A stretch of 64,000 bases of DNA, from NCBI GenBank assembly GCA_948567375.1, contig OX419757.1, positions 56,293,665-56,357,664 of the forward strand. Reading direction: 5' to 3'. The notes below the pieces were generated by a model that searched no databases, was not told where the DNA came from, and saw nothing but the letters and a program-made list of their open reading frames with translations. This document shows, in pieces, positions 1-64,000 of this stretch. How positions within the stretch are numbered: position 1 is the first letter of the stretch; every line of letters starts with the position of its first letter. The DNA comes from Lunularia cruciata (Eukaryota; Streptophyta; Marchantiopsida; Lunulariales; Lunulariaceae). Made by a program: the position numbers and the translations under genes.

Positions 1-560
1 CATAATTATGATAATATTATGTAATTTTTTAAATATTTATCATAGTAACTAAATTTATTTGACAGAGATTCATCAAAAATAAGAAGCATGAAAGCAAAGC
101 CCATATGCATTGATGTTATCTTGGCTAAAATAAGAAATCAAAGATTCCTTTGCATAGAGTTCCAACTCTTTACTTAAGGTTAAATACCCAATATAGTATT
201 AGGTTAATTCAATAAAATCTGAATTCATGCCACTCACTCTTCAAACTCTTCCAAAATAATACCTCATAATATGACTAAAAAAGAAAACTTATAATTTAAA
301 CCATGATCAATTCAGATCTCTTAGATAAGTTAATAAAAGAAATAATTTTAATTATTTAAAAAAAATAATTTGTTACTCCTCAAATTCTAAGAATAAAACA
401 CATATACATTTAAGAGTGTAGTATTTGTTTTTGGACAAAATTTTCACTTCTTCTTGATTGTTTTCTTTCAATGATACAACTTCAATTCATCATGGTTATC
501 AAGTCTCTTAAATTAAGGTATAATATAAATTTTTATCTACTTGGATTAAAAGAATCAAAT
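1..560. other. AT-rich intergenic sequence, no gene recognised
   Basis: The stretch is very AT-rich and its open frames are short and unlike known proteins. No RNA gene, repeat boundary or promoter-like motif stood out on either strand. Confidence 0.5.
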
Positions 561-1480
561 GACATTATACAATCATCTTGTGTGATATGTTCCATCTTTG
601 TCTTGCATTTCCTCTTTGATAGCTTTCCTTTGCTTCTTTTGGGCTTACTCAACTCAAACCATAGAAAACACTCTTGCCTCTTCCCATACCATGAGTGGTT
701 TATTCCTTGATTTCTATATTTCACTTCCTTCTACTTTTTTAATTCTCTTTGAATTATCTAAATAATAGGTGATGGAAAGTAAGAAATGAAGTATACTTAA
801 TATTATGCACAAAGTGACATCAAGATATTTTGTTGATGTACTCATGGTTACCTCGCTTGTACTCTTAACAAACCATTTAAATTATTGCTTCTTGATGGTT
901 CTTAATTCACTTTATTTGTACATTGGATGACCAATATTATATTCTAAGTCAATTTTTCTCTCTACCAAGCAATTTGAGGTTTTTTATGAGTTTTAGCCAC
1001 TCTATGTTTGACAAAGATAGTTGCAGCATTCTTTAGTGCTATTCTTTATCGAATACCTTCCACAATAAAAATCAACTATAATGAGCAACAAAACCTATTG
1101 ATCATACAAATAAATGAATGTATAAATATCATTTTCATTCTTTTTTCTCAAGAAACTAGCTTCAACTCACTTGTTGAGGTAAAATATCAAATTTTATTTA
1201 CTGCTTGTTTAGGAGGACACATAAAATTAATGGCTCACATCTCAAATGGTCCTTGTTACAGAATCAATATAAGTGATGAGTTCAATGTGGAGTTTTATAA
1301 TAAGCTTATTATTTGTTAAAAAAAATTTCAATCATCAAGAAGATCCTTATAAGTCCATCTCCAATGATCCTGTACATCTCGATTTTACAAAGAAGTCACA
1401 TTCTTTGCAAGATGAAATCTTCGTACAACCTTTAATGAAACCCATTCATGTGCTACTCTTTTTAAATTTTTATTTGAAAT
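560..1480 (-). mobile_element. Decayed Athila/Tat-like gypsy integrase 3' region (fossil)
   Basis: Read on the minus strand, this stretch resembles the integrase tail region of the Athila/Tat-like elements seen at 43590-44160 (plus) and 63340-64000 (minus). Shared landmarks include the equivalents of the segments 'gggcttgctttactgaaacc' and 'ctctctaccaagccattgga' in the better-preserved copies. The copy is old and heavily decayed, with many breaks and no LTR recognised next to it. Identification rests on nucleotide similarity to better copies in the same window, not on an open frame. Confidence 0.55.
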
Positions 1481-1499
1481 AAAAATTTGATCCTTTATT

Positions 1500-4400
1500 A
1501 AAGAGGTTGTCTTCTACCATTATGTAAGCTTAAGATCTTGATATAAGGGCCTTCTTCTCCCTAGCATGCAGTCCTTATGGAAAATTACCTTTCACAAAAA
1601 TCCCAGAATTTCTTACTACTCGGTTGGAAACTTTTGAAATAATTATGGATTCCTTATCATGTAAAAAATGTAATCAAATTTCTCAAGTTTATCATGATAG
1701 TAAGGCTTGAAAAATTCATAAGTATATGTTTTTTCTTTAATCTATCTTTAATGATATATTATAATATACTAAGATAAATATATCATTCATCCACCTAGCT
1801 AGTTTAACCCTACTAGCCAAATTCTAGTTTTCTTTCTATTTGAATAGTGTCAAAAATTCTTAAGACAAATTTTTTTTATAACCTCTCCTTATTTTGATTA
1901 ATAATTCATCTTTTCATATATTTGTATACTTACATAAGATATTGGATCAAATGTCTATCTTGCTCTAATTGACTAGAAGTACATCTTGTAAATACATCAG
2001 AAATATTTTTATAAATAATGAAAGTCCTAGTCTTATCAAGTTTTGCAAAGGCTAGAGCCACCAGATTGCTTGCGCTTTCAAAGTCTCCATATCCTCCAAA
2101 GTCAACATACACTTTCTATCCTTCATCTTGTAAATGATCAATGTATGTGCTTGTTGGAGTGACCATAACCGAAATTCTAAGAAATGGTGGAACTTTATTA
2201 AGCTTGTGATAAATAGAGCTCATGATAAAAGATTCTCTCACTTTTTAAAGAGTTATTGCTATCTTATCTTAAAAAGTGAATTACCCAACAAATAGATACT
2301 TGTAATAAACAAAGTGGAGAGTCTAGATTTACACTCCATTTGCTAGGTTGACACCTCCTTGCAATAATGCATTCTGATTCTTTGACACTTTGCTGCATAA
2401 ATAACTTTCTATGAATCCATGAGCTATTGAGTGTTTTTGAATACCAAGTTGCATTTCATCGATGAGACTTGGTCAATAATGACTGCTTAAAGGAGGCATG
2501 AGAAAAGACTTTAGTACAAGGAATATTCTGGTCACTTTCCATGACTCCTTCAAGCCGGCATGACCAGTTTGCTTTATGCTTTGGACTCATTCTTTTGCAA
2601 ATTTTATCATCACAATCAATTCAATTCTAAGAATGTTCATCCTCAATAAAATGAAAGGCAGATGTGTTAGAAGACATTATGTGTTTTCCAGAGTTAAAGA
2701 ACCTTTGCATTGACAGGTTGCTCAATCTAATACTTCCTTAGGACTGTTTAGGAGAATTGTTCCACCATGAGAGTGTCAACAACGCAAATGGGGGTGTTAA
2801 TCTATATGCATGGATACACTTCCTTGAGGTGCATAAGCCTCATTCAAGCATTGCAAGACTTTGATCAAAATACCTGCTCCCATAAGCACATAGCTCATTA
2901 ATGTAATCCCATACAAGATGCCCAATATATATTTGAACACCTCTTTCATAAACAACACTTTTTAATGTAAAGGTTAATGTTTTGAGCCATAAATCAAGGA
3001 TGTTATGAACATGATGAGTAGTTTATGATTTAATGCAATTTTTACTTTGTTGAAATCATTTGATCACCTACATAATTATATCTCTTGTGACCTAGAACCA
3101 CCTCAAAGATCTCATTAAAAAGCTTCTTTCAATCCATATATACTTGGATTTTTTCATTTGTCTTTGTCTCTATCACATTTAGAGATAACTTTTTTGAGTT
3201 TTCTCCCTAAAGATAAAATCACCTCTTGATTGCATCTATCTATCTACTCATAATAACAAAGTTTGGTGGACTATTGAAAATTTGATTTTGGAAAGTAGTC
3301 ATAGTATATGTTTCTAAGGTGATTCCATAGAGATCATTGTAACTTGAAGTAAAGATTGAATTATGTTTGTAAAGAAGCACATGAAATTTCACTCTCCTCA
3401 ATCATTTTTAAGTGATCATACTTAGAGTATATAGTCCTCTCTTTATTGTGCTAAATTTCTATGATAGTATATGACGGACTTTTTAAAACCTAAAGCTTAG
3501 GTACAAATCTATTATATAAAGGATGCAAATTAGTTTAAATTTGAATTAAATACTTATAGATTTGTGGAGTAGATACCACTTCTTCATAATTATATTATGA
3601 TCAACTCTCTTCCTTATAAATAATTATTCTTTTGCTACTTTCTACCTTAGTGGAAGGTGTTGCATACTTCACTTTAATTTGAACTTATAATTTAAAACTT
3701 CAGAAAAAATTTCTTTGTGAACTTTATTCTAGTGCACACATTTTTGCAAAATTTTCTGTTGCAAAATGATTTCTCTACAATGATATGGTAGAAGAATAAT
3801 TGCATATTGAGGAAAGAAAACCGCTTATTTGATTTTTTATGGAGTTGTGCCTATACATGCAAAAGATACAAAGGGAACAAGTATAAAACCAAAGGCACTC
3901 TAAAGGAAGAATCCAAAGATGTGAAGTTTGAAGAGTGGTTTGAGGCAAAGAAATCAAGTATAAAGATCCTTTGAACCTATTGTACACCAATTTCAAATTT
4001 TCACCATCAAGATAAAGAACTACCACCCAAGATTTTTGTTGTCCACCAAAGTGCTCACATGTGTAGAGAGTGACTACTCATCCAAAAAAAAAAACCTTGG
4101 CTATAAAATCAAGTGTACTTAAAGAAATTTCACTTTTGGCTAGCAATTTTTAGTCTAAATCAAAGGGCAAGTAGTAATCTTAAACCTTTGGATTTTCTCA
4201 CAAACTTTTAGTTTGAGTTACTCTTTTGCACCCAATAAGAAACATGGTATTTATGCAAAATCCTACAAGGAAAATTCTATAGGTGAAAAATATGCAACCA
4301 AAAATTACATAGAGAAATGGAAATGTAGCAAAAATCATTCATCAATGTGGACAAGAAAAGCATTCATAGAAATTATGCCAAATTTCATGCGGTTTGGCCA

Positions 4401-5960
4401 ATGTCTACCTACATCCAATTGCATAAGAATTTATTTTTTACTCTTGAATTTTTGATCAAGAATTTTAAAAGAAGAATAGTAAAAATCTCTTCTAATTGCC
4501 AACTCTACACATATTTATACACTTGCACTTGGAGACTCTTATCTAGTTTTGGAAACATGTGGTGCAGATTGATCCCATATCTAAACCCTATATTGTATCG
4601 TACTAATTAATCATACCACCTCACTCAATTCCACAAGTGGTAGCCATACGAGTACCCTTCCTATAGGTCCCATGCACATAGATCACATAGCCATGATTTA
4701 AGGTCCATGCACACAGGCCTTAGAGCCATGCAAATAGCTCACAATTCTTGCAGCCTGCCCGCAACTCCCACAATGGAATCCCATAGCTCTTTTGGGACAC
4801 ATTTGGCCTGAAGTTCAAGTGAGCATAACTTCTTTTCTAGAGCTTCATTTTCCATGATCTTGGTGTTCCAGATGCTTCAAACAAAATAAGGCACATCTCA
4901 TTTGCACATGTATTCACAAAAACATATGTCCCAATGTGAAATGTTTTGTTGACTTCCATAAATGGAATCCTATGATTTGAATATATGTCCCATAATTACA
5001 CTTCTACACTCTTGTAGAAGATCTGCTCTATACTGACTCTTCAATGTTCCCATAGAAGATTTTGTCCCATATTGACTCTTCTACGTCTTGTAGGATATTT
5101 TTCCCATAGAGTATTTCTATAATTAATTAGACTCCAAACTTAACACATTTTTGAGGAAATTCTTTGTGCCCTAGTAGTGAACCAATGGGTCATTAATTGT
5201 AGAAGTGATTTGGTCCAAAGCAAGAATCTCTCCTTCTTACTCTAGAATTAGCAGTGAAGTGATTTTGGGATTATCCATGAGATAAAGGGGAGGAAAGATA
5301 AAGCAAAAGCTAATCTTCAAGGGAACCCTTTTGAATAAAGGAAAGATAACTAGAGAAATTTCCTTGTTTGGATGTCATTCAACCTAGAAATATGACACTA
5401 GATACTAAATTTTGGCCCATAGACAAAGGCATAAACACCTAGATTACTATGTCCTTTGGAGAGAAGAAGCACACAAACAATAGTTGGAGGGTGCACAATG
5501 ATAAGGACACAACTTGGACTGCAATGGTAGAAGCAATAATGAAACTATATTGACCAAAGAGGATGACCTACATCAACAAAAATTAGGCTATCTTCTTTGG
5601 GTATATATATCAAGGAGAGCTAGTCAATTGGGCAAGTATGTTCTACCACTAGGCAAGGAGGATGTGCTGATAGTTGGAGGAAAATGGCAAAGCAACATAC
5701 TTATCCTCCTTTGCCATACACTTTTACATTGGTATCAAACTATTGATAATGGAGGAGTGTAAGAAGTTCCCTAGCCACTATCATCTAAGGAAGTATTGCA
5801 CCTTGTAGTCTAATGGGTGATCCATTATTTGGAGGTACAAAGCTGCATATGTGGAGTATCAAGAAACTAGTAGATTCATACCAATAGATGAAGAAAGGAT
5901 CGTCACCATAACTAAGAAGAAGAGATTGGTTACGTCAAGGTCTCAAAATCCAATCAAGAA
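1500..5960. other. Intergenic sequence, nothing recognised
   Basis: About 4.5 kb of AT-rich sequence with only short open frames (longest about 80 codons) that resemble nothing I recognise. It may be old transposon sequence decayed beyond recognition, since the flanks on both sides contain such remnants. No RNA gene or long repeat was noticed. Confidence 0.4.
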
Positions 5961-5969
5961 GCCGTGAAA

Positions 5970-7150
5970 GAATCCTCATGTCATAGACATATCTTCAGCT
6001 GAGGAAGCAAAAAGACTTCAAAGGAAAAGATCAAGAGAATAAGAAGACTCATTTACCTTGCAAGGGTCAACATTTGAGTCCAAAGACAATGAGCAATACA
6101 AAGATGTACGATATGTGCTATAAGAAGAAGAGCAAGGTGTAGAGCAAGAAGATCAAAATGAAGAAGAGAAAGATCAAACCAAAAAACCCCTTAGCCCCAC
6201 CCAAGAAACTGAGGTCACTAAAGGAGAAAAGAAGGTGGCCAAAGGGAAACCAAAAGAAAATGTTTCAAGTGAAGTGCAACAAGAGGCTAAAAGATAGGAG
6301 CAAGAAGCTAAAGGAGAGGTAGATCTTGAAGAAGAAGACCTTCCAAGTAGAGTGCAGATCAAAGTGAGAGAAGATGCCACTCAAGAAAAAAGAGTACTAA
6401 TGGAAAAGGGAGCCAACTTTATTGCTTAGTTGGTAGGTTATACTTTGCAATTGATGGAGACAATTCTACCCCAATGCAAAGATATTTACCCAGATGAAGT
6501 AGGTTACACCTCACTTGTCCAAAGGCTACATAAGACAATGTACAAAAGATAGGCAAGGCAGGACAAGTGGAAGGAGGATTTGAAGAAGGGCCAAAAACTT
6601 TACAAGGAGGAAGCAAGGAAGATGGATGAGCTTATGCATGAGAATTAAGAGGTATAACATTAAAAAGAACATTAAGAAGTTGTAGGGAGATCTAAGGGCC
6701 TTTCAACTTGAACATAAGCAAAAGCAACAAGGGTACAAAGACAAACTCAAGGCCAAAGATAAGGAAGTAGTAAATATTTGGGAAGAATTGGAGACCGCCA
6801 AGATAATTATAGTCACCCTAGATGTTCAAATGTCTAAATACAAGGAGTTAGCCACACAAATTGAAGGGATGGCCACAAAACCTGCATAGGAGAAGGAGCA
6901 AAGTGCAGCCCATTTGTTTGAAAAGGTAAAGAAGGAGGTGGAGATCTTGAAAAACCACTTAGAAGAAGAGAAGGTGAAGATCCTCAAGTAGCTGGAGGAA
7001 GTTCAAGATCAGTTTGTAGCAATGTTGGAGGAGGCCTTCAAGGTAGGATAATGAAGACCAAGTTACATGAGTTGAAGTTTTAGATCTAGAAGTTGGAGGG
7101 GATGATATACAAGATGAGAAGATAAAGCAGTTAGTGTACTTTGGGAACAC
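5970..7150 (+). pseudogene. Decayed Lys/Glu-rich coiled-coil coding remnant of unknown family
   Basis: Plus-strand translation gives long Lys/Glu/Gln-rich stretches with heptad-like character, interrupted many times and spread over more than one frame. They read as coiled coil rather than as an enzyme. The segment lies upstream of a putative LTR end and primer-binding site near 7968, so it could be a coiled-coil gene carried by a transposon or a separate decayed gene. A comparable coiled-coil frame occurs inside the long solo LTR at 48887-49468, but I could not establish homology. Function unknown. Confidence 0.35.
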
Positions 7151-7899
7151 ACAAATAGGAAGTTCACCAAACCTTGTGAAACCTATTCTTTGAAATAGCA
7201 GGTTACAAGTAGAGGACCAAACTCCTTATTACAATTTGTAAAGGCAAAGGTAGTTCTTTGTAGTAGCACTTTGGGCCAAAGATACCTCATTAAATATTTC
7301 TTTGGAGTTTACACAATCTTTGTAGTTGTAGGACGTTTGTAGATGTAAATTTTGGAGTAGTAAGTCTGAAGGAGATAAAACTATAAGTTAACCTTGAGGA
7401 AGAACTAATACCTTCCTTGACTATAATATTATTAGCTAGACATATTATCTAGAGATAGAAATTGGCTTAATAATACCTTGAGGGATATTATATATGATGG
7501 TATAAGTAGATCAGATAGAGGTGTCACCAAAGGATTACTTCTACTAATAAGGCGGAGTTTAGAAACACCATGAAAACTTTAGAGCCAATTTTGGAGGCCT
7601 AAAAAAATGAATTAGGCCTTGAAAACTGACAGATTCACCCACCTTCCAAGGATAAAGGCATTGAATTCTCCTCCCTTCTTTGTCTTGTTGATAGCTTTCC
7701 AATGATACCTCATCCGTATTGTTCTAAGCTTCTTACAAGAAGATTCTCCAAAGATTCCCTTTAGTAAAAATGGTTTAACCAAGTAAATAGGACAAAGGAT
7801 TGACATGTCACCAATCCATGTATCTTATCCAAAGGGTTCAGTTCCCTATGAGTGGATCCTATTTGCTCTATAATAAAGACAAGGTGCTCTTTTGGAGCA

Positions 7900-9291
7900 T
7901 TAGAGTATTGAGGGATGAAACCTTGTGTTTCTTCTTTGGTGTTTCTCTCCTCCTCTCCTCATAACATTACAAGGGTATCAGAGTATGTGTTTTAATGCAA
8001 GTGAGTGGATCACCCCTCTTAGAGGAACACATGCTACAAAGATTGAGTAATTTCAAAGGGAGAAAAAGTAATGCAATCAAAAGATTGGAGGTGTTTTAGA
8101 GAGAGGATGGGATGGATGCTATTGGAGGACAATTTACTACACCTCACTTTTTGTTCTTGAATCCATTCTACATCAAGATTATTTACATTAAATTTATATT
8201 GAGTGAGAGTATCTCATTTACCATTTTGGAGTAGAGTTCATGGACATAGTAATGAATTCACCAAACTTGGTGATTCTACCTATGGTGATATATGATAGAG
8301 AGTGAGATTTGATAATTTATATTTTGTTATGATGCAATGAATCTAAATATACTAAGTACTCTCACTTTCAACACTTAAGTAGAAATCTGTTATGTAGTTA
8401 GACCAAAAGTGATGTTAGGGATTTTGTAATCCATAATTTTGGTGAGGAATATTATCAACAACTAATAGCCTCTAATGATAAAGATAATGATAATGATACT
8501 GATGATACTGATAGCCGCAATGATAATAAAATTGTCCATGCCCCCTCTTGAGTGATCATATTAACCTTCTATTGAAGTAGGAAGTATCAATTGAGCATTT
8601 ACCATGTGTACAAATCATGGAGCCACAATTGCAGGATCTAATGCAAGGAATGCAAGAAATGCAAGGAATGTTGAATGAGTTTCAAGAAATCAAGATAACA
8701 ATAGAGGTATTGCAAAGTCAAGTATGTACATTCAGGAATGATCATGTAATGCAAGAAGCGGAATCATCCCAAAACCAAATAATAGTAGCCAAAGTACCTA
8801 GAGAGTCACTCATGTCAATGACACCAACCTTGGTCAACAATGAAGCCACATTGTTACTATGGATGAAGAAGACTAGGAACCTCAAGCCTTACAAAGGACA
8901 ATTTTCCATGTGAGTAATGGAAAATTGGATCTCAAGAATGAATTGATACTTTCAGTTATTCACAACTGAGATTATCAATCATTCCGCAAGCATGTTTGCA
9001 TGTGAGTACTTGATCAATAAAGCCCTCACATGGTACAATGTATTGGTAGATGAAAGAGAGATCACTTGGATGACAATGCAAGAAGGAATGTTGAAGAATT
9101 TCCAATCCATGGATTCTATGCAGATGGCTCAAATCCAACTATGGAGGTTGAAGCAAAAGAACATCATACAAGAGCATGAGAAGGTATATCTTGATCTGCA
9201 ATCCATCAAAAGGTGGACTCATATTGGTTATTGCCTAATCAACCAGAATTCTTCATCTTTACCACTTGATGCATTTCTTGTATTTATTTAA
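7900..9291 (+). mobile_element. 5' part of a decayed Ty3/gypsy element (LTR end, primer site, gag)
   Basis: Near 7968-7985 the sequence 'gggtatcagagta' resembles the initiator-tRNA-Met primer site TGGTATCAGAGC. It is preceded by 'cattaca', a plausible LTR end. About 630 bp downstream come gag-like frames: a Gln/Glu-rich helical N-terminus at 8617-8913, then at 8992-9291 a segment with 'KALTWYNVL' followed by 'GMLKNF', matching the Ty3/gypsy gag core in which a WY pair precedes the second helical half. No pol was found further on. The copy is old and truncated with several breaks. The LTR start was not located. Confidence 0.5.
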
Positions 9292-9299
9292 CTTTTTAT

Positions 9300-11330
9300 A
9301 CTTAAATAACAACACAAAAGTATGATTAATTATATTATAGAATAGTCTATCATAGGGTCCAAACCTAGTTTTATAGATATAACTTTCCCATAGTCCAAAC
9401 TCTTCCTCTTATTGTAATAGTTTTGACCTCTATTATGAAGATCCAAATCTTCTACCAAGTTCTAAATCATTCTTGTTTTTTCTAGAAAAAATGTTCTTAA
9501 ATTCTGGTATTATTTGGTTATTTAATTATTATTATTAAGTTAAAAACCTTGAAAAGAAGGTTTAAATGCTAATCATGCAGTTTCTTAGACTTTCACTTTG
9601 TGGTATGGACCTTTATAAGTATATGGAATCCAAAACTCAAGAAAAAATATCTGAATATCATTAAGAGACCCTTGAACCACTTAATCAAAAGCTCACAAAA
9701 GGCAATAAAAAATAATAAGTTAAATTATTATGGTGCAAAGAGAGTCCAATTTTATTCATATCTTGATCCTACATGGATACTTGGAACTAAAGTTTCCAAG
9801 CTTTGGATCTATATGTATACCTTTTGGTCCAAAAGAAGCATAAATGACATTTAACTTTCAGGTCAAATTAATGCATAATTCTCTCAAAGGATAATTTTGT
9901 TCATGTTTGGTATTTACATTGATATCAAGACCTCCTGACTTTAAGCTTTGGATAGGTTTTCCCACATTTCCTCTCAACTCAAGCTTCCCTTGTTCATAAA
10001 CCAAAACATGGTACTTATTGATGAGTGTATCTAGATCCTATTTATGAGTTTATCTCCAAGTCATTATATACCAAACCTCTTCTTCTCATAAATGTCAAAA
10101 AATTGATTTATTTCAATGAACTTAGCCAAGGTGATCTTTATATTGAGAAGAGAAAGACAATAGACTAGAGGTAAAAGATTAAGGTTGAAGATAATAGCCT
10201 AGTTATTGTTTATGTAAGCTCATAAAAATGGACCATAACACCTTTTATATCATATAGATACTTCCATCTTGGTTTCTATAGAAATTACAATAAGGAAATA
10301 TGAAGAAGTCAAAAGAGAGAAGAAACATACATAGGGATATCAAGAAGGATGGAAAGACCTCATCAAGCCATCCAAGATGTAGACTACAGATAAATAATAA
10401 ATTTTTATATCAGTAATTTTTATGTTGAGGTAAAGAACCTTGGATTTAAAGTTACCAAATCAGTAAGAATCAATATTATTTTTCTTAGCTTTTATTTCTA
10501 ATATATCAGTTATATTGCTCATAATTTCATCTCAAGGATTCCACCATCTAAATACTTGACATAAGATGTAAAATCATATTGTGCTCACTTGTTGTATTCT
10601 CAGGTATAAATAGATATCATAATCAATGTTAGAGGTTTGTTTTTGAATAAGTATGTTATGGACATAAATTTTTTTAATATTTATTATTGAATGTCAGATA
10701 TATTTTTTATGTGTTAGACACTTAGTCCCTTTAGAGATAGAAATTTAGCTTAGAAATTCAGGACCAAGCTGTGAACCCCAAAGAAGCTTATGTTGGAATG
10801 GGGTAGTAGACCTTAAGTTTGACCAGTAGGATGGGATTTAAGATGAAATGCAAAGGTACCAATCACTTACACTTGGATCTAAAAATCCAAGTGTAAGATC
10901 CAAAGATAGACCTTTGCTTAGTATAGATGAACAGAATGAACAAGCCACAACATCCTTGAAAGGATATTGTGTATGATAATTTGCAATGTGTTGCAAATTC
11001 TTTGGACAAAAGACCTCTGGAATTTAGTTTGACCAATGATATGGGATAAGAAGTGTTTACGTTTCTATTTGGAGGTGTAAAATATTATCTGTGAGACCTT
11101 TGGAAGGTAAGCAATTAATAAGATAAACAAACATTCATTCTTCAAGAAGAAGATTGCATAAGTTACCAATCACTATCTAATCCAAGGCTATATAAGCTAC
11201 TTATTTTTCATTATGACCTTATATATCATTTCATTTTTAGTAAAAGCTTAACATGATACAATGTGTTGGGGATTGAAAGAACTTTGTGATCAAGTATCAT
11301 TTCTTTTGAAGTGATCAAGATTTTATCCCA
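9300..11330. other. AT-rich intergenic sequence, nothing recognised
   Basis: Two kilobases of AT-rich sequence with only short, uninformative open frames. No recognisable transposon domain, RNA gene or long repeat was seen. Confidence 0.4.
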
Positions 11331-11334
11331 TGGG

Positions 11335-11435
11335 TAATAAATAAATAAATAAACAAACAAACAAACAAAAAAACAAATAAATATATATATAAGATTTAGA
11401 TATAATATAATATAATATATATAAGATTTTTTAAG
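11335..11435. repeat. Low-complexity tract of AAAT / AAAC units and TA-rich repeats
   Basis: A run of tetranucleotide units changes from taaa to caaa and then to TA-dinucleotide and taata-type repeats. It is a simple-sequence tract with no coding content. Confidence 0.8.
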
Positions 11436-11756
11436 ATAAGCTTTCTTATGGTACTTGTGCTATTCTCACCGTAGCCATGTCAAAATCCACCACCTAGTTT
11501 CCTAAACATACATAACATACATGTAATAAACTCCGTCATACTTGAAATTGCAAGATTAGCTAGCTCAATCACCTAGTAGAAATAATGTCTTTGAACTTAC
11601 ATCTTTCACTCTTACCTAGACTTTTCAAGCCAATGAAGTATTGGTAAAATTAGAACATCTTAGTTTAGTCACACATACATTGTACAAAATGGAAACTTTA
11701 TCTTTGGACTCTTGTAGCATAAGCCAAAGCTCTAGGTTGATTGAGTCCCAGCCTAG

Positions 11757-12028
11757 TAAGTTGAGTTACTTTGATAATTAGTAACTTTGGTGTATAAGTT
11801 TTTCACAAGAATATAAGCTAGATGTGAGGAGGTACTCATTGAGAAGGTGCAACTATCTCTCTCTCATTGAGTTCTCTTGTGAGTAATGTCTTGAGTCTTG
11901 GAGGTGCCTTGAAGTTCTAGCTTTGGAGTTGTGTGATAGAGTTAGGGTTCTTTGCCTTCTTGATCCATGGTGTGCTACCTTAATAGCCATTAGAGGTTCA
12001 TCTTGAATGAAAGACATGCCTATTCACA
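11757..12028 (+). repeat. 5' LTR fragment of element G
   Basis: It matches the right part of the B-family LTR (compare 25890-26157), including the segment 'ctctctctcattgagttctc', and ends in ACA just before a tRNA-Asp-like primer site. The left part of the LTR is not recognisable. Confidence 0.65.
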
Positions 12029-12030
12029 TT

Positions 12031-12050
12031 TTTGGTTTTGTTACTTGGAC
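12031..12050 (+). promoter_or_regulatory. Decayed tRNA-Asp-like primer-binding site of element G
   Basis: 'ttggttttgttacttggac' corresponds to 'ttggttctgttgccgggacc' at the same place in element B. That in turn resembles the tRNA-Asp primer site TGGCGCCGTTGCCGGGGA typical of plant Athila/Tat elements. Confidence 0.45.
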
Positions 12051-12540
12051 CTCTCTAGAAGACAAGATAATGTTCAGCATACAATTCTATATTAAGTAGA
12101 AGGAGGCTACATTAGTTCACTTGGAGAGAACATTAGAAGAAGAGAGAGTTGAACTTATATTAGAGAAATGGACCCCATTTTATACCTTATAGTTTATTAT
12201 GATGTTTTTGAAGTGATATAATACGTACTATATATATATGAGATGAGAAGATTTGGAGAGATTGTGTGAGGTGGATTGCAGATTTTAAAGATTACAATGG
12301 TTTTAGGTGAAGTCTCAAGTTTTAGATCTAGACTTGAATTTTTTGTAGAGCTTGGATTTCCTTTTAGTTGGGACACTTGAAATTATTGTAAAGGCTGTTA
12401 CATGCACATGCACTGAGCTAGAAGTTTTGGAAGATGTTAGGGTAAACTATTCCTGCAACCTGCATACTCTCTAGAATTTTATATAGAGTTTGCCATTTCT
12501 TCATTTTCTATTGGACTATTTTGAAACACTCCAAGAGTGA

Positions 12541-13739
12541 AGAGTGCTTTGGTCCCTGGAAAATCCATTCGGAGAAAATGGTTTGAGCCTGGTGAAGGTC
12601 GCAAAACGGAAAATGAAAGATTGATTGTTTTTCGCGGGAAGGGCACTTCCTACAACGGAGGAATGGCCTCCGAGGATGATCTTGGATACTGGGAAGAAGA
12701 CGAAGACATTGAAGAAGATGATGATTTAGACTGGGATGCAGAATGGGAAGCAATTGTAGGAGATCCAGATGACATCGATGCTAGTTGGGAGGCTGGGAAA
12801 TTAGATACTGTAGAAGCAATGCCGGAACTAAAGGTAGATACAGGGTCCATACGTGAGGACGGTAAAGAATGGAATTTGATGTGTGAACGAGACGAAGGCT
12901 CAGATAGTGATTGGGAAGGACGGAGCTTAGCTGCAGCAGAAACCGGTGGAGCCGATCAAAGTTTTCCAGCGAAGCTTTCACTGCAAGTCTCGCCACCCTC
13001 GGCTCATCTGGACCCATTTACGCTCCACAACACCTTACAGATGCACAGGGAACTACTTGGGCTGATGTAATGGAAGAAGATCTCATGGATAAGGAAGAAG
13101 GGCTCGTGTTCTTTGAGGTTTGATTTGAACTTAAACTTGGAATCACTTAATTATATGCCAAATCACGTCGCTATACTCCTTTAGTCTAACCACTGCGTCT
13201 GATGCTTTACTTTTACTGAATATTCTGGTAGTTGTAGTCGCTATTTTCTCCAGTCATTGTCCTCCTTTCCATAGTCCCCCTTACACTACGGTCTTTAGAA
13301 GTCTTGGTGTGCTGCAGCATTCTTGCAAAGTAAGTTCTCCCAGCAAAATTCTCCCAGCAAAATTCAATGCTTACACTTGTAAGATCGAACAGGTATAGCC
13401 TATCGTCTTCCTTTTTGGGTGCTGCATGTGCACTGGTTCACTCACATGTGTTCAGGGCCAAAGCCCACTTTGCGGCAGAAGTATTTATTATCTTGATGTC
13501 CATTACACCAGGAGTTCAGCAACCGCTCAGTTAGCCTCATAAGTGAGATCTGAAAGTCCGGTGATTACTGTCATTAGCTTCGAGATTGGTTTTTAAAACT
13601 TCTGCGTTGAAATTTGCCTTTGCATCGTTTGGTCGCCGGGGGCCATAAAAGACTTCGAGTTGTGCATACAGTCTCAGTTGAGAACCAAGGAGAACAGGTA
13701 GAGGTTTTGCGCGTGGCATTTTATGAAGAAGAATGGATG
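12541..13739 (+). pseudogene. Host plant gene fragment (5' part), apparently captured in a retrotransposon leader
   Basis: The sequence is less AT-rich and more gene-like than its surroundings. The frame at 12537-13070 contains an acidic Asp/Glu/Trp-rich stretch (about residues 45-80). A second frame (12911-13123) reads naturally through 'TLGSSGPIYAPQHLT' and 'WADVMEEDLMDKEEG' and stops just after a possible splice donor, 'ttgag|gtttg'. After about 470 bp of intron-like sequence, coding character returns around 13600-13739 with 'RLRVVHTVSVENQGEQ' and 'VLRVAFYEEEW', where the copia element interrupts it. The frame change near 12950 and the copia insertion make it a pseudogene. I do not recognise the family with confidence; a plastid DUF3598-like protein is possible. 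It lies between leader segments of element G, and the left junction is near 12541. Confidence 0.5.
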
Positions 13740-14139
13740 TGTTATGTTTGGCTTGCTATAAGTGACTTGCCTGATCAAGAGCAAGAGCAAAACTTCACTG
13801 ATGGAAACTCCTTACTGTATCATGCGGATATATATTCAGTCAATTCTAAGGTTGAGTATTAAAGTGACTAGATATCTTGAGTGGTCAATACTCATGATGT
13901 CACGCAGGTTTATATTCAGGAGTTTAGACGGATGACAGAGGGACTATCCTTGTGTTTGTATATATACATATGTGCAATGGAAAGAAAGGTTCGAAGGCTG
14001 GTGTGAGCCTATTTCAGCAGTGGAGGTAGCTTCCGAGACAGGGAGCGAACCACGTTATTTCTTGTTAGTCCTCTGAAGATGTTTAATGGGCCTTATGATG
14101 TGCTATTGCGAGAGGTCCTTGGGACTGTATTTTCTAACA
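13740..14139 (+). repeat. 5' LTR of copia element
   Basis: It begins TGTTATGTTTGG and ends TTTTCTAACA, directly before the primer site. A TATA-like run ('gtatatatacat') lies near 13960. It matches 18207-18607. Confidence 0.92.
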
Positions 14140-14140
14140 A

Positions 14141-14153
14141 TTGGTATCAGAGC
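14141..14153 (+). promoter_or_regulatory. Primer-binding site for initiator tRNA-Met (copia)
   Basis: 'ttggtatcagagc' is a perfect match to the plant tRNA-iMet primer site, one base after the LTR end. Confidence 0.93.
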
Positions 14154-14157
14154 ATAA

Positions 14158-14815
14158 TTGGTCCTTAAGAGGGTCTTGAGATCTGAGGGTGCAGGGAAGT
14201 GGGTCCAGAAGCAAGTCCACAGCAAAGCAATGGCAGGGGTGATATCCATATCAAATGCTAAATTTGCAGTGGAGAAGTTTGATGGGAAAAACAATTTTGG
14301 ACTTTGGCAACTGAAGATGAAGGACCTTCTTGTCCAGCAAGAACTGCATAGAGCACTAAAGAAGAAAAAGGAGGACAAAAGTGATGAGGATGGGGAAGAT
14401 GAAGATGCAGATCTGAGAGCTATTAGCACTTTTAGGTTGAACCTTGCTGATGAAGTGCTATACAATGTTATGAATTAGGAATCTGCACCAAAACTATGGG
14501 CCAAACTGGAAATTCTTTATATGACCAAGTCTTTGACAAACAGACTGTTTCTTAAACAGAAGTTGTATATGTTGAGGATGAAGGAAGGCCAGAGCATTAT
14601 GGAGCACCTCAATGCTTTCAACAGAATCATTTGTGAGTTGATGAGCATAGAGGTTAAGTTAGAAGAGGAGGATAAGGCATTGCTGTTATCGACTTCACTT
14701 TCTCCATCATATGAGCATCTGGTCACAACTCTTCTATATGGGAAGGATGATATAAACTGTGAGGAAGTCACGTCAGCATTATTGTCCAATGAGATGCAAA
14801 ATAGACCCAACTAAG
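14158..14815 (+). mobile_element. copia gag region
   Basis: The frame contains the copia gag signature 'EKFDGKNNFGLWQLKMKDLL' followed by the UBN2-type segment around 14517-14815 ('LYMLRMKEGQSIMEHLNAF'). A CCHC zinc knuckle beginning 'CWICGKVGYF' follows near 14925. It is the nucleocapsid precursor that packages the element RNA. The region is fossil, with breaks. Confidence 0.85.
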
Positions 14816-15044
14816 AAAAGACAAATTCAGAGGCTCTATTTATCAGAGGAAGGACAAGAGAGAGAGAGATCAGATCAGGAGTAAATCAAGATTCAAGTAT
14901 AGAACTGGAGGTTTCAAAGGCAAGTGCTGGATTTGTGGGAAGGTTGGATATTTCAAGAAGGATTGTAACAACAAGAGGCTTGAGTCCAACAAGGATAAAG
15001 GTCAACTTTCAGATCAAGCAAGCATTGCTGAGTCATCTGGAGTT

Positions 15045-16402
15045 GTGGATGATGTTCTATGTGTTACTCAAGACAAAGATCAATTTGAGGAGTCATGGAT
15101 ATTGGACTCAGGTTTCTCTTACCATATGTGTCCAAATAAGGAGTGGTTTCATGAGTACAAATCATTCAATGGAGAATCTGTAATAATGAGGAACAACATG
15201 GCTTGTAAAGCTATTGGCATTGGTACAATACACATTAAGATGTTTGATGGTATTGTGAGGACACTTGTTGATGTGAGGCATGTTCCTGAGTTAAGGAAGA
15301 ATTTGATATCACTAGGCACTTTGGACTCAAATGGTTGGAGGTGGGGAGCAGAAAATGGAACACTCAAGGTATCAAAAGGAGCATCAGTTGTAATGAAGGG
15401 CAAGAAGATAACAAACCTTTATGAGCTTGTTGGAGAGACCATCACTGGAGGAGTAGCGAGTACTATTTCTGAAAATGAAGATCCCAAAGATCTTACTCAG
15501 TTATGGCACCTCCGTTTGGGTCATATGAGTGAAAGGGGTCTAAGTGAATTGTCCAAGCACAACTTCTGAAGGGCCTTAAAAGTTGTAAGTTGAAATTCTG
15601 TGAGCATTGTGTAATAGGAAAGCAACGGAGGGTAAGCTTTTCCATACAAGTTCATTGCACAAAGGGAATTTTAGACTATGTGCATTCTGATGTTTGGGGC
15701 CCTGCACATATAGCTTTAAAATTTGGAGCATTATATTTTGTATCTTTGGTGGATGATTTTTCTAGGAGAGTATGGGTCTACACCATGAAGCAAAAATCTG
15801 AGGTCTTCTCTCTCTTTAAACAATGGAAGGTGATGATGGAGAAACAAACTGGAAGGAAAGTGAAGTGTTTGAGATCTGATAATGGTGGAGAATACAAATC
15901 TGGAGAGTTTGATAGATATTGTAAGAGTGAAGGGATAATCCATCACTTTACTATACCAGATACTCCTCAACAAAATGGTGTGGCAGAGCGGATCAATCAT
16001 ACACTCTTGGAGAAAGCAAGAAGTATGTTAAGCAACGCTGGATTGGAGAAGAGTTTTTGGGCAGAAGCTATAAATACAGCTTGTCATTTGGTAAACATTT
16101 CTCCCTCTATTGCTATTGAGTGTAAGACACCTATGAAAAAATGGACAGATAGGCATGTTGATTACTCTTCACTTAGAGTATTTGGATGCATAGCTTATGT
16201 TCATATTCAACAAGAACAAAGGACAAAGTTAGATCCCAAATCTAGAAAATGTATATGCTTGGGATATGAGAAGGATACAAAGGGGTATAGATTGTGGGAT
16301 CCAGAAAGGTGTTGTCTTGTTGTGAGTAGGGATGTAGTTTTTGATGAGACTAGTACAATGAAGACTATTACTATAGCAAAAGAAAAGAGAAAACAAATTT
16401 AG
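15045..16402 (+). mobile_element. copia protease and integrase region
   Basis: The protease carries 'WILDSGFSYHMCPN', the aspartic-protease D-S-G motif of copia elements. A GAG-pre-integrase zinc segment ('LWHLRLGHMSERGL') follows near 15500. The DDE core then reads 'DVWGP', 'RSDNGGEY' and 'PQQNGVAER' (catalytic Asp, Asp and Glu regions) between 15690 and 16010. It would cut the polyprotein and insert the cDNA. It is fossil and broken. Confidence 0.88.
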
Positions 16403-16444
16403 TCAGATTTTGTTAAGATAGATATTGATCTTGGAAATGAAGAC

Positions 16445-18177
16445 ATGTCACCTCATGTAGATCTACCAAGTGAACCATTAGAAGAGCAAAGCCCAGAAGT
16501 GATTCATGAACGTAGGTATCCAAATAGGGATAGAAGGCCTCCAAAGATATTTGATGATTTATTTGTAGCTTATGCTCTTCTTACAAAGAATGATGAGCCT
16601 TCTTCATATGAAGAGGCAATGCAAGATCAAGAATGTCAAAAGTGGCATTGTGCAATGGAAGAGGAGATGAAGTCTTTGGCCAAACTTGGAGACTTGAAAA
16701 ATTGACTATGGGAAAGAAGGCAATTGGTTGTAGATGGATATTCTGGAGGAAGGAAGGACTTCCAAAATCAGGTGGAGATAGATACAAAGCAAGGCTTGTA
16801 GCAAAGGGTTATAGCCAAAAAGAAGGTATTGACTTCAATGAAATTTTTTCACTAGTGGTAAAAATCTCTTCAATTCGTGCACTATTGGCAATAGTTGCAT
16901 TGCATAACTTGGAGTTGGAGCAACTAGATGTTACAACTGCTTTTTTACATGGAGAATTGGAGGAGGAGATTTACATGCATCAACCTGAAGGTTTTGTGGT
17001 ACCAAGGAACCAGAACCTGGTTTGCAGGTTACAAAAGTCTTTATATGGACTAAAGCAAAGTCCAAGACTTTGGTACATGAAATTTGATGCTTTCATGTTG
17101 AAGCAAGGATATAACAGAAGTGAATCAGATTGTTGTGTGTACCTCAAGAAGCTACATGGACCTAGACTATTTGATTTTATCATCTTGGTACTATATGTGG
17201 ATGATATGCTGATTGTTGCAAAGGATATGGTTGAGGTGGAGAAATTGAAAGCACAACTTGGTAAGGAGTTTGATATGAGGGACTTGGGTTCTTCAAAGAG
17301 GGTACTTGGAATTGAAATCCATTGGGACAGGAGCAAGGAAAAGTTATGGATATCTCAAAGGAGATATTTGGAAAAATTACTTGCTCGGTTTGGCATGGAG
17401 AAAGCAAAACCAGTGAACACTCCAATGGCAAGTCATTTTAGGATATCATTGGAGCATTGCCCATCAAATGAGGAGGAGAGAAAAGTAATGTCCAATATTC
17501 CTTATGCTAGTGCTGTTGGGAGCTTAATGTATGCTATGGTCTGCACTAGACCAAACATCTCATATGCTGTGAGCATGGTGAGTAGATACATGGCAAATCC
17601 GGGGAAACAACATTGAGAAGTTGTGAAGTGGATACTTTTTTACTTGAAAGGGACTATAAATATTGGCATTACCTTTCATGTGGAGAAATAACAAGAAGGA
17701 GGAATTACAGGGTATGTAGATTCTGATTTTGCTGGAGACTTGGATAAGAGAAGGTCTACAACCGGATTTGTTTTTACACTTGTTGGTGGTGTAGTAAGTT
17801 GGAAGTCTACTCTCCAATCTATTGTTGCTCTTTCTACTACAGAGGCGGAATATATGGCAACAACTGAGGCTGCCAAAGAGGCAATATGGCTACAAAGATT
17901 AGCCAAGGATATAAGACTCCCTAATATGAAGTCCACACTCTTTTGTGATAGCCAAAGCGCTATTCACTTGGCAAAGAATCAAGTATATCATTCAAGGACA
18001 AAGCATATTGATGTGAGACATCATTTTATCAGGGAAGCTGTGACAAATGGTGAAATCAATTTGCAAAAGATTGGCATAGAGGTAAACGCAGCGGATATGT
18101 TGACTAAACCTGTTCCTATTGAGAAGTTCAAGTTATGCATGAACTTGCTCAACGTTCAATGTTGCTCTTTGGGATGA
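16445..18177 (+). mobile_element. copia reverse transcriptase and RNase H region
   Basis: Reverse transcriptase landmarks are 'ARLVAKGYSQKEGIDF', 'TAFLHGELEEEIYM' and the catalytic 'LYVDDMLIV' near 17190. RNase H follows at 17740-18177 with 'LSTTEAEYMA', 'DSQSAIHLAKN' and 'HSRTKHIDVRHHF'. The end lies just upstream of a polypurine tract and the 3' LTR. It is fossil, with several breaks. Confidence 0.88.
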
Positions 18178-18193
18178 TAAGGTGGATACAAGC

Positions 18194-18206
18194 AAAAGGT
18201 GGAGTT
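18194..18206 (+). promoter_or_regulatory. Polypurine tract of copia element
   Basis: 'aaaaggtggagtt' lies immediately before the 3' LTR start TGTTATG. This is the usual plus-strand priming position. Confidence 0.8.
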
Positions 18207-18607
18207 TGTTATGTTTGGCTTGCTATAAGTGACTTGCCTGATCAAGAGCAAGAGCAAAACTTGACTGATGGAAACTCCTTACTGTATCATGTGGATATTA
18301 TTCAGTCACTTCTAAGGTTGAGTATTAAAGTGACTAGATATCTTGAGTGTTCAATACTCATGAAGTCACGCAGGTCTATATTCAAGAGTTTAGACGGATG
18401 ATAGAGGGACTATCCTTGTGTTTGTATATATATACATATGTGCAATGGAAAGAAAGGTTTGAAGGCTGGTGTGAGCCTGTTTCAGCCGTGGAGGTAGCTT
18501 CCGAGACAGGGAGTGAACCATGTTATTTCTTGTTAGTCCTCTGAAGATGTTTAATGGGCCTTATGATGTGCTATTGCGAGAGGTCCTTGGGACTGTATTT
18601 TCTAACA
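18207..18607 (+). repeat. 3' LTR of copia element
   Basis: Near-identical copy of 13740-14139 with scattered substitutions (about 4% by hand count). It ends TAACA and is followed by the target repeat 'tggatg'. Confidence 0.92.
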
Positions 18608-19271
18608 TGGATGGGCCCTTGCAACATGAAATCCATCAAGTACAAACTCAAAATCTGCTGCTACTTCTTCTTCTCATATGGATATTTGAGATTTTGAGTC
18701 CATTATGTTGAGCTTCAAGAGTTACAATGACCCGTGCAACATGTACACAAAGTAAATGTTAAATTGAGCAAATATTCTCTACAGTGATGTAGGCAGTCAA
18801 CAGTTGAAGCTTTTCTCTGACAGGGCCCGTCACTCGCCCAAAGATTTAGTCGGGTCCTGGAAGGTCTTCGAGAAGGAGGCATGGCAATTTACCCGGGGAA
18901 GACTTCTACTGCAGAGAAAGCATCATTTGTGCACTCATGTAAAGAAATATCTTTACCAAGGAGACTACCTGAAATGCCCCGGATAAGTTTTGAGGATGAT
19001 GAGGGGCCTGTTGAGTGACTACAACATGCTGTGGTTAAATGGGGGAGTCTCAACTTACGTAGATGTAAGTGAAACTAGAGTGTTAACATTTGGAATTGGT
19101 TGGCTTTCTAGCAATGGCAGCCGGCTTGTGATCAAGAGAGTATATGGTGAAGACGGTAAGTTGCTACATGTGAAATCATTCACTCCAAGAAAAGTCACTA
19201 GAAGATATCTTACCTTTTGGCCCAAGAATTGGAGAGAGATCATTTTTGGCCACAAAAAAATGAATTTCTGA
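18608..19271 (+). pseudogene. Host plant gene fragment (3' part), continuing from 13739
   Basis: Resumes the host-gene sequence interrupted by the copia element. The clearest part is the frame at 18990-19271, with 'LWLNGGVSTYVDVSETRVLT', 'FGIGWLSSNGSRLVIKRVYG' and 'DGKLLHVKSFTPRKV'. This G-W-L ... R-x-Y-x-x-x-G pattern recalls the C-terminal strand-rich part of DUF3598-like plastid proteins, a tentative call. Upstream (18800-18990) are other coding-like segments in different frames, with intron-like sequence around 18640-18800. The last 40-80 bp merge into element G leader sequence, because 'gagagatcatt' is shared with element B at about 28609-28622. It is non-functional as it stands. Confidence 0.45.
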
Positions 19272-19276
19272 AATTT

Positions 19277-19308
19277 GGGTGGGTGGGTGGGTGGTGGGTG
19301 GGTGGGGT
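19277..19308 (+). repeat. GGGT-repeat tract with G-quadruplex potential
   Basis: At least six consecutive GGG runs are separated by single T or TGG-type spacers. The equivalent place in element B has only one short G-run, so the tract expanded in this copy. Confidence 0.85.
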
Positions 19309-19318
19309 TTTAGACCAA

Positions 19319-19768
19319 TGTCATGCTATTTGTAGTGTCACATCTAGATTGCTTAGACACTGGAGTTGCAGTGATAGTAGTTAGAGTTATTTCAGCAATT
19401 TCTCAAAGACTACTTTCCGGTGGTCAGATTTTGTGTTTGGGGTATTGACTTCACGGTGAGGCCCACTGTCACTTTGCACCATTTGCACCGTCGAGTGTGC
19501 CGTCAATGGGAACGTTAGGGTTTCAAACCTAGCTCAAGTCCAAGAATATAATTTTGAAGTGCAACTCGAGAGAGCTCACTTCTTTGATGTTGAGCCTTTG
19601 AGTTCTTGGCTATGAAGGAAAGAGGCATGCGAGCGTCACTTGGATTGAGCTAGCTAGAATGGGTGTGGCTTGATTGTAATCAGTGCCCAATTGTTGGCAA
19701 TTTATAGAGTGACAGATCAAGTATTGATTTGAGTTGAGTATATTTGAGAGTTGTAAACAATTTGATTA
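19319..19768 (+). repeat. Left terminal repeat A1 of element A
   Basis: It matches repeat A1 of element C (38572 down to 38124, read on the minus strand) over its full length, from TGTCATGC to TTTGATTA. It is followed by 'cattagag', a weak match to the tRNA-Met primer site. No second copy of this repeat is present at the right end of element A. Confidence 0.85.
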
Positions 19769-21180
19769 CATTAGAGAAGTGAAATCAAGGAGAAATCAGG
19801 TGCAAGAACTCTGAGTGTTGGTGGTATCTCCAAGCTCGGTGGATTGTTGGTAGCTCAATTGAAGTTTAGTTTTTTCATGGTGTGCAGAAGCTCATTGCTT
19901 GATGCAGATTTGGTAGTATTGCAGATGGTGTGCAAAAGCACTAGCCAATTTTTGAGCAAAGAAGAAGCAATTTTTGAGCAGTGGTTGTGATTTTGAGCTC
20001 AAGAGGTGAAGATATGACCAATTTGTTGTGAGTTGGACTCAAAAAGTAAAATTGAAGGTGTAGTTAGGAAGCTATTCTTGTGAATTTGTGTTTTGGAGAA
20101 ACTCGTGTTTTCAATTTTGCTCGAGTGAAGAGTTAGTGGAGGATTTGGTGGTCATCCAAATTTAGGGTTTATGTCAGATTTTACGTCAAATTTTGGCTAG
20201 AGTTGGAGGAGGTTTGCTAGTTGGCCAGATTTGGAGGAGTTTTGCCAACTTGGAGATGTTTTGCTAGTTTGGAGGAGTTTCACCAGATTTTGGAGGAGGT
20301 TCAAAGTGGCAAGAAGAAAGGCCTCATGTGGCTAAATTTTGGTGTTTAGAGGCATAAGGATATGAGAGGCTATGAAGGCCTAGCAAGCTAGCTAGCATGA
20401 GACTAGCTAGTTTAGAGTAGATCTTGGTCATTGGTTGGAAAAATCTACCCATCTTGCTAGATTTTGTGCAACAAGGTTTGACTCCTAGATCTCTTGTTCC
20501 TAGATTGGTGCACTAGCTAACTAGTCCACCTTCACTTGTTGTCCTAGTGACTATCCTACTATTATCTATACACTTGTAGCTTTGGCTAGGAGAGGCAATT
20601 TGATCCCATTCTTGGTGATCCTGGTAGCTTAGGACTTAGATACAAACTTCTCTTATGTCAAAAGTCAAATGGTGGTAGGGTCAATCTCATGTTGTTGTAT
20701 GAGATGGAGGGTTTTTGTTTAAATTTCTTCTGATTGGATCCCCTCCATTCTTTGCTTTTTGTTTGTCCACCATGTTTGAGTAAGGTGCCCTGACTTTTGA
20801 GTGTTGGTGCTTTGGTGTGCTCTTGGTAGTGAGGCTTGAGTGATAACCAGTCAGACTACCTTTGTTTCTCTTTGGTGAGGCAAGAAGTGATGACCTACAG
20901 ATTGTGAGAGTGTGTATTATGATGGCAAGTTACAGGTTGCTCTTTCCCCTAGTATAGTTATCTTTGTTAGAGTTACATTAGTGGGTGGTGTTCCATGGGT
21001 ACTGGCACTTGGTGGTGCTTAGTTGGTGTTGGCACTTGGTGGGGTACTTGTGGTTGCAATTTGTGATTCCGGTTTGTGGTTGCAATTGTAGTTACTGTGT
21101 CACACTAGAGTTTGTTGGGGATTCTAGAGGAGTTAGCCATGCAGTACGCAATGAGTTTACTCAAAGTGGCACTTGATATC
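19769..21180 (+). other. Leader of element A, non-coding
   Basis: It corresponds to the leader of element C (38123 down to about 37151). Only short open frames are present. It carries the long untranslated-like stretch between the left repeat and gag. Confidence 0.65.
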
Positions 21181-21200
21181 AGCTTGTATCTTAGGTTCCA

Positions 21201-22740
21201 ATGAGAGAGGAGATTGACTCTGATTTGGAGTTTGATACAAGAGTTGATTCAGTTGAGAGTGCACATGGTGTGTCCACACCGTTGTTGTGGGATATGGACA
21301 AGGTTTATGGGGCCTCCAAAGGCCCTAGGCATTACTCTGGTACAATGGGTACCATTGAGTTGGATGACTTCATCCAAGAGTTTGATAGTCAGTATGATCT
21401 ACAACAAATGTGGAACCCAATTTTGTTCACACCCTTCATAGCATGGAAGGGGTTGTTTCAACATTTGGAGTCTTTTTTGCTAATGGATGACTACCATGAG
21501 TTTAGGAGAGCTCACTTGGAGGAGATTGAGTTATGGAGACAGTATTGGTCTCCAAACTATATTTTTATCACAACAAGCTTGGTTGCCAAGAGTAGATCAG
21601 CTGCTGGACCCACAAGTTCTAGCTCAAGTAGTGTTAGTGGAGCTAGTGGAGGTGCACTAGTTGGAGATAGTGCTACTTCGAGTGGATGTACCGCTACAAG
21701 AGGTGGTGTGGGTACAGTGGTTTAACTCCATGGTGGAGTTCTTCTTGTGTTTGAGGCAAAACTACCAAGGAGTGCGGACTGACAAGTTGAGGAGCTTGCA
21801 AGAGTTCCAGCAGAAGGCCAGAGAGAGCCTATGCAAGGCATACACTCACATGAGGCAGCTGATCAGTTTCACTCAGGGAGTTATTGAGGCCCAGGTAGTC
21901 CAGTTTTGGTATGGGATACTGGACAAGGAGTTGTGACGTAGAGTTTGTGATGCTACGTTGTTATAGACTACTTTGCCTACTTTGGTAATGGTCTTTGGTT
22001 TGGTTGAGCGTATTGAGCTCAACATGGTGGAGGAGAGAGTGGTGACATCTAGATTTGGTAGGGAGACCTCATCCATGGCTATGACTTATTCTAGAGTGCA
22101 GCAGAGTGCACCATGCCCAATTGGTTTTTGAGGACAAGATGGACATCCCAGATCCTATGGAGCGAGTGGAAGGTCTAGTGAAGCTAGACCCTTACCTTCA
22201 TTTTTGGGTCAACAATAGCCAATGAGTAGTGGTGTTGCTTGTTGGACTTGTGGTGGACCTCACCATAGGAGAGAGTGTACTCAAGGTAGTGGATCTGATA
22301 CCTTTGGTGCATCACAACCAACATAGAAGCAATGTGAGCATTGCCACAAATTTGGTCAGATTTAGTGACCGATGCTTTGACCTACACCCGGAGTTACGGA
22401 GTGGTAAGGCTACTATGGCAGGTAGTAGAGGAGCTTTGGTTCATGGAGGATGAGGTGGTAGAGGTGGTGGTAAAGGATCTACACCTAGTAGAAGTGCAGT
22501 ACTTGCCCTTACTTCTAATACAACTATGGCTACTTGGATTGAGCAGTTGGAGCAAAGTTTGGCTAGTATGGCCATTGCTCAAAGGAGATCAGATTTGGGT
22601 GCTAAGGCTTCCACCTCATATGCTGGTGATAGAGATGCTTTGGACTTCATGTGCAGAGCAGCTCAGGTGGATGCATCTGCAACAATGCCTAGGAGTGCAG
22701 TACGTGCTCTAGAGCCTAAAGGAGCATTAGTGGAGTTGGA
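21201..22740 (+). mobile_element. Element A gag region
   Basis: Frames at 21201-21725, 21661-21936 and 22526-22747 match the gag of element C, for example 'YSGTMGTIELDDFIQEFDS' and 'VEFFLCLRQNYQGVRTDKLR'. This is the capsid/nucleocapsid precursor region of an old copy with many breaks. Confidence 0.8.
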
Positions 22741-22969
22741 CCTATAGAGAGGAGAGGTTGGAAAACGTCAGACTTCCTTAGTCTTTCATGCTGTCTGAGA
22801 CATTGTAGACAACATCCATGGCTCCTAGACATCCCAGTGCAAGTATCATAGGTGGTGATGGAGTGCATGATTGACTACTTGCTAGTCAGCCACCTGCTAC
22901 TACATAGATTGAGCCTAGCATGATGTTGGGGACGGCTCAACTGATTATGTGGTGCCCTTTGTTTTCAAC

Positions 22970-23600
22970 TAATGACATGCTTACATTGGAAATTGACCCA
23001 GCCCCAGTGTTCCGGTTGGGCTGCCATGCTTTATGAGAGTAGGGATGATGCGGTTCCTACTACTAGAGCAGAGGTGGTTGGTAGTGGAGCTAACTTGGTT
23101 GAGGAGCATGGGATCCGTTTAGCGACTAGTGGTTTATGGCAAGCAGCAACAGCTAGATTGGAGGAGTTGCTAGCTAGACCGGCCTTTGAGAGAGCACGGT
23201 TCACACCTGGTGTTGTCTTATTGGATAACCAAAGGGGGATTTTCTACTTGGTGAGACCTTCAGGGAAGGTCTATACACCATAGACAGTCTTGTTAGACTC
23301 CGGTGCACAACCCCTTATATTGGGGAATGCTACAGTATCCGGTTTGGAGTTACAGAAGACCAATATGGAGAGGTGTCCATTTTAGATCCAAACATCTCTA
23401 GGTGGTGGTTTGACATAGTACATCACACGTGAGAGCTCAAACTATTGCAACAATAGTTGAGTCATATGATGTGCTAGTTGGGGAAGTAGTGTTATACCCC
23501 AAGGGTCTCAGCAATTGACTATTAGGAGGAGACACCCTCCTATAGACCAGGTTGGAAGTGTGGTGAGGGACGGGTATGTCACCTACCAATATGCTTTAGT
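22970..23600 (+). mobile_element. Element A protease region
   Basis: It contains 'ARFTPGVVLLDNQRGIFYLV' and the equivalent of the LLDSGAQ aspartic-protease motif of element C. It is fossil and decayed. Confidence 0.7.
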
Positions 23601-23743
23601 AGTGGCAGTCTTGGCTCACTACAGTCCAAGACCATGGCAACATCAGTTTTAGCTTTCAGTGGTGTAGTTACATAGCCTGGTGACTTGTTGGTGGGGAACG
23701 CCCATGTAGAGGATACTCCAATACTAGAGGAGATCACTCAGAT

Positions 23744-24545
23744 TTGGAGTACAAGTGGGATTGTTCTATCCACCTTGGATGTTCTATTGTGGAGTTCACA
23801 AGAGGCATTGCAATAGCATGCAAATCAGTTGGTGCAACAGGCATGGAGTGGAGCCTTTGTACCATCATGGATGAGTGTGAGGATGAGCCTCCAAAGTCAA
23901 TTACTTTGACACCTCTAGATACCACACTCATTGCTTGGCAGTATCCAATAGAGGGGATATGTCTATTGGAGTTGTTCGGTGGGATTAGCACCGGACTAGT
24001 ATGGGTATTACAGGTGGGTATACAAGAACATAGGTACTTGTATGTAGAGAGAGATGAGACTACTAGGCAAGTCTCTCTACATCATGTGGCCCACTTGGCC
24101 TATTGGTATCTGGAGTTATTACTGATGTCAACAATCAGAGGTTACCAAAAGGTCCTACCTGTAGACATTTTCTTATTAGGGGCGCATGATTTGGAGAGAC
24201 ATGGGCCTATTCACTTGGTGATTTCTGGATGGCCATGTTAGGGACATACACGTGATGGATGAGGTTTGGGTCTTCAGGATCCTTGTTCCGGTGTGTTTTG
24301 GGAGATGTTACGGATACCATGACATCTCTAGGTTCATCAGTCCATTTCTCCAGCTGACCTTTTGGAGAACGTTCCTTTGATGGGTGATTCTCGCACTAGA
24401 GTGGTGGCAAGTACACATCAGGTCCATTCTTGGATGGGACCTGCTGTATTGTTGGATGCAACCAAAGTGGGATCACAAGCTCATTGTCTTTGTCTTTGGT
24501 GGACAAATCTCTTACCCAGAGAGGTTTTACAACTCAGACATTTGT
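23744..24545 (+). mobile_element. Element A DNA cytosine-5 methyltransferase region
   Basis: The frame at 23744-24241 includes motif I ('LLELFGGISTGL', near 23970) and reaches motif IV ('VISGWPC', near 24225). The motif VI segment 'LLENVPLMGDSRTR' and the motif VIII-like W-W-T-N-L-L segment appear further on (about 24360-24520). The domain lies in the same place as in element C, between protease and reverse transcriptase, so the methyltransferase predates the split of the two copies and is not a quirk of C. It is fossil, decayed and incomplete. Confidence 0.82.
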
Positions 24546-24933
24546 GAGCCATGTGCTTATCAAGATGATTCAGGCACATGTTGGGTGCAATGGACTGAGT
24601 GGACATGGTATTCTTGGAACGCAACCAGTAGCTACTAGGGAGAGTGGTCTACTTGGAGTCCATCCAAGTGATCATGGGCTACTTGGATTACACCCTTGGT
24701 CCACTTGGGATGCAGCTAGAAGACATATGGAGCTTGCAGCCAAAGTGGAGGGAGTTTTTCACATAGAGGTTGGGACCTCTAGTGGTCTAGGGCATGACAC
24801 TATTGCTCCCAAGGGCCAAGTGTAGCAGCAAGTCAATACATCTTCCACTCCTACAATAGTTACAGAGGATACTTGGGAGCCAGATCTTGGATCCAAGGTT
24901 ATTAGAGAGGAAAGACGGAGGGTTTGGAGGTTC

Positions 24934-25467
24934 TTGAGGAGCCACACAAGTTGTTTTGCCTTTAGTATGAAGGATTTGGGTGCTCTAAAGGGACCTAGTA
25001 TACGGATTGAGCTGACTAGTGATACACCAATTTTCCAACGTCCTTATCAATATAGTGATATGGAGAGGACATTGATTCAAAGCCGAAGTAGTGACCTTTT
25101 TGAGGCTGGTTTGGTGGAGATCTCACATGGAGAGTATGCATAGTGACAATGATGCCAACCAAGAAGGATATGCATGGCAACTACACACATAGATGGATGT
25201 GTGGAGATAACCGTCCTATCAACCAACAGACCAAGGCTGATCGGTATGCCATGCCTACATTTGAGGAGATTTTTGATGCAATTGGGCATACAAAGGTCTT
25301 CAATACTTTGGATCTTTGAGCGGGATATCATCAATTGCTGATCAGGGAGGAGGATAAGTCCAAGACAACATTTTGGGCTATTGATCCTCACGGTAAGGAT
25401 GTGTTATATCAGTGGAGGTTCTTACTGTTTGGGGTTAAAGAACGCTCTTGTTGAGTTCCAGAGGGTC
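24934..25467 (+). mobile_element. Element A reverse transcriptase, first part
   Basis: It starts 'MRSHTSCFAFSMKDLGALKG' as in element C and runs to the point where element B is inserted, inside the equivalent of 'EFQRV|MDRI'. The rest of the domain continues at 44889. Confidence 0.82.
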
Positions 25468-26157
25468 TGTAACACCCATTTGTGCATGTGTGAGGTATTG
25501 TGATATTTAGCTTGGTATTACAAGTACTTGAGAGATATTAATTATATAAAGATAAAGGATGGTTCTACATTAGTCATGATTAGCTAAAGTTAGTTGTAGC
25601 TAAGATAAAGGGGACCTTACTTTAGAGGAGGTGGAAAAGATGAGCACCACTATTTTGGATTTAAGTGTGTTGACTTGGTATTATTCCTAGGTGTTTGGCT
25701 TTGAGGAATGAGTTGAGAACTCTTGGGCCCGCAAGCCTTTTTGTTTTGGATTCTTATATAGTCTAAGGATAGCCCATGTGAAGGAATCCTTGACTTAGTG
25801 GTTGGGTCAAGATAAGATCACATGCTAGTGGAATATGCCCATGTGAATGATATTCCTTTCTATTTTTTGACTTTACTTGACTTTTAGTCTAGTAACTTGA
25901 GTTACTAGGGTAATTGGTAAATTTGGTACGTAACTATTTCACAAGTATATAAACAAGGGGTGAGAAGGTACTCAACATCCTTTCATTTGCAACCATCTCT
26001 CTCTCATTGAGTTCTCTAATGAGCAATGTCTTGAGTCTTAGAGTGTTAGCCTCGGAGGAGTATGATGGAGTTGGGGTTCCTTGCCTTCTCAGCCCATGGT
26101 GCGCTACCATAATAGCCATCAGAGGTTCATCTTGAGTGAGAGACAGGCCGGCATACA
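25468..26157 (+). repeat. 5' LTR of element B
   Basis: It begins TGTAACACCCATTTG and ends GGCATACA. A TATA box ('tatataaa', 25946-25953) lies in a good position for the element promoter. It matches 44198-44888. Confidence 0.93.
25946..25953 (+). promoter_or_regulatory. TATA box in element B 5' LTR
   Basis: 'tatataaa' sits about 210 bp before the LTR end. It is conserved at 44677-44684 in the 3' LTR. Confidence 0.6.
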
Positions 26158-26159
26158 TT

Positions 26160-26180
26160 TTTGGTTCTGTTGCCGGGACC
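26160..26180 (+). promoter_or_regulatory. tRNA-Asp-like primer-binding site of element B
   Basis: 'ttggttctgttgccgggacc' follows the LTR and resembles TGGCGCCGTTGCCGGGGA, the tRNA-Asp site used by plant Athila/Tat elements, with a few substitutions. Confidence 0.65.
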
Positions 26181-26281
26181 TCTCTAGAAGGCAAGATAAT
26201 GTTCCGCGTTCAATTTTTCATTAGGCAGAAGGAGGCTATGAGAGCTCACTTGGAGAGAACATTAGGAGAGGAGAGGGCTAG

Positions 26282-28196
26282 TGTGACAACCCGGCAAATA
26301 TCACTTTTTTGGTAATCGGGTAAGTAAAGTTCATTCCCACAAAGATACGAGTCAGAAATGTCCAAATACGAAGCAAAGTAACAATTTCAGTTCTTCTTGA
26401 GTTCTTCTTTAGTCTCTCAGGTAGAAACCACACCCAGAAGAGAGTAACAAGCACTGACTCGCAGTCTTGTCACAAATTCACACTCCTTAATCACAACTCC
26501 ATCAATTATTTCCAAACAATCTTGATTGTGATAATTCAGGCTCTCCCAAAAACGGCACTTCACTGCAAAACGACTTCGCCTCAAAATTGTGTTCCACCCC
26601 TCCACTGAAGGCACAACTTCCTCGATCTAAATTGCTTCACATCAACTTTGCCTTGCACTCACAAATGCAGAATACTACCAACACTACAATTCCTCTCAGA
26701 TCTGTCAAGGCATTGCTTCGATTGCACTTCACTCAAGATCAAACACATAGAATGAAGATCAAGGCTGTGGAATCCAACATCCAACAAGCACTCTGACTTG
26801 CACTTCGAATTTCTCCAAACACTCACAAACACAATTACAAAGTTGATACTCAGAATCAAGCTCAAGCGACGAGCACTACTTCACAGCACTTTGCTTTATC
26901 TATTCTCAGAAATAATGAGCACTGAACAACATTTTCCTGCAAACGTCTCTCTTAAATAGTGAAGCAATCGATAGTTCTAACAACTATACCATTCTACAAC
27001 AACTGTTCTAACCTGCAGATCCGAAATGACAATGCAACCTTTCATATATGGCCCTTCAAATCTCAAATCGGTTTCTACTCCGATCCAATGTCTACTTCTT
27101 CCTCGGCTTTCAAACCCGAACCCGAAGTAATCTTACTTCCTACTACATTTTCCTCGGGTTTCACAACTCCTAATTCCTCCACTAATTCTAACATTTCTCC
27201 TTCCTGATATGAAATTCCTATCATAGTTAAGCCTTCTAAATCTCTATCTTCCGACCCACTCTTCTCTAAAGTGTCAAATGTCAAATTTGAAGACACTTGC
27301 ACTCCTATCACTCTTACTTCGGGTCTAACTACTATCAATTCTTTTACTAATTCTACTGTGTCATTGTCAAGAATTGTAATTGAAAGCATGAATACACTAT
27401 CTACACCTTCAATTTGTAACCCACTTTCTCCTAATCACTCATGTTACTAACCCGAAGACACTTATTGTCTGATCCTGCACTTCGGGTTTATTCACTACTG
27501 CTACTTCTCCTTCAATTCATGTTCCATCTTCAATCAGAACTGAAATTGAAGTCATAGGTATCCTAACTATCTTCTTTCCCTACTCTAATTTCCTCTGATC
27601 TCTCAGGAAAAACTCCCAAAGTCACCTTCAATGCACTCCGAGGTCCGACTTAGTCTTATTTAGTCATCTTCATCTTGAGACACAGTCTTTAGACCCGAAG
27701 TCATGTAAACCCGAAGTACGAAGTCTGAAGTCCGAAGTACAAAGTCACATTGACCCGAAAACACTTTGACCCGAAGTACATCTACTCCCAAAACTTCAAA
27801 TGGTTGTAACTTCTTCTAACAACCTCCAAAAATTGCGATTTTGGTGGCAATGGAAAGCCCTGAACAAGACGCTTCCAACAAGATATAACATGTTTGATTT
27901 GGACTTGTGTGCATTGAGATATGGCCCCCGCAAGAATCCTGACCTGCAACTTCTATTTCTCCTTCGGGTTTGCCCTCCTTAACGTCTGATCCGAGTTTTT
28001 CACTCCTCTGACACGAAGTAAGCTTCTTCGGGTTGGATCCAATCCAAATCCTTCTTCCTCTTACTTGAAGTCGACTTCCTTGGGTCTGATCAAATCACAG
28101 GTTTGCACTCATTTCTTCTCCATTTGGTTTCAATTTGGTTTCAGCAAGGCATTTCTTCTTCAAAACTCGTCCAAAATGAAAAATGTGGGTACCACA
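26282..28196 (-). mobile_element. Solo LTR (1.9 kb) inserted in element B leader
   Basis: On the minus strand it starts TGTGGTACCCAC and ends CCGGGTTGTCACA. The flanks are GCTAG (26277-26281) and GTTAG (28197-28201), a 5-bp duplication with one mismatch. Removing it restores the leader sequence seen in element G near 12150. It is the same family as the 3.7 kb solo LTR at 46817-50493, to which it aligns at both ends and around 27060-27390, but it is only about half as long. Confidence 0.85.
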
Positions 28197-28886
28197 GTTA
28201 GAGAACCAAGATCTATTTGTATACCATGTAGTTCATTATGATGTCTTTGAAGTGATTTTGTATAGCTTGTACACATGAGAGGATTTGGAAAGATTGTGTG
28301 AGGTGGATTGCAAATTTTGGGGATTAAGGTGATTTGGGGCAAAATCTCAAGTTTGAGATTTGAACTTGAAATTTCTACACATGATAGCTTGGGTTGTCCT
28401 TCAATTAGCATACTTGGAACTATTGTGATAGCGATTATGCGCATTGGGCTAGAATTCTTGAAAGTTGATAGGATAAACTGCTCCCGCAATTGCATGCTCT
28501 CTAGAAAATTGTACAGAGTTTGCCATTTCTTCATTTTTCAGTGGATTGTTGTGAAACTTTTCAAGAAAATGCCGTATGTTATATCCTACCTGTTGACATG
28601 AAAATTAGGGAGAGATCATTCTTGAATAGAGAGTTATGAGTTTTTGAAGTGAAGGGGGTGGTTTTGAGACCAAATCTGAAATATATGTGCTAAATAGAAA
28701 GGTGTCTAGGCCAAATGGCTCAATGAAAAGATCTAAAATTTTGCAAGGAGAGATGCCCTGGAGTTGTGATCAAGTGTGAAAAATTTCAGAGGACCTTCAC
28801 TTACAAGTTGAGAGATTTGAGTGAAATTGTGAGTAAAGATCAATTCTGCAAAGTTGAGATCTCATGCATGATGAGTTTGAGAGCAA
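28197..28886 (+). other. Element B leader, part between solo LTR and element C
   Basis: It matches element G leader (12150-12535, then 19230-19318 and 55931-56150). No coding function is evident. It lacks the host-gene segment found at the equivalent place in G. Confidence 0.7.
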
Positions 28887-28992
28887 TGTCGTGCGTATAT
28901 ACATCGCTACACAACATACATCGCTGTCAACATCATACACTATAAAAGCACAACTCACACATAAGTCATACATAGACTCTAAAGTGCCACAA
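28887..28992 (-). repeat. Terminal repeat B2 of element C (3' end)
   Basis: 106 bp, identical to B1 (29444-29549). In element orientation it ends CGCACGACA directly at the GCAA duplication. A TATAAAAG motif on the plus strand (28941-28948) points antisense to the element. Confidence 0.9.
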
Positions 28993-29441
28993 TAATCAGA
29001 TTGCTTAACATTCTCAACTCAACTCAACTCAGATCAGTACTTGATCTGTCACTCTATAAACTGCCAACAACTGGGCACTGATTACAGTCAAGCCACACCC
29101 ACTCAAGCATAGAGAATCCAGGTGACGCTCGCCGGCCTCTGTCCACCATAGCCAGGAACTCGAAGGCTCAACATCAGAGAAGTGAGCTCTCTGGAGCTCA
29201 CTTCGAAACTATACCCCCTGGACTCGAGCTAGCCCTGAAACCCTAACGGTCCCGCTGACGGCACACTCGACGGTGCAAACGGTGCAAAGTGACGGTGGGC
29301 CCCACCGTGAAGTCAGTACCCCGAACACGAAATCTAACCGTCGGAAAGTAGTCCCTGAGAAACAGCTAGAATAACTCTAACTACCATCACTTGAACTCTA
29401 GTGTCCGAGCATCTAGATGCGGAACTACAAATGGCGTGACA
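28993..29441 (-). repeat. Repeat A2 of element C
   Basis: 449 bp, same length as A1 (38124-38572) and differing from it at 3 positions by hand count. In element orientation it runs from TGTCACGCC to CTGATTA and is followed directly by B2. Confidence 0.92.
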
Positions 29442-29447
29442 GCTGTC
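29438..29447. promoter_or_regulatory. Palindrome GACAGCTGTC at the B1-A2 junction
   Basis: A perfect 10-bp palindrome formed where B1 (ending GACA), the dinucleotide GC and A2 (starting TGTC) meet. The two outer ends of element C are the two halves of this palindrome. This is the pattern expected if the integrating ends are made by opening such a site. Confidence 0.75.
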
Positions 29448-29549
29448 GTGCGTATATACATCGCTACACAACATACATCGCTGTCAACATCATACACTAT
29501 AAAAGCACAACTCACACATAAGTCATACATAGACTCTAAAGTGCCACAA
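29444..29549 (-). repeat. Repeat B1 of element C
   Basis: 106 bp, identical to B2. In element orientation it follows a G-rich polypurine stretch ('agggggggcga', 29550-29560) and precedes GC and A2. TATAAAAG lies on the plus strand at 29498-29505. Confidence 0.92.
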
Positions 29550-29560
29550 TCGCCCCCCCT
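29550..29560 (-). promoter_or_regulatory. Candidate polypurine tract of element C
   Basis: Read on the minus strand, 'agggggggcga' abuts B1. Element A has the equivalent 'agggaggcaa' just before its B repeat (55811-55820). If it primes plus-strand synthesis, the LTR would begin with B1. Confidence 0.55.
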
Positions 29561-29718
29561 AGCTGGCGGTTAGGTCCCTCTAACTCCAGATAGCCATCTA
29601 CTCTAAGTATATGGTATACCCTCTAATGGGCAAAGATCAGGAGGCCGGGTGCTATGGAGCCCCATCGTTAGTCGCCTGTCTGCAATCTATACCATATAAA
29701 GAATGAACTAGCTATAGA

Positions 29719-30972
29719 TCAAGTACATCTAGGACATAACCACTGTCCCTGAGGAACCACCGTGAGGGGAGGAGTCATACATGCCATATGCCATCCTCTC
29801 GAACAGCTATCACACACTAACATAGTAGCAGCTCCACCAGAAGAGCCACATAACATACACCTCAAGCCTGCACGTACAAGTGCCAAGCTTGGGTCCATAG
29901 TACCATCAATGTTTGGAAGGTGGCATGGCGCACAATTGCGCACATGATCCTTCCAAACAACACCATCACGTCCTTCTAACACAAGGACTCCAGATGGCAA
30001 AACCTCGTGCACTCTCAAGATAGTGCGGCCTGTAGAAACATCAAGTGTCGTCGGTGCTGTCTGCTGTAGATATACATAGTCGCCTGGATGAAATCGACGG
30101 ATCGAGGGTCTATAACCTCCTCCTTGAATGGTAGCATAGCGTAAAGTATCTCTATGCTGAGCAATCGCCAAGTTCTCGAAGGCCATCGGCATCACTCTCT
30201 GAAAGATCTCTGCCCGCTGAGAACATGCGCTCATCCATACATCAGGGTCATCCAAGTCCAAAATTACAGTAGCATCTCGACGAATGGCTGCAGGTAAATC
30301 TGGATCTCGTCCATAGAGTAGAAAGTATGGAGAGAAGGATGCTAAGGAGGCTTGCCGGCTGAACCGATAGCCCATGGCCAACCAAGGTAACTGGAGATCC
30401 CAATCTCCCAAGTGGCCTCTCTGCAAACCATACTTTCGCAATCCTCTCTTCGTCGTCTGAACCACTCTCTCTGCTAAGCCATCTGCCTCAGGGTGATCTC
30501 GGGATGTAGTACGATGATCAATCAAAGCCTTGTCACACAAGACCTGAAATTCTCCCAAGAACTCTGTACCCTGATCAGTCAAAACCTTAGCTGGTGCACC
30601 AAAATGACTAAGAACTCGATCCAGGAACGAGTAAGCTGTCCCTTCACTAGACTTGTCAGGAAGTGCCACCAACTCAATCCACTTGGAGAAGTGCTCCACC
30701 ATCACCAAAACATACCGATGATGTCTCACAGTCAGCGGTAAAGGTCCGGCGAAGTCCAAACTCCAACGGTAACCCAATCCCATGATAGGTAATGGGTGTA
30801 ACTGTGGCGTAGGAGCATTGAATGATGCTCTAACTCGGTCACAAACCACACATATGGCAACAAACTGCTGTACCTCGGTCTGCATACCGTGCCACCAATA
30901 ATGACTCTGGAGTAAGCTATATGTACGCTTTACTCCAAAATGTCCTAGCTCCTCATGAGCATGACGGACCAA
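29719..30972 (-). CDS. Element C integrase with C-terminal PHD finger
   Basis: 417 codons. It starts with the HHCC zinc-binding domain ('HEELGHFGVKRTYSLLQSHY' then 'CVVC', residues about 4-48). The DDE core follows: 'SLDFAG' near residue 70, 'LTDQGTEF' near 134 and 'HPEADGLAER' near 160-170. A C-terminal barrel-like segment ('FHPGDYVYL') comes next. The last 45 residues (about 372-416) form a Cys4-His-Cys3 PHD finger: CxxC, CDSC, WHMAC and a final WLCPRC. Family knowledge: the core inserts retroelement cDNA, and PHD fingers commonly bind the histone H3 tail. The PHD sits where chromoviruses have a chromodomain, so a role in choosing chromatin targets is inferred. The same arrangement is seen in element A (54419 to about 55645). 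Confidence 0.9.
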   Translation of the reverse strand: MVRHAHEELGHFGVKRTYSLLQSHYWWHGMQTEVQQFVAICVVCDRVRASFNAPTPQLHPLPIMGLGYRWSLDFAGPLPLTVRHHRYVLVMVEHFSKWIELVALPDKSSEGTAYSFLDRVLSHFGAPAKVLTDQGTEFLGEFQVLCDKALIDHRTTSRDHPEADGLAERVVQTTKRGLRKYGLQRGHLGDWDLQLPWLAMGYRFSRQASLASFSPYFLLYGRDPDLPAAIRRDATVILDLDDPDVWMSACSQRAEIFQRVMPMAFENLAIAQHRDTLRYATIQGGGYRPSIRRFHPGDYVYLQQTAPTTLDVSTGRTILRVHEVLPSGVLVLEGRDGVVWKDHVRNCAPCHLPNIDGTMDPSLALVRAGLRCMLCGSSGGAATMLVCDSCSRGWHMACMTPPLTVVPQGQWLCPRCT

Positions 30973-30981
30973 CTGTGGTCT

Positions 30982-31296
30982 CTATGATGGAAGTGGTACT
31001 ACTCGCACTCTACCATCCTCACATACACGCAAAAGGTGTCTACCCTCCAATCTGAACCGTCTGGCCCGCTGAAGAACACGGTCTCTCTCCTTGGCCCCAA
31101 CTGTGCCACCCACAACACCAGTGCGAAGATAGTCCATCACTAAGACATCATCATGAATGTCTCGCTGAACTGTACCAATATCTTCACTCTCTGGATCTGT
31201 CACCTCAATAACTCCTCCTGTATGCGCTGAGAGAGATACCACCAAAGTCTCTATAAATATACACAGAAAGGCCGATGCATGCCAACCTGGCACCAT
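30982..31296 (-). CDS. Element C linker between RNase H and integrase
   Basis: About 100 codons covering the N-terminal extension of integrase ('DVLVMDYLRTGVVGG', 'RARRFRLEGRHLLRV') that precedes the HHCC domain in gypsy elements. It is equivalent to 54100-54410 in element A. It has no known activity of its own. Confidence 0.65.
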   Translation of the reverse strand: MVPGWHASAFLCIFIETLVVSLSAHTGGVIEVTDPESEDIGTVQRDIHDDVLVMDYLRTGVVGGTVGAKERDRVLQRARRFRLEGRHLLRVCEDGRVRVVPLPS

Positions 31297-31309
31297 CTCC
31301 TCATCTGTC

Positions 31310-32737
31310 TCACCATGCCATCTGTCTCACCATGTCTCCTCCGGTCTGATCCTGCTGGCTGGGACATGGGTTTCTACTCAACCCATATGCATCACGGTTC
31401 ACCACTCCAGGTCTGTGAACAACCGTGAAATCATATTCCTGTAAAATCAGAGCCCATCGTGCAAGCTTCCCTGAAAGCTTGTCGGACTCCATCAACCACT
31501 TCAGCGGCTGATGATCAGTGATGAGAGTGAAGGGGTTACCAAATAGGTAACATCGGAAATGTGCTACTGCCCAAACTGCTGCCAAGCACTCTCCCTCATA
31601 TGAACTATACTTCGCCTCCGCTGAATTGTTGGAGCGACTAGCATAGGCCACCACAAACTCCTTCTCCTCATCATCATGCTGGGTGAGCACCGCTCCAAGC
31701 CCCAACATACTCCAATCAGTGTGAACCTGAAATGGTCGTCCCCTGATCGGTCTCCTCAAAATAGGAGCAGATGTCAACCTCTCCTTGAGCTCTACAAAAG
31801 CTCTCTCCTGCTCATCTCCCCAACACCACTCCTGTGTAAGCTTGGTCAGCTTCGTCAAGGCCTTGGCAATGGCACTAAATCCTCTAACATAGCGGCGATA
31901 GAAGTTTGCCAACCCAAGGAATGCTCGCACTCTGCTCACATCCGTAGGCCGAGGAATACGTGCAATAGCCTCCACCTTGGTCTGCTGAACACCAAGTCCT
32001 CCGGGGTAGATAGTGTGACCCAAATACTCAACCTGCTCATGGAAGAACCTACACTTCCCAGGATGTAATTTGAGTCCATGAGATCTCAACCTCTCAAACA
32101 CCTCCAACAACTGTCTCTCATGCTCCTCCACAGTAGTGCTATACACCAAAATGTCATCAATATAGCACCGAGCAAAATCCAGTCCAGCTAGGATCCTATC
32201 CATGACCCTCTGGAACTCAGCAGGAGCATTCTTCAACCCAAATGGTAAGAATCTCCACTGATATAACACATCCTTGCCGTGAGGATCAATAGCCCAAAAT
32301 GTTGTCTTGGACTTATCTTCCTCCCTGATCGGCAACTGATGATATCCCGCTCGAAGATCCAAAGTACTGAAGACCTTTGCATGCCCGATCGCATCAAAAA
32401 TCTCCTCCGGTGTAGGCATGGCATACCGATCAGCCCTGGTCTGTCGGTTGATAGGACGGTAATCTCCACACATCCGCCTATCTGTATAGTTGCCATGCAT
32501 ATCCTTCTTGGCTGGCATCACTGTCGCTGATGCATACTCTCCATGTGAAATCTCCACCAAACCAGCCTCAAAAAGGTCACTACTCCGGCTCTGAATCAAT
32601 GTCCTCTCCATCTCACTATATCGATAAGGACGTCGGAAAACAGGTGTGTCGCTAGTCAGCTCAATCCGTATACCAAGTCCCTTCAGAGCACCCAAATCCT
32701 TCATACTGAAGGCAAAACAACTCGTGTGACTCCTCAA
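31310..32737 (-). CDS. Element C reverse transcriptase and RNase H
   Basis: 475 codons. Reverse transcriptase landmarks are 'DYRPINRQTRADRYAMP', 'TLDLRAGYHQLPIRE', 'FGLKNAPAEFQRVMD' and the catalytic 'YIDDILVYS' near residue 192. RNase H follows from about residue 310, with 'VHTDWSMLGLGAVLTQ', 'AYASRSNNSAEAKYSSYEGE' and 'DHQPLKWLM' near 409. It copies the element RNA into cDNA and removes the template. The order RT, RNase H, integrase is that of Ty3/gypsy. 'TDWS' stands where many gypsy RNases H have 'TDAS'. The branch within Ty3/gypsy is not clear to me; it lacks the FIDDF core of Athila/Tat and has no chromodomain. Confidence 0.92.
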   Translation of the reverse strand: MRSHTSCFAFSMKDLGALKGLGIRIELTSDTPVFRRPYRYSEMERTLIQSRSSDLFEAGLVEISHGEYASATVMPAKKDMHGNYTDRRMCGDYRPINRQTRADRYAMPTPEEIFDAIGHAKVFSTLDLRAGYHQLPIREEDKSKTTFWAIDPHGKDVLYQWRFLPFGLKNAPAEFQRVMDRILAGLDFARCYIDDILVYSTTVEEHERQLLEVFERLRSHGLKLHPGKCRFFHEQVEYLGHTIYPGGLGVQQTKVEAIARIPRPTDVSRVRAFLGLANFYRRYVRGFSAIAKALTKLTKLTQEWCWGDEQERAFVELKERLTSAPILRRPIRGRPFQVHTDWSMLGLGAVLTQHDDEEKEFVVAYASRSNNSAEAKYSSYEGECLAAVWAVAHFRCYLFGNPFTLITDHQPLKWLMESDKLSGKLARWALILQEYDFTVVHRPGVVNRDAYGLSRNPCPSQQDQTGGDMVRQMAW

Positions 32738-32845
32738 GAACCTCCAAACCCTCCGTCTTTCCTCTCCAGTAAGCTTGGGTCCAAGATCTGGCTCCCAAGT
32801 ATCCTCTGTAACTGTAGTAGGAGTGGAAGACGTACTGACTGGCTG

Positions 32846-35800
32846 CTATACTGGGCCCTTGGGAGCAATGGTGTCATGCTCCCGACCACTAGAGGTCCCA
32901 ACCTCTGTGTGAAAAACTCCCTCCACTCTGGCTGCAAGCTCCATACGTCCTCTGGCTGCATCCCATGTGGACCAAGGGTGTAATCCAAGTAGCCCACGCT
33001 CACCTGGATGGACTCCAAGTAGACCACTCTCCCTAATAGCTACTGGATGTGTCCCAAGAATACCATGTCCACTCGGTCCATCGCCCCCAGCATGTGCCTG
33101 AATCGTCTCGATAGGCACAGGGCTCACAAGTGTCCGAGTGGTGATGCCTATCAAGCGCATCCTACACTGCTCTGCCAAACCAAGGCTCACAATCCAGGTC
33201 AAACAGTTCAGGTCCATAGCCTGACCTAACACCTGACGCCTGGATGCCTCTGACACTGCTGGAACAGCGGTAATACCGGTGCGAAAACCCATCGCCCGCT
33301 CTCTCTCATCAGCATTGGGCTCCACCAACTGCTGTAACTGTGAGTCCCAAACAAGTCCAGGTCCTCCCTCTCGAAAAGCATGAGAGCCTGGGAAACTCAT
33401 GAGTGTGGGAAATGCAGCTCTAGGCTGTCCAACTAGGTTCACCACTGCCATGGGTGACCTATCAGCCACTACCACTGTCTGAGACTGACGCCCAACATCC
33501 AAGATATCATCAACAAGAATGTGGTCCAGTCGCTGAATCCCATCATAAGCACGCTGTAGAACCTCTCTGGGTAAGAGGTTTGTCCACCAAAGACGAAGAC
33601 GATGAGCCCGTGATCCCACTCTGGCTGCATCTAACAATACAGCAGGTCCCATCCATGAATGGACCTGATGTGTACTCTCCACCACTCTAGTGCGAGAATC
33701 ACCCATCAATGGAACGTTCTCCAAAAGGTAAGCTGGAGAAACAGACTGATGAACCTGGAGATGTCGTAGTATCCGTAACATCTCCCAAAACACACCAGAA
33801 CGAGGATCCTGAAGACCCAAACCGCGGCCCGCACATGTATGTCCCTGACATGGCCATCCAGAAATCACCAAGTGAACATGCCCATGTCTCTCTAGGTCAT
33901 GCGCCCCCAGTAAGGAAATGTCTCCTGGTAAGGCCTTCTGGTAACCTCTGACTGCTGACATCGGTAATAACTCCGGATACCGATAGGCCAAGTGTGCCAC
34001 ATGATGTAGAGAGACTCGCCTAGCAGTCTCATCTCTCTCTACATACAAGTACCTCTGTACTCGGATACCCGCCTGTAATACCGCAGCTAGTCCGGTGCTG
34101 ATCCCACCAAACAACTCCAATAGGCATATCCCCTCTATTGGATACTGCCAAGCAATGAGTGTGGTATCCAGAGGTGTCAAAGCAATCGCCTCTGGAGGCT
34201 CATCCTCACACTCATCCCCTGATGGTACGAAGGCTCCACTCCAAGCCTGCTGCACCAACTGATCTGCATGCTGCTGCAATGCCTCCTCTAAACTCCACAA
34301 TGGAACATCCAAGGTGGATGGAACAATCCCACTCGTACTCCATAGCCGAGTGATCTCCTCTGGTATTGGAGTATCCTCTGCATGGGCGTTCCCCTCCAAC
34401 AAGTCACCAGGCCAAGTAACTGCACCGCTGAAAGCCAAAACTGATGCTGCCATGGTCCCGGACTGTAGTGAGCCAAGATTGCCACTACTGAAGCGTACTG
34501 GTAGGCGACATACCCGTCCCTCACCAGACTGCCAACCAGGTCTATAAGAGGCTGTCTCCTCCCAATAGTCAATACTGAAACCCATAGGGTATAACACTGC
34601 TCCCCCAACTAGCACATCATATGACTCAGCTATCGTCGCAATAGCCTGAGCTCTCACCACCGAGCTATCAGTCGGATGACCAGGCTGAACCTGGACAACA
34701 AGCTCTCCACGTGTGATGTACTGTGTCGAACCACCACCAAGAGATGTCTGGATCTGAAATGGACACCTCTCCACATCGGTCTTCCGTAACTCCAGACCAA
34801 CAACTGCAGCCTTCCCCAACATAAGGGGCTGCGCACCAGAGTCTAACAAGACTCTCTGTGGTGTATAGACCTTCCCTGAAGGTCCTACCAAACAAAAGAT
34901 CCCCCTCTGGTTATCCAATAGGACAACACCAGGTGTAAACCGCGCTCTCTCAAAGGCCGGTCTAGCTGGCAACTCCTCCAATCTAGCCGCTGCTGCCTGC
35001 CATAAACCACTGGTCGCTGAACGGATCCCATGCTCCTCAACCAAGTCAGCTCCACTACCAACCACCTCTGCTCTAGTAGTAGGAACTGCACCATCCCTAC
35101 TCTCACACAACGTGGCAGCCAACCGGAACACTGGGGCTGGGTCCACTCCCAATGTAAACATGTCACTGGCTGAAAATAAAGGATGCCGCATAATCAGCTG
35201 AGCCGCCCCCAACATCATGCTAAACTCAGTCTGTGTAGTAGCAAGTGGCTGACTAGCAGGTACTCCATCAAGTACTCCATCACCACCTACCACACCTGCA
35301 CTGGGACGTCTAGGAACCATGGATGTCGTCTGCAATGCCTCAGATAGCGTGAAAGATTGGGGAAGTCTGACCTGTCTCCCAACCTCTCCTCTCTGTGGGT
35401 CCAACTCCACTGATGCTCCTCTAGGCTCTGGAGCACGTACTGCACTCCTAGTCACTGCTGCAGATGCATCCACCTGTGCTGCTCCGCACATGAAGTCCAA
35501 AGCATCTCTATCACCAGCATATGAGGTGGAAGCCTCAGCACCCGAATCTGATCTCCTATGAGCAATAGCCATACTAGCCAATCTCTGCTCCAACTGCTCA
35601 ATCCGAGTAGCCATAGCTGTGTCAGAAGTAAGGGCAGGTACTGCACCCCTACTAGGTGTAGATCCTCTACCACCACCTCTACCACCTCGTCCTCCATGAA
35701 CTGGAGCTCCTCTACTACCTGCCATAGCAGCCCTACCACTCCGTAACTCCGGGTGTAGGTCAAAACACCGGTCACTAGTATGACCAAATCTATGGCAGTG

Positions 35801-37150
35801 CTCACACTGCCTCTGTGCTGGCTGTGATGCACCAGAGGTATCAGGTCCGCTGCCCTGAGTACACTCTCTCCTATGGTGAGGTCCACCACAAGTCCAACAA
35901 GCAACACCACCACTCACTGGCTGCTGCTGACCCGAAAATGAGGGTAAGGGTCTAACTCCACTAGGCCCTCCACTCGCTCCATAGGATCTGGGCTGTCCAC
36001 CCTGTCCTCGAAACCCAACTGGGCATGGTGCACTCTGCTGCACTCTAGAAGAAGTCACAACCATGGATGAGGTCTCTCTACCAAATCCAGATGTCACCAC
36101 TCTCTCCTCCACCATGTTGAGCTCAATACGCTCAGCCAAACCAAAGACTACTGCCAAAGTGGGCGAAGTAGCCTGCAACAACGTAGCATCACGAACTCTA
36201 CGTCGCAACTCCCTGTCCAGTATCCCATACCAAAACTGGACTGCCTGGGCCTCAGTAACTCCCTGAGTGAAACTGATCAGCCGCCTCATGCAAGTGTATG
36301 CCTCGCGTAGGCTCTCTCTAGCCTTCCGCTGGAACTCCTGCAAGCTCCTCAGCTTGTCAGTCCGCACTCCCTGGTAGTTCTGCCTCAAACATAGGAAGAA
36401 CTCAACCATGGGGTTAAACCCCGATACCACACCACCTCCTGCAGCGGTACCTCCACTCGTAGTAGCACTATCTCCAGCTAGTGCACCTCCACTAGCTCCA
36501 CCAACACTACTCGAGCTAGAACTCGTAGGTACAGCCGACCTACTCCTGGCCACCGAACCTGAAGTGATGGAGACATAGTGTGGAGACCAATACTGTCTCC
36601 ATAACTCAATCTCCTCCAAATGAGCTCTCCTGAACTCATGGTAGTCGTCCATCGGTGGACCCTCCAAGTGCTGAAACAACCCCTTCCATGCCATGAAGGG
36701 TGTGAACAAAGTCGGGTTCCGCATCTGCTGCAGATCACACCAACCATCGAACTCCTGGATGAAGTCATCCAACTCAATGGTACCCACTGTACCAGAGTAA
36801 CGCCTAGGGCCTTTGGAGGCCCCATAAATCTCGTCCATGTCCCACAACAACGGTGCGGACACACCAAGTGCACTCTCAACTGAATCAGCTCCTGTGTCGA
36901 ACTCCAACTCAGAGTCAATCTCCTCCCTCACTGGGACCTGAGATACAGGTTGATACCGAGCACCACTCCGAGTAAACCCACTGCGTACTGCAGGGCTAAC
37001 TCCTCTGGAATCTCCAAAGAACTCCGTCGTGACAAAGTAACCACACCAACAAACCCGAACCACCAACTGCAACAGCAAGTCGCAACCGCAAGTGCCCCAC
37101 CAAGTGCCAACACCAACTAAAACACCACCCACTAATGTAACTCTAACCAA
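32846..37150 (-). CDS. Element C Gag-protease-DNA cytosine-5 methyltransferase polyprotein
   Basis: 1434 codons in one open frame. The true start may be downstream, because the first 70 residues read like translated leader. The gag core includes 'VEFFLCLRQNYQGVRTDKLR' (about residues 250-350). Two zinc knuckles follow: 'CWTCGGPHHRREC' (about 417-430, C-x2-C-x3-H-x4-C) and 'CEHCHRFGHTSDRC' (about 448-461). The protease carries 'VLLDSGAQ' near 768. A cytosine-5 methyltransferase occupies about 1000-1330: motif I 'LLELFGGISTGL' (about 1015), motif IV 'ISGWPCQG' with the catalytic Cys (about 1098), motif VI 'LLENVPLM' (about 1145), motif VIII 'AHRLRLWWTNLL' (about 1181), motif IX-like 'ERERAMGFRTG' (about 1280) and motif X-like 'LGQAMDLNCLTW' (about 1307). 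The motif order is canonical, and motifs I, VIII and X most recall the DNMT3/DRM group. All key motifs look intact. Predicted activity: C5 methylation of DNA. Confidence 0.92.
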   Translation of the reverse strand: MVRVTLVGGVLVGVGTWWGTCGCDLLLQLVVRVCWCGYFVTTEFFGDSRGVSPAVRSGFTRSGARYQPVSQVPVREEIDSELEFDTGADSVESALGVSAPLLWDMDEIYGASKGPRRYSGTVGTIELDDFIQEFDGWCDLQQMRNPTLFTPFMAWKGLFQHLEGPPMDDYHEFRRAHLEEIELWRQYWSPHYVSITSGSVARSRSAVPTSSSSSSVGGASGGALAGDSATTSGGTAAGGGVVSGFNPMVEFFLCLRQNYQGVRTDKLRSLQEFQRKARESLREAYTCMRRLISFTQGVTEAQAVQFWYGILDRELRRRVRDATLLQATSPTLAVVFGLAERIELNMVEERVVTSGFGRETSSMVVTSSRVQQSAPCPVGFRGQGGQPRSYGASGGPSGVRPLPSFSGQQQPVSGGVACWTCGGPHHRRECTQGSGPDTSGASQPAQRQCEHCHRFGHTSDRCFDLHPELRSGRAAMAGSRGAPVHGGRGGRGGGRGSTPSRGAVPALTSDTAMATRIEQLEQRLASMAIAHRRSDSGAEASTSYAGDRDALDFMCGAAQVDASAAVTRSAVRAPEPRGASVELDPQRGEVGRQVRLPQSFTLSEALQTTSMVPRRPSAGVVGGDGVLDGVPASQPLATTQTEFSMMLGAAQLIMRHPLFSASDMFTLGVDPAPVFRLAATLCESRDGAVPTTRAEVVGSGADLVEEHGIRSATSGLWQAAAARLEELPARPAFERARFTPGVVLLDNQRGIFCLVGPSGKVYTPQRVLLDSGAQPLMLGKAAVVGLELRKTDVERCPFQIQTSLGGGSTQYITRGELVVQVQPGHPTDSSVVRAQAIATIAESYDVLVGGAVLYPMGFSIDYWEETASYRPGWQSGEGRVCRLPVRFSSGNLGSLQSGTMAASVLAFSGAVTWPGDLLEGNAHAEDTPIPEEITRLWSTSGIVPSTLDVPLWSLEEALQQHADQLVQQAWSGAFVPSGDECEDEPPEAIALTPLDTTLIAWQYPIEGICLLELFGGISTGLAAVLQAGIRVQRYLYVERDETARRVSLHHVAHLAYRYPELLPMSAVRGYQKALPGDISLLGAHDLERHGHVHLVISGWPCQGHTCAGRGLGLQDPRSGVFWEMLRILRHLQVHQSVSPAYLLENVPLMGDSRTRVVESTHQVHSWMGPAVLLDAARVGSRAHRLRLWWTNLLPREVLQRAYDGIQRLDHILVDDILDVGRQSQTVVVADRSPMAVVNLVGQPRAAFPTLMSFPGSHAFREGGPGLVWDSQLQQLVEPNADERERAMGFRTGITAVPAVSEASRRQVLGQAMDLNCLTWIVSLGLAEQCRMRLIGITTRTLVSPVPIETIQAHAGGDGPSGHGILGTHPVAIRESGLLGVHPGERGLLGLHPWSTWDAARGRMELAARVEGVFHTEVGTSSGREHDTIAPKGPV

Positions 37151-38123
37151 GATAACTACACTAGGGGAAGGGCAACCTGTAACCTGCCATCATAACACGC
37201 ACTCTCACGGTCTACAGGTCATCACTTCTTGCCTCACCGGAGAGAAACAAAGGTAGTCTGACTGGTCATCACTCCAGCCTCACCACCGAGAGCACACCAG
37301 AGCACCAACGCTCAAAAGTCAAGGCACCTCACACAAACGTGGTGCACAAACAGGAAGCAAAGAATGGAGGGGATCCAATCACAGGAAATCTAAACAAAAA
37401 CCCTCCATCTCATAACACAACACGGGACTGACTCTGCCACCATTTGGCATTTGACATAAGAGTAGTTCGTATCTAAGTCCTAAGCTACCAGGATCACCAA
37501 GAATGGGATCAAACTGCCTCTCCTAGCCAAAGCTACATGTGTATAAATAACAGTGGCACAGTCACTATGACAACAAGTGAGGGTGGACCAGTTGGCTAGG
37601 GCACCAGTCTAGGAACAAGAGATCTAGGGGTCAAACCCTGTTGCGCACAATCTAGCAAGAAAGGCAGATTTTGCCAACCAATGACCAAGATCTACACTAA
37701 ACTAGCTAGCCTCACGCCAGCAAGCTGGCTTGCTGGCCCTTCTGGCCCTTCTAGGCCTTTGTAGCCTCTCATAGCCCACAGCCCTATGCCTCGAAGCCTC
37801 CAACTCTAGCCTCCAACTGGAGCTTTCCAACTCCACCTTCAATTTCACTTTCTGAGCCCAACTCGCAGCAAATTCGTCCTGCCTTCACCTCTTGAGCTCA
37901 AAATCACAACACTGCTCGAAAATTGCTCCTTCTTTGCTCGAAATTTGGCCAGCGCTTCCGCACACCGTCCGCCTAACTGCCAAATTTGCATCAACTACAC
38001 GAGTTCTACACTCTAGGGAAACACAGAACCTGAATCGAGCTACCACGATCCACCGAGCTTGGAGATACCACCAACACTCAACGTTCCTGCACCCGATTTC
38101 CCCCTGACTTCACTTCTCTGATG
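37151..38123 (-). other. Leader of element C, non-coding
   Basis: About 1 kb between A1 and gag, matching 19769-21180 of element A. Immediately after A1 the minus strand reads 'catcagagaag', a weak match to the ATCAGAG core of the tRNA-Met primer site. No convincing open frame is present. Confidence 0.6.
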
Positions 38124-38572
38124 TAATCAGATTGCTTAACATTCTCAACTCAACTCAACTCAGATCAGTACTTGATCTGTCACTCTATAAACTGCCAACA
38201 ACTGGGCACTGATTACAGTCAAGCCACACCCACTCAAGCATAGAGAATCCAGGTGACGCTCGCCGGCCTCTGTCCACCATAGCCAGGAACTCGAAGGCTC
38301 AACATCAGAGAAGTGAGCTCTCTGGAGCTCACTTCGAAACTATACCCCCTGGACTCGAGCTAGCCCTGAAACCCTAACGGTCCCACTGACGGCACACTCG
38401 ACGGTGCAAACGGTGCAAAGTGACGGTGGGCCCCACCGTGAAGTCAGTACCCCGAACACGAAATCTAACCGTCGGAAAGTAGTCCCTGAGAAACAGCTAG
38501 AATAACTCTAACTACCATCACTTGAACTCCAGTGTCTGAGCATCTAGATGCGGAACTACAAATGGCGTGACA
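38124..38572 (-). repeat. Terminal repeat A1 of element C (5' end)
   Basis: In element orientation it runs from TGTCACGCCATTTG to CTGATTA and is followed by the leader, not by B. It is paired with A2 at 28993-29441. Confidence 0.92.
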
Positions 38573-38576
38573 GCAA

Positions 38577-39300
38577 CAAAAAGCATATTTGAGTGTTTAG
38601 ATTTATCTTGTGAACATGGAGGGTCATCAAGAGTGGAAATTGAGACTATGCAAGGTTCCCAAATGGTTTGAGGTGATTATAGGGGTGGATTTGAGGAAAA
38701 GAGAGTTTACAATAGAATTTGAAGAGAATGTTGAGAGGATCCAAAAACCTACATTTGGAGGAAAGAATGAGTCTAAGTGCTTTCTATGTGGAGAGAAGGG
38801 ACATAAGGCAAGTTCATGTCCATTGACCTTTGAAAGCAAGAGATTGAAGGGAAAGAGAGGCTTACTTGACTTGGGGTTTGCATGGTGGACCTTCTTCACT
38901 ACGACTGGGAGGGAGAAGATCTAAGACCAAGGAGTTGTGTGAGGTTTGTGGAGTTGAAGGACTTCCAAAAGGACATGAATATAGTGGAGTAAAATCACTT
39001 TTGGAGACTTTGGTGAACGATCTTGGAGAGAGTCTTAGTACAGCTACAGAAACACTACCACGTTCATCAGCTAGTTCTCAAGATTAGTGATGGAGATAAT
39101 CTTTCAACTTATGGATAAACTATCCATGAGAATTAGATTAATATGCACTCTAGGATTTGATGTTGCTATAGAAATCTTGGAGTAATCTAAACCTTTTGTG
39201 CTCCATAGAGTGGATTATTCTCAGATGGTGTTAGTCATATATATACTCTTTTAGTTATAGTGTGAGAGAAAACAAATTTGAGAGAAAAGAAAGATAGTGA
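38577..39300 (+). other. Element B leader with small CCHC zinc-knuckle frame
   Basis: Leader resuming after element C. The frame at 38610-38924 carries 'CFLCGEKGHKASSC', a C-x2-C-x4-H-x4-C zinc knuckle lying upstream of gag. A further Cys-pair segment, 'KELCEVCGVEGLPKGHEY', follows near 38930-38990. Both have counterparts in element G (about 56340-56560), so the segment is a family trait rather than chance. Its origin is unknown; it could be a captured fragment of LINE or host coding sequence. Confidence 0.6.
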
Positions 39301-39309
39301 GGAATTAAG

Positions 39310-40320
39310 ATGGGGAAACTTCCGTTTTTCTTTGGCAAGGATGGAGAAGATGAGAAAGCCTTTGTGAGAGACTTCATGAGAGCTTGCATAGGAAACAATG
39401 AGAGGAGGAAGAATGAGTGGGCCTCATTATTACCAAATTTCTTTGAGGATGCAGCACTTACATGGTATGAGTCAGAATACCAAAAGAGAGAGAGGAGAGA
39501 TGGGGAAGAAGAGTCTTGGGAGAGTTTGAATTCAGCACTCATTGAGAACTTTCTCCCAGATGAGAGTTATGAAAGATTGATGAGTAAGGTTACCTTTCTC
39601 AAACAAGGATATGGAGAGAAATTGAGAGTCTATGTGGAAAGAGTGGAAAAGTTAGAGTCTAGGTTTTGCATAGTGTTGAGGAAGAGTGGGGATGATGTGG
39701 AGACTACTATGATTGGCATAGGAGCCATGCTCACCAAAAATTTTGTGGGAGGATTGAGATCACAAATTAGAAGCAAGGTGAGATATTAGAAACCTTCTTC
39801 CAAGGTTGAAGCTATCAAGATTGCAATTTGTGTGGAGGAGAGTTTGGAAGGAGATGAGAGTGATTTGGTGGTGAAGGAGGTTGTACATCATCCTCAAGGC
39901 TACAATTATGGTGGAACTTTTGATACTTTGGTGGCAAGGATTGCACTACAAGTAGTAGTTGCTCCAGTTCTTGTACCTCCACCAAAGTATCCACTTCAAA
40001 CCATCACATAACAACTTGCAAATCTCAAAATTAATGCGGTGCAACTATGGGAGAAGAGAGAGGTGGATCAGAATGTAGGGAGAGAGCCTAGGAGTTATGG
40101 AAACTATCTATATAGAGGAGGCCAACCAGCCAACAATTTCAATGATAGAAATACTTTTGGTTGTGGAGGAAGAGGCCATATCCAAAGGAATTGCCCAAAT
40201 TCCACTTACCATGGAGGAAGGGGTTATGAGGGAGCCAATAGAGGGAAAGAGGGAGGTAATGAAACCTAAGTGGCTCCTTATCCAAACAAAGGTAAGGGGA
40301 TAGCATCTATAGATGTGGTT
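39310..40320 (+). mobile_element. Element B gag region
   Basis: The frame at 39310-39789 starts 'MGKLPFFFGKDGEDEKAF' and contains the gag core 'EDAALTWYESEYQ' and 'LIENFLPDESYERLM'. A CCHC knuckle ('CGGRGHIQRNCP', about 40165-40200) follows. This is the capsid and nucleocapsid precursor region, equivalent to 56880-57920 in element G. It is fossil and broken. Confidence 0.85.
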
Positions 40321-41050
40321 GAGAGCAGGTATGAGAAGGGAGAGTGCTCAAACTCCAAGGGTCTTAATTTGGAGCTTTTGGCACAAGAGAAGAAGAGAGC
40401 TCATTTTGCAAAGGATGTTCACTTTTCTCAAGAATTTACTCCAAGAAAGGATACTCCTACATCTACTAGGAGCACTCGCACCTCAACACCATCAACAACA
40501 AAGACTCCAATGAAGAATTTGGGGATGGAAGATTTCTTGATTTCAAAGCAACAGTGGAACTACAATGTGTTAGAGGATGTTGGTAGCCACAAGGCTAACA
40601 TCATAGTGGGCCAATTTATTGCTTTGAACCCTACCTTGAGAAAAGAGCTTAGAGTTGTTGTGAGTTCTACAAGGAGCATGAGGAAGAAGAAGGCAAAGGC
40701 TCCAATATCAATGGGGGTGGTAGATGCCAAGCCAATACCATGGGAGGTTTGTGAATATGCCTCCAAGATTGATGTGAGAGTGAATGGCCACAACATCAAG
40801 GATGCATTGGTTGATGGAGGATCAACAATAAATGCCATGTCAAAAAGGTTGATGAAGAAGTTGGGTATGATACTCTCAAGACCTTCAACATTTGTGATGA
40901 GTATGGCAAACAAGCAACAAGTTTGATTAGTAGGGGTGATAGATAAGGTGGTAGTTTCAGTTATGGGAGTTCAAAATCTCATGACTTTCCAAGTCTTGAA
41001 GGATTCAAGCTATGACTTACTTCTTGGGAGGCCATGGTTGAGAGCAGCAC
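40320..41050 (+). mobile_element. Element B protease region
   Basis: The motif 'DALVDGGSTINAMSKRLMKK' near 40807 is the aspartic-protease segment of Athila/Tat-like elements. The downstream part near 41010 ends in the 'LLGRPWL' segment usual for the end of the fold. It is fossil. Confidence 0.75.
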
Positions 41051-41232
41051 GCACAACTGATTGATGGCACAAAGGGTACTTGAGGATTTGGCCATCAACC
41101 CATAGAGTCATAATTCTTGTGACTCACACCACTAACACTTCACATTTAGATACACCATCTTCTGATTATTGGGAATTAGATTCTAAAGAAGGAGCTTCAA
41201 GTGTGGACACAAGCATGGAAGAGTAGACTTCC

Positions 41233-42260
41233 ATGGAGGAGGATGAATCTGAATCTGATTTTGATTCAGATGTGTATCCTTTGTGTGCTATGGATTTTGC
41301 ACCTAAGCCAGAGGTTTTGAAGGACCCAGATAAATCACCATTGATACTTGAGGAGGTAGAGAGAAGGTTATTTACCCTTAAGTATGGTCCAAATGTTACC
41401 AAGGAGGAGAAGGTGAGATTTGAGGAGATTTTTTGCAAGTTCATTCATGTGTTTGCTTTTAGTCACAAGGATTTGAAGGAAGTCACCTTGGAGGAGCACA
41501 AGATAGAGGTGGAGTCACATGCAAGACCAATCCGCCAAAAGCAACATTGCATTAGCCCACCAATATTTTTGGTTGTGAAGGAGGAGATTGATAAGCTCAA
41601 GGAGGTTAGATTTATCTTAAAGGTAGAGAATTCAGAATGGGTGTCTCCAATTGTCATTGTGAAGAAAAAGAATGGCAAGCTTTGGGTTTGTGTGGATTAC
41701 AAGAAGCTCAATGTTGTTACCAAGAAGGACTACTACCCATTTCCATTCATTGATGAGATCTTGGAGGAGGTTGTAGGTCATAAGAGGTATAGTTTTGGAG
41801 ATGGTTATAGTGGATATAACCAAATTAAGATTGCACCAGAGCATCAACAACTCACCACGTTAACCATACCTTGGGGAACTTTTGCTTTCAAGGTCATGCC
41901 TTTTGAGCTTTGCAATGCTCCAGCCACATTCTAACGGTTCATGAACAAGGTATTTGAACCTTTCATTGGGAAATTTGTGAGAGAGTTCATTGATGACTTT
42001 TGTGTCTATGGAAGCAAGGAGGAGCACTTTGAGCACCTAATCAAGGTCTTGCAACGCTTGGATGAGGCAAATGCATCACTCAACCCAAAGAAGTGCATTT
42101 TTGGATGTGAAGAAGGTCTACATTTGGGACACATCATCTCCAAGGATGGAATAGCAGTTGATCCTAAGAAGGTGAGGAAAATCTTAGACCTTCCATTCCC
42201 TTCAAGCTTCAAGCTTGACAAAGTTACACCAATTCTTGGAGATCGTTGGGTACTATAGGA
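41233..42260 (+). mobile_element. Element B reverse transcriptase region
   Basis: Landmarks are 'SPIVIVKKKNGKLWVCVDYK', 'DYYPFPFIDEILEEV', 'SGYNQIKIAPEHQ' and the catalytic 'FIDDFCVYG' near 41990. The FIDDF core and the DYYPFPFID segment are typical of Athila/Tat. It is fossil and broken. Confidence 0.88.
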
Positions 42261-42328
42261 GGTTCATCTTCTCATTTTCCAACAAGGCTTATGCATTGAC
42301 CATCTACATGAAGAAGGGTGTAGATTAA

Positions 42329-42868
42329 ATGGTGATTTTGGAGGACAAGGAGGCTCTCAAAGCTTTTGAGGAGCTCAAGCAATCCCTTGTTGTAGCTCTA
42401 ATTCTTGCTAAACCTGATTGGAGTAAGCCTTTCATCCTCTACATTGATGCTTCTAATGTTGCTATAGGATGCACTCTTAGTCAATTAGACCAAGATGGGC
42501 ATGATCATTCAATAGCTTATGCTAGTAGGTAGATGGTTTCAACAGAGAAGAACTACTCTGTCAAGGAGAGAGAAGGGTTGGCAGTGATCTTTGGTCTCAA
42601 GAAGTTTAGACACTATTTGATTGGAGGGAAAGCCACCATTGTCATAGATCACAAGGCTTTGAAGTACATCTTCAACAAGCCTAATGTTGAAGGGAGACTA
42701 GCAAGGTGGACGATACTCTTGCCTGAGTATGACTACACCATTGAGAATAGGCCAAGAAAGAAACATGCAAATGCTGATTTGTTATCTAGGGCCTATGATC
42801 ATGATGGATATGAGCCAATGGATGATTCCTTCCCGGATGAGGAGCTCATGACAATCTCAATCACTTAA
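42329..42868 (+). mobile_element. Element B RNase H region
   Basis: 'FILYIDASNVAIGCTLSQLD', 'NYSVKEREGLAVIFGLKKFR', 'VIDHKALKYIFNKP' and 'NADLLSRAY' follow the gypsy RNase H order. It is fossil. Confidence 0.85.
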
Positions 42869-42877
42869 GAGGTTCCA

Positions 42878-44155
42878 ATGGAGTACAAGGAGATTGTGGA
42901 TTTTGTGACAAGAGGTAACTATCCAAAAGGGATGCATGCTAAGGAGAGGAAAGCCCTTGCAGCAAGATCTAAACCTTACACAATGGTGGAGGATATTCTT
43001 TTTCACCAAGGAGCAAATGGTCTACTTCAAAGAACAATGGGTAAGGAAGAGTCTATCCTACTCATAAAGGAGTTTCATGAAGGTTTAATGTGTGGAGGAC
43101 ACTTTACAGGAAAGGTGATTGCTTTCAAGATTCTAGATGCAGGTTACCATTGGAGAGGAATTTTCAAGGATTATCTTGATTATTGCAAAACTTGTCATGT
43201 TTGTCAAGCTTTTGCTAGAAAGTCTACATCCACTTCACCACTTAGATCAATTCCATTACTAGGACCTTTTGAGAAGTGGGAAAAAGATTTTGTAGGTTCT
43301 CTCAATAGAACCCCAAGGAACAATTGGTAGATTGTGGTAGTTACTGATTACCTTACCAAGTGGGTGGAGGCTAGAACATTGAGGGACAAGAATGAAGATG
43401 AAGCTGGTAGATTTCTTTATGAAGGCATTATAACTAGATTTGGATGCCCTTTGGAGTTGGAGGAGGAGATAGAGGAGGAGAGTTTACAAGAAGCATTACT
43501 ATAGCCATGCTATGACATTCTCTATCACACATAGAGTAACTACATCTTATAAGTCAAATTCCAATGGCTTGGTAGAGAGAACCAATCAGACTTGTGCATG
43601 ATGTTGGCCAAAGATGCAGAAATGGAGGGGGCTAAACATCATTGGGCCAAGAGGATTCATGCAGTTTTGTGGGAGTATAGGACAGCCATGAAGACTTCCA
43701 CCGGATATTCTCCATTTCAATTGGTTTATGGTATTGAGTCTACCCAACCTATTCACTTTGATCTTTCTATCTTCCAAAGCATTCATAGGAGATTGAAGGA
43801 AGCACAAGGAGGTGATGTAGAGAAGTCAAGGAAGGATCAACTCATGGAGTTGGAAGAGGCAAGAGCAGTTGCTATGGTTTGAGTGGAGCTAGCCCAAAGG
43901 AAACAGAAGGAGAGCTATGACAAGAGGCAATGCAAGAAGAAGGTGGAGCCTTTCCAAGAAGGTGATTGGGTAATGTTGTTTGATTCTATTCAATTCAAGA
44001 GAGTGCAAAAGAAGTTTTTGCCTAAATACTTTGGACCTTTCATTGTGGAGAAGGTGTAGGGCAATTACACTTATGATCTCAAGGAGTTAGGAGGAAGACA
44101 CTTTGATAGGATTAACCATGATAAGTTGAAGATGTATCATATAAGGTAGAGAGAC
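42878..44155 (+). mobile_element. Element B integrase region
   Basis: The zinc-binding part contains 'YCKTCHVCQAFARK' near 43180-43220. The core begins 'WEKDFVGSLN'. The C-terminal part, near 43592-44150, includes 'SIGQ'/'EYRTAMKTSTGYSPFQLVYG' and a final basic segment. The equivalent tail is seen antisense at 58268-58925 and 63340-64000. It is fossil, with several breaks. Confidence 0.82.
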
Positions 44156-44197
44156 CTTCACTTTGAGGATAAAGTGAAAACTTAGTCCGGGAGTAAA

Positions 44198-44888
44198 TGT
44201 AACACCCATTTGTGCATGTGTGTGGTATTGTGATATTTAGCTTGGTATTACAAGTACTTGAGAGATATTAATTATATAAAGATAAAGGATGGTTCTACAT
44301 TAGTCATGATTAGCTAGAGTTAGTCATAGCTAAGATAGAGGAGACCTTACTTTAGAGGAGATGGAAAAGATGAGCACCACTATTTTGGATTTTAGTGTGT
44401 TGACTTGATATTATTCCTAGGTGTTTGGCTTTGAAGAATGAGTTGAGAACTCTTGGGCCCGCAAGCCTTTTTGTTTTGGATTCTTCTATAGTCCAAGGAT
44501 AGCCAATGTGAAGGAATCCTTGACTGAGTGGTTGGGTCAAGATAAGATCACATGTTAGTGGAATATGCCCATGTGAATGGATATTCCTTTCTACTTTTTG
44601 ACTTTACTTGACTTTTAGTCTAGTAACTTGAGTTACTACGGTAATTGGTAACTTTGGTGTGTAACTATTTCACAAGTATATAAACAAGGGGTGAGGAGGT
44701 ACTCAACATCCTTTCATTTGCAACCATCTCTCTCTCATTGAGTTCTCTAATGAGCAATGTCTTGAGTCTTAGAGTGTTAGCCTCGGAGGAGTATGATGGA
44801 GTTGGGGTTCCTTGCCTTCTCAGTCCATGGTGCGCTACCATAATAGCCATTAGAGGTTCATCCTAAGTGAGAGATAGGCCGGATCACA
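44198..44888 (+). repeat. 3' LTR of element B
   Basis: Copy of 25468-26157 with about 4% divergence. It ends GGATCACA and is followed by AGTC and then the continuation of element A reverse transcriptase. TATA box at 44677-44684. Confidence 0.93.
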
Positions 44889-45085
44889 AGTCATGGATAT
44901 GATCCTAGCTGGATTGGATTTTGCTTGGTGCTATATTGATGACATTTTGGTCTATAGCACTACTATGGAGGAGCATGAGAGATAGTTGTTGGAGGTGTTT
45001 GAGAGGTTGAGATCTCATGGACTCAAATTACATCCTGGGAAGTGTAGGTTCTTCCATGAGCAGGTTGAGTATTTGGGTCACACTA
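44889..45085 (+). mobile_element. Element A reverse transcriptase, second part
   Basis: It continues from 25467 across element B with the equivalents of 'LDFARCYIDDILVYSTT' and 'LHPGKCRFFHEQVEYLGHT'. The join of 25467 to 44889 matches the uninterrupted sequence of element C. The segment ends where chromovirus E begins. Confidence 0.85.
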
Positions 45086-45489
45086 TGTATAACAATATGG
45101 AGTTTAGCAACATAGTTAGTAAGGCTAATGAAGTAGAGAATAAGCCAAATTAGCCTAGAATATTCCAAAAGCATCAAGGAAGCTTCTTGACTAGTTAACT
45201 TGCACTCCAAGCAGGTAACTTCTAGAAGGAAGCTTATAGAAGCTTCTAACTATCTTAGCTTGCACGCCAAGTAGGCAAACTTCTAGAAGGAAGCTTCTTG
45301 AGAAGCTTGCTAGTTAACTTAGCTTGCACTCTAAGAAAGTAGCTCAAGGAAGCTTCTCAAGGGCCTTGTATGCTACCTATAAATACCAAATCCAAAGCTC
45401 ATGCTAGGCATTTGGAGTTTTCCCTTATTCAAGTGTCCCAATGTGAGTTTCCATTCTCCTATTTCTCTCCTCGGATTTGGTCTTTTACA
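45086..45489 (+). repeat. 5' LTR of chromovirus E
   Basis: It starts TGTATAACAATATGG and ends TTTTACA, directly before 'ttgctattagagtagga', a decayed tRNA-iMet primer site. Inside are about three imperfect repeats of an 'agcttgcac..caag' unit with AAGCTTCT palindromes (about 45190-45345). Confidence 0.7.
45377..45385 (+). promoter_or_regulatory. TATA box in chromovirus E LTR
   Basis: 'ctataaata' lies about 105 bp before the LTR end, a normal place for an LTR promoter. Confidence 0.6.
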
Positions 45490-46816
45490 TTGCTATTAGA
45501 GTAGGAATGGGATGGATGGAGTTTATGGACCACCAAATCCACTTCCACCAAACCATTGGGATTTTTGAGTCCAATTACTACCCAAGCATTGTTTCACATA
45601 ATTCATCACCTTGCAATTTGGACAAGATTTTTTGCATATGATCACTATATCTGAGGAACCCTTGGTGCTTCCGGTTGTAACTTATGGAGAACGGTGGACT
45701 TGTTGTTTCTATGTGTTAATAAATTAGATAGATTGGGAGTGGTGTGATAGAGTAACAACCATGGCGGCAATACTCAATGTTATCCTTGCTATGCAGCAAC
45801 AAATCAAGCACCTTATTTGATTGTTGGATGAATGAGATCTTTGACGACAAGAGCAGGTGGAGAGAGTACCAATTCAAGAAGGAGAAGATCGGATCAGATT
45901 CCCTAAACCCAAGGTATTTGAAGGCAAGAATCTTCCGGGTGCAGTGGAGAATTTTTTGTTTGATTGTGGATGTTATTTGAGCTACCAATCTACAAGACAA
46001 ACAAAAACAGATTCTCTTGGCTTCTAGCCAATTGGATGGAGTAGCAAAGCTATGGTGGAGATTCTGAGTGGAGCGAGCTGAAAAATAAATTGTTGCACCA
46101 ATCTTGACATGGGCAGAATTCAAGAGTACAATAATTAGTTGGTTCTAAGCTATAAATGCCACACAAGCTGCACGAGATAAGTTGGCAGAGTTGAAATAGA
46201 TTTGCTCTATAAGAAGCTACATCACGTAGTTCCAAAACACCATCATGCAAATTTTAGATTTATCGGAAGGTGAAGCTCTGGATTGATTTGTGAGGGCCTT
46301 GAAGGCAAGAACCAAATTAGAGGTAACCATGCAAAAGCCATAACACTTGGAGGAAGCCATGCGGTTGGCCAAACGTTTTGATTTATTGGTGGCAACAACT
46401 TGGTCTCAACCTCAACCTCCACAAAGCCTACCAATACACTATACACAAGTGGAGTAGCCAGCACCAATGGAGATTGATGCCATTTAACAAAGACCACTTA
46501 GCACGGTTGATAGAGAGAAATTGCAACAAAATGGTGGTTGTTTTTATTGTCACCAATTGGAGCATCGCATTGCTGAATGTCTACTCAAGAATGGATGACC
46601 TCGACAAGTTGCCCAAGTAGAGGTTGTGGAGTGGAATGATCAAGGAAACAAGGAATCTTAGTAGGAGATTTTGAGCCACCTAATGGGAGCTTGATTAGTT
46701 CCAATGGGATTGAAGGCTCAACCTATGCAAGTTTGCTTCACTTGCAAGATACGATATCTAATCAAGGTTGTAGGATTTTGGTTGATTCTGGAAGTTCAAA
46801 GAATTGCATGTCTATG

Positions 46817-49800
46817 TGTGGTACCCATATTTTTTGTTCTTCTATGGTTAGTAGTGTTTAAGAGACAAAGTAAGCACTAAAGTCAAATTGCGGACAAAGA
46901 ATGGATGGAAGTAACTTTGGAGGAAATCCAAAGAAGATGACATTGGATCTGATGATGGAGGTACTCGGAAGAGGAGTACGCCGGAAAAATTCCAAAGATC
47001 ACCATCTTTGGGTTGGAAGACGTAGGAAAGACAAAGACCGTTTAGCAACCTCTGTATGTGGCAAGAAAGTACATTTCAAGAAACGGCGGGGGCAAAAGAA
47101 GCATGTCTTGATAGTGACCGGGAGTGCATGCAGAAGAGAGAAATTCACAAACAAAATTGACTAAAGAATGATTGCAATTTGGAGCAATATAAAATTGCAG
47201 CTACGCAGGGGGAAGTTGAATACTTTGAGTAAATTTCCAATTCCTTTGAGTAGTCATCTTGCAGTAATGCGTGTCCGGAAGCCCATCGAGAGTGAGATTT
47301 TCTGAGGGAGTTAGAGTGTCTTGTCCAGGAGAGGGTCTTATTTTCCAACATCGTAGAATAAGAGAACAGATCATGGCAAAGAAGGTGGCCAACGTGCTGG
47401 TGGTGAGAGGTTTTGCAATTTGAAGGGTAGATGTAGTGGCAAGAATCAAAGTCTTGATTAGACTTCGTATTACTTTTTTAGCATGGAATTGGAATTTTAG
47501 TTTCCCAAGAGTGATGGCAGAGATTGCTGCCAGTAATTGTGAGGAGGGTCCCAAGGTGGAAGGGAAGAGAGGCAATCCGGCTCGATGGACTGAGTGAGAT
47601 TAATAGTTGGTATTGGGAAGAGAAGCAAGAGAACCAACGCGGATCACCTTCTATCGGAAGTGTGATGCTGCAGAGGAGACGGCGGAAATCCAAAATTTGT
47701 TCTTTGCTCCAAGAACCACAAATGGCTACAAGGTGGAGTCCTATTGGGACCCGATCTGAAGAAGTATCATGGGGGAAATGATGGCCATGTTCAAGCCAGA
47801 ACAAACTACCTACCTGAACATGTAGGAAACCGTCTTGTTCCATCAAATGTTTGTAGGAGTTCTAGTGAATTGGGCGAAGTGCTTTCACCACCGAGTGAGG
47901 CAGATGGTGGTGAATTGGAGAACGGGCTCACCACCACATTATTTTGCACCATTTGCAGCTCACTTCTACTTCGGGCTGAATTTACTATCCGAAGATGAGT
48001 GTCATTGTATGGTGTCTCACATGCATCCTGATTTGCAACGAGAAGCAGACGAGGAGGAGCGCCAATATATGTTGCATCTTTGAGCAAATGACAAATACTT
48101 TGCGAGGACAGGACAGTGGAAAGTCAAAGAAATTACCATTTCAAAGACAAAGAAGCGCAACAAACCCAAAGAAGCAAGGTTATCTCTCATGCAAAGGAAG
48201 ACTCGACGGCTGATGTTGAAAACGGCAAAGATCGTAAAAGAGGCATCATCGGGATTGGAATATGGGGAGAGACTAAGTTGCAGGAAGAGGAGCTCACCTT
48301 GAAAAGTGAGGAGTCTAGGAGAGAAAGCAATGGAGAGCCAGAGGTCCAGCAATCGGCAATAGTAAGTGAGGCTTGTCAGACAATGGTAGTAAACAAGTCA
48401 AGAGCAGAAGAGGAAGCAAAGAATCCCGCAGGGCCGAGTTCAAGAAGCCAAGACAAAGAAAGTGCTGACACAATGAAGATACAAAGATCATGACTTTGGA
48501 TGAAGGAGCCGATGACAAAAAAGAAGACTCCAAACAAAGATGGCAATGACAAGGAAGAGCACTTCAGCGGGATATCCTATCTGACGAAGGTGGTAACACC
48601 ATTGCTGGAACTATTGAAGGAGCATCAAAGAGTAATTCCCCAAGATTGCAAGAAGGGGATGAACGAATTGCAGATGGTGAAGTATCTGGTGAGTGAAGTG
48701 AAGGAGCTGCAGGAACAACAAGTCCAAAGAAGCGCGGAAGTGGAAGAACTTCGGAGGGAGGAAAGCTTGATGAAGAAAACGCTGACCATGCTACAAGGGA
48801 GCTGCACCAAGAAGGAGAAGGAATAACAAAGGTGAGCCGGAGAATTCAAGGAACAAATGATGTGGCTCAATAAGATGAAGGAATAAGTGAGTGATGTGCG
48901 CATCGAGAATGTTCATTTGAAGGTGATGAACATCATAATGGAGCAAGAGTTGGACAACTTGAAGAAGACTGCAGCGGGGAAGGATCAAGCATGGCAAAGG
49001 GAGTTAGCAGCCAAACAAGAGGAAGAAGAACGATTACAAGAGCTAGTCAGAAGTGTTGAGTTACAGAGTACACAGTATGTAGAGGAGAAGAAAATGCTTG
49101 CCACAGAGTACGAAGACGAGCTGAAGATGTATCGTGAAGAACTGAAAGTAGAGCGCTCTCAAGGATATGAGTCAGAATCAGTAGGAGAAGTTGCGGGGAA
49201 GTTGAGAGAAATCTTAAGCACGGAGGCTGAAGGGAGATTGGAGGAAGCCCGCCTACATGAGTTGAAGTTGCTTGTGCATGAAACTCAAAAGAGAAAAGCC
49301 AAAGATGTGGATATCAACACGTTGCTGATTCGCTTGAGAGAGCGTGTACATAGGAAAATGTTAGAGGTAGAGAACAATGTTAGTCTTAGACTAGATTTAG
49401 TCAATTTGGAATTAGAGAAGATTCGGAATAGTGTGATAGTGGAGAAGAGACCCAATGTGCAGAAGTAGGAGTACAAGTGTCATTGGACTTGATAATTGAC
49501 ACTTTAGAGAAGAGTGGGTCAGGAGATAAAGCAGTAGATGGAGTAACCCGGAGTTCAATTGTAGATTGTAGTGTAGAAGTTTTAGAATTAGTGAAGGATT
49601 TGGTAGATGTAGCCATACCCGAAGAAGGTGAAGTAATAGGAAGATCATCGGGTTTGGAAGCCAATGATGAGGTAGACATTGGATCGGGATAAATGTTGAT
49701 TTTGAGATCGGAAGAGGCAGATATGAAGAGATAGATTATTGATTAGGATCTGCAGGTAGGACAAGATGTTAGGAAGCGGTGCCTAGGTAGGCAAGTCTGC

Positions 49801-50493
49801 CGTTTGCTTCAGTATTTAAGTGGAGCATTTGCAGTATGATGTTATTCTGTATTCAAATTTCTGAAGATAGATAAAGTGAAGTGTTGTTTTCAGTACTCGT
49901 CGCTTAAGCTTAATTCCGATTGTCAATTTTGAGTTTGTGTTTGTGAGTGTGTGGAGAATTCCAAAGAGCAAGTTAGTGTGTTTGTGGATGTTTGAATCTA
50001 TAGCCTTGATCTTCATTCTGTGTGATTGATCTTGAGTGAAGTGCATCAGAGCAATGCCTTGACAAGTCTGAGAGGAATTGTAGTGTTGGTAGTATTCTAC
50101 ATTGGTGAGTGCAACACAAAGTTGATGTGAAGCAATTTTGATCGAGGAAGTTGTGCCTTCAGTGGAGGGGTGGAACACAATTCTGAGGCAAAATTGGTCT
50201 TTGCAGTGAAGTGCCGTCTTCGGGAGAATTTGAATCATCACAATCAAGAGTTGTTTGGATAGAATTTGCTATGTTGTGATTATGTGTGTGTGTATTCGTG
50301 ACAAGTTGTCAAGATTGTGAGCTTCTTACTCTCTTTTGGGTGTAGTTTCTACCTGAGAGATTAAAGAAGAAACCAAGAAGAACTACAATTGTGACTATTG
50401 ACTTTGTATTTGACCAATTCTGGATAGTATCTCTACAGGAATGAACTCTACTGACCCAATTACCGCAGAAGTGATATTTGCCGGGTTGTCACA
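46817..50493 (+). mobile_element. Solo LTR (3.7 kb) with embedded coiled-coil coding sequence, inside element E
   Basis: It starts TGTGGTACCCAT and ends CCGGGTTGTCACA, flanked by a perfect 5-bp duplication CTATG (46812-46816 and 50494-50498). Removing it restores the protease of element E. Same family as 26282-28196 (minus), with matching ends and a matching segment near 49480-49690. There is no gag, pol or internal LTR boundary, so it is read as one very long LTR left by recombination. Several plus-strand coding-like frames lie inside (46901-49692). A LARD-like non-autonomous unit is an alternative. Confidence 0.75.
48116..49692 (+). other. Coiled-coil-rich reading frames inside the long LTR
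   Basis: Frames at 48116-48493, 48500-48826, 48887-49468 and 49477-49692 are all on the plus strand. They are rich in Glu, Lys, Gln and Leu with heptad-like spacing, clearest at 48887-49468 (193 codons, 'ELAAKQEEEERLQELVRSVE'). A stretch of the last frame has a relative in the shorter solo LTR (27075-27389, minus): 'DTLEKSGS' and 'EVDIGS' recur. Conservation between two copies suggests a real former coding sequence. No family recognised. Fossil context. Confidence 0.5.
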
Positions 50494-50810
50494 CTATGCA
50501 AGTAGCAAAAGAATTTGGTATTCCTATCAAGCCAGTGATTGGAAGTAGTTTGATGATGGCAGATGGTAGAAAGGGTACTGCATTCCGCACCTTGTATCCT
50601 GTTACCTTCAAGATTGGGAAGGAGTATTTGGAGTGTATGAGTTTTGTAGTGGCACCTCTACACTATGATATCATTCTGGGTCTACCTTGGTTTGAACATC
50701 ATAAGGTTCAATTTGATTGGACCCAATGCCAAATTCAAGTACAACACCAAGGTAGGAATTTCTGATTAGGTTGTCTGGCACCTCTAAGTAAGACACCTAA
50801 GAATAGTCAG

Positions 50811-50990
50811 TCCCAAGATGGGAAGTTTGTTGAGAAGGTAGCTATAGAGCAAACCCAGAAGGGAGATGAGTCCCAAGATGGGAAGTTTGCTAAGAAGGCA
50901 ACTAGGGAGCAAGCTTGGAAGAGAGATGAATCCCTAGAAGGGAAGTTTGTTAGTAAAGCAACCATAGAGCAAGCTTTGGAGGAAGATAAG
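50811..50990 (+). repeat. 60-bp tandem repeat, three copies, in element E
   Basis: Units begin at 50811, 50871 and 50931 with 'tccc[at]aga[ta]gggaagtt'. Each encodes about 20 residues of an 'SQDGKF...' type, lying between protease and reverse transcriptase. It is an in-frame tandem expansion within the chromovirus polyprotein linker. Confidence 0.8.
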
Positions 50991-51059
50991 TTTGTATTTG
51001 TGGTGTGGATCAAGCCGATTGCACAAGAACAATCTACATAGGGCCGAGAGCCTCCTCAA

Positions 51060-52400
51060 GCAATGGTTGATCAGATAGTTAAGGAGATTGTGGATGTGTT
51101 TCTAGATGATCTGCCAAAGGGATTACCCTCTGATCAAGGTATGTTCTTCAAGATTGAGTTATTGCTAGGGAGTACTCCAGTGAGTAGACCAATCTATTGA
51201 CTCTCACCAAAGGAGTTGGAGGAGTTGCAAACAACACTTATAGATTTGTTGGAGAAGGACTTCATACAACATAATACCTCTCCTTGGAGAGCACCGGCAC
51301 TATTTGTTCCAAAGAAAGATGGAGGACTTTGTTTTGTATTGATTATCATGGGCTCAATAAGCAAACCGTGAAGAATACATATCCCTTGCCTTGCATTGAT
51401 GACTTTCTTGATCAACTAAGTGGAGCACGCTACTTTTCCAAGTTGGATCTTTGTAGCGGCTATTGGAAAATTCCTATTGATAGAGAGGATGTGCAAAAGA
51501 CTGCCTTTTGCACAAGGTATGGGCATTTTGAGTGGAGAGTTTTACCTTTCGGACTCACTAATGCTCTAGCAGTCTTCATGGATCAGATGCATCGGGTGTT
51601 GGATAGACTATTGGATCAGTCCGTGGTGGTGTTCTTGGATGATATCTTAATCTATAGCAACACAGAGGTAGAACACATGAATCATGTGCAAGAAGTCCTA
51701 AGACGACTACGACAATAGAAATTTTACTACAAGTTGTCAAAGTGTGCCTTTTGGTAGAAGGAAGTTACCTTCTTGGAGCATAAGATCTCATCAGAGGGGA
51801 TCAAGATGGAAGAAGAGAAGATCAAGGCCATTATTGATTGGCCTACCCCAAAAGATGCTATAGAAGTATGGGCATTCAATGGATTTGGCCAGCTTTTACC
51901 ATTGGTTCATCCTCTATTATGCTCATGTGGCTACACCATTGACTGACCTCTTAGGAAAGAACTCAAGCTTCTAGTAGACCACCAAGCATTCTAGAAGTTA
52001 AAGCATATGTTGTCTTCAAGACCTATTCTTCAACCATATGATCCTCAAATACCTTGTGTGGTTGATTTTGATGCTTCTAACTTTGCAATTGGAGCTATGT
52101 TGCAACAGGAATTCCCAGATAGACTTCATCCCATTGCCTTTGTGTCTCACCGACTAAATACAGCTGAAAGAAATTACTTTGCTTGAGATTGGGAACAACT
52201 TGCAATGGTATATGCCACCAAGGTATGGAGGCATTATCTCTTGGGGAAACGAGTGATCATGCAAATTGATCACAAGCCATTGTTGCATACCCTACACTTG
52301 GAGCACATGAAGAATTGACATCATCGATGGGAAGAACAACTCCAATTGTTTGACATCAAACTTGAGTACAAACAAGGTCAGTTTCACGTCATCCTTGATA
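51060..52400 (+). mobile_element. Element E reverse transcriptase and RNase H region
   Basis: Reverse transcriptase landmarks at 51284-51718 are '[20 protein letters not shown]', '[17 protein letters not shown]' and '[11 protein letters not shown]'. RNase H landmarks ('DFDASNFAIGAML', 'QIDHKPLLHTL') follow between about 52060 and 52300. It is fossil, with several breaks. Confidence 0.82.
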
Positions 52401-52420
52401 CTCTATCATAACAACCTGAT

Positions 52421-53640
52421 TTGAAGGCTCTTCCTCTCATCACGGTGACAATTACAATGGTGTCAATTGATCCCAAGGTCCATAACAAGTTTCGATCAAC
52501 TCTACAACAAGATCCCTTCTTCCAAATGGTACATGGTTGTCTAATAGCATGCAACAAGGAGTACAACACCTTCTCCTTCAAGGAAGGCCTTCTATTCCAT
52601 GCAGATCAGATCTATGTTCCAGCCAAAGGTGATCTTCAACTTGTGTGCCTTCAAGAAGCCTATGATTTACCAATAGCTGGTCACATGGGAGTAGACAAGA
52701 CCTTGGGCACCCTCCAACAACAATGGTGGTGGCCCAACATGACACAAGATGTTTGAGACTTTGTCCAATTGTGTGAGAGTTGTCAACGTAACAAGGCCTG
52801 TAACCAAAAGCCAAGTGGACTCCTCAACCACTTCCCATTCCAGCTACTTGTTGGGAACATGTGAGCTTAAATCTCATCACCTCCTTACCCAAGACACAAC
52901 AAGATCACACTACAATTGTGGTGTTTGTAGATAAGCTTAGTAAGCAAACCCATTTGGCACCAATGGTTGATAGTGTGGATGCTCCAACCTTGGTGCAACT
53001 CTACTTCAATAATGTCTTAAAACATCATGGGATGTCACGTGTACTCATCTCTGGCCGTGATCCTTGCTTCACCAGAAATTTTTGGCAAGCACTCTTCCAG
53101 CTACTTGGCACCAAGCTTGCTTTGTCCACAATCTATCTTCCTCAAACTGATGGACAAACTAAACGTGCAAATTTCACCTTGGAAGATATGCTTTGTGACT
53201 TTGTCAACATTCACCATACCAATTGGGATCAATGTCTTGTAGCTGCGGAGTTTGCATACAATAATTCTAAATAGGCAAACACCGGATTCTCTCCTTTCTT
53301 TCTCAATTTTGGCCAAGATCTGCTTGTCCCAAATTCTCTTCTTGCTCTTCCTCCGTCTCAAGTCCCCCATACTTCAACCTTCATGACTACAATCTCCAAA
53401 TCTCTCCAACAAGCCAAATCTCACCTCCTTGTTGCTCAGAATTGTCAAAAACAATATGCGGACCATCATCATTGTGATCTCACCTTTGAAGTTGGTGATA
53501 AAGTTATGTTATCCTTTAGTAATCTAACCGTCTCTCTTGTTGCTTATCAACTTGCCTTGTCTTGTCATATGCGCATCCATCCTGTCTTTCATGTTTCCAA
53601 GTTGAAACCCTTTGTTCCTAACCGCTATTCTTTCTCCTCT
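52421..53640 (+). mobile_element. Element E integrase region
   Basis: The zinc-binding part contains 'AGHMGVDKTLGTLQQQWWWP' and the core 'ISGRDPCFTRNFWQALFQ' and 'PQTDGQTKRANFTLEDM' (second Asp and Glu regions, 52861-53274). The tail includes 'VGDKVMLSFSNLT' near 53490 and a GPY/F-equivalent segment ('IHPVFHVSKLKPF'). It is fossil. Confidence 0.82.
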
Positions 53641-54050
53641 TGAGTCCAACTTCCTCATCCCCTATCCCTATCAATGATCATGAGGAGTATGAAGTTGATC
53701 GTATCCTTGCACGTTGCCACATCCAACGAGGACGCCGCCACCATACAAAGTACAAGGTCCTTTGGAAAGAGTACCCCCTTAGAGCAGAGGCAAAGTATAG
53801 TTCATATGAGGGAGAGTGCTTGGCAGCCATTTGGGCAGTAGCACATTTCCAATGTTACCTATTTGGTAACCCCTTCACTCTCATCATTGATCATCAGCCA
53901 ATGAAGTGGTTGATGGAGTCCAACAAGCTTTCAGGGAAGCTTGCACGACGGGCTCTGATTTTACATGAGTATGATTTCACGGTTTTTCATAGACCTAGAG
54001 TGGTGAACCATGATGCAGATGGATTGAGTAGAAACCCATGTCCCAGCTAG
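53640..54050 (+). other. Chimeric open frame: chromodomain of E followed by RNase H of A
   Basis: One 136-codon frame starts with the chromodomain of element E ('EYEVDRILARCHIQ', residues about 17-45) and continues with element A RNase H ('AEAKYSSYEGECLAAIWAVA' and 'DHQPMKWLMESNKL') from about residue 48. The junction near 53778 marks where the two elements were recombined; neither the 3' end of E nor the skipped part of A is present. This is an accidental fusion between fossils, with no implied function. Confidence 0.75.
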
Positions 54051-54059
54051 CAGGATCAG

Positions 54060-55645
54060 ACTGGAGCACGTTGGCATGGTGAAATAGATGAGGAGATGGT
54101 GCTAGGTTGGCATGCATTGGCCTTTTGTGTATATTTTTTGAGGCTTTGGTGGTACCTCTCTCAGCGCATACAAGAGGAGGTATTGAGGTCACAGATCTAA
54201 AGAGTAAAGATATTGGTATAGTTCAATGAGACATTCATGATGATGTCTTAGTGATGGACTATCTTTGCATTGGTGTTGTGGGTGGCACAGTTGGGGCCAA
54301 GGAGAGAGACCGTGTTCTTCAGCAAGCCAGATGGTTTAGATTGGAGAGCAGACACCTTTTGTGTGTATGGGAGCATGGTAGAGTGCAAGTAGTACCACTT
54401 CCATCTCAAAAACCATAGTTGGTCCATCATGCTCATGAGGAGCTAAGACATTTTGGAGTTAAGCAAACATATAGCTTACTTCAGAGTCATTATTGGTGGT
54501 GCGGTATGCAGACCAAGGTACAACATTTTGTTGCCAAATGTGTGGTTTGTAACCAAGTTAGAGCATCATTCAATGCTCCTACACTACAATTACACCCATT
54601 ACCTATCATGGGATTGGGTTACCATTGGAGTTTGGACTTTGTTGGACCTTTATTGTTGATTGTGAGACATCATTGGTAAGTTTTGGTGATGGTGGAGCAC
54701 TTCTCCAAGTAGATTGAGTTGGTGGCACTTCTTGACAAGTCTAGTGAAGGGACAACTTACTTGTTCCTGGATCAAGTTCTTAGTCATTTTGGTGCACTAG
54801 CTAAGGTTTTGACTAATCAAGGTATAGAGTTCTTGGGGGAGTTTCAGGTCTTGTGTGACAAGGCTTTGATTGATCATCATACTACCTCCCAAGATCACCT
54901 TGAGGTAGATAGCTTAGTAGAGAGAGTGGTTCAGACAGTGAAGAGAGGATTTTGAAAGTATGGTTTGCAAAGAGGCCATTTGGGAGATTGGGATCTCCAA
55001 TTACCTTGGTTATTGGTTATTGGTTCAGCCGGCAAGCCTCCTTAGCATCCTTCTCTCTATGGACAAGATCCAGATTTACCTGCAGCCATTCATCAAGATG
55101 CCACTTTAGTGTTGGACTTGGATGATCAAGATGTATGGGTGAGCGCATGTTCTCAATGGGTAGAGATCTTTTGGAGAGTGATGCCAATGGTCTTTGACAA
55201 CTTGGCGATTGCTCAACATAGAGATACTTTACACTATGCTACCATTTGAGGAGGAGGTTATAGACCCTTGATTTGTCAATTTCATCCATGTGACTATGTA
55301 TATCTATAGTAGACAGCACCAATGACACTTGATGTTTTGACAGGCTGCATATCTTAAGAGTGTGTGAGGTTTTGCCATTTGGAGTCCTTGTGTTGGAAGG
55401 ACATGATGGTGTTGTTTGGAAGGATCATGGGTGCAATTGTGGCCATGCCACCTCCCAAAAATTGATGGTACTATAGACCCAAGCTTGGCACTTGTACGTG
55501 CAGGCTTGAGGTGTATGTTATGTGGCTCTTCTAGTGGAGCTGCTACTATGTAGGTATGTGATAGTTGTTCAAGAGGATGGCATATGGCATGTATGACTCT
55601 TCCTCTCACGGTGGTTCCTCAAGGACAGTAGTTATGTCTTAGATG
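54060..55645 (+). mobile_element. Element A integrase and PHD finger region
   Basis: It matches the element C integrase: the zinc-binding segment at 54419-54560 ('HEELRHFGVKQTYSLLQSHY'), the core at 54600-54955 ('WSLDFVGPL', 'LTNQGIEFLGEFQVLCDKAL') and a PHD-equivalent segment at about 55500-55645. The PHD arrangement was therefore already present in the older copy. It is fossil, with many breaks. Confidence 0.82.
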
Positions 55646-55820
55646 TACTTGATCTATAGCTAGTTCATTATTTATATGGTATAGATTGCAAACATGCGAC
55701 TAATAATAGGGCTACATAGCACCCAACCTTCTGATCTTTGCCCATCATAGGGTATACCATATACTTAGAATAGATGGCTATCTGGAGTTAAAGGGACCTC
55801 CACGCCAGCTAGGGAGGCAA

Positions 55821-55926
55821 TTATGGCACTTTGGAGTCTATGTTTGACTTATATGTGAGTTGTGCTTCTATGGTGTATGATGTTGATAGCTATGTATGTT
55901 GGGTAGCGATGCATATACACATGACA
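55821..55926 (+). repeat. Right terminal repeat B of element A
   Basis: 106 bp, the same length as B1 and B2 of element C, ending CATGACA directly at the CCAA duplication. A G-rich purine stretch ('agggaggcaa') lies just before it. No A2 or second B follows; the next sequence is element G leader. Confidence 0.85.
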
Positions 55927-55930
55927 CCAA

Positions 55931-56880
55931 ATCTAAAAGACATGTACTGAATAGAAAGATCCTTAGGCCAAATAACTTGATGAGAAGTGCTAAAATTTAT
56001 AAAGGAAGCCAAAATGGGATGTTGATCAAATGTGCAAAATTTTAAAAGGAGTAGAAGTTACAACTTGGGAGAATTGGTTGACATTGTAAGGAAGGGTCAC
56101 TTCAAGAGAGTTAAGTTCTCATGAATGAGGAGAGTAGGTTTGACCAAAAGCACGTTTGAGTGTTTAGACTCATCTTGGGCCACCAAGAGTGGAAATTAGG
56201 ATTATAGTGAAATTAGGGTAAATTTCCTCAAAGGGTTTAAGTGATAATAGTGGCTGATTTGAAAAAAAAATTAGTTTAGAGGGGAATTTGAAGAGATTGT
56301 TGAGAGGATTCAAAGACCTCTGCAGTTTGGAGGAAAGGGTGATTCTAAGTGCTTCTTATATGGACAGAAGGGACAAAAGGTAAGTTTATATTTATTGAGT
56401 CTTGAGAAAAAGATATTGAGAGAAAGGAGAGGCTTACTTGACTTGGGTTTGCATGTTGGATCTTCTTCACCAAGATTGGGTGGAAAGATATCTAGGACCA
56501 AGGAGTTGTGTGAGGTTTGTGGAGTGGAAGGACTTCCAAAGATCCATGAGTATAAAGGATCAATAAAATTGTTAGACCTTGGTGAGGATCTTGGAGAGAG
56601 TCATAGCACCACTATATAGAAACTATTACATCCATCATAAAGTTCTCAAGATTAGTGATGAAAATAATCTTTCAATTGATGGATAAAATATCCATGAGTT
56701 TGCTTAATTTGCACCTTTGGATTTGATTGTGCCATAAAAATCATGGAGTAACTTTAACTCCTTGTACTACCTAGAGTGGACTACGCTAAAATGGTGCTAG
56801 TCATGTATATATCCTACTAGTTATAAAGAGAAAATAAACAAAAAAAAGTTGAGAGAAGAGAAAGGTAGTGAGAGGCTAAG
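55931..56880 (+). other. Element G leader, right part
   Basis: It matches element B leader (28670-28886 and 38577-39300), including the CCHC-type and 'ELCEVCGVEGLPK' segments (about 56340-56560). Confidence 0.72.
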
Positions 56881-57920
56881 ATCAAAAAACTTCTGATTTT
56901 CTTTGGCAATAATGGAGAGGATATGGAGGCTTTTGCGAGAAATTTGAAGAGGTCTTGCATAGGAAACAATGAAAGGAAGAAGAGTGAGTGGGCCTCATTA
57001 CTATTGGATTTCTTTGCAGATGCAGCTCTTACATGGTATGAGTTAGAATATAAAAGAGGGAGAAGAGAGATGGCCAAGAGGAGTCTTGAGAAAGTTTTAC
57101 TATAGCACTTATTAATAACTTTCTCCTGGATGAGAGTTATGAGAGATTGATGAGTGAGTCTACCTTATTCAAACAAGGAGATAGAGAGAAAGTGAGAGTC
57201 TATGCAGAAAGAGTGGATAAGTTAGAGTCTAGGTTTCATATAGTGTTGAGTAAGAGTGTGGATGATGTGGACACTACTATGATTGAGATAAGAGCCATGC
57301 TCACCAAGAATTTTTTGTAAAGGTAGAAACCAAAAATTTGAAGGAAAGTGAGATATGAAAAACCTTCTTCCCAGGTAGAAAGAAGCTAACAAGATTATAG
57401 TTTGTATGGAGGAGAGTTTGGAAGGAGACAAAAGTGATCTGGTGATGAAGGTGGTTATACATCCTCCAAAAATCTATAAGTATGGTGGGGCTTCTCATCC
57501 CCTGGTGGCAAGGTGGCACTACAAGTTGTAGTTGTTCCTATCCTTGTACCTTCACCAAAAGATCCCCTTCAAATTATCACAAAGCAACTTGTAGATCTCA
57601 ATTTCAATGTAGTGCAACTATGGGAGACAAGAAAGGTGGACCAGAATGATGAGAGGGGTCAAGGGGTTATGGAAATTATACATATAGAGGAGGCTAACCA
57701 ACTAATAATCTCAATGATAGAAATTTTTTTGTTGTGGAGGTAGAGGTCGTATCCAAAGGAATTGCCCAAATTCCACATAACACAAAGGAAGGAGTTATGA
57801 GGAGGGAAATAGAGAGAAGGAGGAAGATGGTGCAGCCTAAGTACCTCATATGAAAAATAGAGGTAAAGGAGTAGCATCCATAGATGTGGTGGAGAGCAAG
57901 TATGAAAAGGAAGAATGCTC
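56880..57920 (+). mobile_element. Element G gag region
   Basis: It matches element B gag (39310-40340), with 'ACIGNNERRKN'-like and 'DAALTWYELEYKRG' segments and a zinc-knuckle-like part near 57735. It is cut off at 57920 by antisense LTR sequence. Old and broken. Confidence 0.75.
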
Positions 57921-58925
57921 TATGAGCCGGTCTGTCTCTCACTCAAGATAAACCTCCGATGGCTATTATGGTAATGCAAAATGGACTAAGAAGGCAAAGA
58001 CTCCAACTCCATCATACTCCTCCAAGGCTAACACTCCAAGACTCAAACCATTGCTCACTACAAAATTCAATGAGAGAGAGATAGTTGCAAATGAAAGGAT
58101 GATCAGTACCTCCTCACCCCTAGTTTATATACTTGTGAAATAGTTACACACCAAAGTTACTAATTACTGGAGTAACTCAAGTTACTAGGCTAAAAGTCAA
58201 ATAAAATCAAAAGTCTAAAGGAATATCCATACTCATGGGAATATTCCTTTAAGCATATGGTCTTATCTTGACCCGACTAAGATTTCACTTTGTCTTTGGA
58301 GTGAAGGTCTCTCTACCTTCTATGATATATCTTCAACTTATCATGGTTAATTCTATCAAAGTGACTTCCTCCCAACTCCTTGAGATCATAGGTGTAATTG
58401 CCTCACACCTTCTTCAATATGAAAGGTCCAAATTACTTAGGAAAAAACTTCTTTTGCACTCTTTGAATTGAATGGAATCAAACAAAATTACCCAATCACC
58501 TTCGTCTTGCCTTACCTCTTGTCATAGCTCTCCTTTTGTTTCCTTTAGGCTTGCTCCACTTGAACCATAGCAATTGCTCTTGTTTCCTTCCAGTTCCAAG
58601 AGTTGATCTTTCCTTGATTTCTATATATCACCTCCTTGTGCTTTCTTCAATTTCCTATTAATGTTTTGGAAGGTAGGAAGATCAAAGTGAATAGGTAAGG
58701 TAGGCTCAATATTGTACACCAAATGAAATGGAGAATATCCGGTAGAATTCTTCATGGTTGTCATATAATCTCACAAAACTGCATGAATTTTCTTGCCCCA
58801 ATGATGTATAGTAGCCTTCATTTTTGCATCTTAGGCCAACATCATGCACAAGGTCTGATTGGTTCTCTCTACCAAGCCATTGGAGTTTGGCTTATAAGAT
58901 GTAGTTACTCTATGTGTGATAGAGA
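57920..58925 (-). mobile_element. Element H: antisense Athila/Tat-like fragment (partial 3' LTR plus integrase tail)
   Basis: 57920-58267 is the right part of a B-family LTR read on the minus strand. 58268-58925 is the integrase tail read on the same strand (compare 43560-44170 and 63340-64000). The left part of the LTR is absent between them. It ends abruptly against a plus-strand LTR at 58926. Fossil fragment. Confidence 0.72.
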
Positions 58926-59350
58926 AATATGGCTTTTTCTATAGTCCAAAAATAGCCGGTGTGAAGTAATCCTTGGCTTAGTAGGTAGGTGAGTGAGGAT
59001 AAGACCACCTATCTATGGGATTATTCACATGTGCTTGGGTATTCTTTTAGAATTTTAGACTTTTAGACTTTATTTGACTTTTAGCCTAGTACACTTGAGC
59101 TACTCTGGTAATTAGTAACTTTGGTGTGCAAATTTTTCACAATTATATAAAGTAGAGGTGAGGAGGTACTTATTATCCTTTCATTTGCAACTATCTTTCT
59201 CTCATTGAGTTCTCTTGTGAGTAATGTCTTGAGTCTTGGAGGTGCCTTGGAGTTCTAGCCTTGGAGGAGTATGATGGAGTTAGGGTTCATTGCATTGTTG
59301 GTCCATGGTGTGCTATGTTAATAGCCATTGAGTGAGAGGTAGGCCAGCTC
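58926..59350 (+). repeat. LTR fragment, putative 3' LTR of element G
   Basis: It is the right-hand part of a B-family LTR on the plus strand. It carries the 'ggtgccttggagttcta' segment shared with 11757-12028 and absent from the LTRs of B, F and H. It ends near 'caaatcaca'. Confidence 0.65.
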
Positions 59351-59359
59351 ACAAATCAC

Positions 59360-62300
59360 ACCAGCCCTTAACTCTACTACAACTCTCAATTGGTTAAACA
59401 ATGCACTACTTGAGAATATTCAGAAATTTCTCATATACAACAAGGCTACAACTTTAACCTAAGCATTTGAAGAAGCATGCTATTAGACTCAAGCTATCAA
59501 GAGAGATATGGGCTTACTACACCCTTTCTTTATAAATCCATAATTTAAGGAGAACATGATGCATAATTTGTATGCTGCCACTCAAGGATCCCCACCATCA
59601 ACTTACTTCTATGGAGGAGATCCTATAGTTGCACTAGCCCCATATATGGTAAACCACAATCGGTACCCATATATGATTATGCACCCACAACAACTCCACA
59701 TTCTATCTCTTAGCTACATTGGGATTGCCCATTCTTCTAGTCACTAATGTTCCCACACTTACCACCAAGATAGAAGACATATTGGTGAAGTTGGAACAAT
59801 TAGAGAACCTTCACCTAGCACAAAAGTTGGAAGAGAGAAATCCAATAAATATTGCTACCAAGGGAGAAATCTCTTTTACACATTGCCTAGGATGAGGGCA
59901 AACCAATACTTAAGTGCCATCCCAAATATTCCAAATTTTTGTTTTTATTGTAGAAAGTATGGGCACATCATGGCAAATTGCTATAAAGACACCACAAGCC
60001 TAGAGAAGAAAGAGCACATGTTGTTGCTATTGTCCCACACAATAATAACTTCACAACTAGCATCTATGAGATTCACCCTCCCTTGGAGGATGAGGCAAAG
60101 GACTCTCAGACCCAAGATATGGTATCATATTTGTAGCAAGAAGCATTGTGCCAACTAGTGCCCTAATAAGCCTATTTGTTGTGCATTTTTTTTTGGAACA
60201 CATATTATGGTGCAATGCCTTGATATTAGGACCTTCATCAAGGAATCATCATGGAAATGAACCACCAAATCATGTTTTTCCTTGCATGAATGTCTACTTT
60301 CTTGCCATCAAATATATTCTACTGTGGAGGCAACAACTCCAACTAGCAATGCTGTTATGATAGAGGCATACACGTTCCTCATGACAAGGTCCTATACTTA
60401 TGAAGCACCTACTCCAAGCAGTAGTTCTAACTCTAAAAGCTATTCCTTTGGGAGCTCAAATGAAGATGCTATAACCAATGATGTCCCGTATTCCACTTTG
60501 GAAATGTATAGGAAATTCAATTCCCATGTTTGACATATTGGCAAAACAGCAACCAAAATCTGTAATACATGATTATGACATAATTGTCAATCAGGCCAAT
60601 ATAAAACCCAATATCAATATGAAGAAATTGTGCAAAGTACCACCTATGGAGTAAAGGAAGCTACAAAACTTCCTTGCAAAGCTGCAACCCATTGTCCACT
60701 TCAAGGATCCTCTTATGGGAGACTCTATCATGTAAAGGCAAACTACCATTCCATAGGAACTCAATTGAATCCACATAAAATCATCCCACACACCCACCCT
60801 AAAGTCCCACATACTAATATGCTTGAGGAAATTCCAATGGACCACCACATGTTGAACACAAAAGTCCATGACCCAAATATCCCGTAACAATCCAAGGGAT
60901 CATTATTCCAATCTGCCACATTGATTCAAGGTCCTTTTGTAAATATTATGACCAAGGATGTAATAAAAACCCTTGGTTAAAAAAGGATGATCAAAAATTT
61001 GACCCTCCTTTGCATAGCCAATGGAAGAAAACACCACAATCTTGGTTTTTTGTCCAGGTGCCCACCCTTGTTAGAGAATAAACCTTCTTGATTGATTACT
61101 TAATCATGGATATGCTTGCTCTGGCACACTTTCCACTCTTATTGAGAGTCCCTTGACTAGTAGATGCAAATATCATCACCTCTTGGAAAATTAGCAAGTT
61201 AGCCTTTGGGAAGAAGTCAAAACACACAATACTCTTTATGTATTGAGTTGAACATCAATCTAGCTTAGATCAAGAAGGATAACTGACTTTCAACATTGAT
61301 GGCAATGAGGAAACTTTATGCATCAATGTTGAAAGTTAATTCTCCTTCTTGATCTAAGCTAGATCAAGCTTCCCCATTGCCAAGTTCCACTCACATTCCT
61401 CACAAGTTCCACTCACATTGATGGTAATGAGGAAATTTCTGATACCATTGCTAATTACCTTTTCATAATAAAAGTAGAAATGGGTTGACAAGCCAAACAA
61501 CTACATTGCAATAGCCCCATTCTTTTGCTAAGTCTGCAAAATGTTTTTGGTGGGCATGCTTTACAGACTCCAAGTGTTTTTTGGACTCAAAGGACACTTC
61601 CTTACACCCAGGAGCATACTCAAGAAACCTTGAATATCCCCCTACTTCTCTATCAAAGATGACATTGATTGTGAGGATGAAGAATAGATGAGGAATATCT
61701 CTATCTTGATGGAACTCTTCATGATGACATTGTTATTTTTAAAGACAATGAAACAAAACTTGTGGTAGTTGACACAATTCTTCTAGCTCATTTTGAGAAG
61801 ACAAGGCACTTATCCTACAACATTGTTGTTGATGCTAAAAGAAAGAAGATTCAAAAGAATATGACATCCATTAGACCATACATGACAACAAGTTACAATG
61901 TTATTTTTTGGAAAAACCTCTCAAACATTCACCTAATACCATTCTACTCCACTTATAGGTGGTAGATGAATTTACAATATCTGGATATTTCCCAAGTGGA
62001 GGAAATGCCTAAGTATGTTGGGATTAGCACCAATGCATTGAGGAACAGTCTAGTTACCAAAACCTCTTCCAAGAATTCCGTGATCTTTTTGCACTACATG
62101 GAACTCATAGGTGTTGACCCAAAGATGTGTTTGCACTAGATCTTGCTATAGGCAAACATTTTTCCAATCCAATCCAGACCATACAAGTTGAACCCCACCT
62201 ACTTCCAAAGGTATCAAAGAGTTGGATAAATTACCCAAGTGCAGGTTCATCTACCCATAGGAGAAACAAAGTGGGCATCCCTAATTTTAGTGGTCCCAAA

Positions 62301-62632
62301 AAGGATACAAGAAAATTCTGGACCTATGTGGATTTCCATAAACTGAATTCCCAAACTACCTTGGATCCCTTTCCAATCCCATTTACAAACAAAAACTAGA
62401 CAAGGTAGCCCATAGCTAGAGTTTTTCCTTAATGGATTGGTATTCTAGCTACAACCAAATTGCTACAAAGGATCAATACAAGACCACCTTCGTAACTGAA
62501 TGAGGAATTTATCCTATAGAATTCCCCACCAAGTGGAGAACTTATGGCTTTACTTGGACAACATTTCAGCAATACATGATGAACTCCTTTGGAGAAGTAT
62601 GAAAGGAAATGGAGCTCTATCTCAATGACATA
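59360..62632 (+). mobile_element. Element I: decayed gypsy fragment (gag to reverse transcriptase)
   Basis: The gag tail carries a CCHC knuckle ('CFYCRKYGHIMANCYKDT', about 59940-59990). Short pieces of protease-like sequence follow. Reverse transcriptase appears at 62250-62632 ('FWTYVDFHKLNSQTTLDPFP', then a 'YSSYNQIA' segment). The fragment stops inside the catalytic region, where antisense element F begins. Old, with many breaks. Confidence 0.65.
61259..61363. repeat. Near-perfect inverted repeat, 43-bp arms with 19-bp loop
   Basis: Left arm 61259-61301 and right arm 61321-61363 are reverse complements except for a few positions; the arm ends are 'tctagcttagatcaagaagga' minus its last base and the complement. 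The DNA could fold into a long hairpin. It lies inside element I. Confidence 0.85.
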
Positions 62633-63327
62633 TGTGAACTATGAACCAGCATGTCTTTCACTCAAGATGAACCTCTGATGGCTATTATGGTAGCGCACCA
62701 TGGACTAAGAAGGCAAGGAACCCCAATTCCATCATACTCCTCCAAGGCTAACACTCCAAGATTCAAACCATTGCTCACTAGAACTCAATGAGACAAAGAA
62801 AATTGCAAATGAAAGGATGCTAAGAACCTCCTCATCCCTATTTTATATATTTGTGAAATAGTTATGCACCAAAGTTACTAATTACTGGAGTAACTCAAGT
62901 TACTAGGCTAAAAGTCAATAAAGTCTAAAGTCTAAGGACATATCTATACTCATGGGAATATTCTCCTAAGCATGTGGTCTTATCTTGACCCAATCATTAA
63001 GTCGTGGATTCCTTCACATAGGCTTTCCTTGGACTAGAGAAGAATCCAAAACAAAAAGGCTTGTGGGTCCAAGAGTTCTCAGCTCTTTCCTCAAAGCCAA
63101 ACACTTGGGGAATAATACCAAGTCAATACACTAAAGTCCAATATAATGGTGCTCATCTCTTCTACTTCCTCTAAAGTAAGGTCCCCTCTGTCTTAGCTAT
63201 GACTAAATTTAGCTAATCATGACAAATGTAGAACCATCCTTTATCTTTATATAAATAATATCTCTCAAGTACATATAATACCAAACTAAATATCACAATC
63301 CACATACATGCAAAAATGGGTGGTACA
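62633..63327 (-). repeat. 3' LTR of element F
   Basis: Matches the LTRs of element B over the full length on the opposite strand. Confidence 0.85.
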
Positions 63328-64000
63328 TTTACCTCCAAACTAAGATTTCATTTTGTCCTCAAAGTGAAGGTCACTACCTTCTATGATACATCATCAACTA
63401 ATCAGGGTTAATCCCATCAAAGTATCTTCTTCCCAACTCCTTGAGATCATAGGTGTAATTGCCTCACACCTTCTCCACTATAAAAGGTCAAAAGAAGTTA
63501 GGCAAAAACTTTTTTTGCATTCTCTTGAATCAAATGGAATCAAATAACATTACCCAATCACCTTTTGTGAAGAGCTCCACCTTCTTCTTACCTTGCTTCT
63601 TGTCATAGCTCTCCTTTTGATTCCTTTGGGCTTGCTTTACTGAAACCATAGTAGCTTCTCTTGCCTCCTCTAATCCCATGAGTTGATCTATCCTTGCCTT
63701 CTCTATATCACCTCTTTGTGCTTTCTTCAATCTGCTATGAATGCTTTGGAAGGTAGGAAGATCAAAGTGAATAGGTAAGGTAGACTCAATACCATATACC
63801 AAATGAAATGGAGAATATCCAGCGGAAGTCTTCATGGTTGTCCTATACTCCCACATAACTGCATGAATCTCCTTGTCCCAATGATGTTTAGCCCTCTCCA
63901 TTTCTGCATCTTTAGCCAATATTATGCACAAGGTCTGATTGGTTGTCTCTACAAAGCCATTGGAATTTGGCTTATATGGTGTAGTTACTCTATGTGTGAT
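62633..64000 (-). mobile_element. Element F: antisense Athila/Tat-like element, running off the right edge
   Basis: 3' LTR at 62633-63327 (695 bp; minus-strand start TGTACCACCC, end TTCACA), preceded in its own direction by the integrase tail (63340-64000). The frame at 63530-63931 ('EYRTTMKTSAGYSPFHLVYG', 'QLMGLEEAREATMV') is the integrase C-terminal part. The rest lies outside the window. It interrupts element I. Moderately decayed. Confidence 0.85.

Follow-up and report, generated by a model that had tools for sequence, protein, structure and literature searches.

A DNMT3-type cytosine methyltransferase domain in a gypsy-type retrotransposon of the liverwort Lunularia cruciata

Why should a transposon carry the very type of enzyme that hosts turn against transposons? 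The puzzle is raised by a stretch of 64,000 nucleotides of the Lunularia cruciata contig OX419757.1 (hereafter the window), in which a gypsy-type element, named element C, encodes a cytosine-5 methyltransferase (DNMT) domain. A sequence-only reading of the window had placed such a domain inside the element, and the profile, motif and fold evidence presented below agrees with it. The features of element C, and those of an older and broken relative named copy A, are collected in Table 1.

Table 1. Features of element C and copy A in the 64-kb window
Feature	Position	Strand	Remarks
Element C, integrated unit	28887..38572	-	Ends TGTC...GACA; repeat walk, blastn, flank comparison
GCAA on either flank of element C	28883-28886 and 38573-38576		Flank comparison
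Terminal repeat A, 5' copy	38124..38572	-	
Repeat A, second copy	28993..29441	-	Between the two B repeats
Repeat B, inner copy	29444..29550	-	107 nt; equal to outer B
Repeat B, outer copy	28887..28993	-	3' end of integrated element C
Palindrome GACAGCTGTC	29438..29447	-	Inner B/GC/A junction; holds both the TGTC and GACA terminal sequences
Candidate polypurine tract, sense GCTAGGGGGGGCG	29551..29563	-	G-rich; directly 5' of inner B; putative function
Candidate primer-binding site, sense ACATCAGAGAAGTGA	38110..38124	-	Directly 3' of A; putative function
Self-complementary partner inside A, sense TCACTTCTCTGATGT	38302..38316	-	Candidate RNA 5' end as own primer
ORF1: Gag, aspartic protease (LLDSGAQP), DNMT	32846..37150	-	First in-frame ATG 36838
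DNMT3-type cytosine-5 methyltransferase domain	33161..34138	-	ORF1 residues about 1005-1330
In-frame TAG CAG CCA	32840..32848	-	ORF1/ORF2 boundary
ORF2: reverse transcriptase and RNase H	31310..32845	-	Shortened in copy C
Integrase (H2C2, rve core)	29719..30981	-	With C-terminal PHD finger
PHD finger at integrase end	29725-29859	-	E 7e-11
Copy A, 5' part	19319..25467	+	Repeat A, Gag, protease, broken DNMT, RT start
Copy A, middle piece	44890..45089	+	RT
Copy A, 3' part	53783..55926	+	RNase H, integrase, repeat B

Layout of element C and of copy A

The repeats of element C follow the order A-coding-B-A-B. The two A copies are identical at 448 of 451 bases, with the 2-base GC spacer counted, and the two B copies at 107 of 107; because the repeats differ so little (3/451 and 0/107), the family of element C is, judged from these repeats, one of recently active Ty3/gypsy-type retrotransposons. 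The element starts where A starts and finishes where B finishes, instead of being bounded by two identical LTRs. The polypurine tract-like and primer-binding site-like sequences would delimit a conventional repeat B-GC-A, and the integrated ends fall inside this unit. They lie at the palindrome GACAGCTGTC, a sequence found a single time in the 64-kb window. Based on one complete and one shortened copy, this arrangement suggests a circular form opened at the GACAGCTGTC junction, which would explain the A-coding-B-A-B repeats. A tandem array or a solo-LTR remnant was considered for the B-A-B part and rejected: in a tandem, A should be followed by the 5' inner sequence and not by B, and the A-coding-B-A-B unit is enclosed as a whole by the GCAA repeat, although this flank repeat consists of only 4 bases and is weak evidence taken alone. 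A near-mode comparison of positions 28900-29600 with a plasmid collection gave no match.

The site that directly follows repeat A is a perfect 15-nt complement of a segment lying within A itself, which suggests self-priming. Seven of its bases resemble an initiator-tRNA primer site.

The DNMT domain is the last part of a Gag-protease-DNMT frame and lies between the protease and the reverse transcriptase (RT). It is the sole domain matched by Pfam on ORF1 at E values up to 10. Two zinc-knuckle-like motifs of Gag were identified by eye, and the protease motif LLDSGAQP by eye and by alignment to the relative P0036, which has a zf-CCHC and, at the corresponding position, a gag-asp_proteas domain. 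The pol domains of element C (RVT_1, RT_RNaseH, H2C2, and rve) are those of a gypsy RT-RNase H and a DDE integrase. ORF1 continues into the RT in the same frame with a single TAG between them, which rules out a frameshift between ORF1 and ORF2. The boundary reads exactly TAG CAG CCA in five of the six copies compared (C, L005, L006, L007, and L008) and TAG CAG CAA in copy A. UAG CAR YYA is the readthrough context of tobamoviruses, and the conserved TAG CAG CCA ahead of the RT of element C is presumably a context of the readthrough type. Copy C is not autonomous, because its pol frame is broken: ORF2 is cut off early beside a tandem duplication of 17 nt (31302-31334), and another stop precedes the integrase.

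The relatives of the domain were gathered in a set of 65 proteins, made up of the window's own frame, 61 matches at E <= 1e-3 from a protein search with the domain, among which that frame was absent, and three new proteins from a second search. The protease and the DNMT occur without an RT in the same protein in 28 of these 65, the window's own frame included, as expected from a stop after the DNMT; some of the 28 are partial gene models or are cut by contig ends. An epigenetic reader, the PHD finger of the integrase, stands beside a writer, the DNMT, in one element, and a PHD-like pattern is present in 15 of the 65 proteins, a set to which the integrase frame of element C does not belong.

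Copy A carries the same domain in the same place, after the protease and before the RT, as the sequence-only reading had stated, but in a broken form. It is flanked by CCAA on either side, with one extra T, and a second A-B after its B repeat was not found, the layout being A-coding-B only. The region 19319-55926 is nested: the old copy A is interrupted by an element whose repeats lie at 25468-26148 and 44198-44879 (96%), within which the young copy C sits, and a second insert is located in copy A at about 45090-53782. Elsewhere in the window, a Copia-type element (13951-18607) has 189-nt repeats 96% alike, with integrase and RVT_2 frames at 15590-17616.

Class, constraint and descent of the methyltransferase

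Motifs I, IV, VI, VIII, and IX/X are all present in the canonical order that had been read from the letters, together with the catalytic Cys and the motif VI Glu. The fold is that of a DNMT3 catalytic domain, with structural alignments to DNMT3A and DNMT3B at about 19-25% identity. The search against the C5-methyltransferase family that had been proposed gave a match both in Pfam and in the PDB. When the family profile was compared with the PDB (figures from the best 60 of 67 matches), DNMT3A (1.9e-25) came ahead of every other class: the chain 4onj, named 'DNA methyltransferase', scored 7.2e-14, DRM2 3.2e-10, HaeIII 3.1e-10, HhaI 1.8e-8, the DNMT2 or tRNA-C38 enzymes 3.5e-7 to 2.2e-5, and DNMT1 0.29. 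The host DRM matches 4onj at 3.1e-101. In the PHROGs collection the matches were limited to families of phage DNA methyltransferases and a single family of unknown function. The domain family conserves the Cys, the ENV and the SAM-site motif. The catalytic Cys is found in 60 of the 65 aligned domains (four gaps and one Tyr) and the motif VI Glu in all 65; in 20 of the 65 (for example P0036, P0039, P0042, and P0046) a Glu takes the place of the motif IV Pro, changing PCQ to ECQ.

Selection on the domain was examined in six copies, namely C and A from the window, copy A by its aligned part only, and L005-L008 from elsewhere in the genome, which are four of the eight top loci by Pfam score, the other four being host genes. 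Pooled over the 15 pairs, which are not independent of one another, dN/dS is 0.38 in the DNMT and 0.41 in the RT part, against 0.94 in the adjoining near-neutral spacer of 104 residues that follows the DNMT. The disjoint pairs C-A, L005-L006, and L007-L008, with counts summed by hand, give about 0.38 for the DNMT and 0.97 for the spacer. Simulated neutral evolution under the observed mutation bias yields 0.89 in the DNMT, 0.76 in the RT, and 1.11 in the spacer, so that the low value in the DNMT is not produced by the C>T bias. The comparison across copies called for by the sequence-only reading indicates that selection maintains the domain, and we hold it to be very likely that the element-borne DNMT3 is under selection. 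In the 566-Mb assembly (74 contigs), the best 123 of 2161 candidate matches were scored; the matched stretch is free of stops in 110 of them, and seven lie in open frames of at least 1000 codons, six of these being stop-free in the match. These figures lean toward good copies: at least four of the 123 (L001-L004) are host genes, and the copy in the window is not represented among them.

Among the relatives with a species or genus name, proteins of Marchantia polymorpha (Mp_8g17980, Mp_4g09160, and others) are 60-73% identical in the DNMT domain and proteins of Closterium 38-44%. The protein P0038 of Sphagnum fallax, a gene model without motif IV, is 50% identical in the search table and 75% identical over 230 aligned columns, and it groups with Marchantia (98/82). 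It is closer than vertical descent of mosses and liverworts would lead one to expect, which suggests horizontal transfer or assembly contamination. The earlier view that such a domain is no standard part of land-plant elements needs revising, as proteins of Marchantia and Sphagnum carry it. A relative was also found at 46 loci of viral contigs, where partial stretches of the domain are matched at 25-45% identity. P0064, used as a query for more distant relatives, returned four rows, itself included. No protein of Klebsormidium nitens is named among the relatives from the domain search, in the P0064 search, or among the best 120 of the 784 matches of the host locus L001.

The RT and the DNMT occur together in 36 of the 65 proteins, the DNMT coming first in 17. 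The order protease-DNMT-RT is found in the Marchantia proteins P0008, P0009, P0012, P0014, and P0017; a second architecture, with the RT before the DNMT, is seen among the relatives P0039-P0067 (19/36). For 32 proteins, the tree of the RT and that of the DNMT have 17 of 29 splits in common (shuffled mean 0.18, maximum 3), including the one that parts 13 DNMT-first rows from 19 RT-first rows (100/100 and 100/99). This congruence argues that the element inherited the enzyme from far back and that the two have long travelled together, and the two orders indicate that it has either moved once within the element or been taken up twice.

Could the element instead have captured its enzyme recently from a DNMT3 or DRM gene of its host? 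The host offers both, an unrearranged DNMT3 gene at L001 (G000 C7) and a rearranged DRM gene at L002 (C1), as well as a second DNMT3-like locus and a CMT-like exon (CMT by eye) at L003 (C8) and L004 (C1). The exons of L001 are 60-61% identical to Marchantia proteins of the DNMT3b type, 42-58% to Riccia, 55% to Calypogeia, and 52% to MpDNMT3a (best 120 of 784 matches). For DRM, the sequence-only reading had already judged a simple capture unlikely, and this stands: the order VI-X then I-IV, the hallmark of plant DRM, is present in L002 and absent from the element domain, and in the PDB comparison the DNMT3 chains outscore those of DRM. DRM is, however, not the sole plant candidate, since an unrearranged DNMT3 has been retained in liverworts. 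A 39-row tree has a single branch (100/100) with 20 element enzymes on one side and the remaining 19 rows on the other; these 19 consist of 12 plant DNMT3, human DNMT3A, and six further proteins, one of which, from Closterium, falls inside the plant DNMT3 clade (98/99). The phylogeny suggested in the earlier reading thus sets the element rows apart from plant DNMT3, in a tree whose root is not fixed, which lacks DNMT1 and DNMT2 rows and in which long branches are flagged; in an earlier tree, which included a permuted DRM row, long-branch joins were flagged. With the plant DNMT3 of the host on the other side of the 100/100 branch, and the same enzyme, congruent with the RT, present in far relatives, a recent capture of either host gene is extremely improbable.

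A possible role for the enzyme

Changes of C>T or G>A make up 161 of the 233 changes private to one of the six copies, with rates of 0.139 in CG (46/331), 0.085 in CHG (64/752), and 0.015 in CHH (50/3395), one change being unclassed. On the evidence of this footprint, the resident copies are or were methylated. The strong deamination in CG and CHG indicates that the family does not escape methylation in the host. As the copies decay by C>T and G>A, methylation gives them no protection, and all of it may be the work of the host. Since host enzymes alone can explain the footprint, it neither shows nor excludes self-methylation.

The explanation that we favor, with slightly better than even confidence in the whole of it, is that of a recently active gypsy-type family which makes a DNMT3 in Gag-like amounts and methylates its own cDNA or insertion. 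Ribosomes would mostly stop at the TAG, leaving the enzyme in Gag-like amounts; the protease would free it, and it would be packaged with the RNA. The RT-RNase H-integrase-PHD part would be made by readthrough, in smaller amounts, and for reverse transcription the RNA would serve as its own primer, its 5' end folding onto the site that follows repeat A. Newly made cDNA, or else the newly inserted copy, would receive de novo methylation from the enzyme, with CG as the probable target by analogy with the SymbioDIRS enzymes. The methylated DNA would be in a host-like or quiet state, with less damage to the host and less detection as foreign DNA, and the PHD finger of the integrase would read histone tails at the target. 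Production at the Gag level is somewhat likelier than not, because the DNMT sits in the Gag frame; for the enzyme acting on its own cDNA or insertion, we see the arguments as evenly balanced. Points that count against the favored explanation are the broken pol frame of copy C, the decay of the resident copies, the motif IV exchange in 20 of the 65 relatives, the failure of the K. nitens gypsy enzyme to methylate in yeast, and the existence of elements lacking a DNMT in the genomes concerned (both PMC5890265). We infer from the sequence that the element may write its own methylation. A fuller version is doubtful: a particle-packed DNMT3 writer would mark the cDNA before integration, the PHD-bearing integrase would pick the chromatin, the DDE integrase would insert the circle opened at GACAGCTGTC, and the lineage would be streptophyte-old or spread horizontally between bryophytes.

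Several other readings of the enzyme were weighed against this explanation. Its place in one frame with Gag would also suit a task other than DNA methylation, such as the methylation of the element's RNA or of a tRNA, or a nucleic-acid binding role in the particle; the Glu for Pro exchange in motif IV of 20 of the 65 relatives may point the same way, and in PMC5890265 RNA methylation is brought up for the LINE elements described there. We consider such a task improbable, given that the best profile and fold matches are DNMT3A and DNMT3B, that the DNMT2 chains lie far behind among the best 60 of 67 profile matches, and that the Cys, ENV, and SAM-site motifs are conserved. The enzyme might alternatively serve as a counter-defence, acting on the host by spreading methylation or by competing with host enzymes and so disturbing the silencing of the family. 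The PHD reader and the Gag-like level that would follow from the Gag-frame place fit this proposal, which the heavy CG and CHG deamination of the copies nevertheless makes unlikely, as the family looks methylated, not freed. Finally, copies A, L005, L007, and L008 have stops within the domain, as have 13 of the 123 scored genome matches (the best 123 of 2161 candidates), which could be taken as the mark of an old capture now functionless and drifting; the dN/dS of 0.38 against 0.94 in the adjoining spacer and the conservation of the domain across liverwort, moss, alga, and metagenome relatives make this passenger status very unlikely.

The favored explanation, a writer acting on the element's own DNA, has a consequence that follows from the Gag-frame place: the enzyme is predicted to be packaged and the cDNA to be methylated before integration. 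Marchantia is transformable and has published methylomes, and the presence of relatives there makes the question directly testable.

Comparison with known systems

The element enzyme shares its catalytic fold and motif order with DNMT3A and DNMT3B and differs from them in having no attached ADD or PWWP domain, a PHD finger being carried by the integrase instead. The priming arrangement recalls the self-priming gypsy elements of the Tf1/sushi type from fungi and animals, in which the primer site after the 5' repeat is complementary to the possible RNA 5' end; in element C the complement is 15 nt long and lies in a candidate RNA 5' end. Tf1 has ordinary LTRs and a chromodomain. The Marchantia relatives bear the NCBI name 'hypothetical protein' in the rows listed, and their UniRef names mention CCHC, DNA (cytosine-5, and reverse transcriptase; no description of an element was found for these proteins in the searches made. 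No account of DNMT-bearing elements in bryophytes was found in the open-licence PubMed Central literature, and an earlier mention in a liverwort is possible. The genome of Lunularia cruciata is more than twice that of Marchantia polymorpha, an increase mostly ascribed to Ty3/Gypsy bursts (PMC9985172), and the element family may bear on this genome size.

DNMT3 enzymes have been described in a Klebsormidium gypsy element with DIRS-like repeats and in Symbiodinium DIRS elements (PMC5890265); PMC12344493, citing that work, treats such elements as known in streptophytes and dinoflagellates and calls its LTR family Copia. SymbioDIRS-Dnmt3 of Symbiodinium has split direct repeats, as element C does, and DNMT3 in one ORF with the RT; it has a tyrosine recombinase, in contrast to the DDE integrase of element C, and belongs to a separate lineage according to PMC5890265. 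The SymbioDIRS DNMT3s give de novo CG methylation in yeast, and none was obtained there with the gypsy enzyme of K. nitens, a result that the authors call inconclusive; they also argue that elements without DNMT live in the same genomes (PMC5890265).

KnitGypsy-Dnmt3 of Klebsormidium nitens is, as described in PMC5890265, similar to element C in its gypsy domain set, in its unrearranged DNMT3 within the coding region and in its DIRS-like A-coding-B-A-B repeats (A-coding-B in copy A). Purifying selection acts on its DNMT, with a Ka/Ks below 0.2 against 0.38 for the element C family. The main text of that paper has no occurrence of PHD, Gag, readthrough, or frameshift, and a single one of 'primer', for PCR. 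Element C differs by its land-plant host and by a DNMT that closes the Gag-protease frame before an in-frame TAG, whereas KnitGypsy-Dnmt3 is described as a Pol polyprotein ORF. The kind of element is known from Klebsormidium and Symbiodinium (PMC5890265), and what appears to be new here is a DNMT3-bearing gypsy element in a liverwort.

Follow-up and report, generated by a model that had tools for sequence, protein, structure and literature searches.

KnitGypsy-Dnmt3 of Klebsormidium nitens is a gypsy element with a DNMT3 methyltransferase (de Mendoza et al. 2018, PMC5890265, cited throughout from the accessible portions of its text). These portions give a Ka/Ks below 0.2 for the DNMT and infer that it was acquired in the K. 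nitens lineage. They also report that two DNMT3 domains from dinoflagellate DIRS elements conferred de novo CG methylation in yeast, and that the Klebsormidium gypsy domain showed no activity there, a result that the authors call inconclusive. PMC12344493, when it cites this work, refers to 'streptophytes'.

Here we describe element C, found in a 64-kb window (the whole stretch of DNA analysed) of Lunularia cruciata. Our analysis indicates that the pairing of a retroelement with a DNA methyltransferase, reported from algae and dinoflagellates, is also found in land plants, since the domain has relatives in named liverwort and peat-moss sequences. Why an element would carry an enzyme of its own silencing is a puzzle that can now be put in genetically tractable plants, as Marchantia relatives with 72-74% identity in the methyltransferase domain open the question to laboratory lines.

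Organization of element C

The features of the window are collected in Table 1. On its coding strand, element C has the order A-coding-B-A-B, that is DIRS-like split repeats, and its internal B-A junction reads GACA-GC-TGTC. A1 and A2 differ by three transitions in 451 bp, two at CG and one at CHG. When the two flanks were joined minus one GCAA, their alignment to the sequence from 55927 onward spanned the insertion point with a score of 280, and the left flank alone scored 168, where the highest of 200 shuffles reached 41. This empty site and the 4-bp duplication show that the whole unit was inserted in one event.

Table 1. Position, strand and supporting evidence of the features in the 64-kb window
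Feature	Positions	Strand	Evidence or remark
Element C, whole inserted unit, 9,686 bp, ends TGTC...GACA	28887-38572	-	repeat ends, flanks, empty-site alignment, frames
Target-site duplication GCAA, left copy	28883-28886		empty-site alignment
Target-site duplication GCAA, right copy	38573-38576		empty-site alignment
Repeat A1, 5' end of element C	about 38124-38574	-	451-bp match to A2
Repeat A2 of element C	28993-29443	-	match to A1
Repeat B1 of element C, 107 bp	29444-29550	-	identical to B2
Repeat B2, 3' end of element C	28887-28993	-	identical to B1
ORF1, stop to stop: gag, zinc knuckles, protease, methyltransferase	32846-37189	-	likely ATG 36836-36838
Two CCHC zinc knuckles	35765-35899	-	motifs read by eye; without Pfam match
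Aspartic protease motif LLDSGAQ	34829-34849	-	read by eye; without Pfam match
Predicted DNMT3-type cytosine-5 methyltransferase domain, aa 1005-1325	about 33176-34138	-	Pfam, PDB profile, AlphaFold2, fold matches
In-frame TAG with CAGCCA behind it, in agreement with the leaky-stop consensus TAG-CAR-YYA	32840-32848	-	frame reading
Reverse transcriptase and RNase H, in the frame of ORF1	31310-32845	-	Pfam RVT_1 4.8e-32, RT_RNaseH 8.7e-37
Integrase core (rve)	30490-30771	-	Pfam 3e-13
PHD finger, integrase C terminus	29725-29859	-	Pfam PF00628 7e-11; PDB CHD4 2.8e-17
Older copy part 1: A repeat, gag-PR-MT, RT start, decayed	19319-25467	+	
Older copy part 2: RT fragment	44890-45089	+	
Older copy part 3: RNase H, IN, PHD, single B repeat	53783-55926	+	
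Older copy target duplication CCAA	19315-19318 and 55927-55930		
Later LTR element nested in the older copy, enclosing element C	25468-44889	+	terminal repeats 25468-26151, 44198-44882, 96%

The coding order is gag-protease-methyltransferase, then reverse transcriptase (RT)-RNase H, then integrase (IN) with a C-terminal PHD finger. Pfam matched the RT, the RNase H and the DDE (rve) integrase, and by this domain content element C is a Ty3/gypsy-type retrotransposon. Elsewhere in the 64-kb window, no host genes were found, the tRNA and Rfam searches gave no matches, and ten further frames yielded gag matches in two cases and nothing in eight. Read from its first TTG, ORF1 occupies 32846-37150 on the minus strand and encodes 1434 aa; the plus-strand reading of the same interval holds 62 stops. 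The TTG start is doubtful, since in the Marchantia models P0002 and P0003 the protein starts at the position corresponding to Met105 (36836-36838).

The original prediction, made from the letters of the window, was that this gypsy-type frame holds a cytosine-5 methyltransferase domain between protease and RT. Our results confirmed both its nature and its place. Pfam DNA_methylase was the sole Pfam match of ORF1 (4.4e-7, 30.1 bits against a cut-off of 22), and a profile of 11 methyltransferase sequences matched DNMT3A in the PDB at 2.7e-24, far beyond chance. DNMT2-type enzymes were far weaker than DNMT3 in this search, and DNMT1 and CMT chains were absent among the 57 PDB sequences matched, although a weaker kinship with them may exist. 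The motifs named beforehand, I (LLELFGGISTGL), IV (ISGWPCQG), VI (LLENVPLM) and VIII (SRAHRLRLWWTNLL), are followed by the IX and X stretches; they were found in the canonical order I, IV, VI, VIII, IX, X, all within 33206-34123 on the minus strand, with the catalytic Cys of PCQ and the Glu of ENV both present. AlphaFold2 gave a confident DNMT3-like predicted fold (pLDDT 91.6), and DNMT3A/B, many of them DNA-bound, are its nearest solved structures among the best matches listed. Judged by motifs, profile and predicted fold, the domain is almost certainly a DNMT3-type cytosine-5 DNA methyltransferase. The domain does not have the rearranged motif order of the DRM type; capture of a plant DRM gene, already considered unlikely in the original prediction, is rejected on the canonical motif order and the profile rank.

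A single TAG separates ORF1 from the in-frame RT-RNase H. The stop contexts of element C (TAG CAG CCA) and of L013, a distant relative that is a retroelement in a cyanobacterial MAG contig and is best read as contamination (TAG CAA TCA), both fit TAG-CAR-YYA, and that of the older copy (TAG CAG CAA) is one position off; three DNA sequences enter this comparison, and two of these come from the same window. Readthrough in tobacco mosaic virus reportedly requires CAR YYA behind the UAG (PMC2754532, also PMC4132726, both in their accessible parts), and readthrough candidates were noted among rice gypsy elements in the accessible text of PMC2754532. The TAG after ORF1 is probably a leaky stop, and the methyltransferase is predicted to be made at Gag amounts by way of it. 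Furthermore, 23 of 28 ORF1-type proteins, the window included, end 76-170 aa past the domain, and these are protein ends that need not be stop codons. The integrase of element C lies in another frame than RT-RNase H and holds H2C2, rve and the PHD finger. Its pol is broken twice, by a frame change near 31310-31330 and by a stop at 30982-30984. L013 has the same two-frame layout with these breaks absent: ORF1 with the methyltransferase (6.8e-12), followed in frame by RT, RNase H, integrase and PHD finger (4.3e-10).

By sequence, the leading PDB kin of the PHD finger are CHD4 (2.8e-17), KMT2D, KMT2C and PHF12, and further DPF3, KAT6A, KDM5B and PHF21A (best 60 of 94). The structure model of the integrase with its PHD finger is poor (pLDDT 59.6), and a chromodomain gave no Pfam match up to E 0.01 in the integrase frame. 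Out of 302 proteins, 98 had an assessable integrase, defined as a match longer than 250 aa that is followed by over 40 aa. A PHD finger is present in 87 of them, a count biased by the query, as 75 of 80 came from the search with the PHD-bearing frame and 12 of 18 from the first methyltransferase search; the second methyltransferase search gave no assessable integrase. Klebsormidium nitens integrases P0188 and P0219 carry it (2.9e-11 and 4.9e-9). It was not found in the methyltransferase-bearing proteins P0060 of Closterium, P0038 and P0042 (the latter two without a host label), nor in ten one-polyprotein relatives with the domain before RT and integrase, some of which are cut short. P0062, with the domain before RT, gave a sub-threshold Pfam match for PHD (18.4 bits vs 24).

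Relatives and conservation of the methyltransferase

One methyltransferase search returned 61 proteins and another the best 120 of 197; the search with the PHD-bearing integrase frame returned the best 120 of 414. Named hosts of methyltransferase relatives are Marchantia polymorpha, M. paleacea, Riccia sorocarpa, Calypogeia fissa, Sphagnum fallax, S. troendelagicum and Closterium, and K. nitens is among the integrase matches listed. No named vascular plant appeared among the matches listed, and no protein named from K. nitens among the methyltransferase matches listed. We also observed that some proteins named DNA methyltransferases in bryophyte gene sets, and one from a bacterial MAG, look like retroelement domains, which calls for caution with such annotations.

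A quick tree was built from 80 rows, thinned from 91; it lacks several named Marchantia rows that are short or nearly duplicated. In this tree, the window fell in a 24-row clade (SH-aLRT 99) with all 17 bryophyte-labelled rows and six rows without a host label. A careful tree of 37 rows grouped the window with Marchantia, Calypogeia and Sphagnum (100/100). It also split the retroelement domains, together with one human DNMT3A segment that is its sole DNMT3 reference and sits on a long branch, from the enzymes of bacteria and viral contigs (100/100). The integrase tree agreed, with a window clade of 13 rows (support 98); two short outgroup pieces behaved badly in this tree, and one of them entered the window clade by a long branch. 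The K. nitens integrase-PHD homologs were placed in other clades than that of the window. By these trees, a bryophyte host is likely.

Prokaryote genomes yielded five loci, L013 (53%) being the only strong one and the other four weak. Viral contigs gave 12 weak loci when scanned with the methyltransferase profile and nothing when scanned with the integrase-PHD frame or with a DNA pattern. A bacterial or phage origin of the domain is rejected, since the prokaryote loci are weak or best read as contamination and the tree separates them.

Across 186 proteins, the methyltransferase (MT) lies before RT in 17 (MT-RT in 7, MT-RT-IN in 10), and between RT and integrase or after RT in 17 others (RT-MT-IN-PHD in 11, RT-MT-IN in 3, RT-MT in 3). 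The rows with the after-RT order that are present in the quick tree (15 of 17) fall in one 18-row clade (SH-aLRT 99), which suggests that the domain moved once and was not captured repeatedly. Rows with this order also lie in a 44-row clade of the integrase tree (SH-aLRT 96), which includes the domain-first P0062.

The catalytic residues are largely kept. Among the 186 proteins, window included, the catalytic Cys column holds C in 129, Y in 3 and a gap in 54 (129 of 132 covered proteins), the motif VI Glu column holds E in 152, K in 10, G in 1 and a gap in 23 (152 of 163 covered), and the Pro preceding the Cys is P in 111, E in 22 and a gap in 53. Residues C117, E160, N161, R200 and R202 are common to all 11 profile sequences, and eight of the ten other profile sequences are 41-52% identical to the window domain. 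Compared with Marchantia P0003, element C is 74% identical in the domain, 64% in gag, 61% in the protease, 54% and 51% in the linkers and 41% in the tail; compared with L013, the figures are 53%, 29%, 43%, 34% and 26%, and 32%, respectively. Therefore, the methyltransferase is the best-conserved part of ORF1.

An older copy and its methylation scars

An older copy, A, had been predicted to hold the same domain in the same place. This held in part: the domain is present in the gag-PR-MT part, but it contains four in-frame stops, about 117 codons (1200-1316) are without match, and the motif IV Gln and motif VIII Arg residues are lost. As read from these lesions, the methyltransferase domain of the older copy is dead. 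The copy is also longer than had been seen, being one element in three pieces split by later insertions. Its empty site within the flank repeat of element C aligned with a score of 156; its left flank alone scored 70, where shuffles reached at most 51, so the support is weaker here than in element C. Its repeat order is A-coding-B only, with a single terminal B. Recombination between B repeats may have removed the second A-B set, or the element may exist in two forms.

Between element C and the older copy, dN/dS was 0.35 for the domain core (192 codons), 0.45 for the whole domain (233 codons), 0.40 for gag, 0.52 for the gag-to-domain stretch, 0.23 for RT and 0.85 for the tail, and with part 3 it was 0.35 for RNase H, 0.55 for integrase and 0.15 for the PHD finger (47 codons); this two-copy comparison is a weak measure, as the older copy is dead and decaying at CG and CHG, and its deletion affects the whole-domain figure.

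Cytosines of element C faced a transition in part 1 of the older copy at 119 of 339 CG, 184 of 633 CHG and 140 of 2047 CHH sites, and in part 3 at 56 of 139, 47 of 191 and 35 of 710, respectively. In the reverse direction (cytosine in the older copy, lost in element C), the counts were 9/106, 18/278 and 62/2231 for part 1 and 2/30, 2/79 and 21/813 for part 3. Transitions thus amount to 35-40% at CG, 25-29% at CHG and 5-7% at CHH sites of element C, against 7-9%, 3-7% and 3% in reverse. In plants, such scars usually fall at CG and CHG sites, and the counts here suggest that the older copy carried CG and CHG methylation. The observed/expected CpG ratio was 0.49 in element C, 0.16-0.20 in the older copy, 0.17 in a copia element, 0.07 in another gypsy element and 0.23 in other window DNA. 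Since the other DNA is as CG-poor or poorer, the scars point to general silencing and not to a particular writer. CpG decay as proof of self-methylation was rejected, as neighbouring DNA is equally depleted.

Possible roles of the domain and comparison with known systems

The joining of gag, zinc knuckles, protease and methyltransferase in one frame follows a logic of packaging into particles, and we tentatively favour self-methylation of new cDNA as the role of the domain. Leaky reading of the TAG is predicted to give Gag-PR-methyltransferase in excess over Gag-Pol, and the enzyme is predicted to be packaged with element RNA in particles. It would methylate the fresh cDNA of the element, in CG fashion, in the particle before integration; host maintenance enzymes would then keep this methylation, and the new copy would enter the genome already silenced or marked as self. 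The PHD finger may steer the integrase to histone H3 tails. We counted in favour of self-methylation the domain and its fold, the kept catalytic residues, the best-conserved stretch, the leaky-stop context, the scars and the dinoflagellate precedent. Against it stand the lack of yeast activity of the Klebsormidium domain, a core dN/dS above that of RT, the dead older copy, the broken pol, the ten one-polyprotein relatives in which no PHD finger was found and the poor integrase-PHD model. The equal CG depletion elsewhere also counts against it: as depletion is no stronger in element C than in the rest of the window, host silencing alone explains it.

The domain might instead act in trans, methylating host DNA or chromatin around the integration point under guidance of the PHD finger and so tuning local silencing. 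Writer and histone reader do often co-occur, as the 12 of 18 assessable integrases from the methyltransferase search illustrate, and the RT-MT-IN-PHD order fuses both in one polyprotein. In the window lineage, however, the stop lies between the writer (Gag side) and the PHD finger (Pol side), the protease would separate the two, and P0060 of Closterium, P0038 and P0042 keep the methyltransferase with no PHD finger found; we regard trans action as unlikely. A main role in structure or on RNA (genomic RNA packaging or RNA methylation), with nucleic-acid or SAM binding retained, would suit a domain that adjoins gag and zinc knuckles, and the accessible portions of PMC5890265 both report a Klebsormidium domain without DNA methylation in yeast and raise RNA methylation for SymbioLINE-Dnmt. 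Such a role is nevertheless quite unlikely for a domain in which the catalytic Cys and ENV Glu are nearly invariant and which by fold is nearest to DNMT3A/B, many DNA-bound, with DNMT2-type enzymes far weaker by profile.

It is also conceivable that host MET1 and CMT alone methylate the element and that its own methyltransferase mainly shields cDNA from a nuclease or deaminase attacking unmethylated DNA. The CG plus CHG scars and the equally CG-poor neighbouring elements would fit. We know of no host nuclease or deaminase of this type here. The idea is speculation, raised too in the accessible text of PMC5890265, and we consider it improbable. A passenger or decayed domain without function would agree with the dead older copy, the broken pol of element C and the whole-domain dN/dS, but it is hard to reconcile with a domain that is the best conserved of ORF1 against both Marchantia and the distant relative L013 and that shares five residues with every profile sequence, which makes this reading very improbable. 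Self-methylation of new cDNA, the preferred reading, may be part of a broader picture that is possible but doubtful: an ancient streptophyte-wide family that predates land plants and still moves in liverworts and peat mosses, in which a Gag-level DNMT3 ahead of a leaky UAG would methylate cDNA and the integrase PHD finger would pick chromatin, resulting in self-silencing on arrival.

KnitGypsy-Dnmt3 resembles element C in its unrearranged DNMT3-type domain, its DIRS-like split repeats and its kept key residues (accessible portions of PMC5890265). The K. nitens integrases P0188 and P0219 are about 53-54% identical to that of the window, a likeness known from integrase proteins alone. According to the same portions, the methyltransferase of KnitGypsy-Dnmt3 belongs to the Pol ORF, whereas here it is part of the gag-PR frame and precedes an in-frame TAG; furthermore, KnitGypsy-Dnmt3 is from K. 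nitens, whereas the relatives of element C form a bryophyte clade. A word search found no mention of PHD in the accessible main text of PMC5890265. The Closterium and bryophyte relatives suggest that acquisition of the domain may be older than the K. nitens lineage.

SymbioDIRS-Dnmt3 and SymbioLINE-Dnmt of dinoflagellates are also retroelement cytosine methyltransferases, of DNMT3 type in the DIRS ones, but they go with tyrosine recombinase or LINE machinery (PMC5890265, accessible portions), whereas element C has a DDE integrase and a 4-bp target duplication. With its rve integrase and 4-bp duplications, element C is not a member of DIRS. To our knowledge, DIRS retrotransposons are without target-site duplication. 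The host plant DNMT3 genes (Physcomitrella PpDNMT3a/b) share the DNMT3-type catalytic domain and, unlike element C, carry a C-terminal DUF3444 (PMC6453930, accessible text). DUF3444 gave no Pfam match in the three main frames of element C. Chromoviruses are gypsy elements with an integrase chromodomain (PMC2832683, accessible text). They too have a histone-reader module at the integrase C terminus, and the reader in element C is a PHD finger instead.

We found no earlier report of a land-plant retroelement DNMT in the open-licence literature and no mention of a retroelement DNMT in the accessible parts of two liverwort papers, and none of the searched words is present in PMC12885004. As far as these searches reach, the bryophyte clade, the placement ahead of a probable leaky stop, the PHD finger and the duplication-proven split repeats are not described in open-licence literature, and they would add to a kind of element, the gypsy element with a DNMT3, that has been known since 2018.

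Nested retroelements and the end of the older copy

Element C, the gypsy-type retrotransposon carrying a DNMT3-type methyltransferase domain, sits within an LTR element that itself interrupts the older, decayed copy. Between 39301 and 41934, this intervening element contains frames for gag, a protease-like product and reverse transcriptase, and its CpG content is very low, with an observed/expected ratio of 0.07 measured over 38577-43500. The terminus of the older copy (55820-55926) is a single B repeat, flanked by a target duplication; that of element C is B-A-B. The single-B end may reflect either recombination between repeats or a second integrated form.

LTR retroelement features of the window
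Feature	Position	Terminal repeats
Copia element	13740-18607	~400 bp, 96% alike
Copia element, integrase frame	15590-16402	
Copia element, RVT_2 frame	16633-17616	
LTR element inserted in the older copy	25468-44889	96%

Motif IV variants and Marchantia genes

Motif IV reads ECQ instead of PCQ in 22 of the 133 proteins covered at that column, including P0033, P0038, P0039, P0045 and P0052; the catalytic Cys is retained in these named proteins, Closterium included. Two annotated Marchantia genes (P0207 and P0261) encode IN-PHD pieces beside methyltransferase matches, in an odd order, and Pfam detected only PHD in them. They may represent mere pieces of elements, or else a PHD gene that has been domesticated.

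Methyltransferases under bacterial and viral names

The contig L013 (1-9285), assigned by binning to an uncultured cyanobacterium of the Synechococcales, carries a DNMT-PHD retroelement, and the two ends of the contig overlap by 127 bp. This retroelement is likely eukaryotic contamination of the cyanobacterial MAG. P0066, which is 51% identical to the methyltransferase domain of the window's retroelement, is likely contamination as well; its database name is 'DNA cytosine methyltransferase [Candidatus Obscuribacterales bacterium]'. C5-methyltransferases are encoded on two viral contigs, L001 and L006; these enzymes gave the top scores among the viral-contig and Streptomyces matches (59.9 and 53.6 bits) and pair in the methyltransferase tree.
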